Assembly (NCBI GenBank): GCA_029834535.1
Contig: JAQMWT010000473.1
Coordinates: 1 to 52,013 of the forward strand
Source: Chrysophaeum taylorii
Lineage: Eukaryota > Sar > Pelagophyceae > Pelagomonadales > Pelagomonadaceae
Direction: 5' to 3'
DNA length: 52,013 bases
Made by a program: the position numbers and the translations under genes. Below the pieces are notes generated by a model that made no database searches, was not told the origin of the DNA, and worked only from the letters and a program-made list of their open reading frames with translations. Shown here piece by piece: positions 1-52,013 of the stretch (positions are counted from its first letter, which is position 1; each line of letters begins with the position of its first letter).

Positions 1-180
1 ACACACTGACTGACATCTCCCAATTAATTATTGTGGATAATCTCTCTCTCTCCCTTCTCAACGGAACGAACACAACCTGATTTGCCTACATACTACACTT
101 GTACGAATGACGTACATCTAGACGAACTACTTCTATGCGCTCTGGCTTGACGGGTTCATGCGCTTGGCGCCCTCGGGCAG

Positions 181-624
181 TCAAGCGCCCTCAAAGGTGC
201 TGCGTTGAAGACGCGGCCATATCGACGTCGGAAGCGGTTGAAGGTGAGGTGGGCGGGAACGGTGCGGCCAGGTGGGCGGGAACGGTGCGGCGGGCGCGGG
301 CGCGGGAGCGGGAGCGAACGGAGCGGGTGCCGCGGCTTTGGCCGAGGGGCGGAGTGTCCCGAGGAAAGCCTTGCGGAGCTCGGCGACTTTCATCTGGCGC
401 GTACCGGGCTTGCCGTCGGTCCTAGGGACTTGGAGCTTGAGGCCCATCAGCTTGCCCCTTCGCACGAGGTCCATCCTTTTGCCGTCTCGATCGACGTTGG
501 CGGCAGCTCCCTCGCACAGGGCCGCGAGGGCATCACGTTGGGCATCTCGGGTGGCCTCCGGAGCAGCAAGCCGTTCGCCCGTCGAGGCTGCGGCGCCGAG
601 GGCTTGAACCACTTGACCTGGCAT
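181..624 (-). CDS. Hypothetical Arg/Ala/Pro-rich open frame
   Basis: An open frame of 147 codons starting with ATG at 624. The first 95 residues are charged and mostly helical in character, with a basic stretch around residues 48-80 (DLVRRGKLMGLKLQV). The rest is a low-complexity Ala/Pro run. The frame just upstream in another phase also reads as helix (EIAEEARRLLDQFKHKYA), so a longer coding region may be broken by a frameshift near 620. I do not recognise the protein. GC-rich bias alone can keep such a frame open, so it may not be a gene. Confidence 0.25.
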   Translation of the reverse strand: MPGQVVQALGAAASTGERLAAPEATRDAQRDALAALCEGAAANVDRDGKRMDLVRRGKLMGLKLQVPRTDGKPGTRQMKVAELRKAFLGTLRPSAKAAAPAPFAPAPAPAPAAPFPPTWPHRSRPPHLQPLPTSIWPRLQRSTFEGA

Positions 625-1059
625 ACTTGTGTTTGAACTGGTCGAGGAGGCGTCGAGCTTCTTCAGCGATCTCGACGTGGTTGACCGGCCACTAACTGCT
701 CACCGCCGTTTAGCTGATTCTTGAACTTCATGAGCCGAATTTTGGATATTCTCGCGGGCGTATTTTGCTTCTACTACTCGCGTCCTCTCGTGTATCTGGC
801 AGCTGTCACCACTGACTAATAAACTAAAGTCCGGCCCAATGCATGGGCGTCGGCTATTACTCAGCACCGTGGCGCGTGCTGAGTCGCCGGGCGGTCAGGC
901 ACGTAGATGGTCTGTCGCCAGTTGTCTGGTCTTGAGCGAGGGAGACCATATCTTCGTGCTTATGTGAAATATTCGGAATGCCTTGATGAGACCCGGCCGT
1001 ACGTGAACTATATTCGCCTCGTTTTTGAGACCGCGGACATTCGGACTCACTGTCAACTT

Positions 1060-1212
1060 CGTCGTCAACTTCCTTCCACGCCCCCCGGCCATACCTCCCT
1101 CCCGCTGCGAACGTTCCGGAAGCCAACCGGCCCGTTCGGGGCGAGACAACTCGCCGGGAGGACCGGTGCCCTCGCAAGGCGAACAGGTGCCAACCTACGC
1201 CGGGAGGACCGA
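1060..1212. repeat. Dispersed repeat block, copy 1
   Basis: This block resembles 11980-12103 closely. Both contain the run GCCCCCCGGCCATACC, then a CTGCGAACGTTCCGG segment, CCAACCGGCCCG, and GTGCCAACCTACGCCGGGAGG. The two blocks lie on either side of element A at comparable distances. No coding content is convincing in either. Confidence 0.6.
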
Positions 1213-1415
1213 TTCCGTCACAGGAGCGGGTTCCGAAGGCACCGTCCTCCATCGCGAAGTATGGCGCTATGAGAGACTTAAAGTTGAGGTGGACAATAGG
1301 GTAGGGTCAAGGCGCGTCATTAGGGCCAGGGCTTAGGTTGGAAAAAGTTAGAAGGGGGCGTAGTGCTGCTAGTGACTACGACGAGCTCGTTTAGCTCCTG
1401 CGACTCTTGCGCGCA

Positions 1416-1686
1416 TTACGGCGTGGCGTTCGTCTCAGCGCGCGCATCGCGTCCTCGTCGCCGGCGTGCGCTTCTTCTAAACGTTTGTCGCCTTGCGACG
1501 TGGCGCAGACGATCAGCCTCGCGTTCGTCCTCGAGCGCGCGCATCGCGTCTCGTCGCCGGCGTGCGCTTCTTAGACGATCATCACGCCGCTCTGCAATTG
1601 CAATGCGCTTGGCCTCGCGTTGACGCTCAAGCAGCATCGCCGCATCTTCGTCGCCGGCGGCAAGAGCTTCACGACGAGCGGCCCGC
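1416..1686 (-). pseudogene. Distal part of a charged coiled-coil frame cut by element A
   Basis: On the minus strand the frame reads as a charged helix rich in Arg, Glu and Ala (QREAKRIAIAERRDDRLRS). It runs without a stop up to the left edge of element A at 1687. If the 9.7-kb element and one copy of its CCGC target duplication are removed, the frame joins in phase to the open frame at 11388-11744, which ends in similar sequence (DRFLERERGVLRDKMGRLR). The simplest reading is one coding region interrupted by the insertion. A chance in-phase junction (1 in 3) is not excluded, and no domain is recognised. Confidence 0.4.
1426..1572. repeat. Two-copy direct repeat in an Arg-rich frame
   Basis: A unit of about 51 bases occurs at 1426-1476 and again at 1521-1572, each starting GCGTTCGTC and ending CGGCGTGCGCTTCTT. 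On the minus strand it lies inside the Arg-rich open frame described at 1416-1686, so it gives a repeated peptide segment of the type RSARRRRDAMRALE. Confidence 0.6.
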
Positions 1687-2009
1687 TCTGGCAGTAACGC
1701 CCATTCCCCCCACTCGCCTGCCTGCCACCTGACTTACCCTGATTGTTGCTCTGGTATTGACCTTGCATTTATGGGGGGTGTCATCTTGACACCTTCACCT
1801 GCGCTTCCACTGGACCCAATGTACCGGGCATTTGCATTGCTTTCTTGCTGTCTTCTTGCTATTACCCTCTTTTGATTGTCCGATTTCGAGATGGCGTGAG
1901 GTATTGCGCTGAGATCGGGGTGGTTTCACCCGCGGTTCGGGTTGGGGGAAAGGGTTGTTGAGGTCCCTGGTCCGGCCAGGAGGGGCGGGTATCTGAGAAA
2001 ACCACTACA
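1687..2009 (+). repeat. Element A 5' LTR
   Basis: 323 bases, starting TCTGGCAG (the 3' copy starts TGTGGCAG, so the first dinucleotide has probably mutated from TG) and ending CCACTACA. It is followed at once by GTGGTCTCA, the expected primer-binding position. It matches 11058-11387 almost throughout. Confidence 0.9.
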
Positions 2010-2068
2010 GTGGTCTCAAAAACGGGAAATCGATAGTCCAACTCCCGGACTATCGATCTCCTGTTTTT
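2010..2068 (+). promoter_or_regulatory. Primer-binding region with a strong hairpin
   Basis: Right after the 5' LTR, GTGGTCTCA (2010-2018) is partly complementary to the LTR end (TGAGAAAACCAC, 1994-2005). Next, 2018-2039 and 2047-2068 form a 22-base inverted repeat with a 7-base loop; its two non-Watson-Crick positions are one G-U and one A-C. This is where a tRNA primer normally binds. The TGG start also fits an ordinary tRNA site, so self-priming is only a hypothesis. Confidence 0.5.
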
Positions 2069-2480
2069 CGGCGGCGAGTCGGTTCGTAACGGTCGAGTGA
2101 GTGCGAAGCCGACGCATTTGTGGGTGAAGATCCAGAGGATCACGGGTACCGCCGCGGGGTTCATTTTACGTGATTCGGATCGAACGGGGAGCGGAGTCAT
2201 TACGACTCATTGAGGCAAACATCGTAAACCTTTTTACGAGGCAAAGGCAGAGTAAGACCTAACTTAGCTCGCGCGAGGCAGACCACCTCCCTGACGGCGA
2301 GCGACAGCACCGGGAAGGACGTCCATAGTCTTCACGCGCAAGGCAAATACTTCCGTAAGTCCAGCGCACCGGTACAGCGCGCAGTCAGACGGCTGCCGGC
2401 AATTGTCGTCTGACGAAAAGGATACAACAAGTGAGTTGTGAGCGTCCGGATTAAGCCTATTATCCGGGCAAAGCGCGGTC

Positions 2481-5084
2481 ATGGCAGAGAGGCCAATGAC
2501 AGAACGACCGCAGTGGTTTCGGGACGCACAGGAGCGTCTGCAACGATTCAGTGCAGGGACTCCATTTGCGTCTATTGGGAGAACACCGTTCAGTACGCCC
2601 TTTCAACGGCCGGAAGCCGAGGAAAGTGGCATCGGAAGAGAGGCAAGATCATCTGATAGCCTCGACAGCCCCCCAAGCGTGGTCATCCTTCCGGATCCAC
2701 GCGCCGGCGAAGGGGGAGCTACGGTTGCGCCAGACGCAACTTCAAGACCGGGTGAGCCGACGTTCCCGTACGCACGACCCTACGAACGTGCGATGAATGC
2801 TACGGAGTCATCTCGAGCGGAACCCGGACCGTTTACGGCGATGCGTGGACCAGAGGAGAGTGCACCTCCTAGGCCACCATCTGCGAATACGAGAGCGACA
2901 GATTTTCGCGTGGATGTCGACCCCGAGGTTCTGCAGACCATCGGCGAACGATTCGAGATGTACCAATCGCAGATCGAGCAAGTCATACGTGAACTTGGGA
3001 GCACCCGCCGCGACGCTCAACAACAACGCTCAGAAGTGGAGCGGCAGCGGATCGACAACGATCGACTTCGACGAATGGTGGAGGAATCCATGCGGGCGCA
3101 TGCTCGAGAGGCACGGCCAACCTCTCCGGATGCTACTCGTGTTACGCCCGACGATGATGACGCTGTATCGGCACTGACCGATGATCAGCCACCGCGAAGT
3201 CGACCGGAGCCTACCCCGCACCATCATACTGATCCCGGTTCGGCGCATCGTCGTGACGAAGAAGAGATACTTCATGTCAAGAAGGGGGCTGCTGGTATGA
3301 CACGTATCACGTTTTCGAATCTCACAGGGCAAATTACTAAGGACCGTGATGAGGTGGACGCGTGGTGGATGCAATTGCGGCGTATGATGGAAGGCAAGAT
3401 TGATAAACCCTCAATAGCGATGAATGTGATTGGAGGCGAGTATCAACTCGCCCCTATGGAAGCTTATCGCAAATGGGAAGCTGAACGGCCGCAGATGTGG
3501 AAACAATACAAGGATGGGACCATCACACTGAAAGAGTTGCGCCAGCATGATGAGGACTGTCTGGGTGCTATGCAAGAGGCGACGAAGCTTCCTTGTCCAC
3601 CTCGGGCTACGGTTGAGGAGCTTGAACGTGAATGGTTCAATTTACGGCAAGGGAATTTGTCATTGAATAAGTATATCGCGCGATGGGTGCAGAAATTCGG
3701 CCAGTGGAGAGCAATGTCAGGTCGCGATACTGATCCGGCTGCGTTCCGTTCGCACTTCATTGCTGGTCTCAATTCTGAGCGCTTGCGGACGAACGTCGAA
3801 CTTGCTCAGGCCTCACCGCATATGAAAGCATATACTCTCACCCTCAACGACGTCATTCAATTGACCATCCAGATTTCCAAGATTCTGGAAGCCAACCCTA
3901 CTGCCAACATCGAAGAGGCGATTAAGAAGGAGAAGGGAAAGGAGCGCGCACCACGGATGAGGAGAGAGCAGCAGAGGCAGCAGCTGCAGCCAGTCCAACG
4001 GGTTGGTTATGTTACTGACTCGGGAGTTGGAACCTGGCTACCACAGGGGATAGATAATCATACGCGTCAAGCAATTACGACGTGCCTCAGTTGCGGCCGG
4101 CATGGTAGTTTTAACCACGACAACGGTGTGTGTCCTATGCCGGACAATCCCTCGAGGAAGAGGCGTGCTGCTCAGACGTTGACGAATGCGGGTTTTCCAG
4201 CAACGCCAGAGGGACAGGAGCAATACCGACGGACGCTTTTAGCTGCAGCAGGACAGGCTTCAGTGACTCAGCTAGCGCCGCGCGTTGTGCAACAGCCGCA
4301 GGTGGTCTACACAGCAGCACAGGTGCCAGGTGCAGGTCAACAGCAGCTGGTTGCAGGCACTCAACAGCAGGTGGTCCGAAGGCAGCCCGCAGTGCAGCGG
4401 ACCGCTCAGACCTCGGTGCGCCTGGAGGATCTGACTACGGCTCTCAACACGATGAACTTGATTCGTCAGGCACAGCAGACGGCTTCGCCGGGTAGAAGGC
4501 AACAGTCTCAGAGAGCGAACCCTAGCCAGCACAATGATGGTGTCGCCGCTCAGTGGCTTGAAGTGCTTGGCGAAGATCAGGATGACACTAAGCGAGCGGA
4601 CTACTGCACTGTGCAGTATTCTGAGCTCATGGAGGGCAACGTGTATGACGATGACGATGTTGGGGGCGATGATGATAGCTTCTCTGCAGAAGGCTATTCC
4701 CCTGGTGACCTCATGGAACCTCCTTCCTTTTTGGTCATCACTGAAGACGCATGGGTGGAGGAGCAGGAGCAAAGTACCGAAGTGACTGGAGTTGCATCTA
4801 GAGTTCTCTCGGAAGACGAAGATAATCGTGACGAATTGGGGTATACGATTGTTCGTGTGGGACAAGACACCTTGGTTGCCATGGATATAGTGCCACCGAG
4901 GGACGACTGTGCCGAGCGTTATGCCGCTCACCCTTCCATCTCTTCGGATTTCGAGAGTTTCTGCCCTCAGTCTGCGTTGAATACCACTCAGGATCCCGAC
5001 CATCGTGAAAATAAAGCCGTAAGGTACGATGGCACGAGATCCGCCTCTTATACGTATTTGCCTGTGGCTATCTCTTCGCTATAA
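2481..5084 (+). CDS. gag: Element A Gag polyprotein
   Basis: 867 codons from an ATG (MAERPMTERPQW) to TAA at 5082. The N-terminal 250 residues are polar and low-complexity with a coiled coil around residues 155-205. A retrotransposon Gag core follows at about 275-470 (DAWWMQLRRMM; EREWFNLRQGNLSLNKYI; FIAGLNSERLR). A variant zinc knuckle lies at C535-x2-C538-x7-H546-x4-C551; the usual spacing is CX2CX4HX4C. A Gln-rich stretch and an acidic C-terminal tail come next. The frame is intact, the only long undamaged frame of this element. Gag would build the particle that packages element RNA. Pol follows in the same frame after the stop. Confidence 0.85.
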   Translation: MAERPMTERPQWFRDAQERLQRFSAGTPFASIGRTPFSTPFQRPEAEESGIGREARSSDSLDSPPSVVILPDPRAGEGGATVAPDATSRPGEPTFPYARPYERAMNATESSRAEPGPFTAMRGPEESAPPRPPSANTRATDFRVDVDPEVLQTIGERFEMYQSQIEQVIRELGSTRRDAQQQRSEVERQRIDNDRLRRMVEESMRAHAREARPTSPDATRVTPDDDDAVSALTDDQPPRSRPEPTPHHHTDPGSAHRRDEEEILHVKKGAAGMTRITFSNLTGQITKDRDEVDAWWMQLRRMMEGKIDKPSIAMNVIGGEYQLAPMEAYRKWEAERPQMWKQYKDGTITLKELRQHDEDCLGAMQEATKLPCPPRATVEELEREWFNLRQGNLSLNKYIARWVQKFGQWRAMSGRDTDPAAFRSHFIAGLNSERLRTNVELAQASPHMKAYTLTLNDVIQLTIQISKILEANPTANIEEAIKKEKGKERAPRMRREQQRQQLQPVQRVGYVTDSGVGTWLPQGIDNHTRQAITTCLSCGRHGSFNHDNGVCPMPDNPSRKRRAAQTLTNAGFPATPEGQEQYRRTLLAAAGQASVTQLAPRVVQQPQVVYTAAQVPGAGQQQLVAGTQQQVVRRQPAVQRTAQTSVRLEDLTTALNTMNLIRQAQQTASPGRRQQSQRANPSQHNDGVAAQWLEVLGEDQDDTKRADYCTVQYSELMEGNVYDDDDVGGDDDSFSAEGYSPGDLMEPPSFLVITEDAWVEEQEQSTEVTGVASRVLSEDEDNRDELGYTIVRVGQDTLVAMDIVPPRDDCAERYAAHPSISSDFESFCPQSALNTTQDPDHRENKAVRYDGTRSASYTYLPVAISSL
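5082..5084 (+). promoter_or_regulatory. In-frame stop between Gag and protease (candidate readthrough stop)
   Basis: TAA in the context CTA-TAA-GGT separates gag from pol, which continues in the same frame. Exactly 11 sense codons lie between this stop and the protease Asp codon (5118-5120). Copy B3 has a TGA at the same spacing (21336-21338), while B2 has CGA there. The shared position suggests a stop suppressed at low rate to make Gag-Pol. This is inference. Confidence 0.5.
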
Positions 5085-7625
5085 GGTTCGAAATATTCCA
5101 TCATCGCTGCCGGTTTGGATGGCATGGCTGATTCCCCCTACATCGATCACCGCTTGTATCGCAAACTTGATCGTGACGGCAAAATCATCTATCGTCAGCC
5201 ACTCCCTACGATTCGTACTCTAAATGGGCCAGGAGGTTCGGGAGCTGCTTTTCGAGAATGGGTCATTCTCCGGATCTCCTTGGTGCCGACGACATCCATG
5301 CTGCTCATGTTCTTCGTTGGTCAAACGAATGGGCAGTTACTATTAGGAGCACGAGAATTACGACTCTTGGGTGCGATTTTGGATTATGCGGCAGAGAGAG
5401 CTATTTTTCGGCGTTCTGAAGTGACCATTGGAGTTCTCAAGAATCAGACTTCCGCCTCGCCACAAGACCAGCATGGAATTGTCCTTTACAATGATGCATT
5501 CGATGCGACTCCGCAGGTAGTGCAGATGTTCCCGACAGCTAAGCTTGCTGTGCAATACGGAAATATCCAAACTTGGACGCCAGTTGGTAAACCGTGGAGT
5601 TATGACAGTCTATTGCGCTCTATTCGTATCAGAGCGAGTCACCATCACGTTCCTCCCGGAGATCAGACTGCTGAAAGAGCGGAAGATCAACTTAAATGCC
5701 CTGCAGACGAGGAAGATATCATCCCTCATTTCGCGTACGTGACGAGTACTCGGTTTCTTCTTCCAAGCCAACCGTACTTCTTGGAGATGGAGTGCGATGT
5801 GCCGCAGGAAAAGGGTTACGTATTCCGTCCTCATAGGTCACTCCTCCAAGATCTCCGCCTTGTACCTGGTTCCTATTCATCGTATTGCGCTGACGAGCCC
5901 AACGAAGTTCATGTGGCTGTGGAGCACATTGGTGACGAACCCATTGGTATCGACCCCGAAGTCCCGGTGGTCGAAGGCGAGATCATGTCGCATAAAGGAT
6001 GTGTCAACATGCAGCTAGGAGCCACGGATGACGTGTGTCGTGCAACTCTTACGGCTGATGTTGACGACGATGAAGTCGAGGAGGATGTCTTGAGTGACAG
6101 ACCTCCTCCTCAGCCACCTCCAGATGAAGAAGTGAAAAAAACACCAGGAACGGAGATGGAGGCGACTGCTAAGGAGCTGCTATCTAAGCACGTCTCCTTG
6201 GTTTGGATACCCATCACCTACACCTTTGTCGTCGTCTACTTTGCTGGCGCTGGAGGATCAACGTTGGGTATCCGGCGATGCAATGAGCTATATGGCAGTT
6301 CATTTCGCATTGTCCTGGCTTTGGATGCTTGTCCTCAAGCCCGAGCCACCTTTGAGCTCAATTTTCCGAAGATTCCCTATGTTTTGCATGAGTTGGGGAA
6401 ATCTCATCGTCGTACATACGACTTGGTGTTGTCGTATTTACACTCAGATTTTTGGAAGCATTCTTATTTTCACGCCAGTCCGCCGTGTATCTATGGATCG
6501 ACTGCCAATTTGCACTACAGGGACGCACGCAAGGGCGCTACTATTACTTCTTGGGTCCTGCGTCACTTCCGCAACGCACCTTATGTGATTGGACGATGGA
6601 CGCTAGAGCAGGAACCATCAGTGATCCCATTTGTGCACCACCAATTTTATGTGCCGCGTATTGTCGATTTCTATAGTATCACACCAGAGTTCCTGTGCTC
6701 GCGCACGCGCCTACTTGCGTACAATGTTCGCTTGAACCTGCCTTTATTATCGCGTGTACCACCGAATTTAAGGGACCGTTTTGGGCCAGCGTTGGGATTT
6801 ACAGGTGGTCACCCGCTCATTATAGTGAACAGTTTCTCATCTACGCGCCCGGCTATCGGCCCTGCCTTCACGGTGACGCGCAATAAGCTCCACCTAGGAC
6901 CTCATTTCTCGAACACCCGTCCACTCACGTTGCAGATGCACCAGGAAATTATGACCGTTCCTGCTACGTGGCAATGGGGTGCGACAGTTTCAGAGACAGC
7001 AGCTATGAAGATGCTTGGCAGTATGGTGCCACCCGCGACTATGACGCGGATTGCGCTAGCAGTGCACAATTCGTTTGACCCTTCACTTCGAAATTTGGGT
7101 AAGTTGCGGAATATTGCGACGACTACGCTAGCCCAACCTGATCACCATATTCTACGGTTTTCACCTTTTGCTGTAGAGTCGCGCATTCCAACGCTCGACC
7201 CTGCCACTCGAAGTGTGTCATGGATTGCGCCCGATGAACTCTATTCTCCTGCGAGTCCTGCACCATCAGCTGCTGCCCCCACCACCCCGCCACCACCTTC
7301 AGTTACATCGCCTGGGACGGCTTCATCTTTTGCAGGGGGCACCGTCGCCACTGCTGTTATGCAGAGCAACCAAGTTGATAACCAGCCCTCCGCAACTGCT
7401 GAAGAAGAAGGCACCGCGAAAGAGCGACCAGCGTATTTCAATACGTACGACGTTCCGTGGGCGGACGCGCCTCACGACGAACATGGTCAGCCTTTACCGG
7501 TGATGCCTCCTCATTTAGCGGGTAAGGAGAGCATGCGGGTCATCCCTCCGACCGTCGCGCAGGTCGAAGAGGTGATGACTGAATTGGGTATTACAGAGTA
7601 TCCTGCTTTAGATGATGACGAGTAG
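5085..7625 (+). CDS. pol: Element A Pol part 1: protease plus C5-cytosine DNA methyltransferase
   Basis: Open from the gag stop to TAG at 7623; residue numbers count from 5115. A retropepsin-like domain comes first: active-site box LDGMADSPYI at the start and a second strand box (LLLGARELRLLGAILDY). The methyltransferase follows. Motif I is FAGAGGSTLG (about 376-385). The motif II region is VLALDACPQARATFELNFP. Motif IV is ASPPC with the catalytic Cys at residue 458 (codon 6486-6488). A candidate motif VI is LEQEPS, motif VIII is SRTRLL, and a motif X-like segment is LGSMVPPATM. A 200-residue linker leads to RT. The enzyme would methylate cytosine C5. The same order occurs in B2 and B5, so the domain belongs to the element. 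The closing TAG is absent from B2 and B5 and is probably a mutation. Confidence 0.85.
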   Translation, partial: GSKYSIIAAGLDGMADSPYIDHRLYRKLDRDGKIIYRQPLPTIRTLNGPGGSGAAFREWVILRISLVPTTSMLLMFFVGQTNGQLLLGARELRLLGAILDYAAERAIFRRSEVTIGVLKNQTSASPQDQHGIVLYNDAFDATPQVVQMFPTAKLAVQYGNIQTWTPVGKPWSYDSLLRSIRIRASHHHVPPGDQTAERAEDQLKCPADEEDIIPHFAYVTSTRFLLPSQPYFLEMECDVPQEKGYVFRPHRSLLQDLRLVPGSYSSYCADEPNEVHVAVEHIGDEPIGIDPEVPVVEGEIMSHKGCVNMQLGATDDVCRATLTADVDDDEVEEDVLSDRPPPQPPPDEEVKKTPGTEMEATAKELLSKHVSLVWIPITYTFVVVYFAGAGGSTLGIRRCNELYGSSFRIVLALDACPQARATFELNFPKIPYVLHELGKSHRRTYDLVLSYLHSDFWKHSYFHASPPCIYGSTANLHYRDARKGATITSWVLRHFRNAPYVIGRWTLEQEPSVIPFVHHQFYVPRIVDFYSITPEFLCSRTRLLAYNVRLNLPLLSRVPPNLRDRFGPALGFTGGHPLIIVNSFSSTRPAIGPAFTVTRNKLHLGPHFSNTRPLTLQMHQEIMTVPATWQWGATVSETAAMKMLGSMVPPATMTRIALAVHNSFDPSLRNLGKLRNIATTTLAQPDHHILRFSPFAVESRIPTLDPATRSVSWIAPDELYSPASPAPSAAAPTTPPPPSVTSPGTASSFAGGTVATAVMQSNQVDNQPSATAEEEGTAKERPAYFNTYDVPWADAPHDEHGQPLPVMPPHLAGKESMRVIPPTVAQVEEVMTELGITEYPALDDDE

Positions 7626-9133
7626 CTGATGATGAAGCATTTAATCTCGTGTTCGTGGGCATTTTTCGACGATGTGATGAGACCTGTTGATTCACCTGAA
7701 GTGACGCTCCGGTTCAAAGAAGAGAACCCGACTCGCGTCAAACTCTCGCCATATCGGTTGTCGAAAGAAGAGATTGAGTATTCGCGGATGCAGATTGAAG
7801 CGTGGACCCGAGACGGAGTTATTCGTCCCGCGAATTCTCCATGGGGGTTCCCTATTTTTATTTTGATGTTGCCTGAGAAAGGTGCTGAGCCTGGCACTTC
7901 CAATGCTTACAGAGCAGCTGTCGACCTACGGCGTCTCAATGCATTGCTCAAGGATGATAGCTGGCCGAGTGTGAGCATGCCTGACGCGTTGATTTTTCTC
8001 ATCGACAAGTTTTGTCGTTCCAGTTTGGATATTCGTTGGGGCTATCACAATTTACGATTGTCGCTAGATGCACAAGATGTGGTCACCTTCACTAGTCCTC
8101 TGGGAGCGTACAGCTACATGCGTCTACCTTTGGGAGTCAAACCAGCCGGAAGTTTGTTTTGCAAGCAGTTGAACACTGACTTGTCGAAATGGCTATATCG
8201 TGATGTCGTGGATCGACGATATTCTCGACGGTCACGCAGATACAACGAATCACTTGCAGTGCCTTGTGCAAGTTATTCCCCATCTCGCCTTGAAGGGGTG
8301 CAGCGCCAAGATCAAGAAGATTCATTTTATGCAAGAAGTCATTGAGTTTTTGGGTCATTTATCTACCCCGAACGGACTTCTTTCATCACCAAGGTCTTTA
8401 GAAGCCATCAGACACATGCCAATTCCTGGCACTTTGTCGGATGCTGACCCTACGAAGCAAGTGCGGTCTTTCATTGGAATGGGGTGTTTTTGCCGGCGTT
8501 ATGTAAGGAATTTTGCGAAAGTTGCAGAGCCATTAAGACAACTGACGTTGCCGGACGTAAAATTCGAGTGGACGAAAGAGTGTCAGGGAGCTTGGGATGC
8601 CATCATCGAGGCTATTGTCACTTCGAAGGGCGCCTATCATCCTGATTGCTCGTTACCTTTTTACATTCGAACTGATGCTTCCGCGCATGGGTTGGGTGCT
8701 TACCTATTTCAAAAGGTACCAGTCGTTGACGACGATGGAAGAGAAAGAATCGAAGAGAGAGCTATCGAGTACTGGAGTCGAACCGTGCCTAGGTCGATGA
8801 GGAAGTACGATCCTCGGCGCTTGGAACTCCTCGCAGTACTCTCTGCTCTCGAAAATTTCCGATTTTATATCGAAGGTCATCAGACATCATCAGACGAAGT
8901 TAGAGACGGATCATCGTAATTTAACGTTTCTGCGGGATTCGAATCATACGTCTGGACAGTTAGCACGATGGGCTATGCGGCTTGCTGCGTTCGACCGGGA
9001 ACTCGGATACAAGCCTGGAAGCTCCCCTGGCATGCGTATTCCGGATTGTCGGTCGCGCAACCCTATCGACAAATTGATCGAGAAAGATGAAGACGGGGAA
9101 CCGATCAATGAAGCTTTTTTGATTTTCCAATAA
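7626..9133 (+). pseudogene. pol: Element A reverse transcriptase and RNase H, broken
   Basis: Continues pol in the same frame after the TAG at 7623. RT motifs: NSPWGFPIFI (two extra residues relative to B copies), RAAVDLRRLN, SLDIRWGYHNLRLS, LPLGVKPAGSLFCKQ. The frame breaks near 8200, just before the catalytic box, which is read in the next phase as WIDDILDGH (x-Asp-Asp with Trp in the usual Tyr place). RT thumb and connection (FLGHLSTPNGLL, FIGMGCFCRRYVRNF) and RNase H (RTDASAHGLGAYLF; YDPRRLELLAVLSAL) follow. A 10-base duplication of CATCAGAC plus AT at 8878-8895 shifts the frame again. The last part reads to TAA at 9131, where other copies have Glu. Confidence 0.85.
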
Positions 9134-11022
9134 ATCCCCACCGATGTCCCTGGCACAGCTTGCTTCACCTTCTCTTCGGTGACGATGCCTATGCTGACGG
9201 ACAGCGGACCCACCGCAGCTATGGTAGCAGCTAGTACGCGACAGAACGTACAACCGCCTCAATTCTCGTACGAGTCTGAGCCAGTTGACTCCGTCGAACA
9301 TCTCCCTTTTGCGGACCAAGCGGAGGATGAGATCGCTCTCGATGAGATAGCGAAAGAACAAGCTGAGGATGAAACATGCAAGCGCATCAGACGAAAGCTC
9401 GACTCTGAACAGAAAGATCAAGACGAGCAGTCATCCGTACCATATGAGGTTGATGACAACGTGTTGTATAAGGTCGATGATTCAGATTCCCAACGTCTTA
9501 TTGTGGTCCCTCCGTCTATGCGAAAGCGTGTGATCGCCATGCATCACCGAGGATTGTTCGGAGCCCATGTAGGACGAGACTCCACAGCGAATCAAATCTT
9601 AGAAGGGTATTGGTGGCCAAGCGTCTCATCATCCGTTAATGAGTTCGTCCATGCCTGCATTATTTGCCAGAAGATTCGATCCACTATGCCTAGGCGCCAT
9701 GGCTTGCTCTGTCAACCGAATCGCGTCGGAGACTGCTATGTCCCAGGTATGGATTTGATTGGACCTCTGCGAGGCGCTGACCTGTACACGTACATACTCG
9801 CAATGTACGATGCAGCATCACATTTCTTGAAATTAGCTCTGATCAACACAAAACATGACTATTCGATTTTGAACGCGCTTGTGGACAAGATTTTATTTGA
9901 GGGATGTCTCCCACGGTGCATATTCACGGATAATGGAAATGAGTTCGCGAATAGGTTATTTCGCACGTTTGTTCGTCAATTCAACGTACGTTATCGTACT
10001 ACCCTTCCGTATCACCCTCAGAATAATCATACTGAGCGTGTCAATCGATTCATCAAAGCCTTCTTGCGAGCTGCGATCGATGAACAGCGTCAGCCAGGCT
10101 GGTCGAATTTCCTCCCATATGTGTCATTCATGTACAATATGATGTACATTCCGGGAACGAAGATTTTACGTTTCATGATGCGTACTGGCAAGCAGCCCCT
10201 GTTACCACCCGATTACAATCTTTTGAATGAACAGCGTGATCTACCGCAATCACGTCATCAGATTTTGGTGGACTTTAAGAACAAATTTGAATTTTATAGT
10301 CGACTCGTTACACGAGCTCACCAAAAGCACAGGATAGTCAAAAACTCAACTATGATGCCCACCAAACTGACATCCAGTTTCCCCCAGGTGATTATGTTCT
10401 GCGTTTCGTGCCTAAGACACGCCACAAGCTACGGTCCATTTGGCGCGGACCTTACATGGCTACTAGAAAGATCTCTCCCGTCGTTTATGAAATTCAAGAC
10501 GTCAACGACGATGATGCTGAATTGGTTGTAGTATCTGTACAACAGATTGTGCCTTTGAAAGTGCCAACCATCGACACTTCTCCAGCCCCTCTGCATTTAC
10601 CCTCGGACCGCGACCGGTTCAAACATGGTAAGTTCGTGATTTTCAGGGTGAAAGGACGATCCAGCGCGTGGAAGAAGCGTATCTATGTTGCCGAAGTCTA
10701 CGAAGAATATGACCACGACAATGATACAGTTGCGCTTCACTACTATACCGATTTGGGACCGCGCGATGATCCTCGCGTCTTTGATCCTACTAAGCCTCTG
10801 GCTGAGCGACGCTTAAGACCAGAATACAAAGATCCTGACGGAGGTAGCTTCACACGCCTACGACCAAACATGGAGGGCAGTGAACCCTGTGTGACTGATT
10901 TTCGCCCGGATGAAATCGATGTTCTCGTCACTAACTTCGGTCTCCACAGCAACAAATTTCCTGCTGATGTAGCTGAACGAGCTTATCGTACCATTCGTGA
11001 GCGTGACCTTCGTCACCCTTGA
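9134..11022 (+). pseudogene. pol: Element A integrase and C-terminal domain, broken by a frameshift
   Basis: The integrase has a zinc-binding HHCC unit (MHHRGLFGAHVGRD then CIICQK). The catalytic DDE triad lies in MDLIGPLRG, FTDNGNEFANR and HTERVNRFIKAF. The frame opened at 9179 ends out of phase at 10531. The true continuation is in the next phase from about 10385 (MPKTRHKLRSIWRGPY, a GPY/F-like module) to TGA at 11020. The final 150 residues form a separate domain seen in all copies: GKFVIFRVKG, then KRIYVAEVYEEYDHDNDTVA with LHYYTDLG. It resembles an SH3/Tudor-like barrel in pattern and is not a classical chromodomain. Its role is unknown; targeting of integration is a guess. Confidence 0.8.
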
Positions 11023-11044
11023 CGTCGAGGACGACTTCATCTCA

Positions 11045-11057
11045 AGTAGGGGGCTCC
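11045..11057 (+). other. Element A polypurine tract
   Basis: AGTAGGGGGCTCC directly precedes the 3' LTR (TGTGGCAG). B5 has a similar tract, AGGGGAGTCC, before its LTR. This is the expected plus-strand primer of reverse transcription. Confidence 0.6.
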
Positions 11058-11387
11058 TGTGGCAGTAACGCCCATTTCCCCCACTTGCCTGCCTGCCACC
11101 TGACTTACCCTGATTGTTGCTCTGGTATTGACCTTGCATTTATGGGGGGGTGTCATCTTGACACCTTCACCTGCGCTTCCACTGGACCCAATGTACCGGG
11201 CATTTGTGTTGCGTTCTTGCTGTCTTCTTGCTATTACCCTCTTTTGATTGTCCGATTTCGAGATGGCGTGAGGTATTGCGCTGAGATCGGGCGTGTGGTG
11301 GTTTCACCCGCGGTTCGGGTTGGGAGAAAGGGCTGTTGAGGCCCCTGGTCCGGCCAGGAGGGGCGGGTACCTGAGAAAACCACTACA
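11058..11387 (+). repeat. Element A 3' LTR
   Basis: 330 bases, TGTGGCAG to CCACTACA, followed by the CCGC target duplication at 11388. Compared with the 5' LTR it has a 6-base insertion near 11290 and scattered substitutions. Confidence 0.9.
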
Positions 11388-11744
11388 CCGCAATCGCCCC
11401 ATCTTGTCGCGAAGGACCCCACGTTCGCGCTCGAGGAAGCGATCATTTCCAACACGCCACAAGCGCATCCACGCATCAACAGCGCGCTTGTACACTTTCT
11501 CTTCGCCATTCCACTCTTTATTATCTTTTTTGGCATCGCGTGCGGCGATTCGCGAACGACGAGGTTCCCAAAACCGAGTTCTCTCAGCAGAAAGGGCCCA
11601 CAGGTAGCCCGTGAGGAGAGGAGCAAATGAATGCAATCTTCTAGAGATCCCGTGCCGCCCTTCGTGCCCCTTGGCGGCGCCGAGTCCGTGTTCTGTTTCG
11701 GAACGTGCTGACTCAGCAACAAAATCCTTCTTTAAACTTCTCAA
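11388..11744 (-). pseudogene. Proximal part of the coiled-coil frame cut by element A
   Basis: Minus-strand open frame with a Trp/Arg-rich helical segment (VYKRAVDAWMRLWRVGNDRF) ending in DRFLERERGVLRDKMGRLR at the edge of element A. After removing the element it continues in phase into 1416-1686. The 11744 end is only where the frame opens; there is no ATG there, so the real start or an exon border is unknown. No family recognised. Confidence 0.4.
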
Positions 11745-11813
11745 AACTTCTCAAAGCTTCTCAAAACTTCTCGATACTTCTCAGAGCTTCTCAATACTTC
11801 TCATATTTTCTAA
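11732..11813 (+). repeat. Short tandem array of a 10-base CTTCTCAAAA-type unit
   Basis: About eight imperfect copies of a 10-base unit (AACTTCTCAA, AGCTTCTCAA, ATACTTCTCA) give a TTC every 10 bases, one helical turn. It is AT-rich against its surroundings. It could be a slipped microsatellite; a promoter role is not supported by a nearby gene. Confidence 0.6.
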
Positions 11814-11979
11814 CTAACTTAACTTCAGACCTCTCCCGAGCATGGGAGCCAGGCCGGACCGACAGGAGCCAGTCCGGAATCTCGGGCCTGTAGACGAGGA
11901 GCGCCGAAAGGTCGGTCGGCGGAGAGTGACCATCAAGCTTGTCGCCATGCGACGAGGAGACCGCGATGTGACTGACAAC

Positions 11980-12103
11980 CAACTCGTCGATAACCTTCCG
12001 TCTTCGCCCCCCGGCCATACCCCGTCCCACTGCGAACGTTCCGGCTGCCAACCGGCCCGCCCGGGAGGCGAATAGGTGCCAACCTACGCCGGGAGGGCGG
12101 ATG
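11980..12103. repeat. Dispersed repeat block, copy 2
   Basis: Second copy of the block at 1060-1212, with a deletion of about 25 bases after CCAACCGGCCCG. No gene seen between 11820 and 12245. Confidence 0.6.
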
Positions 12104-12341
12104 CCCTCGCAAGTCTCATATTTTCAACGGTCAAAATGTCTATCTAGTAAGTAGAATTAGTTAGTTAGTTAGCTACTTTTGGCAATACAATTCATTTTTT
12201 TAGCCTTGCCCTCACATATACCACGACATACGATGTCATCCTTATCCTTACTACTAATCGACAGATGTTTGTCTGTCTGTCTGTTTGTCTGTTTGTTTGT
12301 CCCCCGATTTAGGTTAAGGATCAGGTTGGCCCGCGAGCCAG

Positions 12342-12950
12342 ACAGTGATCCTCCAAGCCGTCTACGGCGACCTCGCCGACTAGTTCCACGACCCGCGGCG
12401 GGTCTTTCGGCGCGCCATTCTCACGCCCCGTCGAAACGATGTTGTCGATGCCGACAACGCGCGCATGACCGCGGCCTTTTTTTCCCGAAGACGAGGCGTC
12501 GGAGTTCTTTTCGGCCGACTAGGTTGGGTCGGAAGACGACGCCTCGCTCTTTACAGTCGAGTTTTCGACTCCCTGACAACCAACGGGATGCTGACTTTGA
12601 TCGCGAGCTTAAAGTCTTCGCAACCTTGACCCGTCGCACGGCCACTGCAACGGTACCAGATACATGATCGATCGTGTCGTTGTCACCGAGGCTTCTCCAA
12701 CCTGTATCCCTTAAGGCCCGCCGACGCCAAACGATCAACAAGAGCCAGGACCAGACGCCCCGCGAGGTCCGCGTCCTCTTGCCCACAAGCCCGTCTTCTG
12801 TCACGTCCAGCTCTACGTGGCTCTCTGTCGATCGGCAACCCCGAGAATATGCTCTTCTGAGTCGACGACTCCACCTTACCCCACACGTGCTGCGCAATAC
12901 CGATAAGCCCCCTCCCGGCGTCTACACGCGCACTGTAGGTGAACTTACTG
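12342..12950 (+). pseudogene. C-terminal Pif1-like helicase fragment (Helitron a)
   Basis: Read in changing frames it gives the signature end of Helitron Rep-helicases: ILTPRRNDVVDADNARM, the acidic FFSAD segment, RNLDPSHGHCNGTRYMIDR, and the TINKSQDQT box of helicase motifs V/VI, then the LYVALSR-type segment in degraded form. A TAG follows FFSAD in all three copies of the window. The Rep nuclease and helicase motifs I-IV are absent. The fragment cannot encode a working enzyme. Confidence 0.7.
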
Positions 12951-13275
12951 GGACCACGTGAACTTACTGGGGTTTGAGATTGGGACTAGGTGAGTATAGT
13001 GACCAGGTGAACTTACTGGGACCAGGTGAGCTTACTGGGGGTTTTAGAGTAAACTGAAAGGTTAGCGGCGTGTGCGGATCGAAGCAGCTTAGATTGGCGG
13101 AGGCGACAGCGACGAGCTCGAAGGAGTGGTGTGAGTACGAGTGGGTTTACGCCGAACTTACTGGGGTTGGAGATTTGGACTAGGTGAACTTACTGACCAG
13201 GTGAACTTACTGGGACCAGGTGAACTTACTGGGGTTAGAGATTGGGACTAGGTGAACTTGCTGGCGAAGTTACTG
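12944..13275 (+). repeat. Helitron 3' minisatellite (GTGAACTTACTGGGACCAG unit)
   Basis: Imperfect repeats of a roughly 19-base unit, GTGAACTTACTGG(GACCAG), are interrupted by a unique stretch (about 13035-13155) that is also conserved in Helitrons b and c. The array ends at the shared 3' border. No coding content. Confidence 0.8.
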
Positions 13276-13565
13276 GCCTGCATTTGTAGATACATACTAA
13301 GCACTACGCACGTCGTGTCCGGGTTTTGCAAATCCGACGCGGTGGTCAGAGCCCTGGACTCCTCGGCCGGTGGCGGGCCGAGCCTAAAGGGTCGCACAGC
13401 GCGTCAAAACGCTGGGACTTCAACGTGAGCTTGCTGCGACCTCCGAAGTCGATCCGGGCGAGTACGTGAACAGTTCTATGGTGGTGGGCTTGAGAGGCGA
13501 GTAGGTGTGTTACTTCGGCTCTTCCATCGCGCGCGCTATCTCGTCCTTCTCCTGCTGCGCCTCCC

Positions 13566-13775
13566 TTACATTTGTGGCGTCGTCCTTGGGTCTGCACTGG
13601 CGAGACGCCGCTCGAAATTCTTGATGAAGCCCGGGACGAGCTCGAGCCCGACAGCAACCTTGTCGACGTGCACGTGCTCGTCGACCTCGCCTCTCTCAAA
13701 GGCGGCGATGACGTCGGTGAATTGTGTCACGACGAAGGCTTTAATGGCGTCGAGTGTCGGCCGGAAGCTTGGCAT
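13566..13775 (-). CDS. Small unrecognised open frame
   Basis: 69 codons from ATG at 13775 (MPSFRPTLDAIKAFVVTQF) with protein-like composition. The frame is open further upstream (QQAEILQHQERAR). It lies between Helitron a and the LTR of B3 and has no partner. It could be an exon or a gene fragment; I do not recognise it. Confidence 0.3.
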   Translation of the reverse strand: MPSFRPTLDAIKAFVVTQFTDVIAAFERGEVDEHVHVDKVAVGLELVPGFIKNFERRLASADPRTTPQM

Positions 13776-13863
13776 GCGAGCGCGCTCCTGATGTTGGAGG
13801 ATCTCGGCTTGCTGTGTTTGCGGTTGCCGAGGATCGATGGTACGAGAGTTCGGTGACGCCAGC

Positions 13864-14100
13864 TGTGGCGGAAACTCCTGCTTCTTAGGGCTTACCCTGC
13901 CTCTTAGGGCTTACCCTGCCTCTAGGGCTTACCCTACTTCCTTCCTTCTGACGTCACTGCCATCTGTATTGGCGACGTAAGTCTATTTCTGTGACATTAC
14001 GTCACTTCCTTTTTCATCACCAAGCGCATCTTTATCATAAACGAACTCCCAGCCTCAAGTTGAGAGGCTTGGCGAGCGAGTTGTGTGTGGCGACGAACGG
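13864..14100 (+). repeat. B3 5' LTR (right border approximate)
   Basis: Begins TGTGGCGG like the LTRs at 38921 and 44289 (minus strand). It holds three tandem copies of TTAGGGCTTACCCTGCCTC-like sequence at 13888-13931. The right border cannot be fixed because no 3' LTR of this copy survives. The following leader to 14667 has only small frames. A segment near 14195-14300 matches the B6 leader (CACGTGGTGGAGGACACGAG). Confidence 0.65.
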
Positions 14101-14667
14101 CCGACCCCCAGCCTGGTGCCGGCCTCGAGCTCAGAGGTCGTCGGTGTCGGCGAAACATCCCTGAGCCGGGTCAGGTGCCGTTTCTACTGCCACACGTGGT
14201 GGAGGACACGAGATTTCGGGCGACTACATCGGTTACTGCGAACGAGTGCCTGCTGTTGCACTACACGGTCTGGACGAGCCGTGCACGCCCTGATCAAGCG
14301 TGCCGAAGCGTTCCCGAACGACCATTCCTACGCGTGAGTATCTCCGCGCACTTTTTTTCGTTTACGCACGTTATCTCTACGATCGTACGAACGTGTATCG
14401 TTACTATTATACTACGCGCTATTATCCGGATTTGTTCGCCGAGAGTGTCCGGCGAAGTGGTGTCGTGAACCACAGGCATCTGAAGTGTGCCAAGCGGGAG
14501 CGGTTTCCACACACGTCTCGACTTTGTTATGGTCGACGTGAGTAAGCACGATTACCTATTGCGGATCGTGTCGTGGGCATTGTTGAGCCCGAATTTGCGC
14601 CGAGTTGAATACGGCGCCTTTACCCTCTTGGAACCGTTCTGCACTCGGTCGACTTGAGCGAACGGCG

Positions 14668-16965
14668 ATGGCGGAGGAGTCAGCTGACGAGCCGACGAAT
14701 CCCCCCCAAGTCCCATACGTCAATTCGAGGACGAGGAGGTTGACAATGGTGAAGAAGCCAGAGGAAGGGATGATGATGATGATGATGATGACGACGGCGA
14801 AGAGCCAAGCTGCCGACCGCCGACCGCCGACGGCGCCGCACCCAGGACCAGCTCCGGCGTTCGGCAGAGGTCATGTTGACGACCAACAAGAGTACGACGC
14901 GACGGCGTACTTTCAAGCAGAGTTGGAAAAGACAACTGCGGCAAGGAAAGCTCTTGACGCCGATTTACTACGGCAGCAGGAGGAAGACGAAGAGCCGCTG
15001 CGCCGGCAAGAAATGGAAGCGATACGAGCAGAACTGCAACGAGAACGAGAGAGGCTGCATGCTCTCCGAGAAGAGTCCAATCGAGGACGTCGCCGCGAGG
15101 CCGAACCCAAGTCCGCAGCTAGGAACGCCGATGAGCCAAGAGGCACGGGTCGAGGCCGTCGAGTTTCGGCGGAACGACCGGCTCGAGATCGTGACGCCGA
15201 CAATCCAGACGTCAGATCCACGCGCAACGACGATGAGGGCAAAGAGACGAATTTCTTCGAGGGTCTATCAGAAGCGTTTGCAACCGACTTCGTTAAAGCC
15301 AACAAGACCTCAGGACGTCGATCGAGCGGTGGACTAAAAACGGATAGCTTCAAGCTGGTTATTGACGGACGTGACCAACATCAGCTCGATCTGGACTCCT
15401 CCGCGGTGATGAATGCGCTATCCGAGGACCATTATTCTCTTGAGAAGCTGCGCTACCTGCTACCGGTTCATCTCCGCGATACGGTGGCACCCATTTTCAG
15501 AGAGCACCTGCAGGAATATGAGAACCTTTGCGAAGAATTGGCACACCCTTCGCAATTTTATCTGCTTTTGGACGCGGACGCGAGGATCATGGATCAGAGG
15601 TTAGACGGATACGTCAATTGAACAAGCAGTACTGCCGACGCATGCTGGGTTATTTTAGATCGACCTGCCGACCTCCGCGTACGCAGGAAGAGCTGCTACG
15701 GAAGTTGAGAGGAGTCTCTCAGAGCTCGGTGCCGAAAAAGAATAGTGAGCGTCATGTCCAGACGTATTCCACGAAGTTCCAAAGCGAAGCTCTTGCCTTT
15801 TGCGCTGCTTCAGGTCGCCGCATTGATGATCTGAGATGCTTGATCATCTGATCCGCGGGCTGGAGTCGGAGGAACTACGAAGGAGATTCCGGAACACGCG
15901 CAGCGGCAACCCGGGACTGTATACGACCTTCACCGAGACGATGGCACTGATACTACGTTTGGAGAACGATCACGTGCTGACGATGGAAGAGAGGGAAGAT
16001 CGAGGGCAAGGACCTCCCCCAAATCCGAATCGGCCGCCTCGAGTGCGTGGACCTAGCGCGATGGACTTCCCAAAAAGGTCCGAAGCAGTCGGGAGATGCA
16101 CCTCCCATAGTATGGACAACCCAGCTGCTTGGTGCGAATTGACGTGCAAGCATCGTGAATTGTTTTTGTCCAGTCACTAGGAAGATGCAAATGGCGAATA
16201 TGTGTGCACTCGCAATCCGGACCCATATTGCGCCATGTGCGCGCGCATCGGAAATGGAGGGCAACCCCTGTCCCGCAAGGAGTGGACTCGTCGCTCTCAA
16301 CGCAATGACGAGCCACCTAATCGACGCCAAAATGAGAACCCGAAGCGCGAGGATCGCAGCAACGCTAACGCGACCAGTGGTTCGGTTGAAGCGTCACTGA
16401 TGAAAAAGTTAATCAACGATTTCAGTGACTTCAAAGAGAATGCGACGTTCTCAAAATCTCGATCTTCGAGTAGGCGGAGTAGTCGCAGCCCCCGGGGGCG
16501 TGATCGCAGCCCTCTTAAACGCCGTTCCCGCGATGCAGAGGACAGGCGCAGTGATAGCTCCGATGCCAGTCGCTATTTGGAAGACTCGGGCCATTCGAGT
16601 GCCACATTCGCATTTCGGACGTCTTCAGATACGGCACTGCCGTGTGGTGTGATTTTCTACCCGAACGAGCTCACCCGATCCAGCCCACCCACCAAAATCA
16701 CCACAGGCACTGCGACCGTGGGTCGCCTCCCTCACCAGCAGGTTCAGAAGGCCTCCGATGTTGGTACCGTTCGTTGGGCTCCTACTCAGGTTATTGCCGA
16801 GTTAACAGGTGACGAACTGGAAGTTGCATTGAGATCCGCCGAGGGCCAGTCTCTTCTCAGCGCCCCGCGTTACTGGACCGACAGCTCGGACTCCGATTAC
16901 GAGTCTCTGGATCTTAGCGCCCAAGACCCCGTTCTGTGAAGCAACATGATTCGTCGTGCGACACT
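14668..16965 (+). pseudogene. gag: B3 gag, 5' part, with frameshifts and a stop
   Basis: Probable start is the ATG at 14668 (MAEESADEPTNPP). An acidic, coiled-coil N-terminal half contains ATG-repeat Met residues (about residues 34-40) and a basic RGR region. The conserved Gag core follows (FKLVIDGRDQHQLDLDSS; LRYLLPVHLRDTVAPIF) and matches B2 closely. Frame changes occur near 15600 and 15835, and an in-frame TAG at 16178 sits where B2 has Asp. A Cys/His cluster (CELTCKHRE, then CTRNPDPYCAMC) and an SR-rich segment follow. A TGA at 16937 precedes the insertion at 16971. Confidence 0.8.
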
Positions 16966-16970
16966 TTTGT

Positions 16971-17177
16971 TAGAGGTGGAAGATTTCATTTTCGCCATGA
17001 CCCCCCACAACCCCCCTCTCTATATCGCTAACACACTACGTACACGCTCAAGAAGCCCGTCACCTGATACTGTCAAGTGCTGTCCCTGCGTCGAAGGAGA
17101 CAGGACGCACAGAGGACAAGCACTTCTACCACTGCGACAAGGACTCCGCCAAGGTGACATCAAATTTTCTGTCTCTA
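16971..17177 (+). repeat. 5' LTR of the non-autonomous element
   Basis: 207 bases, TAGAGGTGGAAGATTTC to TTCTGTCTCTA. Contains ACGCTCAAGAAGCCCGTC and GTCCCTGCGTCGAAGGAGAC, which recur in the 3' copy. Confidence 0.85.
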
Positions 17178-17343
17178 GGTTTGGGCCCTTCTCACAGTAG
17201 CGGAGTCCTTTAATCTCGCGTTACTCGGAGACAATCGCTAGTTCGACGTCCCGACCTCGACAGGCTATCGAAGTTCACTTCGACGCCACCCCCCCAACTC
17301 AAGTCAAGCCAAGATCCCAACCACGTCATCATCATCGCCCAAG

Positions 17344-18795
17344 ATGTCTCGCGGCAACCAAGATATGCGACGAGAACTCGAACAACTGAAGCAAGATCAC
17401 GATGACCTGAAGCAAGATCACGCTCGATATATCGATGACCTGAAGCAAGATCACGCTCGAACTATCGATCAACTGAAGCAAGATCACGCCACCCACGCCG
17501 ACGCACTTCGGCAGCTGCAGAACCAGCTCGCCGCTCTTACCGGCGGAACCCCTCCTGCACCCGCCCCAGCGAGTACACCTTCACCCACCACCCCGGACCC
17601 CACCCCCAGCTCGTTCACAAGTCAAAACCCACAGATCCCAACCACGTCCCGCGACTCGCCGCACAAGATGTCGCGCACGCAAGACCTTGCAAGACCCGCA
17701 ACAAGCGATCGCACCACTAGAAGACGATTTCGCCGCCGACCATGCCGCCGACGACGCCGATCTCGACGACGACGACGAAGCAGATCTCGACGACGATCAA
17801 CTCGACGCAATCGCCGCGAACTAGAAGCCCACCTCTATCTGTCTAAGCAGCTATACAAGCAGCTACAAACCCCACTGCAGTTCGAAGCTGCCGCAGCCGC
17901 CAACCGAGCCATGCTTCAGCAGCTATACCAGCAGGAGGACAAACAGTACGCCGCCATTTACAGCAGAACCTCCCCTCCGACCGTCCCGCTAGCTCCTCCA
18001 ACTATAGCCGCCGCTTCTGCACCATCAACACCCCTGACCATTCCGGTCACACCACCCAAAGCCACGACCACCCCGGTCACCACGCCGACCGTCCCGATCG
18101 TCCCACCGACCATCCCGGTCGTCACCCCAACCACAACCCCACCTTCGTCTGCCTCTCCAGGCACCACCCCATCCCCATCACCTTGTTCGCTTTCATCGAC
18201 ACCACCACCACTCCACACTCAAGTCCCCATCTCCGACACCACTGCCATTATTACCCCGGTACATGGCACACTCCTCTCCGAAGACCAACGCCTCCACCCG
18301 CGCAATTACGCCACGTATGGTTGTGACGGCCCTGGCAACTTCTCCGACAATACCACCCTTTCTCCCTCCTCTATGAACCCCGAAGTTCTCTACCACGCAT
18401 TGATCGCAACTCAAACCGCACTCGCCCGCGCCAACGCCCGCCTTGACGCCGAAGCCCGTGCTCACGACGAAACCAAATCTGATCTCGCCCAAGCAAAAGC
18501 TCATCTTTCCGCCCAAGAAGCCTCCTTCGCGATCCTCCACGACACCCAACGAGCCCAAGACGCTGTTCTTCAGCAAATCCTCAACTCCCTTCCACCGCCT
18601 ATCCACCCGGATGCTCCTCGTATCACCCCCCACACCTACTCCATCTACGGTTACGACCCTGGTACACCCCCATGCACCGACACCATATCCCCACCGGCAC
18701 CACAGCCGCAAGTTGTTCCTTCACCGCCTACCCCTTTTCGCTCCCGCACCCACTGTCGCTCCGACTCTCCCTTCAGCCCCACGTTCCTCTTCTGA
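17344..18795 (+). CDS. Coiled-coil and Pro/Thr-rich protein of the non-autonomous LTR element
   Basis: 483 codons from ATG (MSRGNQDMRRELEQL). Residues 10-70 form a coiled coil built on four to five copies of LKQDHA, produced by direct repeats of GAAGCAAGATCACG at 17389-17490. A basic RRRRSR-rich stretch follows at about 125-160. A long Pro/Thr/Ser-rich segment lies at 205-290, then a second helical segment (NARLDAEARAHDETKSDLAQ) near 365-420. No zinc knuckle or enzyme motif is visible. It may be a Gag-like structural protein of the parasite element. Strong C-rich strand bias keeps other frames open too, so the 3' end is uncertain. Confidence 0.5.
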   Translation: MSRGNQDMRRELEQLKQDHDDLKQDHARYIDDLKQDHARTIDQLKQDHATHADALRQLQNQLAALTGGTPPAPAPASTPSPTTPDPTPSSFTSQNPQIPTTSRDSPHKMSRTQDLARPATSDRTTRRRFRRRPCRRRRRSRRRRRSRSRRRSTRRNRRELEAHLYLSKQLYKQLQTPLQFEAAAAANRAMLQQLYQQEDKQYAAIYSRTSPPTVPLAPPTIAAASAPSTPLTIPVTPPKATTTPVTTPTVPIVPPTIPVVTPTTTPPSSASPGTTPSPSPCSLSSTPPPLHTQVPISDTTAIITPVHGTLLSEDQRLHPRNYATYGCDGPGNFSDNTTLSPSSMNPEVLYHALIATQTALARANARLDAEARAHDETKSDLAQAKAHLSAQEASFAILHDTQRAQDAVLQQILNSLPPPIHPDAPRITPHTYSIYGYDPGTPPCTDTISPPAPQPQVVPSPPTPFRSRTHCRSDSPFSPTFLF

Positions 18796-19267
18796 GGGCG
18801 TCACTCCCCTCAACCTCTCTCACGACCCACCCCTCTTCACCTTTCCCGGCCCCGGACCGGACTCCTCACACCATCTCATTTCTCCCGCACACGACATTCC
18901 TTTCCCCAAGTCCCCTCCCGACCGCATTCCTTCGCCTCCGCCATGTCACCCACCTCCATCTTACGCCGACTCCCCACTCAAACATACCCTCTTCCCACAC
19001 AACGGACCCGGCCCCCGTACCACCTACACCCCTCAAGGCCTTCTTCTAGCCGAATCCACCCCCAACACCTCACCACCCGCATCACCCACCCCCCATGAAT
19101 CAAACTTTCGGCCTCATCCCGCCACTTTGGACGACTCCGTCGCCCGCCACCACACCCACTTCTCACGACCGCAACCTCTTCGGCTACTTCCCCGCCGTCC
19201 GCTCTTTTCCTTCTTCGACCTTCCTTGCTCCAGAGCTCCACTCTCCCGAGTTCGCTCTGTGAGGGCG

Positions 19268-19483
19268 TAGAGGTGGGAAATTTCATTTTCGCCATGACCC
19301 CCCCCCACCACCACCCCCCCCCTCTCTATATCGCCAACACACTAAGTCCACGCTCAAGAAGCCCGTCGCCTGATACGGTCAAGTGCCGTCCCTGCGTCGA
19401 AGGAGACAGGACGCACAGAGGACCAGCACTTCTACCACTGCGACAAGGACTCCGCCCAGGTGACATCAAATTTTCTGCCTCTA
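19268..19483 (+). repeat. 3' LTR of the non-autonomous element
   Basis: 216 bases, TAGAGGTGGGAAATTTC to TTCTGCCTCTA, preceded by the purine-rich GTGAGGGCG and followed by the TTTGT duplication. It has a longer C-run near 19300 than the 5' copy. Confidence 0.85.
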
Positions 19484-19488
19484 TTTGT

Positions 19489-20490
19489 CTTTGACGACGC
19501 TGCGCTTGATGCCATGGGTTTGGCCCTGGACCCTCCTCAAGATGACCAAAGGGATGCTGCTTCCGCTCCCGAGTTGATTGATAACGCATCCGCCAGCGAT
19601 CTCTCCGATGAGTCCAGCATGTCCTCGGGATCGCCTATCGGCTTCTATGTCACCAACGATGGTCTTTTGTTGCCAGAGTTGACGCCGGGGACGACGCCTT
19701 CTTTTTCTGCAGCCCCCCTCGACGAACCGTTTTTGATCACTCCAATTTCGAGTACGAGTACAACGGCCAAAGAGGTAGATGTGGATTCACGAGAAGTATC
19801 GGACGAGATGATGCGAGATCCGTCCTTGGAATCGCGCGGTTCGCCGACAGAGGATTGCAAAGAGTCGCCGCTCCTGATTGATGAGAGCCACGTGATTAGG
19901 GATGAACCCGAGCGGACAATGGCCGATGAGAACAGTTGCCGACGGTTCACTGATGGTGGCTGCGAGAGTGACGATTACGAGACAAAATGGAATTTACAGA
20001 AGATGTGGACAAGAGCACAAAGTGTCATGCTGAAGAAACCGCCAGAGCGGAATGAAGCTCAGTTCCGTCGTCAAGGTCGAGAGCCTGTTGCCGACGAGGA
20101 GCTGATCGGAGTCTTGTTTCACTCTCGACAAGAGGATGACGAGTGTTCGGACGTGTCGTTAGACGACGAAATGGAAGCAATCTGGGAGAGATCCGATGTC
20201 GCAGCTGGTTTCGCAGAATTAAACGAAACCCATTTACAGAGCCCCGCCAAGATTACGCCGGAACGGGATAAGGAACCTCCAGACAAAGCTTGTGCAGACG
20301 GGACTGATTTTTGGGCGATGGCAAAGTCCTTCGTGTGAAGTATCGCGTCCGTGACGATGCCAGAACCCGGCGACGCGAAACCCAGGTCCCGATGCTATCA
20401 TACAGCGCTCTCGCCGAAGGATAGAAGAACGATCGAACAAGATCTAGTGACCATCAGCTGTTTAGACCCTGTCACATTAATGTTCATGGG
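19489..20490 (+). pseudogene. gag: B3 gag, 3' part
   Basis: Resumes gag after the 2.5-kb insertion (FDDAALDAMGLALDPP). The segment is acidic, like the C-terminal half of B2 gag. An in-frame TGA at 20336 interrupts it, then the most conserved gag tail follows (PGDAKPRSRCYHTALSP; IEQDLVTISCLDPVTLMF), aligned to PGDAKPEIRCHHTVLSP in B2. The hAT insertion splits the frame at 20490; after removing it the frame continues to the TGA at 21336. Confidence 0.75.
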
Positions 20491-21308
20491 CAGCGTTGCA
20501 TATTCACTAAGCCCTCCCAGTGAACACGGCTCACTTCACTAAGCAAGTCTAGTGAAGTGATTTGAAGTGAACACGTAGACCTCGTGGCGATAGTGCAGTG
20601 ATGTGACAACTGAAAACTTTTTTTTTTTTTAACGCTGCGTGCGCCGGTCCCTGCCGCCCTGCCAGCTCCCGTGCTCGCCGCTCGCTACTGCTCAAGCCTC
20701 ATAGTCTTAGTTTCATTCGCGTTTTGGGGCGAAGGAGGGGTCGAGGCCTGTGAGGGGTATTTCTTGCATTAGATGATGTGAACGACCTCGGTGTCTTCAT
20801 CTTGTTCTTCCTCAACATCCATATCGGGAGAGTCACCGGGGATGGTGCTCTCGGCGTTTTTGAACTCGCTCTTGGCGAGGTCGCTGTACTTGATCCGGGC
20901 CACCTCCATGAACTTCGTGTTCATGCGCAGCAGGGTAGCTTTGTCCGTCTCATCTGCGCTGAGCAAGGTGTTTCCCTCGGTCAGTGCGAGATTTCCCGCG
21001 CTCAAGCAGCGCTCACATAAGCTCTGGGCGCTATGGGTACCAATGGAACCCCTTGAGCCTCATCGACATCATCCTCCGCCTCTAAGTACTGCGGCTCCAC
21101 CACTTCGCTCATACACGTAGACGAGGTACAGGGCAAGCGTCGGACCGTCAGATTTCAGGCCTCGGTGAAGTGAATGTGAAGTGAATACGAAGTTGGCAAA
21201 ATCAAAGTGAAAGTGAAAGTGAAAGTGATGTGATGTCATGTGATGTGATGTGAAGTGAAGTGAATTAGTGAAGTGAGCAAGTGATTGCTTAGTGAACGTG
21301 CAACGCTG
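20491..21308 (+). mobile_element. hAT-family deletion derivative
   Basis: 818 bases bounded by inverted repeats CAGCGTTGCATATTCACTAA and its partner (CAGCGTTGCACGTTCACTAA when read from the right end), two mismatches. A perfect 8-base duplication TTCATGGG lies at 20483-20490 and 21309-21316. Eight-base duplications and CAG-starting ends define hAT elements. It keeps only the end of a transposase. GTGAAGTGA-type repeats flank both subterminal regions (20520-20570, 21160-21270), possible transposase-binding repeats. Confidence 0.92.
20769..21026 (-). pseudogene. C-terminal remnant of hAT transposase
   Basis: On the minus strand the frame reads CERCLSAGNLALTEGNTLLS then DKATLLRMNTKFMEVARIKY, matching the hAT C-terminal dimerisation region (consensus SxERxFSxAGN...). 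An acidic tail ends in TEVVHII and a stop. The catalytic core is missing, so the element depends on a transposase made elsewhere. The first codons lie upstream of the ATG at 21005. Confidence 0.75.
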
Positions 21309-21316
21309 TTCATGGG

Positions 21317-21921
21317 AGGTCAGATCTACAACGAGTGAGACGGACCGAAGTACGCGACGACTCTTGGCGTGGACGGAATGGCTGACGTATCCTATAGTTG
21401 TCGCAATCTTGCTGCTAGACTTGCAGATGAGGGTCTGATTATGGACCAAGGCGAGCTTCCTGTGGAACGCACCCTCTACGGTTCAGGTTTGAATAAGACG
21501 ACCAACCACAAATGGATCGCGTTGCGTGTTGCACTGGCTGACAAGGTCGCAGCCCCGGTGGTAGCCATTGTTCCAGACACTAACCGACTGTTCTTGCTCG
21601 GAGCTCGAGATATTCGTGTAATGGGCGCCGTTGTGGATTACCTGCATGGTCGGATTTCCTTTTATCGAACTCAAGTCGCGTACGGTCGCAAGTATATCAA
21701 GTACATGGGCAAACGCGCCGATTCCCCTATTTTCACGTTTCGGCCGACTTATGAACGCCACCCCGTGGAAGCCGCCATCTACGGAGATCAACACGCTGCG
21801 CTGAAACTGGAGAGATTCGACCCTCTCCGGGTACATTGTGGAGACCGCGTGCGGTCTTAGGCGTGTACAGAGCATTCCGCTTGTCACATGCTACAACACA
21901 AGGCAGGGATTTAGGCTCCTA
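21317..21921 (+). pseudogene. pol: B3 protease, truncated
   Basis: After the hAT element the frame reads GGQIYNE, TGA (21336-21338), then DGPKYATTLGVDGMADVSY. The active-site Asp (21372-21374) is 11 codons after the stop. The retropepsin-like domain follows: GSGLNKTTNHKWIALRVALA, then NRLFLLGARDIRVMGAVVDY. The frame breaks near 21800 and ends at TAG 21858; weak similarity continues in the next phase to the Helitron border. The methyltransferase is lost. Relative to B2 the box DGMA is unchanged. Confidence 0.75.
21336..21338 (+). promoter_or_regulatory. In-frame stop between Gag and protease in B3 (candidate readthrough stop)
   Basis: TGA in the context GAG-TGA-GAC, 11 codons before the protease Asp, the same spacing as the TAA of element A. 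Gag and protease share one frame here once the 826-base hAT insertion and duplication are removed. Confidence 0.45.
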
Positions 21922-21943
21922 ACAAGTGCAGGCCACTAAGATC

Positions 21944-22270
21944 ACCAGGTCCCAGTAAGTTCACCTGGTCAGTAAGTTCACTTAGTCCCAATCTCTAACC
22001 CCAGTAAGTTCGGCGTAAAGCCACTCGTGCTCACACCCACTCACCCACTCTCCTTCGAGCTCGTCGCTCTCACCCCCGCCAATCTAAGCTGCTTTGATCC
22101 GCACACGCCGCTAACCTTTGAGTTTACTCTAAAAACCCCAGTAAGCTCACCTGGTCCCAGTAAGCTCACCTGGTCACTAAGTTCACCTAGTCCCAATCTC
22201 TAACCCCAGTAAGTTCACCTGGTCCCAGTAAGTTCACCTGGTCCCAGTAAGTTCACCTGGTCCCAGTAAG
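21944..22270 (-). repeat. Helitron b 3' minisatellite
   Basis: Imperfect copies of CCCAGTAAGTTCACCTGGT (the complement of the Helitron a unit) flank the conserved unique segment at about 22015-22130. No gene. Confidence 0.8.
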
Positions 22271-22274
22271 TTCA

Positions 22275-22870
22275 CGTACAGTGCGCGTGTAGACGCCGGG
22301 AGGGGGCTTGTCGGTATTGCGCAGCACGTGTGGGGTAGGGTGGAGTCGTCGACCCAGAAGAGGATATCCTCGGGGTTGGCGATCGACAGAGAGCCACGTA
22401 GAGCTGGACGTGGCAGAAGACGGGCTTGGGCAAGAGGACGCCGACCTCGCGGGGCGTCTGTCCCTAGCTCTTGTTGATCGTTTGGCGTAGGCGGGCCTTA
22501 AGGGATACAGGTTGGAGGAGCCTCGGTGACACAACACGATCGATCATGTATCTAGTACCGTTGCAGTGGCCGTGTGACGGGTCGAGGTTGAGAAGACCTT
22601 AAGCTCGCGCTCAAACTCGGCATGCCGTTGGTTGTCAGGGAATTGAAAACTCGACTGTAAAGAGCAAGGCGTCGTCTTCCGACAAACCTAGTCGGCCAAA
22701 AAGAACTCCGACGCCTCGTCTCCGGGAAAGGCCGCGGTCATGCGCGCGTTGTCAGCATCGACAACATCGTTTCGACGGGGCGTGAGAATGGCGCGCCGAA
22801 TGAGCCGCCGCGGGTCGTGGAAATAGTCTGCGAGGTCGCCGTAGAAGGCTTGGAGGATCAATGTCTGGCT
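22275..22870 (-). pseudogene. C-terminal Pif1-like helicase fragment (Helitron b)
   Basis: Read on the minus strand: AILTPRRNDVVDADNARM, FPGDEASEFF, then TINKS-stop-GQTPREVGVLLPK, with the conserved Gln codon changed to TAG. PVFCHVQLYVAL follows, the classic end of Helitron helicases. A TAG after the LAD segment is shared with copies a and c. The downstream part is better preserved than in Helitron a. Confidence 0.7.
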
Positions 22871-22949
22871 CGCGCGCCTACCTGAGCCTTACCCTGATTC
22901 TGGGGACAAACCCACACTGCTAACCCACTCTTAGCAGTCGACATTTAAA

Positions 22950-23880
22950 GACAAACCCACAGACTCGGCGATGACCCCGACCAGGTCCCGCGTACTTATC
23001 TCCGCCCGTCAGGCACATCCCTCCTACCCCACAAACCCACCCACATCCTTCATGCCCCCCACACACACCCCCCTCTTAGCAGTCGACATTTAAAGACAAA
23101 CCCACAACTTCACAGAGGCAAAGGCGGCCCAAACTCGCCGCATCTACCGTGAGTGGGGGATCGCCAACGCATTAGGCCGGGCTCGCTGTGCCCTCACCGC
23201 CCTCACCCATGTCGCCGCCTCGGGGAACCCCACCCAGGCCGCCCGATCCCAGCAGGACGTCACCCTTCGTCGCACATACGTCCGGCGGCAGCATGCGTAC
23301 GACCTACGGGCGGGGCCCGTCCTCTCTTCGCCTGCCCACGACTCGGCGATGACCCCGACTAGGTCCCGCGTACTTATCTCCGCCCGTCGGGCACATCCCT
23401 CCTACCCCACAAACCCACCCACATCCTTCATGCCCCCCACACACACCCCCCTCTTAGCAGTCGACATTTAAAGACAAACCCACAAACCCACCCACATCCT
23501 TCATGCCCCCCACACACACCCCCCTCTTAGCAGTCGACATTTAAAGACAAACCTACGGGCTCCACAAAAACCACCCACATCCTTCATGCCCCCCACACAC
23601 ACCCCCCCTCTTAGCAGTCGGCCTTTAAAGACAAACCTACGGGCGGGGCCCGTCCTCTCTTCGCCTGCCCCACGACTCGGCGATGACCCCGACTAGATCC
23701 CGCATACTTATTTACGCCCGTCAGGCACACCCCTCCTACCCCACAACCCCCCCCACATCCTTCATGCACCACACACACACCCCCCTCTTAGCAGTCGACC
23801 TTTAAAGACAAACCCACAAAACCACACACATCCTTCATGCACCACACACACACACACCCCTCTTAGCAGTCGACCTTCAA
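22950..23880. repeat. Tandem and interspersed repeats of Helitron b
   Basis: A 75-80-base unit (CCCACCCACATCCTTCATGC, ACACACACCCCCCTCTTAGC, AGTCGACATTTAAAGACAAA) is repeated about six times at 23030-23115, 23405-23880. A second unit (GACTCGGCGATGACCCCGAC) recurs at 22963, 23340 and 23675. A segment at 23110-23300 matches 51655-51840 of Helitron c. No gene is supported; open frames here are by-products of composition. Confidence 0.8.
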
Positions 23881-23929
23881 ATACAAACAGACAAACAAGC
23901 AGACAAACATCTGCCAATTAGTAGTAAGG

Positions 23930-24519
23930 ACTCCTCATGGATATTAGATCCCATGGAATCTTTCGCACTGACAACAAGGGGGGAGATATAAAATTTGAAT
24001 TAGGGTTAGTACCCCCCTATCCTAGGGTTAGCTCTCGTATTTGCAGAGCATTTAGCAAGCAGTGGTAAGTCACCTGGGAAACCATCCCGTCTCATCGTGT
24101 ACGTCTGGAAAAGGTTAATTCGGGGAATGAAGGTTATGTTCCCTATATCCTCAGAACACGACAGGCGGCATCTATAACTACACGAGAAAGGTTAAGTGTA
24201 TAGTGCTACATACCTCGGGACGCGCCAGACCATGATGATGAGCGTAGGCACCAATCAGAGGACTATTTGATTGTGTAGAAAGGAAGAAGAAGGGTAAGGA
24301 AGAGATCACGTTCTCAACGGACGGATAAGGGTAAGAGGCAGCAGATTTCTCTGCACCCCCTCGAGATGTCTTAAGCGCAAGGTGCGACTGTAGAGCATCT
24401 CTTGAGAAAGATGATGATGAAGAAGACAGAAAAAGAACAAAAGAAAAGAAAAGAAGGAGAATACAGTCTTGATGGTCTCAGAGGTCACATAAGAGGCATC
24501 AAGAGTGTAACAGGGTGTC
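23930..24519. other. No gene; probable 3' non-coding end of the copia relic
   Basis: AT-richer than its surroundings, with AGGGTTA motifs at 24000-24050 and a purine-rich run at 24410-24460. No repeated LTR could be matched within the window, so a copia 3' LTR is suspected here but not shown. Confidence 0.4.
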
Positions 24520-26511
24520 TTAGGGCTTGAACTTGGTGGAGCTGAGAGTCGACTTGACGCTTTTGAACAGAGCATTACGAAACACAGGTACGACAGACAG
24601 TGTGTTAAAGCTCTCTGAGGTAGTGGACGTTACTGGTTCGAGGGTATCGGTATCGTCTTCGTCAGCTTCTACTGTCAGGCGGTGAACGCCAATAGTAGAA
24701 TGGTGTGGTACCATACGAAACGTGAGTGCAAGTAAAGCATTCAGTCGGGATGGTGCTAGTGAGTCAAGTTGTATGGTGTCCAGTTGGTTTTCCAACAAGT
24801 TGGACTCAGCGAACGGATCCGATAGGATAGAAGGGTCTTCCAATTCACATGCAAAGGGGATGCTTTGAATACACGAGAGCAGATTATCACGTAGACGATG
24901 GAGGTGATCGTCCGTGGAGGAATGGTTGGCGGCATATTGATCATGAGCTGTTAGCGTTAAGCGAGACAGTAGCTATGTGATCTTGAACAGTGGTACAAGC
25001 AGCACGTGTGCATTGGCTGTAGGAGGAAAGAGCCGGTTTTCCAGGGAGGTAATTGAAGCAATGGCTGCCTGTAGATCTGTGTGCAGAGATAGATTATCAG
25101 CGCTAATGGTGTTGACCTTGCGAATATATAGGCGAAGAGTTTTCTGGAGTTGTTCGACTTGTTGACGCAATGCATCGACATCATCAGGCGAGGCAGGATG
25201 AGCAGGGTGTGTCGATGGCGAAGACATTTCCAGAGTAGATTCTGATGAGGGAAGTGAGTAGTTAGATGACATTTCGGTCATCACATGCTGTGCAAGTGAG
25301 GGGTATTTCGTGTTTAGGAAGTGCAGAAAGTCTTGACGTTCGGCCGAAGTATAGGTGGAACCGAACATTACATCCAAGAGTGATGGCGGCTTTGTATCGT
25401 CTGAGGATGATACGTAGTCGTCAGGGTGTTGTACCCACGATTGGATAACAGTATGAATCACATGGTGGTATTTGGTGGCCTTGAACATAGCCTGGTTTTT
25501 ACGAGCCTGTGTTCGCTCGAGCGTCACAAGAAAGCTAAGATGCTCCAGGTGCATCTGAGTAATAAGCCGAAGATCCAGTGCCAATGGTAATTGAGTAGTG
25601 GTGGATTCTGTGGCTGCATCGGTTACTGATAAGACTAAATGAGCAAGTGACGAGTGTTGCGTTAGGTTTCTGGTCAAGAGAGCATGTAGCTCCTTTGGCA
25701 AATGATACGTACGTATGATGGTTGCACGTATATGACCGGCTGAGCACCCATTACAGGAAGGTTGGAAGGAGGTAGCATTACGTGCACATACGTTAGGTTG
25801 TATGGGCGCCTGATCGGTGTTGTGACAAGCACAACAAATGTTAGTGGTGATTGTTGAGATGGGAATATGACCATTCTTCTTGTGGTCATCTGTGTTCAGG
25901 TGACTCAGTACTTCAGTGGGGAGTTCACTAGGTGCTTGTGACTTCGAATTATATGTGGTAGAAGTAAGAAATGTGGGCTGTCCTACATCGTTGAGACACT
26001 GCGTACAATAGGATTACAGGATGAAACGTTCACGTCTGGGGCCTCTGTAGCAGCCAATAGAAGTAATAGCAGGAGCAGCTTCCCAAAATGTAGTAAAGGG
26101 TAGGCGCATAGATATGAAGGTCGCAAGTTCCACAAACAATAAAGAGTCAGCAGATTCATATATCGAGTTGAGTGCCGTAGAGATTTCCGCTCGCATAACA
26201 GAAGAGAGAAAGGGCGTAGCAGGAGTACGGAAGCTCTCAAAAAGAGAGAATCCTCGTTCAATCAGGGTAAAATCCATGTTGAGGCCATCTTGGAAAGTTA
26301 GGGACTGTGGTAAAACAGGCTCAGCTGGTGTCGGTGAAACAGTAGCAGCCTGGGAGGTAGAAGGAGTGACAGTGGTTATGGGTTGTCGCTTGTGAACCAA
26401 CTTGGGAGAAGGCTCGGCCGTGGAGAGCGAGCGTGGAATTGTCCTTCGAACGACTGGGGAGATGCCACGGCCACGGCCACGGGAGTGCCAAGAAAAAGAC
26501 ATGAGTGACAC
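24520..26511 (-). CDS. Unrecognised open frame downstream of copia pol, two in-frame stops
   Basis: Starts with ATG at 26511, 97 bases after the copia pol stop. One frame runs to the TAA at 24520, crossed only by TAA at 26014 and TAG (ACA-TAG-CTA) at 24973. The N-terminus is basic (RGRGRGISPVVRR). A Cys-rich middle (CTQC, CCACHN, CNGC) and a helical segment follow, then a coiled coil (VDALRQQVEQLQKTLRLYIR) before the second stop, and an acidic tail. It may be an extra ORF of the copia element, a Gag-like protein, or an unrelated gene. I do not recognise it. Consistent single-frame coding over 1.9 kb argues for a real, decayed protein. Confidence 0.45.
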
Positions 26512-26607
26512 TCACACGACACGTACAAAAAAAATGTGGCAAAAGAAGGTAGGGCCAGGGCTAGTTTGCTAGTTTAATGACGTTGCGGTCACTAGGGTTA
26601 GACATCT

Positions 26608-27430
26608 TCAATCCTGTAAAGGATTGTCGTCAGAGGCATGATGCATACCGAGTAGAGAGCGAAAGGTGGAGAACTCAGCAGCAAGTGGCTTTGTAAAACC
26701 ATCCGCCACGTTCAGCTTGCCGGGAACATGATGGACTCGTATTTTCTGAAGCGATATGTACTCACGAATCTTAAACCATCTAGTCGACAGTGCCTTGGAT
26801 CGAGAGGACCCATCTGGGTTATTAGAGGTGTGAACAGCGGCAGCATTGTCAGACAAAAGAGGTAGGCTTCTGATGAAGCGCATATCTTCAGCAATTGGGT
26901 TGTCATTGTCATCAAAGTCAACAGGGTCAGCGGTGTTCTCACCATTAGCATTATTGACGTAGAAGGTGGGGTTGACAACAAAGGAGAGTTCCAACAGCAG
27001 CTTGCGTAGCCAAACAGCTTCATCAGCACAAATACTGAGGGCAATCAACTCAGCTTCGTGAGTTGAGCAGGAGACAATCGGTTGAAGTTTGCTTTTCCAA
27101 CCAATAAGGCAGTTGAAAAGATAGAAGACAAACCCGGTGGTAGATTTCCTATCTTCCTGTGCTAAGGAAGGGGCATTGTCAGCGTCAACCATGGCAACTA
27201 AGGGGTCAAACTGTCCAGTAGATACATCCTGCGGTTGGTAGTCGACCACAGTGGATAGATCAATTCGATTAGCGGAGACAGTGCGAAGGTGAGCTTCAAT
27301 GGCATTACCTTTAGGGTGAAACCAGAGGCGAAGTGAGCGGTTTTCCGGCTTCTTGAGGTAGCGAAGTAAATGCTCTAGCATTTGGACGTGAACATATGTG
27401 GGTGCATGCATACCACGCGAACATCTGCCC
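26608..27430 (-). pseudogene. pol: Copia RNase H domain
   Basis: Ty1/copia RNase H: DRKSTTGFVFYLFNCLIGWK, CSTHEAELIALSICADEAVW, then LSDNAAAVHTSNN and KIREYISLQKIRVHHVPGK, NVADGFTKPL near the end, stopping at TGA after LQD. It is out of phase with RT because a 16-base unit is tandemly duplicated at 27417-27448. A polyprotein copy without the duplication would read through. It degrades the RNA of the hybrid during reverse transcription. Confidence 0.85.
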
Positions 27431-29960
27431 AAGCGAACATCTGCCCAAGGCTTGCGAGAAGTCAGGTCTGCAGGCAACTTGCATGAACACCAGCTTGCCA
27501 AGGAGGGTGGCAAAGTGCGAGTTGATGTACAACTCTGTTTCAGTGCTGGGTGTGCCATCTTTATACTTGAAGGACGATGACATAGGATATTTGAGCGGGG
27601 TCCGTTGCTGCAAGACTGGGTGATCAGCGAAGAGTTCATCCAGCTTGGCTTGCACATCCAGTGAAATGGAGCCGTCAGATGTGCGACACACACGCATGCC
27701 TATGAGGGTATGGACAGGTTCAAACTGCTCTACAGCATACCGGTTGTGGAGGGCATCCTGTAATTCAGTACGAAGAGGGTCGTCATTGGACACAATAACA
27801 ATGTCGTCTACAGACAGACTGCATACGACGAACTTGGCATGTGCGGATACTCGAGCATATAGGCAAGAGTCCGAATGCAGGCGTTTGTAACCAAGGCTAC
27901 GGAAGAAGCCGTCTATCTCTTTGTTCCAAAGGGATGGTGATTGCCTAAGTCCATAAAGTGACTTCAGCAGTTTCGGTAGACGTCGGCCCTTGTACTTAGA
28001 GTCATCGGGGTCGATAAGCTTGATGCCGTCTGGTAATTGAACATAGACATTGGCATCGATGTCAGACTGAACGAAGGCGTTCGGGACGTCTGCATGATAA
28101 ACAGGCAATTGCTTGTATCCTGCAATAGCTAGTAGTACCCGGATTGCGGTCATAGTGGCCATGGGGCTGAAGGTACCAAAGAAATCGGCGCCAAGAGATG
28201 ATAGGAAGCCACGTAGTACTAGGCGAGCCTTGTGCTTAACGTATTTGCCTGCAGAGTCGGTTTTGATCTTCAGCACCATCTTGCTGTCAATAGGACGAGA
28301 GACACCGTCGGGTAAGGAAAGTTTGAAGCAGCCAAAGCGGATAATGTCGTGGAGTTCCTTGGCGATGGCCTTGACGTAGGCGTGCCTGTTTTCAGGCGAC
28401 AAACCGTGGAGGCACTTAAGTTTATATTCGTCAATGGAAACGTCCGCTTCTTGGACCTTATATTCGTCAGGACCAACAGTGGCTGGTGAATTATAGTTTA
28501 GCGACGTTGCGGTCGAGGCAGTGTGCGCAACTTCGGGATAAGCGGAAGCAGCGTCGGTAGGAGTAGTAGGGGCGGATTCCAGTTGGATATGGATAGTAGG
28601 GTCGGTACGTAAGACCTGGGTGATAAACTCTGTAGAGACCAGAAGGTATTCCTCCAAGTCAGCCAGAGATGCAGAAGTAGCGCCAAACTCGGAAGAGCTG
28701 TGATCAATAAAGCTGGTCGGCGCCAGGTACGTAAGTGCGTATTGTAAGGAAGAAGTGCCGAAGGCAGCAGCGTGTTCAGTGAACGCAGATAAAAGGGGCT
28801 GAGGAATAGGGCACGTAGGTGAACCATCAGCAGTTAAAAAGGTTGCAGCTGGGATGCTGGATGCGCACTTGGCGTGGGAGAAGTAACCATCGACGTGCGG
28901 GTAGCGGGCAAGTAAGTCAGTACGCAACGGGAGAAGAAGACGAGCTAACAACGCATGTTCCCCCTCCGAGCAGATAGCAGACCAGAGGATACCACCACGG
29001 AGATGAAGGGCGGAGAGGGCGGGAGACTTGAACGTAAGAAAGTGGTGGCGAAGATCCCAGCGGAAATCGGCGAGCTTGCCACCAGCGGCTTTGTAAGCAC
29101 CAATAGTAGACGCCTGTAACCGGGCTCGGATAGTTTTCATAGAAGTGGCCTTGCGAGTGTTAGGCTGTTTGGAACCTGGGACAAGAATGAGGTCATCTTG
29201 TGCAAAAAGGTCTTTGTAAGAAGGAAGCAAGGGCGGCGGTGACATAGAGCCAGATTCGTCGGCGGTAGCGTTAGAAGATGGAGAAGAGGCTGGAGTAGGG
29301 GACGAAGAAGGAGGAGCTGAAGGAGGTGGGGAGTGCCCCCTCGGAGGATGAGGAGTCCTTGTCCCCCTCTGAGTGACATGGTCTTGTATAGTGGTGTGGG
29401 GTGTGAGCGAGAAAGGCGCGGAAGGGGCGTGTGGCGGAGGAGCTAGTTCAGGATCAGGAGTAGGATGCTGCAACATGTAGAGGAATTGCAGCTTGGACGA
29501 AACACGAATCTGTCCGTTTTCAGGGTTGAGGACGACGTCAGCGAGATGGTCGACGCGTGGGGAGACGAGCGGGTTTTGTGCGTTGGCGCAACAGAGATAC
29601 AGATATGTGCGGCGGCACGGTTCCCACTTGTGGTGTTCATGGGGCTCCAATAGGAGGTAACATTCAGCGCCAAAAATCTTGAGCATATCGTGTTGGGGAG
29701 TGCTGAGTTGGTTGTAGAGTAGCCGTTGCGGACTCGGAATAGCATGATGAATGCGCTCGAGCGTTGCGTTCGGGAGAAGGTTATAGCTTTGAACGGTGTG
29801 TATCACCGCCCATGGGAACATGATAGCGGGCTCCACGATCTTGGCGCCACGATAGTGAGCATTAAGGAGAGAACGAAGGCGAGTTGAGGAGGCGGAGGCG
29901 ATGAAACCGATGGCAGACTCAACGTCAAAGTTAAAGTGGTGCATGTACGGCGGGAAGGCG
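27431..29960 (-). pseudogene. pol: Copia integrase end and reverse transcriptase, fused to gypsy tail
   Basis: The frame continues from the B2 tail (STTPCVTD) into copia sequence at about 29960. The integrase C-terminal region appears first (MFPWAVIHTVQSYNLLPN; FGAECYLLLEPHEHHKW), then a Pro/Ser linker. RT follows: YVKAIAKELHDIIRFGCF, KHKARLVLRGF, VYHADVPNAFVQSDI, LYGLRQSPSLWNKEI. The catalytic box is SVDDIVIVS, with Ser instead of Tyr. The copia gag, protease and integrase catalytic core are missing. The reading frame across the junction is continuous, which is probably chance. Confidence 0.85.
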
Positions 29961-31487
29961 TCGGTGACACAAGGAGTGGTACTGTTGTTGACCTTGGTCT
30001 TGTCGGTGAAACTGCGACCGTCCACGTCCTTGTATTCCGGCTTAAGCTTGCGAGTAGAGAGATGTGAGGTAGGCTTGTAATAAGAAACCTTGTCATGGGG
30101 ACCAATATCAGCATAGAAATGCAGAGCGACTCGATCATTCACAAAATCATAGGGTTCATAAACTTCAGCGACGTAATCTTCTTTCGCCAATCGGACCGTT
30201 TGTTATCCGGAATCCGAAAGATAACGAACTTCCTATGCTTGTAATCATCCCGAAAGGTCTCCTCGGGCTTGGGCACAGCTCGATCGACCACTGGAGAAAC
30301 CACCACAGGGGTGATCTGGCTAACATGAACACATCGGCGTTCAGGAGGAGAATCAAGAGACTCAATCCTGTAAGTGACCGGGGACAAGCGTTCCAAAATA
30401 ACGAATGGACCGCGCCATTCCGGTCGAAGCTTGTTCTGAAGAAAAGGGATGTAGAGCAGAACATGTGAACCTTCTTCATACTCCACATCGACATGGTCCG
30501 CATTGTAGGCGAGACGTTGTTTACGAAGAACCTTCTCACGAGCTTCGTTCACCGTAGCGGTATAGAACTTCAGCCTCTCGCGAGTCTCAGCCACAACATC
30601 GGAGCGAGTTTTCGGCAGGCGGCGGACGTCAAGATCCATGATCGTGTAATCGGTTGGCAATAAAGGCTGCCGGTTAAGACGAAGCAGGAAAGGTGAGATC
30701 TGAGTTCCCGAATAAACTTACGATTGTAGCAAAAGGCAATGTACTCCGCGAATTCGGGCCATTCCGTGATCTTGCGGTTTTGACGGCACGCACGGAGGAA
30801 AGCCTTGATAAAGCGGTTGACCCTTTCCGCAGGATTAGCCTGAGCATGATACGGAATCGTGGTACTATACCGAACGTTGAAGAGATGACAAAACTCTTCC
30901 ATCAACTTGTTGACGAACTCTTTCCCATTGTCGGTGCGAATCCTCTGAGGTAGATAACCTTTGAGTAATTTATTCGCGACAATAAACTCGAGGATTGACT
31001 CAGCAGTCTTATGGTGTAGTACGTCAAGAATCAAGAAATGAGGAAATGGATCAAAAAAGATGATCAGATATGTCTCGGGACCAGCACTGGGCAAAGGTCC
31101 AAACAAATCCATACAAAGGACGGCGCAATCACCATCATACACCGGTTGCTGAAGCAGACCTGCTCTCTTTGGTTCAGGCGCACGAGCTTTCTTGCGCACT
31201 ATGCAACCAGCAATGTAAGCACCCACCTCATTAGACATGTGGGGCCACCAAAAACGTTCAAGTAGCGACTGCACTGTACTTTGACGACCCATGTGACCAC
31301 CATTGAGAGGTGTGTCATGGTACAATCGGATGATGCGAGTCCGTAAAGTTCGGGGTGCGACTATCATCGGGTGCAAGTCGGGTGCGGCACGGTAGAGAAC
31401 TCCTTTCACCACTCGATAGCGATAGTTGGCTCCGTACCGACGAAGAGCCCTGAGCCATGCGATAACGAATGTCCTCGCATGTAGCAT
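29961..31487 (-). pseudogene. pol: B2 integrase and C-terminal domain
   Basis: Integrase HHCC region (LYHDTPLNGGHMGRQ, CIVRKKARAPEP with one Cys read as Arg context) and catalytic boxes CMDLFGPLPS, RTDNGKEFVN and NPAERVNRFIKAF. A one-base deletion near 30712 shifts the frame (compare FIPGTQISPF in B5), another lies near 30180. The C-terminal domain follows: HRKFVIFRIPDNKRSDW, YVAEVYEPYDFVNDRVALHF, ending at STTPCVTD where copia begins. In the zinc region B5 reads CLVCRK, so B2 has lost the first Cys-x2-Cys spacing (CIVRK). Confidence 0.8.
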
Positions 31488-32295
31488 CAGTGATCTGCTC
31501 TTTGGCTATCTCTTCCAAAGTCAAATTATCCGGAATCTTGTCGATGTACTCTTGGTAATCATCGGCATCACGGAAAATACTAGGCTGGGTCTGCAGACGT
31601 TGCTTCTGACGTTGTTTCGTAGCATGAGACGTGACCAATTGCATCGGATTATCGAGGTCCTCGTCCTCTTCCTCCACAAGCAACTCAGCCGTAACAAACG
31701 ACAGAATGACATGGCACCCAGGTAAAGGTACTCCTTCATCATCGACAGGGCGAGGAAGTTCTTGGCACACTAGATACGCGTGGTTCAAGGTTTCACCAAA
31801 CTCGTCCGTCTCGATGACATGATCTATAGGGTTGCGAGAGAGACAGTCAGGGATACTCATTCCCGGCGACTTCCCTGGTTTGTAACCCAATTCAGGATCA
31901 AAGTTGGCGAGCCGCATCGCCCATCGAGCCAACTGCCCAGACGAGTGCTTCGCCTTTCGTAAAAACGTCAAGTTGCGATGATCCGTTTCAAGGATCGTCT
32001 TGTGACCTTCGATATAAGAGCGGAAATGCTCAAGAGAAAGAATAACTGCCAGTAGCTCTAGCCGGCGAGGCTCATAGTTCCGCATCTCTTTCGGCACAGC
32101 TCGGCTCCAATACTCAACTACTCGTTCCTCTCGTGTCACCTTGCCGGTTTCGTCCTTGACTTCCACGAGCTGAAAAAGATACGCGCCCAGACCATCCTTG
32201 GAAGCACCCGAGCGGATCTGAAAAGGAAAATCGTAGTCAGGATGATAAACTCCGCGAGAGTCCACTAAATGATCGTGTTCCATGCCTTTTGGCAC
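31315..32295 (-). pseudogene. pol: B2 RNase H and integrase N-terminal linker
   Basis: RNase H-like sequence: FQIRSGASKDGLGAYLFQLV (Gly-Ala where B5 has Asp-Ala, so a catalytic Asp is lost), YEPRRLELLAVILSLEHF, LETDHRNLTFLRKAKHSSGQ and GMSIPDCLSRNPID. It is out of phase with RT because seven bases are missing near 32275 relative to B5. It ends in a shifted tail after RYRMAQG, where the frame changes into the integrase. Function would be removal of template RNA. Confidence 0.8.
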
Positions 32296-34691
32296 TCAGG
32301 CGCCCACTCAAACTTAACGCCTTCAAGACACAATCGCCTAAGCGGCTCCACAATCTTCGAATAATTCTTCACATATCGGCGGCAATAGTTGCTCATGCCA
32401 ATGAAAGATCGAATCTGGGTCTTCGGGGACGTATTAGGCAACGTACCAGGAATCGGCATCTGCTGCAACGCTTCTAACGTCTTGGGATTCGGCTTCAAGC
32501 CTTCCGGAGTCGAAATATGTCCCAAAAACTCGATTTCATCCTTGAGGAGGTGGAACTTCGAAGTTCGTCCACTATATCCTCGCTGTGCTAAATGGCACAA
32601 CACTTCAATCAAAACTTGTAAATGTCGGTGGAGTTCATCCGATCCCATCATAACATCGTCGACAAACGCGACCAAGTCCTTATACATCCATGTGGAAAAA
32701 TCGCCAGCAATCTGCTTACAAAAGAGAGCTACCGCAGTTTTTACTCCTAGAGGCAAGCGCAAGAAACTATGGGCTCCAAGTGGACTAACCATCGTAACGG
32801 CGTCCCGAGCGGCTGCGTCCAAATATAGGTTATGATAACCCCATCGAATATCAATGCACGTCCGCCAACGCCGCATGGCAAGAAAAGCCAAAGCATCATC
32901 TTGACGAATATTCGGCCAACTGTCATTGACCAGCTGATCATTGAGCTGGCGCAAGTCAACTGCAGCACGAAAAGCATTCGATCTCCAGGCCTCTGCTCCC
33001 TTCTTAGGCAGCATAAGTACAGGGAATCCCCACGGAGAGTTCGCTGGTCGGATAACTCCATCGCGACACCACTCAGTGATCTGCTTTCTGAGACACTCGA
33101 GCTTTGCTGGCGTCAACCTATACGGCGTCATCTTGATCGGTCGTGGGTTTGCGTCTTTAAATCGTAGAGAAACCGGAGGCGAGTCCACGGGCCTCACAAT
33201 CGGATCAAAGAAAGCCCACGCGTATTGCACGCAGTGGCTCAACATCATCCTCGCATCATCATCCAGATGCGGGTTGTCGGTAAATCCCAGTTCTCGAACA
33301 ACCTTTTCGACTTCTTCCTTCGTCGGAATTGCGACTTTCATCGCATCATTGTCCTTGACGTGCTCGGGAGTCTGCGGTAACGGTACACCGTCCGCATCGC
33401 GCGGCGCATCCTTCCATGGCACATCGAACTTTTCTTCGTATTTGAACCTCACCTCAGGGTGGCTCTTATTGATCTTTTCACCTTTGACGCGCACATTCGG
33501 CTCGCTCCTTACTTTCGGCTCCTGTTCAGGTTCAGGATCCGGCGGAACGTCCACTTTCGATTGTCGGGGGAGGGCAGCAGAAAAAGCATGGGCCGTCCCC
33601 GGCGCATCTGTTGGAAGCGGAAGCATGGGGACTTCTGGCGGCTCCCATTTAGTGGGATCCTGGAGATCATCTTTTGACACCCACTTAACGACACGAGTAC
33701 GCGTATTCAACAGCGGAATCTGTACGTGACGAAAGGTGGTGTCGGAGATTCGCAAATACTGCTCAAAGGATCGATCTGTCGGGCTCGACGCGGTCGGCAG
33801 GACTTCGCCACTTTGGCGGAAACCTCTGGTCACGGAGTTGTGCAGATCGACTGCGAAAATCGCAAGAGTGTCTGGAGGGACGACAGACGCTAATTGTTTG
33901 AACGAATCTGTCTTAGACAAGCTAGCCCAATCATGGTCCACCGGCATCGTGAGCAACTCGGCCGTCATCTCGAGAGTCAAAGGCTGAGTGTCCGAGCGAT
34001 GCGGTCCCAAGCGAAGAGGAGCTCGCGCAACGGTGTAAGCCGTATCTGTTGCTTCTCGGGACGAGCCAAGATTATTCAGCTGGAGCAGGTGGCGTTCATG
34101 AGCATAACCTAAAGCTGCAGCAATTTTTTGTTGCATGTTCACACATGTCTTCGGAGCCTCCTGCAAGTGCAGTGGGTGACTGGAAACCAACAATCGCACG
34201 CGAGAGCTCATCAGAGTGGGCGTGATATCATGTAAATTGACGACGTACACGTAAGGGTGTAAGCGCGCTATATAAGAAATGATGGACGCCTCCTGTTCAA
34301 TCAGCCACATCATGAAGCCAGCCATTATGCACAGCTTCATCGTCCAGTTAGTGGCCGTAGCACCCCTGCCAACATCTCTGGATGTCAAGTTGCAGAGTGC
34401 TGAATGAACGCAGGGTGGAGACGCTATACACATCGACGATGACCATTCCGCTTCAGGCAAATACGCCTTGATCAATCGGAGGGTCGAGCCATATCGTCCG
34501 CAGAGCGTGTGCTGAACCACAGGTATCTTTGGAAAATTCTTCTGATGAACCTTGTTGGCAGCTGTTGAAGAGTGAAGAGCAAGGACGACTCGAAACGACA
34601 TCCCGCACAACTCGTTCGCTCGTTGCAGTCCTAAAGTACTTCCTCCGGCGCCGCTAAAGAGCATCACAACCTTGCGATACGTGATCGGCAC
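32265..34691 (-). CDS. pol: B2 methyltransferase and reverse transcriptase
   Basis: 808 codons without a break. Methyltransferase: motif I LFSGAGGSTLGLQRA (residues 11-25); motif II-like FRVVLALHSS; motif IV IASPPCVHS with catalytic Cys94 (34412-34410); candidate motif VI LIEQEAS; motif VIII SSRVRLL; motif X-like LASVVPPDTLAIFAVDL. A linker of about 130 residues (VPWKDAPRDADGVPLPQTPE) precedes RT: NSPWGFPVLMLPKKGAE, TCIDIRWGYHNLYL, and FVDDVMMGSD as catalytic box. The frame is open upstream to the TAG at 34794; the 34691 Met is simply the first one. All methyltransferase key residues are kept. Whether the protein is expressed is unknown. Confidence 0.88.
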   Translation of the reverse strand: MPITYRKVVMLFSGAGGSTLGLQRANELCGMSFRVVLALHSSTAANKVHQKNFPKIPVVQHTLCGRYGSTLRLIKAYLPEAEWSSSMCIASPPCVHSALCNLTSRDVGRGATATNWTMKLCIMAGFMMWLIEQEASIISYIARLHPYVYVVNLHDITPTLMSSRVRLLVSSHPLHLQEAPKTCVNMQQKIAAALGYAHERHLLQLNNLGSSREATDTAYTVARAPLRLGPHRSDTQPLTLEMTAELLTMPVDHDWASLSKTDSFKQLASVVPPDTLAIFAVDLHNSVTRGFRQSGEVLPTASSPTDRSFEQYLRISDTTFRHVQIPLLNTRTRVVKWVSKDDLQDPTKWEPPEVPMLPLPTDAPGTAHAFSAALPRQSKVDVPPDPEPEQEPKVRSEPNVRVKGEKINKSHPEVRFKYEEKFDVPWKDAPRDADGVPLPQTPEHVKDNDAMKVAIPTKEEVEKVVRELGFTDNPHLDDDARMMLSHCVQYAWAFFDPIVRPVDSPPVSLRFKDANPRPIKMTPYRLTPAKLECLRKQITEWCRDGVIRPANSPWGFPVLMLPKKGAEAWRSNAFRAAVDLRQLNDQLVNDSWPNIRQDDALAFLAMRRWRTCIDIRWGYHNLYLDAAARDAVTMVSPLGAHSFLRLPLGVKTAVALFCKQIAGDFSTWMYKDLVAFVDDVMMGSDELHRHLQVLIEVLCHLAQRGYSGRTSKFHLLKDEIEFLGHISTPEGLKPNPKTLEALQQMPIPGTLPNTSPKTQIRSFIGMSNYCRRYVKNYSKIVEPLRRLCLEGVKFEWAPECQKAWNTII

Positions 34692-34793
34692 CCAATGGAC
34701 CTTTTCAAACCTTCGGCGAATCTCGCCTTCTGTAACTTCTCGGCATTTCTTTTCCTCCTCGTCAGTTCGTCGGTCGAAATCGTCGTTACCGAG

Positions 34794-35910
34794 CTATTCT
34801 TGACGAGAATTTTTCTTCTTATCGGCAAAAGGAGACGCCTTCTGCACCGAGCTCAAAAGCATCGGTTCGGGAGCCGCATCGCCTTGAGTCAGATGGCTTG
34901 CGACCGAAACAGTGAATGATAGGCTAGCCTTGTTAGATTCGGCTTCACCATCCTTCGTTAAATCGTCGACCGTCTCAGCATTCAGCTCGTCATCAAAACG
35001 AACAATATCGCCCAAAGCAAGGACTTCACCTTGAGTAATCACGGTCGGCACATCCTGGGTAGAGGATATCGCCACTCGAGCTGCGGACTTATCATGATCC
35101 TCAGGAGAAGAACACATTCCATCGACTACCCCGAGTTGCTCGTACCCAGAGGACGTAGCAACGAAAACTCGCCCGGTTTCCATGGGCTCTGAAAGAGCGA
35201 CTGGCACGCAGTAGGTGCGCCCAGGCTCGACCTTCATCGTGCGCGCAGCATAGGCTATCACTTCATAGGCATCGCTGTTCGAACTTTGAGAAGGCGTAAC
35301 TGGAGGGATTCCCCAAGTCGTCGAAGCTCCCGCTCGTTTCGGCGGTGGACGCTGGAGGTCTACAATCCTGCACAAGCGAGCGTAGACTCGGTTCTCAACT
35401 GTGCTCAGGCTCTTTTGCATCGCATGGTGCTGTTGCCCATAAACCTGAACTACCACGGGGTTGCGCTCGTCATAAGTTGTTCTGAACGTCAAAATCGGAG
35501 AATCGACTCGTCGATCCTGCACCTTTAACTTCTTGCACCCATAAGCGACTTGTGTGCGGAGAAACGCAATGCGACTTCGCGGGTAGTCCACTATGGCTCC
35601 CAACACCCGAATATCGCGCGCTCCCACCAGAAATAGGTGATTAGTATCGGCCACAATAGCAACAACTGGAACGGCCGCGTCGTCCGCAAGCGCAATCCGC
35701 AATGCGACCCATTTGTGGATAGTCGTCTTATTCAATCCTGATCCGCACAGGGCGCGCTCGACTGGAAGATCGCCCCGGTCAAGGATGATACTGTCCTTTG
35801 CCAGTTTTTCGACCATCCCACGACAAATATAGGAGACATCAGCCATTCCATCCACGCCTAAAGTCGTTGCGAACTTCGGCCTGTCTCGTCGTCTATAAAT
35901 ATGATGGTCT
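34794..35910 (-). pseudogene. pol: B2 protease region
   Basis: Retropepsin-like domain with box GVDGMADVSYICR (Asp codon 35852-35850). The second box is HLFLVGARDIRVLGAIVDYP. A poorly conserved acidic region follows, to TAG at 34794, which separates it from the methyltransferase in the same frame; B5 has no stop there. The codon 12 upstream of the Asp is CGA (35888-35886), where A and B3 have stops. The frame is open upstream to 36077 but that part is out of phase with gag homology. Confidence 0.75.
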
Positions 35911-38698
35911 CTACTATAAACGTAAGTGTACCAGGGTCCAAACAACCGATGGTGATGAGGTCTTGCTCGATCTTTTCCCCATCGCTCGGCGAAAGTACAG
36001 TGTGATGACATCGTATCTCCGGTTTCGCATCGCCCGGCATCTGCATCGTCACCGCTGCCATATCTGGCGTTCCACATCTCGCCTCTGAATCTATATTGGC
36101 GCTCGCCGCTTCGGCTGCTTCCTCATTCCCCAGTTTCGCTGACAACAAATTCTGACACTTCTCAATCGGAGGCACATATATTTCCTCCTTTATATCTTCT
36201 GGCAATCGTCGTTTCTCGTCCATCAAATCGGACATTCCCGTCAACTTCTCCTCCATCGGCGCCGCTGTGGTCTGCTCTGCTGCGACCAAAACTGTATCGG
36301 CTAAAACATCGGCTAAAACGGTCTCGGGGGGGCCCGTAGGAAAAGAAGACGTCGTCCCCGACGTCAACTCAAAAGGTCTAACGCAATCATCGTGAACTGC
36401 CCTGCAGGACATGCACATTGACGAATGGGGTGACACTGGAACCTGCGGCATGGGTTCGTCGGTCTCCGAATCTGAGTCTTCCCAGTAGTGCGGAGAATCC
36501 AAAGTAGCATCTGATATTGCTTCCACATACGATGTAGAAGGCCACCGAACGATCCGAGCGTTGGTGGTATTTTGCTCCTGTTGCAAACGATGGCTGCTCG
36601 TCACAGCGACATCGGCAACATAATCGGAGACTCGGGCGGGGCGCGCCGTCGGGTGAAAGACAACTCCCGACGATGGCGGCGCGTCGCATAAAGATTGGAA
36701 CGCGAAAGTTACGCTCGAATGTCCCGAACTATCCTGATATCGACCTCCGTCATATTCGTCATCGTGATGTCGATGACGTCGGCGCCGGCGCGAATTGCGA
36801 CTAGAGCTCCGGCGACGGCGGGGACTCGGGCTGGTTTGAGGAGTATTGGCCTTTCGATCAGGGCTCTGGCTTCGATGTCGGCGCGACGATCGTCTAGAAG
36901 GTGATCGTCCGTCTCGCTGTCGTGTAGAAGACGACTTGCTATCCTTGATGCCTCTGACCTCGCTCACCATGGTCGCCATTGTGGTTCCAAGATCGGTGAG
37001 GGCCCTTTGAATTTCATTAGAAGGCTCCGATCCGCGCGTGGCGTTCGCATGAGATGCATCATCACGCTTCGCCCAATCGGAACACGATATGGGTTGCTTC
37101 TTCTGCTTACGAATACGCTTCCACATCGCACAGTAATAACTATCCGGATCGCGGTTGCAAACCACGCGACTTCCGTGTTCATCTTCATCATGGGTGGTCC
37201 AGAAGAATCCGCAGTCCTTGCGCGTCCTCTTGCCCCACAAAAAAGGATCTCGTAAGATCAGCGGATCCGCATTCCCAGACGGTTTATCCGCATCTTGCTT
37301 GGCTTGTTGATCGGAGGCCATAGCTCGACCTCCCCGCCCTCGCGGCGGTTTATTCGATTTCGGATTCGGAGGGCCTTGGTCCTTCTCCTCCTCCATCAAC
37401 TTTCGCAAGTCGTTCTCGAGCCGCGTAATAAGCGCCACCATCGACTTAAAGTCAATTAACTATCAGGATGTCCGCTCCTCATAGTCCGCACACGGGCCCT
37501 CAACTCCTTGGATGTCAATCCACTGATAAGCTGGTCGAGGATATCGACATCATCCATCGTGCGGCAGGACACGGAACAAAACTCCAAGGCAAGGCTTCCG
37601 ATTGGAATCTGGTACAATACGTCTGGACGTGCCGCTCCCCAGACTTCTTCGGAACTGAAGCCTGGGTGACCTTCCGCAGCTTGTCGAGCAGCTCCTGCTG
37701 CGTGCTCGGAGGTCGGCAAGTCGATCTAAAGTAATCCAGAATTTTATCGCAATACGTCTTATTAAGACGACGGATGCGACGAACCGAGGCTCCATGCTCT
37801 TCATCGTCAGCATCCAATTTCAAGCAAAACGACGGACCGTGCGGTAGCTCATCGCAGAGCTCCTCGTATTTCTGCAAGTGTTCCTCAAAAATTGGTGCAA
37901 CGGTGTCCCGTAGATGCACGGGTAGTAAGTAACGTAGTTTCTCGACCGAATAATGGTCATCTGCTAAAGTATGCATCATCGCTGCCGAATCCAAATTGAA
38001 TTGCCGTTGATCTCGGCCGTCGATGACGAGTTTGAAGTTGTCAGGCTTCAAACTGGAGGTGGGGCGACGGGATCGGCTCAAGTTGCCCTTTTCGAAGGCG
38101 TCCGCAACCGTCTGCGATATTCCCCGCGATAATTCCCGTAAAATTTTCGTACCTTCATTCTCAGCTTCCGCCCTACCCTCAGTCTCCGTATCGACTCGGG
38201 GCGGAGGTTCATTCCCCGTTTCAGTGTTCCTTTCCGGTTCAGGCGGCCTCACGGGCGTTTCCGGTTCGGGTCGACTCACGGGTCGTTCGCGGCTACTCTC
38301 ACGACGCGTACGTTCGGCTAACAATTCATCTCGTTCACGACGAAGTCGTTCAACCTCTTCACGTAGGGTCTTCGAGGTCTCAATCTCTTGCTGCAAGGCG
38401 TCATTGAGCATATCAACTTCTCGTCGAGCCGCTCTTTCGCTTCAGCCCTTTCACGGGCAAAACGCTCAGCTAATCGTGCATTTTCGCGACGTCTCCACTC
38501 GAGGTCTTCACGAAGTCGACTTCGGGCTGCAGATCCGCGCTCAATCGTAACACGCTCGCCACGGTCCGGGGTCGTTGGACTCAACTGTGGCGTAAGGAGA
38601 ATTTTGGGGCTACCTGGCGTGCCTTCGAATCCTGACTCGCCGCTCGCGTCCGTGCCCTTGGTGGAGTCACTGGACGAGGATGGCCGTTCTCCCGCCAC
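35858..38698 (-). pseudogene. gag: B2 gag
   Basis: Spread over three phases: 38698-38318, 38411-37515 and, after shifts near 37600 and 37450, 37441-35858. The first frame starts at GTG (GERPSSSSDSTKGTDASGES), not ATG, at a site where the leader of B3 differs, so the true start is unclear. Coiled coil (EVERLRRERDELLAERTRRE), then Gag core (FKLVIDGRDQRQFNLDSAAM; LRYLLPVHLRDTVAPIF). A Cys/His cluster lies in KDCGFFWTTHDEDEHGSRVV and RDPDSYYCAMWKR. An SR-rich domain (RSPSRRSSRRHRSQSPDRK) and an acidic C-terminal region end with the conserved PGDAKPEIRCHHTVLSP. Confidence 0.78.
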
Positions 38699-38921
38699 AC
38701 AACCACAAACAACTTCCGTGCCTGGTCCTCACAACTTGAGGATCGGATGTTGCTTTATGATTAAGATATTATCGAAACACAGAAATCAGGGTGACACATG
38801 TCACGGAAAAGAAGATGATGTCATAGAGAAAACTGACATCATCAGAACGGAGTAGGGCGCCCCTGATAAGGGGGGGGCCTAGAAGAGGGGTAAGCCTTAG
38901 GAGGCGGGAGTTGCCGCCACA
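38585..38921 (-). repeat. Family B LTR and leader shared by B5 (3' end) and B2 (5' end)
   Basis: Starts (minus strand) TGTGGCGGCAACTCCCG at 38921. It directly follows the B5 polypurine tract and runs straight into B2 gag, so one LTR serves both elements. The 337 bases nearly match 43952-44289, with only a handful of differences. The inner LTR border lies inside this block and cannot be fixed. It contains an inverted TGATGTCA/TGACATCA pair near 38815-38842. Confidence 0.75.
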
Positions 38922-38961
38922 GGACTCCCCTGGTAAGAATTCGAGCTGCCCCAGCGAGGTG

Positions 38962-40257
38962 CTAGCGCGAGGAGCGCGGCTTCGCCTTACGAGCATCTCG
39001 TGAACGAATCTTCTGGTAAACGCGGGTGATGACCGGTTCAGGAACTCGGCCACTGCGCAAAGTAAACTCGGGGATCAACACATCAATCTCGTGCGGAGCG
39101 AAATCCGTGACACAAGGAGTTGTGTTGGAGGAAATCCTGGACTTGTCGGTGAAACTTCGACCTTCAACGTCCTTGAACTCGGGCTTGAGTTTGCGGTGCG
39201 AAAGGTGAGAGGTCGGCTTGAAATAAGCCACATCATCGTTCGGACCCAAATCGGAATAGAAATGTAGAGCAACACGATCATTTTGGTAATCGCAAGGCTC
39301 GTAAACTTCAGCAACATAAATCTTCTTGCGCCAATCAGAGCGCTTCCGGTCAGGAATCCGGAAAACAACAAACTTACCGTGGTGATAATCATCACGGAAG
39401 GTTTCTTCGGGTTTGCGGATGGCTTGATCAACGATCGGAGGTACCATCACAGGCGCGATCTGACTAACATGAACACGTCGTTCTTCGGGCGGAGAGTCGA
39501 GAGACTCAATCCGATAGGTGACCGGGGAAAGGCGTTCCTTGATAATAAACGGACCTCGCCATTCCGGTCGAAGTTTGTTCTGAAGGAAAGGAATGTAGAG
39601 CAAAACGTGCGATCCGTCCTTGTATTCAACATCAACATGATCGGCATTGTAGGCCAATCGTTGTTTCTTCAAAGCTTTATCACGAGCCTCGCGGACGATC
39701 TTCGTAAAATACTTCAGTCGCTCACGAGTTTCGGCGACTGCATCAGATCGAGTATTCAGCAATAATCGCGTATCAAAATCCATAAGCGTGTAGTCAGTCG
39801 GCAGCATCGGCTGACGGTTCAGGCGCAGCATAAAGGGAGAAATCTGCGTGCCTGGAATAAACTTGCGGTTATAACAAAACGCAACATAATGAGCAAAGTC
39901 AGGCCAATCCGTGATGTTCCGGCCCTGAAGGCAAGCACGGAAGAAGGCCTTGATAAATCGGTTTACACGCTCAGCCGGGTTCGACTGGGCATGATAAGGA
40001 ATCGTAGTTTGGTATCGTGTGTTAAAGAGATGGCAAAACTCGCGCATCAACTTGTTCACGAACTCTTTACCGTTGTCGGTACGAATCATCTGGGGCAAAT
40101 AGCCCCTGAGAAGAATGTTAATGACAAAAGACTCGAGGACAGACTCAGCAGTCTTATCGTTCAAAACACCCAGAATCAAGAAATGCGAGAACGGATCAAA
40201 AAATACTAGAAGATACGTCTCGGGACCAGCGCTGGGCAAGGGTCCAAATAAATCCAT
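38962..40257 (-). pseudogene. pol: B5 integrase core and C-terminal domain
   Basis: Starts inside the integrase at MDLFGPLPSA (first catalytic Asp). Second box RTDNGKEFVNKL, third NPAERVNRFIKAFF. It is followed by the GPY/F-like KLRPEWRGPFIIKERLSP and the full C-terminal domain: GKFVVFRIPDRKRSDWRKK, YVAEVYEPCDYQNDRVALHF, SDLGPNDDVAYFKPTSHL, RKLKPEFKDVEGRSF, TPCVTDFAPHEIDVLIPEF. This is the best intact copy of that domain. It ends in TAG shortly before the polypurine tract. The N-terminal zinc region is in the preceding frame. Confidence 0.85.
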
Positions 40258-42374
40258 GCAAAGAACAGACCATCACCATCGTAGACGGGCTGCTGCAAGA
40301 GCCCAGCTCGTTTCGGCTCAGGCGTACGAGCTTTCCGGCAAACTAAACATTCAGCAATGAAGACTCCAACTTCGTTCGACATGTGAGGCCACCAAAATCG
40401 TTCTTGGATAGCCTGGACGGTACTGTGACGTCCCATATGACCACCGTTAACTGGAGCGTCATGGTAGAGTCGAATAATGCGCTTGCGCAACGTAGCAGGT
40501 GCAACAATCCTCGGGTGCAAATCAGCAGAAGTGCGGTAAAGAACGTCTTTAACGATTTCGAATCGTTCGTTCGCTCGGGAACGTCGCGGCGTCTGACCTT
40601 GGGCCATTCGGTAGCGAATATCATCGCAAGTAGCATCAGATTCTTGCTCACGTGCGATCTCAGCGAGCGTCATATTATCGGGTATCATATCGATATAATC
40701 TTTGTAAGCGGCTGCGTTCTTGAAGATCTGCGGCTCATCGCGCGCAAGGTTCTTCCGACGTTGTCTCGTAGCGTGAGACGTAGCCAATTTCATCGGATCT
40801 TTTTCAGGATCTTCTTCCTCGTCTTCCGGCAGTTCGGTCGTAACAAACGACATTATGAAGTGGCAGCCGGAGGCGGGAATTCCTCGGTCATCAACAGGTC
40901 GGGGAAGCTCTTGGAACACCAAATAAGCGTGGTTCAAAGGTTCTCCAAACTCGTCAGTCTCGATGACGTGATCTATCGGATTGCGGGAGAGACAGTCAGG
41001 GATACTCATTCCCGGTGACTTTCCCGGCTTGTAACCAAGTTCAGGGTCAAAATTGGCGAGGCGCATCGCCCAACGAGCAAGCTGCCCAGACGAGTGCGTC
41101 GCCTTACGTAAAAACGTCAAATTTCGGTGATCGGTCTCCAAAACAGTCCGGTTCCCTTCGATGTAGGCTCGAAAGTGCTCTAGAGAAAGTATAACTGCAA
41201 GCAGCTCTAGCCGACGGGGCTCGTAATTGCGCATCTCCTTCGGCACAGCTCGGCTCCAATATTCAATCACTCGTTCTTCTCGAGTCACTCTTCCGGCATC
41301 GTCCTTGACTTCGACAATCTGGAAGAGATACGCTCCAAGTCCATCCTTGGAAGCATCGGATCGGATCTGAAAAGGCAGATCATAATCGGGGTGGTAGACT
41401 CCTCTGGAATCAACCAAAGCTTCAATAATCGTATCCCAAGCTTTCTGACACTCGGGCGTCCACTCGAACTTCACACCTTCGAGGCATAATCGTCTCAACG
41501 GTTCCACAATCTTCGAGTAGCCCTTCACATATCGCCGGCAGTAATTACTCATGCCGACGAAAGAGCGTATCTGGGTCTTCGGGGAAGTATTCGGCAAAGT
41601 ACCTGGAATCGGCATCTTCGGCAGTGCTTCCAGCGTCTTCGGATTCGGCTTCAAGCCTTCTGGGGTAGAAATGTGTCCCAGAAATTCTATATCATCCTTG
41701 AGAAGGTGGAACTTCGCGGTTCTACCGCTGTACCCTCTCTGTGCCAAATGACACATCACTTCGATCAAAACTTGTAAATGTCGATGAAGATCGTCGGATC
41801 CCATCATAATATCGTCAACTAACGCAACCAAGTCTCGATACATCCATTTCGAAAGGTCGCTCGCCATTTGCTTGCAGAAAAGAGCTCCGGCCGTCTTCAC
41901 AACTAGAGGTAATCGCAAGAAACTATGAGCGCCAAGTGGGCTAACCATCGTGACAGCGTCTTGCGCTGCCGGATCCAGACGAAGGTTGTGGTATCCCAAT
42001 CTAATATCAATGCATGTCCGCCATCGTCGCATAGCGAGAAAAGCTAGAGCATCATCTTGTCGAATGTTCGGCCAGCTGACATTGACCAATTGATTGTTGA
42101 GCTCACGTAAGTCAACTGCAGCACGGAACGCGTTTGACGTTCCAATCTCAGCTCCTTTCTTCGGAAGCATCAACACAGGAAAGCCCCAAGGTGAGTTGGC
42201 CGGACGAATGACTCCATCCCGGCACCGCTCGCTGATCTGCTTGCGGAGACAATCGAGCTTCGCAGGCGTCAATCGGTAGGGCGCCATCTTATCGGTCGCG
42301 GATTCGCGTCTTTGAATCGTAGAGACACAGGAGGCGAGTCCACAGGTCTCATAATCGGGTCGAAAAAGGCCCAA
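40206..42374 (-). pseudogene. pol: B5 reverse transcriptase, RNase H and integrase zinc region
   Basis: 722 codons: RT from LTPAKLDCLRKQ, NSPWGFPVLMLPKKGAEIG, TCIDIRLGYHNLRL, catalytic LVDDIMMGSDD (Leu in the Tyr place). RNase H has IRSDASKDGLGAYLFQ, YEPRRLELLAVILSLEHF and LETDHRNLTFL. A linker (RYRMAQGQTPRRSRANERF) and the HHCC unit (LYHDAPVNGGHMGRHS; CLVCRKARTPEP) end at YDGDG, where one missing base shifts the frame away from MDLFGPL. Apart from that deletion this is the best preserved RT-RNase H of family B here. Confidence 0.85.
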
Positions 42375-43824
42375 GAATACTGCACACAGTGACGGAGCAT
42401 CCGTTTCGCCTCGTCATCTAAGTGCGGATTGTCAGGAATTCCTAACTCCTGAGCAATCCTATCAACTTCCTCCTTCGTAGGAATTTGAACTTTCATGGCT
42501 TCGTTGTCCTTGACACGCTCGGGAGTTTGCGGCAGCGGTGCACCCTCAGCATCGCGCGGCGCATCTTTCCATGGCACATCGAACTTTTCTCATATTTTAG
42601 TCTCACTTCCGGGTGGCTTTTGTTGATCCTCTCGCCTTTGACACGAACACTCGGCTCGCTCTTAATCTTCGGTTCCCTATCTCGCTCAGGATCTGGCGGA
42701 ACGTCCAAATTTGGTTGTCGGGGGGGGGCAGCAGAAGAAGCATGAGACGTCCCCGGCTCATCTGTTGCAGGCGGAATCAACGGTACCTCTGTAGGTTTCC
42801 ATTTGGTGCGATCTTGGAGATCATCAGTCGACACCCATCTTACGACACGTGTGCGCGTGTTTAACAGCGGAACTTGTACGTGACGAAGGGTGGTTTCATC
42901 AATTTGCAAATAATAATCAAACGGTCGGTCTGCAGAACTTAACGCGGACGGCAAAGCTTCGCCGCTCAGGTGAAAATCCTTGGTCACAGAGCTGTGCAGA
43001 TCGAGTACTAATAAGGTCATCGTGTCTGGTGGCACGACGGACGCCAAGTGTTTCAACGAGGTCGCCCTGGAGAAGCCGGCCCAATCAAAATCAAGGGGCA
43101 TCGTCAGCAACTCCGAAGTCATTTTCAGATTCAGAGATCTGTAATCGGAACGGTGCGGTCCTACGCGAAGCGGGACACGCGTAACGGTATAAGCTGCGTC
43201 TGTCGCGGCTCGTGATGATCCTAAATTGTTCATCTGAAGTAAATGTTGTTCGTCGGCGTAGCCAAGCGCAGCGGCGAACTCTTGTTGCATATTCTTGCAA
43301 GTCTTTGGAACTGCGCGCAAATGGTGCGGATGACTGGAAACCAACAATCGCACGCGACAGCTCATCAAACTGGGCGTTATGTCGTAAAAATTGACTACGT
43401 ACACGTAAGGGTGCAAACGTGCAACGTAAGAAATAATCGAGGCCTCCTGCTCTATCAACCACATGAAGAAACCAGCCATCTTGCATAATTTCATCGTCCA
43501 GTGGGTAGCGGTGACTCCCTTCCCAACATCTCTGGAAGTCAAGTTGCACAGAGCGGAGTGTACGCGGGGTGGCGACGCGACACACATCGACGACGACCAT
43601 TCCGCGTAGGGTAAATAAGATTCGATCAACCGTAAGGTTGTAACATAGCGACCACACAGTGTGTGCTGCACCACAGGAATGTTCGGAAAATTCTTATGGT
43701 GGATCTGGTTGGCGGTGTCCGACGCATCGAGTGCTAGCACGACTCGAAACGACGTCCCACACGACTCATTGGCTCTTTGGAGACCTAAAGTACTGCCTCC
43801 GGCTCCACTGAGCAGCATCACCAC
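42269..43824 (-). pseudogene. pol: B5 methyltransferase with catalytic Cys replaced by Arg
   Basis: Motif I LLSGAGGSTLGLQRA and motif II (VVLALDASDTANQIHHKNFP) are kept, but motif IV reads VASPPRVHS: the Cys codon TGC is CGC (43566-43564), a single T-to-C change. Motif VIII SCRVRLL and the motif X-like LASVVPPDTMTLLVLDL remain. Without the Cys nucleophile this copy cannot methylate. A one-base deletion near 42590 shifts the linker (MPWKDAPRDAEGAPLPQTPE in the next phase) and another near 42285 breaks entry into RT. Confidence 0.85.
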
Positions 43825-43951
43825 CTTGCGATAAGTGATTGGAAGCCATTGAGCCTTTTCGTATCGGCGGCGAATCTCCGCTTCGGTGATCTCGCGGCAC
43901 TTCTTTTCGTCTTCTTCCGACCTTCGAGCGAAATCTCATATCCTCCACCAC

Positions 43952-44289
43952 CTGTGGCGTAAGGAGAATTTTGGGGCTACCTGGCGTGCCTTCGAATCCT
44001 GACTCGCCGCTCGCGTCCGTGCCCTTGGTGGAGTCACTGGACGAGGATGGCCGTTCTCCCGCCACACAACCACAAACAACTTCCGTGCCTGGTCCTCACA
44101 ACTTGAGGATCGGCTGTTGCTTTATGATTAAGATATTATCGAAATACAGAAATCAGGGTGACACATGTCACGGAAAAGGAAGATGATGTCATAGAGAAAA
44201 CTGACATCATCAGAACGGAGTAGGGCGCCCCTGATAAGGGGGGGCCCTAGAAGAGGGGTAAGCCTTAGGAGGCGGGAGTTGCCGCCACA
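43952..44289 (-). repeat. B5 5' LTR and leader block
   Basis: 338 bases almost identical to 38585-38921, from TGTGGCGGCAACTCCCG to the end of the GFEGTPGSPKILLTPQ coding block. There the match stops abruptly and a 23-base leader-like piece (GTGGTGGAGGATATGAGA) leads into the methyltransferase linker. Confidence 0.85.
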
Positions 44290-45209
44290 TCAACGGCGAA
44301 AAAATGGCAGTATCCGGAGGCACGTCAGGGGGCAAGTCAGCAACGTCGACTGGCTCGGCCTCTCTTAATTCACCTTCCTCGCGGCCTATCTCATGGGCGG
44401 CGGGAAGAACTGGAGGAGACTCCTCCTCACGCACGTCTGCGTCTGTATCTATACTGTATCAAAATATCGATCAAGAACCTCGAAACACGTCCGGATCCGA
44501 TCACTCGAAGTAATGCACGTCGATTCCAACAGCGCTATCTGTCGCTGTAAAAACAGCACTCGCGGAATTCCAATCCGCTGGCAATTCAAAAATGCCCGTG
44601 GGTAGCGATCCCACTCGCTAAACAGCTTCCACCGTTCAGCTATACCAAAATCAATTCCCGGGAGAATGCGCTGCGATTTCCAACTCGCACGCGTGTTCGT
44701 CGTCACTCGGATCGCACGAAGACAAACAACGTTCGCGTATATTCTCAACGCAAACCGGTCCACTGGAACTCCGTGTGCTTGATCAGGGCACACGTACAAA
44801 TCCGGACCACGTAATACAATACGTACGGCAACGCTCGCTCGTCAGCGACCGATGTAGTCGCACGATCTCGTGTACTCCACCACGTATGGCGGCACAGAAA
44901 AACCACACCAGACCCCCGGGTGACAAGGAGGTACTCACCGACTCGTCCTAGGCCTCACTGAACGAGGAACCGTGCTGGACTCGGGGTCGGATATGCTCGC
45001 CACACACCTTGCTCACGCTCACCAGGCCGCTCAACAAGACGGAGAGATGGTATATGATAGCAAGAATGCTACAAGAATATTGCAAGGAATGCTTCTCACA
45101 AGAGAGAGGTATGATGTCACTAGGAAGCTAGGGAAAGGCGTCCCGTTGAACGGGTATCAAGCCTCGAGAAAGGGAGGGTAAGCCTTAGCGGCCAGGAGTT
45201 GCCGCCACA
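44290..45209 (-). mobile_element. Element B6: LTR and leader fragment of family B
   Basis: Starts TGTGGCGGCAACTCCTGG at 45209 on the minus strand and matches the B3 5' end patchily through its leader (GTGGAGTACACGAGAT; CGACTACATCGG; CCCTGATCAAGC). It ends exactly at the B5 LTR. A 116-codon frame (44799-44449, from CTG/ATG-poor sequence) has no recognised domain. No gag is left. It is the oldest layer of this nest. Confidence 0.7.
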
Positions 45210-45675
45210 TTCTCTACCCCACTTCCTGTTTACTGGACTCTACTTCAACCCCTGACGCACGTATTTGTAACACCACCAGGCGTTTACTCTTTTCAAATCG
45301 ACTAATCTCAACCATAGATCATTTCACGAGTCTTCGGATCGAAGCTCGTGGGCAGTTTGAAGGTTGATCGACAGGAAGGAAGCGCTCCTCAACCCGCTCG
45401 GCACCCTCGAGACGTCGAGGGCACAGTCGAAGCAGGGTAAGAAGTCAGTGCGCATAATCCTTTCCTACCGCATTATTGATTACAGGCGGGTCGACCAAGG
45501 GGCAGCAAAAAAAGCAGCCCTTAACACCACGTCGGTTTTCCAAAATCCGCCCTCCGGCAGCTACCTACCTACCTCTCTACATACACGCACACTAATTTTA
45601 AGTATAGTCCAACGCTAACCCTAATCGGCTTAGCAGCTTTCGAAGGCTGGCCCCAGCGCTGACAAAGTGTACCAG
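45210..45675. other. No recognisable feature
   Basis: Unique-looking sequence with a polymorphic TACC/CTCT run near 45560-45585. No frame with family motifs and no repeat of the window is seen. Confidence 0.4.
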
Positions 45676-46038
45676 ATGAGCGCGGAGCTGCCTTGTTGCG
45701 GTTATGAGAAGGGAAAGAAGCAGGCGACGTGGCCGCCGGTGGCCGCGGGTTCAAAGTTTTGTGCGAAGGCGACGAAGTTGGACTGGGAAAAGGCTTGTGT
45801 GCATAGCCAAACCGTAACTTTCGAAGTGACGAGCCGTGGGGTCCGATGCTGCGAGTCCGGGTGCACGTCCAGTGATTTCGGCGAGTCGAGCGCCGCGGAC
45901 GGCACCAGCACGACGGCGTCTCTGTTCCGCTGCGACAAACATATTAAGTCAAAGCACTCGCCGGCGAAGAAGACGACTAAGGCGCGCTCGATCACAAGTT
46001 GCTTCCAGCCGCAACCAAAACGCCCTAAGGTGAACTAA
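45676..46038 (+). CDS. Small Cys/His-rich open frame, possible BED-type zinc finger piece
   Basis: 121 codons from ATG at 45676 (MSAELPCCGYEKGKK). A pattern VRCCESGC ... FRCDKHIKSKH ends in the HxxxxH spacing typical of BED and C2H2 fingers. It is followed by a basic stretch and SITSCFQPQPKRP, a position where many hAT transposases have a short SxxSFF-like motif. It may be the start of a decayed hAT transposase. No inverted repeats were found around it, so the assignment is weak. The sequence after the stop is Asp/Ser/Thr-rich and frame-broken. Confidence 0.3.
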   Translation: MSAELPCCGYEKGKKQATWPPVAAGSKFCAKATKLDWEKACVHSQTVTFEVTSRGVRCCESGCTSSDFGESSAADGTSTTASLFRCDKHIKSKHSPAKKTTKARSITSCFQPQPKRPKVN

Positions 46039-47273
46039 TCGACCCTAGTGAACGAACCGGCCACGGTTCCATTTGGTGGCGCTCGTGATGATGAGGAGAT
46101 AAGGATGTCGGGGACGACGACGACGAAGACGCCGACGACGACGACGTTCTCACGCTAGAGCGGCAACCAATCGCTTCCTTGTCGGGCGAGGCCCCGGCCC
46201 TGGCTGAGTCCAACGAATTCGACGATGAGGACGAGGACGAGGACTTCATGAGTGATAAAAAAATGAACGACGCAGCGTCGTCGTCGACCTCTGCAGTGAC
46301 GACGACGACGCATTGTCGTCCGGTGAGGCGGGTTCGACTGTAAGCCATCCTCCTCAAGATCGTGTCGCTCTTGCTGTTGCCCGCCGCGTCCGGCTCTGCT
46401 TCGGTACTACCAGAAGACTCGACAACAACGGCGGGACCGAGACCTCGTTCGCGGAAGTCCAAGGGGAGCTCCCGGCTCCGCTGACTCTATGCGCCGGCCT
46501 CCCCTGGCCGGGTCCGCTTCCCTTCATTAACACATACTAGCTGCCTGGTTGTTAGCGTCCACGACGGTCCGCTGCTTGCGGACGATGCTGCCACTTTCTT
46601 CTAACGATGCCTCGATGTCGCGTACGGGATAGTCCACCAAGTCCACGAAGTCACCAGCGCCCCGACACTTTTGGTCTTCTTCATCGTCGGCGGTCCCGCG
46701 TCAACTCCACTCAATCCCACAGACTAACTGAGCGGCCTGAACGTGTCCACGCCGGCCGCAGCCATTTGATCGGAGTCGACATCGATGCGTTACAATGGCG
46801 ACTCCCCAGCGTCGGCGGCAAGTAGAATTTCCGTAGCACGGGTTGCGCCCTGGCGCCACGCGTTCGGCACGGAGACCATGGTCACATCGACACGCGAGCG
46901 ACCCTCTTAGTACTCTGGGCGCTGCGCCATCGCGCGACCAAGCGTAGGCGCGCCGTCAGTACCACTCATCGCCTCCTAACGAAGGAAATCGCTACGAAAT
47001 CGAAAATTTTTTTGTAATATAAAAACTTGAATCCGGCCCTAGCGGGGGCACTTACCTACCTACGTGGTGTCGGGGATTGCTTTTTTTGCTGCCCCTTGGG
47101 GTCGACACTAAAAACTACTGTTTTGTTGCAAGGGCCGTACCATGGACCGAGCTCGACCAACGCGCGATGTGAGACGCTCAGGAGTACTTTTACCACTCTC
47201 CTTTCGGACCTGGGGCACGTCATACCCCAGTTTAACGTGCTCGTGGCATGGTGTGGGGTATTGTCTAGCAGTA
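46039..47273. other. Degenerate region without a supported gene
   Basis: Contains GAC/GAG/TCG triplet runs (46100-46320), an AT-rich break at 47010 and, at 47101-47118, GTCGACACTAAAAACTAC, which resembles the ends of the neighbouring DDE element. Open frames are low-complexity by-products. Confidence 0.4.
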
Positions 47274-48691
47274 CCCGACACTAAAAATTACCAGGCAGGA
47301 GGAAGGGGAGGATGGCTCACTAAGGGCACTAGGTGTCGAAATAAGCATGACCGTAGCTCCCGGAGTGTCAGTGGGGACCCTGGGAGCTGCTTTGGGGCGG
47401 GTCTCAGTTAGCTGGTTGGTTCGTGGCTGGGGTCGCCGACGGTGGCGACGACCGTGACCGATCTCGCGCTCGAATTCGGCATCGCTGTCCTCCTCCTCCT
47501 CATCTTCAGCACCAGCATCATCCGGCACGGCAAATGCAAGATCCTCCTGCGCCTTTTTGCACGCCTTCTTACTGCGCCGCTTCTTTTCGGGGTCCCCGCA
47601 GATCTCGCAGTACTTGAGTTTGCTGGCGTCGCACACGGCGCCGTTGTCAAGGCCGCGAACGCAGCCGTCCTTGCAGCGCTGCCACGGCTCGAAGCATGCC
47701 GAGACAGCCGCGTCCATCGCGGCCCGCAAAGGGCCCCAGCACATCATGACAGTGCTGCAATCGCGGTAGACATAGGCCTGGGCCCAGCAGGCGCCGGCCT
47801 TGCCAGCCCCAAACTTGGTCTTGGCGTTCCCTTTGTTGTCGGCGTAGTCCACGAACTGGGGCGTCTCGTCGAGGTTCAGGACAAGGCGGGGGTCCGATAT
47901 GGCGCCGTGCTCGTCCATAATCCCCGCGGCCTTAACTCTCTCTGCGCGAAGTCCGTGGATGCCCGCAAAGTACTCCTCGACCATCTCGTCGCAGTTCACG
48001 GCGGCACGCTTCGCCTCGATCATTTTGCTTGATCTTCGTGCTGATCCGGTGCGAGTGGCGGGCGAAGAAACCTATGAATAATTCATCCGAGGGCGAAAGG
48101 CCGCACACAAGTTTGTAGTTGGCGTTGTTGAACGGGACTTTCTTGCGTCCGCCGCGCCGGTTCTGAAGTCGACGGTTGAGTAAAATATGGCGCACTTTAA
48201 CTCCAATCTCTTCGCAGCTTGGCGCGGCGCGGGCCTTGTTGCTCTCAACGATCCATTTCACAGGCGCCTGCTCATCCTTCGGCGTGAGCAACATCCGGTC
48301 CGAGCGAGTGTGCGTCGCGGCTGTTTCATCAAACAAAACACGCTCCTTCAGTCTATCGTCGAGCTGTCTCCAGGTGATGAGCTCAATCCACTCTGGGTGG
48401 TCAGTCATGCACTTCTGGGCCCCTACTCCTTCCTTCTCGCAACACGCTAAGGCCACCGCGAAGACTTTCTGCTGCTGGCGTTTCTTTTCCGCGTCCAACG
48501 CAGCCGTTTTCTTGTTGAAAACTCGCTTCGGAGCCGATTTTTCTCGCTGCCGCTTCTCCCGGGCTGTCATAGGGACCCGCCCAGGCTCCTTCCATGCCCT
48601 TTGGAAGCTTGGCCACCTTCGGCTAGGCCCTGGTGGCCTTCCTAGCTGCGGAAGCTGAGTTTCGAAAGGGCGGGTAATTTTTAGTGTCGGG
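47274..48691 (-). mobile_element. DDE transposon with perfect 19-base inverted repeats (Tc1/mariner or pogo type)
   Basis: CCCGACACTAAAAATTACC at 47274-47292 is repeated exactly inverted at 48673-48691. TA precedes the left end (47272-47273); the right neighbour is TG, so the expected TA duplication is not perfect. The 1418-base interior is nearly filled by a broken transposase on the minus strand. Related ends occur outside at 47101-47118 and 48692-48709 (GTCGACACTAAAAATCAC inverted), suggesting an older element or duplicated ends. Confidence 0.8.
47300..48570 (-). pseudogene. DDE transposase, frameshifted and internally shortened
   Basis: Begins MTAREKRQREKSAPKRVF at 48570 with a basic helical N-terminus, then a helical region (RLKERVLFDETAATHTRSDR) and RRGGRKKVPFNNANYKL. 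A CENP-B-like stretch GFFARHSHRISTKI follows. One extra A in an A-run near 48025 shifts the frame to 48023. The catalytic start is RLVLNLDETPQFVDYADNKG, the pogo/Tc1 NxDET box. After VYRDCSTVMMCWG the second and third acidic boxes of a DDE core are not found. A Cys-rich piece (CEICGDPEKKRRSKK) and an acidic tail follow, so an internal deletion is likely. Not functional. Confidence 0.65.
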
Positions 48692-48710
48692 TGATTTTTA
48701 GTGTCGACAC

Positions 48711-49480
48711 ACCTGTTTCACACACAGTGCGCAGCGCGTTGTGCCGCGTTACACGTCGCCTGACCTGGAAACATCATGTCAAAATTAAACCTCCTTCAGC
48801 GCCTTGGCCTGGAGACTATCGATACCTACATCTCTAGCCGACAACTCCTCTGGGTAGGCTATTTTGCCCGCGTGCCCTGGAACCGCCTTCCTCGGAAGAT
48901 GCTCTCCTCCTGGTGCGCCTCCTAATGCCCCTGCGGGTCCCCACAGTTCACGTACGGCCGGGGTCTCAACAAGGCAGGCACTCCGCAACTTCCACGCCAA
49001 CGAAGACCTGGTACTCCCTTGCGAAGTGAAAGACATCCGAGTCCAGGATCAGAGAGGCGGTTGCTCTAAGAGGCTAATCCAGGTCACACCGAGGAACAAC
49101 GCAAGGAAACATTCGAGGGTACCTAAACACCATTGGCAGACAGGCACAACCCTTTCGGTCCGTCGTAGCCACTAAAGAATCTTACAGCACGGTCACGGGG
49201 CAAGCGATTGACACTTAGCAATTACCAGCTTTTCAAGTACAGCTTGCGCACTAGCGAATTTCGAATTCCCACTATGGCGCTTGTCGTAAGTCCAACTGTA
49301 GACTACTGGCAATGAGTCTTTAATTGCACCTGGTGACAGATGATCCACCAAATCTTAGTAACACACGTGTTAAATCTGTAATACACAGATGCACGCGACC
49401 AGCAATCACACAATTTTGGCAATCCGCGAACTCAGTTGGACACAGGACCAAAAGCGACGATGAGTTGGTCCCTGTTCACG
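48711..49480. other. No recognisable gene
   Basis: Between the DDE element and the host gene; composition is balanced with no repeat matches in the window. Regulatory or 3' untranslated sequence of the minus-strand gene may lie at the right end. Confidence 0.35.
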
Positions 49481-49740
49481 GTCTACCACTCATCACGAGC
49501 TCGGACGCTGGCAATGACTCTATTACCTAGGTATTCCAGTAACAGCAGGGTTGAGTCGAGCAAGTGCTCTGGCTCTGGCTGTTGATAGCAGCATATCGCC
49601 TCAACCTCTTCCAGAACTGACCATACGCACGACGAGCAAGCTGGGCGAGTACTCTTGAACGCGCAACTTACGACGGCTCTGATTGAGAGGACCGTGCTCA
49701 TTGTACACTGGGTTATCATCCACGTCAGCAGCACGCGCAC

Positions 49741-50598
49741 CTACGTGACCAGCTCTGATGTCACCATTTTTCGCAGGCAAAAACCATAATACGGTTGTCC
49801 TTCGAGCCCATCTGGTAGTGTCGCATTTGCAGTGAGAAGTTGCTGGGCAAGCAAATTGATGTACAGCGCCATCTGTACTTCCTGGTCCTCAGAATCAAGT
49901 AGCCGCTCTTCTTGATATTCGAGCAATCCTTCTTTTTCCCAAAGTTGGAACCTACATGAACGCATGCACCAACAACAAAAGTCCGAGACAATATTGCGCC
50001 GCAGCTCCAACTCTTTTTCTTCCAATACGGATCGAACATCTTCCAGGCCGGCCATAAGGGCCTACGGCAGAGGTTGCGCACACCACACACATTCCGCATC
50101 ACATCTATTCGCCATTTAGCAACCTGCACTGACCTCAGACGATTCCTTAAACGAAAGCAAATGAGTTTTCTGAAGTTCGAATGATCGATCATGCGCAGCT
50201 TTCCAGTCTTCGAGCTGTGATGCCATTTGCTTGAACAAATTCTGTGAGCTCTTTCTATTTCGCTCGGTGGCATATGAGCTTCATTCATCGCTCACCTTAT
50301 AATCATCTTTCTCAGCTTTTAAACGCATATTGGTGCCTTTCATTGCACCCTTGCTGTTCTTGAGTTTGGACGAATTGCGCAACAATCTCTAGCACGAGTT
50401 ACGTCACGAATAGCTTGCAAGCTTACATGGACTCACCAGTCTTTCAGCAATCAAAATACCCGTGAAGACGCCTGTAACGATCACGACAACCTGGAAAAGC
50501 GAACGGCGTGAGATGATGACATGCCGTGCCCCTGATGGAGAGCGCAACTTTTTCGATTCTCGTGTCGGTTCACCAAACTTCCCGCTCCCCTCTCCCAT
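49741..50598 (-). CDS. Host gene: single-pass membrane coiled-coil protein, four exons
   Basis: Model: exons 50598-50437, 50386-50297, 50241-50134 and 50061-49741, all in phase 0, 226 residues. Introns are GTGAGT...AG (50 bases), GTGAGC...CACAG (55) and GTCAGT...CGTAG (72). Exon 1 has a basic N-terminus and a membrane segment SLFQVVVIVTGVFTGILIAE (about 33-52). Exons 2-4 give a hydrophilic coiled coil: VAQFVQTQEQQGCNEGTNMR, FKQMASQLEDWKAAHDRSFE, MAGLEDVRSVLEEKELELRR. The end has DSEDQEVQMALYINLLAQQL. A small Cys cluster (CCWCMRSC) could instead be part of a fourth intron. Family not recognised. The 3' end is uncertain: another frame continues with VDDNPVYNEHGPLNQSRRKL to about 49630, possibly a further exon. 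Confidence 0.55.
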
Positions 50599-50674
50599 AT
50601 GTGGTGCTATGTGTTTAAACTTTTTGGCCCAAATAAATGTGGCTCAGGGGAATAGAATACAAGTGCAGGCCAGT

Positions 50675-50965
50675 AAGTTCACCTTGTCCCAATCTCTAAC
50701 CCCAGTAAGTTCAGGTCTGGTCCCAGCATATAAGTTCACCTGGTCAGTAAGTTCACCTAGCTCACACCAACTCCTTTGAGCTCGTCGCTCTCGCCTCCGC
50801 CAATCTAAGCTGCTTTGATCCGCACGCGCCGCCAACCTTTGAGTTTACTCTAACAACCCTTTACTCTAAAAACCCCAGTATGTTCACCTGGTCCCAGTTT
50901 CACCTGGTCACTCAGTTCACCTAGTCCCAATCTCAAACCCCAGTAAGTTCACGTGGTCCCAGTAA
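50675..50965 (-). repeat. Helitron c 3' minisatellite
   Basis: Same CCCAGTAAGTTCACCTGGT unit as Helitron b, more degraded, with the conserved unique insert at about 50775-50860. Confidence 0.75.
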
Positions 50966-50971
50966 GTTCAC

Positions 50972-51570
50972 TGATAGTGCGCGTGTAGACGCCGGGAGGG
51001 GGCTTATCGGTATTGCGCAGCACGTGTACGGTAGGGTGGAGTCGTCGACCCAGATGAGTATATCCTCGGGGATGCCGATCGACAGAGAGCCACGTAGAGC
51101 TGGACGTGGCAGAAGACGGGCTTCGCCAAGAGGACGCCGACCTCGCGGGGCGTCTGGCCCTAGCTCTTGGTGATCGTTTGGCGTCGGCGGGCCTTAAGCG
51201 ATACAGGTTGGAGGAGCCTCGGTGACAACGACACGATCGATCATGTATCTGGTACCGTTGCAGTGGCCGTGCGACGGGTCGAGGTTGCGAAGACATTAAG
51301 CTCGCGATCAAAGTCAGCATGCCGTTGGTTGTCAGGGAGTTGAAAACTCTACTGTAAAGAGCGAGGCGTCGTCTTCCGACCCAGCCTAGTCGGCCGAAAA
51401 GAACTCCGACGCCTCGTCTCCGGGAAAAAAAAGGCCGCGGTCATGCGCGCGTTGTCAGCATCGACAACATCGTTTCGACGGGGCGTGAGAATGGCGCGCT
51501 GAAAGAGCCGCCGCGGGTCGTGGAAATAGTCTGCGAGGTCGCCGTAGACGGCTTGGAGGATAACTGTCTG
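50972..51570 (-). pseudogene. C-terminal Pif1-like helicase fragment (Helitron c)
   Basis: Minus-strand reading gives RNDVVDADNARM, FFSAD followed by TAG, RNLDPSHGHCNGTRYMID, then TITKS-stop-GQTPREVGVLL and PVFCHVQLYVAL. The Gln codon of the motif is TAG, as in Helitron b. The Rep domain and helicase motifs I-IV would lie further right, outside the window if present. Confidence 0.7.
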
Positions 51571-51639
51571 GCTCTCGCGCCTACCTGATCCTTACTCTCG
51601 CGCCTACCTGATCCTTACCCTAAATCGAGGGACAAACAA

Positions 51640-52013
51640 AGTTGGCTGCGCCAACTTCACGAAACAAGGCAGCCCAAACCGCCATGTGCGATGAGGTCGC
51701 CAACTTGCGCCGGGCTCGCTGTACCCTCACCGCCCTCACCGCCCGTCGCGCCGCCTCGGGAACCCGCCAAGGCCGCCCGATCCCAACAGGACGTCACCAT
51801 GAAATGCTGCGTCGGCGGCAGCATGGCGACGCGAGCAAGGGCCCGTCAACATTCGCCTTGCCCACGCCTCAACGATGACCCCCGACTTAGATTTTCGCGT
51901 GCCATGTCGCCGTCAGGCACATCCTGCGCCACCCCACAACCCACCCATCGCTGTATACCACGCACCCCATGTAAGCTTATTAAACGTTTGAAAGACAAAC
52001 AAACAGACAAACC
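51640..52013. repeat. Helitron c upstream repeat region
   Basis: 51655-51840 matches 23110-23300 (GGGCTCGCTGT.CCCTCACCG; CAGGACGTCACC). The window ends in AAAGACAAACAAACAGACAA, the same motif that closes repeat units in Helitron b. No gene supported. Confidence 0.65.

Follow-up and report, generated by a model that had tools for sequence, protein, structure and literature searches.

A retrotransposon of the Ty3/gypsy type in the pelagophyte alga Chrysophaeum taylorii carries within its pol frame a segment that, taken on identity alone, is almost certainly a domain of C5-cytosine methyltransferase (C5-MTase) fold, and that, at a probability of about 0.5 for the whole chain of steps considered below, would act from within Gag-Pol, using SAM to methylate the element's own new cDNA so that each copy arrives marked. 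The window (the whole stretch of DNA analysed, 52,013 nucleotides) includes elements A, B and C (Table 1). In element A, the domain follows a protease-like region and precedes reverse transcriptase (RT), RNase H and integrase. Its frame (5085-7625, +) is open throughout, over 846 codons.

Table 1. Features of the retroelements in the window, and the two host methyltransferase genes found elsewhere in the genome
Feature	Position	Strand	Evidence
Element A, 5' LTR	1687-2009	+	Differs from the 3' LTR at 10 of 323 aligned positions
Element A, 3' LTR	11058-11387	+	Pairs with the 5' LTR
Element A, target-site duplication CCGC	1683-1686 (left), 11388-11391 (right)		
Element A, gag frame	2442-5084	+	Open frame; Retrotrans_gag 16.1 bits, under cut-off 24.1
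Element A, protease-like region and linker (GLDGMADSPYI, LLLGARELRLLG)	5085-6179	+	Position and residues only
Element A, C5-cytosine methyltransferase domain	6180-7079	+	PF00145, AlphaFold model, fold searches, alignment A1
Element A, RT and RNase H, two overlapping frames	7626-8916	+	RT_RNaseH_2 76.4 bits, RT_RNaseH 53.3 bits
Element A, integrase (H2C2, rve) and C-terminal region	9134-11022	+	Integrase_H2C2 58.1 bits, above cut-off
Element B, MTase domain, motif IV intact	33789-34733	-	PF00145 22.6 bits, cut-off 22; alignment A1
Element B, linker and RT, in frame with its MTase	32265-33788	-	RVT_1 46.6 bits
Element C, MTase domain, motif IV PPR not PPC	42943-43887	-	PF00145 20.3 bits, just under 22; alignment A1
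Element C, RT, RNase H, integrase zinc finger	40206-42413	-	RVT_1 33.7, RT_RNaseH 90.3, Integrase_H2C2 63.8 bits, all above cut-offs
Element C, LTR, 3' in element sense	38586-38921	-	3 mismatches in 336 positions; target-site duplication TCAAC at 38581-38585
Element C, LTR, 5' in element sense	43953-44289	-	Target-site duplication TCAAC at 44290-44294
Host DNMT2-like gene (L001)	Contig C634		Human DNMT2, E 3.9e-39
Host DNMT5-like gene (L002)	Contig C621		2348-residue chain of PDB 7r76 (labelled Rad8), E 3e-143 over 640 residues

A C5-MTase with motifs I, II, IV, VIII and an X-like segment in canonical order was the substance of the original prediction, and all of these were located in element A (FAGAGG at 6240-6257, ALDA at 6318-6329, SPPC at 6477-6488, SRTRLL at 6699-6716 and MVPP at 7023-7034; the motif numbers and usual residues are those standard for C5-MTases), to which can be added an equivalent of motif VI, LEQE, at 6603-6614 between motifs IV and VIII. 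The prediction had also looked to profile search and structure modelling for confirmation, and both supplied it. PF00145 matched the frame 5085-7625 at 34.5 bits (E 1.9e-8; cut-off 22) and the MTase domain excised alone (P0001, 6180-7154) at 38.5 bits against the same cut-off, in two stretches, of which that covering motifs IX-X scored better. P0001 also matched a DNA methyltransferase family of PHROG (E 1.8e-11), and the NCBIfam dcm model reached 22.7 bits on the motif I-II region of element A, far under its cut-off of 100.65. An AlphaFold model of the element A domain, of modest confidence (pLDDT 60.6), together with fold searches, recovered the Rossmann-type fold of C5-MTases. Seven of the first 10 rows from Foldseek were DNMT2-type enzymes (DNMT2 or EhMeth, the EhMeth rows presumably being of this type), a group that methylates tRNA. 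Among PDB sequences, phmmer found no match to the whole frame, and a profile of the gypsy MTase alignment A1 found RT chains (through its member P0002) and no methyltransferase, so that the link to solved C5-MTases comes from fold comparison only.

Could the resemblance be fortuitous, or the frame an artefact of assembly? PF00145 scores for single copies are weak (20-38 bits), and only seven of the 11 members of A1 match at E <= 0.1 while four do not; the chance of a 325-codon open frame at this base composition is about 1e-6, and the results obtained contradict an explanation of this kind, to which we give practically no weight. PF00145, the fold and the purifying selection described below uphold the placing of a C5-MTase inside a gypsy-type pol frame.

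The residues expected of a working enzyme are largely retained. Both arginines of motif VIII are invariant in the 11 aligned domains, the catalytic cysteine of motif IV (PPC; the corresponding motif of DNMT3 is PCN) is present in 10, the exception being element C with arginine, and motif VI reads EQE in all 11, with its glutamate invariant, where the usual form is ENV. From these residues, the modelled fold and selection, we infer that the domain probably transfers methyl groups to C5 of cytosine. It might instead have been kept as a non-catalytic scaffold, binding SAM or nucleic acid for the benefit of the particle or of RT, an idea to which the great divergence of the sequence and the near-identical LTRs of the cysteine-less element C lend something, and which we think improbable in view of the invariant EQE and motif VIII arginines and of the retention of PPC, both in the aligned domains and in 29 of the best 30 of 132 A-type matches in the genome. 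In these same 30, MVPP was also found 29 times, LEQEP, SRxRLL and GAGG 27 times each, a stop-free domain 20 times, and all motifs in a stop-free domain 14 times, the loci having been picked by score, which biases such counts upward.

The window copy of element A is decayed: in-frame stops occur at 5082 and at 7623, and its RT is split over two frames, in which RVT_1 scored 16.3 and 17.1 bits in two pieces, both under the cut-off of 29.6; in its integrase, rve gave 28.9 bits (cut-off 32.6) and Integrase_p58_C 22.5 (cut-off 27). A better-preserved relative is found elsewhere in the genome: L061, with an MTase 82% identical to that of element A, reads without a break from gag through the protease-like region, MTase and RT into the beginning of RNase H, over 1737 codons within the stretch analysed, so that the MTase is to be seen as part of a polyprotein and not as an insertion into one dead copy. 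The gag assignment in element A comes from position and from this uninterrupted frame. No Pfam protease matched elements A and B (window frames) or L061. At the site expected for the retropepsin motif, D-T/S-G(-A), all three have DGMAD (5085-5200, +, in A; 34794-36122, -, in B), perhaps indicating an altered protease. As the D-T/S-G form is absent, we call the elements gypsy-type by the order RT, RNase H, integrase, seen in frame 40206-42413 (-) and frames 7626-10528 (+), and not by all gypsy features. LTR pairs with target-site duplications were identified for two of the three elements, A and C.

The assembly searched (70.8 Mb, 697 contigs) carries more than 200 gypsy-type MTase domains in several subfamilies. 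The A-type domain gave at least 132 match rows of 71-100% identity (123 of 909 candidates scored), a dozen or so being fragments of copies already counted; the B-type domain gave at least 126 of 77-100% identity (126 of 1013 candidates scored); and the domain of P0002, a protein introduced below, gave at least 125 (125 of 763 candidates scored), including a further subfamily (L067-L070), one copy of which, read by eye, runs on from the MTase into the beginning of RT and, with an internal stretch lost, resumes in integrase.

Other features of the window and the assembly deserve a mention. Element C (38581-44294, -) combines near-identical LTRs and an intact target-site duplication with loss of the MTase cysteine, and only 66 bases separate its 5' LTR from the MTase segment, leaving no gag or protease-like region; it is possibly a non-autonomous derivative mobilised in trans. 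A Ty1/copia RT region at 26608-30202 (-; RVT_2 139 bits), with a frame start that by eye resembles the 3' end of element B, is apparently a nested insertion or a chimera. Three copies of a dispersed repeat, each roughly 0.9 kb long and itself containing short repeats, occur at 12295-13265, 21933-22911 and 50668-51598, the first inverted relative to the others, and two overlapping open frames of 268 and 261 aa at 47265-48717 (-) had no Pfam match at E <= 0.1. Elsewhere in the assembly, on an organelle contig that is probably mitochondrial (L071, G000:C696), the small-subunit rRNA is directly followed by a 5S rRNA of permuted form (Rfam mtPerm-5S at 44.5 bits, against a gathering threshold of 39); such permuted 5S rRNAs are noted for brown-algal mitochondria in a published paper, which makes a stramenopile host likely.

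Codon comparisons (Nei-Gojobori counts) show purifying selection on the gypsy MTase, of a strength close to that acting on RT. Between element A and L061, dN and dS were 0.092 and 1.52 for the MTase (ratio 0.06; 0.071 for the entire excised domain), 0.078 and 1.22 for RT (0.064), 0.29 and 1.37 for the protease-like region and linker (0.21), 0.19 and 0.47 for the linker downstream of the MTase (0.41), and 0.47 and 2.13 for gag (0.22), the low ratios being rough where dS, at about 1.5 or more, is near saturation. Between B and C, the corresponding values were 0.141 and 1.575 for the MTase (0.09) and 0.062 and 1.62 for RT (0.038), with a linker ratio of 0.26, so that here RT is the more constrained. 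Element B compared with L063, L064 and L065 gave MTase ratios of 0.06-0.07, and four closer pairs of copies gave higher ones (0.20-0.26), perhaps because young copies hold unselected changes; the overall range for the nine gypsy-MTase pairs was 0.06-0.26.

Where might the enzyme have come from? Searches for relatives, which relied on short exact words or patterns, gave for P0001 none at E <= 0.01 in 5.8 billion proteins (2422 candidates, of about 180-568 residues only), and for the L061 region one among 1342 candidates, P0002, the one homologue from another record, which is 34% identical and has the same MTase-RT layout. A search with alignment A2 gave 11 matches among 7996 candidates scored, with the MTase in P0002 only and RT domains in the other ten, as called with a profile derived from A1, which itself contains P0002. 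No relatives of the gypsy MTase were found in the viral_contigs or genome_contigs scans; with searches of this kind, a bacterial or viral donor is conceivable. BLASTP comparison with the host DNMT5-like protein gave no meaningful match (best E 17), and with the DNMT2-like protein a motif-level match only (E 0.01); on this sequence evidence neither is an evident source. The suggestion that this lineage is a further, independent capture fits the finding of a single relative, itself an MTase-RT protein, the contig scans without a match and the slight likeness to the host enzymes; its independence is inferred from these comparisons.

Heavy CG methylation would be expected to leave its mark on element copies by the decay of 5-methylcytosine to T, and hence of CpG. 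In a first comparison of 435 pairs from 30 A-type loci, rearranged flanks included, C>T changes per site showed a modest CG excess (CG 0.0476, CC 0.0404, CT 0.0359, CA 0.0241), and under a tighter column filter, in the 191 of these pairs (29 loci) with more than 93% identity, CG was top by a hair (CG 0.0247, CT 0.0243, CC 0.0228, CA 0.0162). CpG observed/expected stood at 1.10 for element A, and at 1.2 for both B and C. There is thus no clear CpG-decay footprint among the 191 close pairs, which counts against heavy mutagenic CG methylation of the copies; methylation that was brief, in another sequence context or well repaired may be compatible with it.

The original prediction proposed that the element could methylate its own DNA copies or alter host silencing, and CpG decay was the one footprint of this that was looked for. 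The result bears differently on the various roles that may be imagined. The reading that we prefer is that the MTase, translated within Gag-Pol, would be released or remain tethered beside RT in the virus-like particle (its position beside RT in Gag-Pol suggests that it travels there), would meet genomic RNA, hybrid and cDNA, and would use SAM to methylate C5 of cytosines in the new cDNA, with Cys103 as the attacking nucleophile and the base held by Glu143 (P0001 numbering). The new copy would then enter the genome already marked, the mark perhaps letting it pass as self or shielding it from nucleases or deaminases, and the host DNMT5-like enzyme could afterwards maintain CG marks. Methylation of cDNA seems the most likely step, as de Mendoza et al. 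(2018; PMC5890265) proposed for SymbioDIRS elements; against it we count the lack of clear CpG decay, the weaker constraint on MTase than on RT between B and C, the modest pLDDT and the EQE in place of ENV. The main rival, which we regard as unlikely although less so than the others, is that the substrate is RNA, either the genomic RNA inside the particle or the primer tRNA, much as DNMT2 acts on tRNA: the prevalence of DNMT2-type enzymes among the first Foldseek rows, the fact that pol proteins encounter RNA first and the DNA copies without clear CpG decay all favour it. A self-restraining element, marking its own chromosomal copies for host silencing so that damage is reduced and the host survives, would be in keeping with the high copy number and with a DNMT5-type enzyme able to keep the marks, and restraint is one idea raised in PMC5890265; the copies show neither clear CpG decay nor CpG depletion, self-restraint is usually only weakly selected for in a single element, and we consider this distinctly unlikely.

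Scoring of 123 of 474 candidates gave at least 57 PF00145 matches in the genome, and the account that follows covers the 30 of them that were taken as loci. Two loci are the host genes of Table 1; PDB 7r76 we take to be Cryptococcus DNMT5, a maintenance-type enzyme, and the L002 domain found only its own place in the genome. Among the candidates scored, the DNMT5-like enzyme was the only DNA-cytosine MTase of the host's own that we came across, besides the tRNA-type DNMT2-like one. DNMT1-RFD had no match in the host genome, nor in the control genomes, which makes this result uninformative. By tblastn, all of the other 28 loci (L003-L030) represent one different, second MTase, which in the one locus read for context (L062, G000:C96:63500-69499) sits in a Ty1/copia frame, ahead of integrase and RT (RVT_2 133 bits; DNA_methylase 32.2 bits, above its cut-off; rve only 17.4 bits, under the threshold). 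Its identity as a C5-MTase comes from this Pfam score, a PHROG match and the motifs LPCQ and ENV; a PDB profile search gave weak rows only, the three rows at E 0.02-0.04 all being methyltransferases specific for cytosine, and the predicted structure had a pLDDT of only 35.4. Six pairs gave dN/dS of 0.11-0.21, and no relatives were found in the viral_contigs scan. The gypsy and copia MTases showed no similarity when compared by profile, a weak result as both alignments were of low diversity and A1 included the RT part of P0002, so that we call the two different and not proven unrelated. That de novo methylation is supplied by retrotransposon MTases captured twice independently (by Ty3/gypsy and by Ty1/copia elements), giving a methylome seeded by parasites and maintained by the host, is a conceivable idea but a very doubtful one.

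A very divergent MTase under RT-like selection, represented by long open copies in several subfamilies, shares a genome with an MTase in a copia context and a DNMT5-like gene, and whether such enzymes put their marks on cDNA or on RNA, or seed the methylation of the host, becomes testable within one organism. How far does this depart from known systems? The original prediction rightly cited de Mendoza et al. (2018) for retrotransposon cytosine MTases in dinoflagellates and charophytes, with the benefit to the element left open; the same paper (PMC5890265) already describes, however, KnitGypsy-Dnmt3 of Klebsormidium nitens, an LTR Gypsy element whose Pol polyprotein includes a DNMT, and the architecture in itself is therefore no novelty. 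In the literature searched, of which coverage was partial (few subscription papers and preprints), we found no report of a gypsy or copia DNMT from a stramenopile. Copia elements of Symbiodinium are described in the 2018 paper as being without a DNMT, and a 2025 paper that cites the 2018 work lists LTR Copia among DNMT3-bearing elements.

KnitGypsy-Dnmt3 resembles our elements in the place of the DNMT in Gypsy Pol, in conserved key residues and in purifying selection (Ka/Ks < 0.2, against the range given above), and, according to PMC5890265, is Dnmt3-related by tree and has fewer copies than the Symbiodinium elements; compared by description, ours differ in PPC at motif IV, EQE at motif VI, more than 200 copies and a pelagophycean host. 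SymbioDIRS-Dnmt3 and SymbioLINE-Dnmt are likewise retroelement-encoded DNMTs in very many copies, and the SymbioDIRS domains gave de novo CG methylation in yeast, but they belong to DIRS and LINE elements and not to LTR gypsy, the DIRS ones being of the Dnmt3 class (PMC5890265). M.HhaI, M.HaeIII and other PF00145 enzymes share the fold, the motif order, PPC (motif IV) and RxR (motif VIII); the M.HhaI and M.HaeIII rows show 13-16% identity, their Asn-Val of motif VI is Gln-Glu here, and here the enzyme is fused into pol. The host DNMT5-like and DNMT2-like genes are C5-MTases of the same genome with no more than a motif-level match. The principle is known, and what apparently sets the present case apart is a very divergent enzyme, a different lineage and the occurrence of two element classes in one genome.
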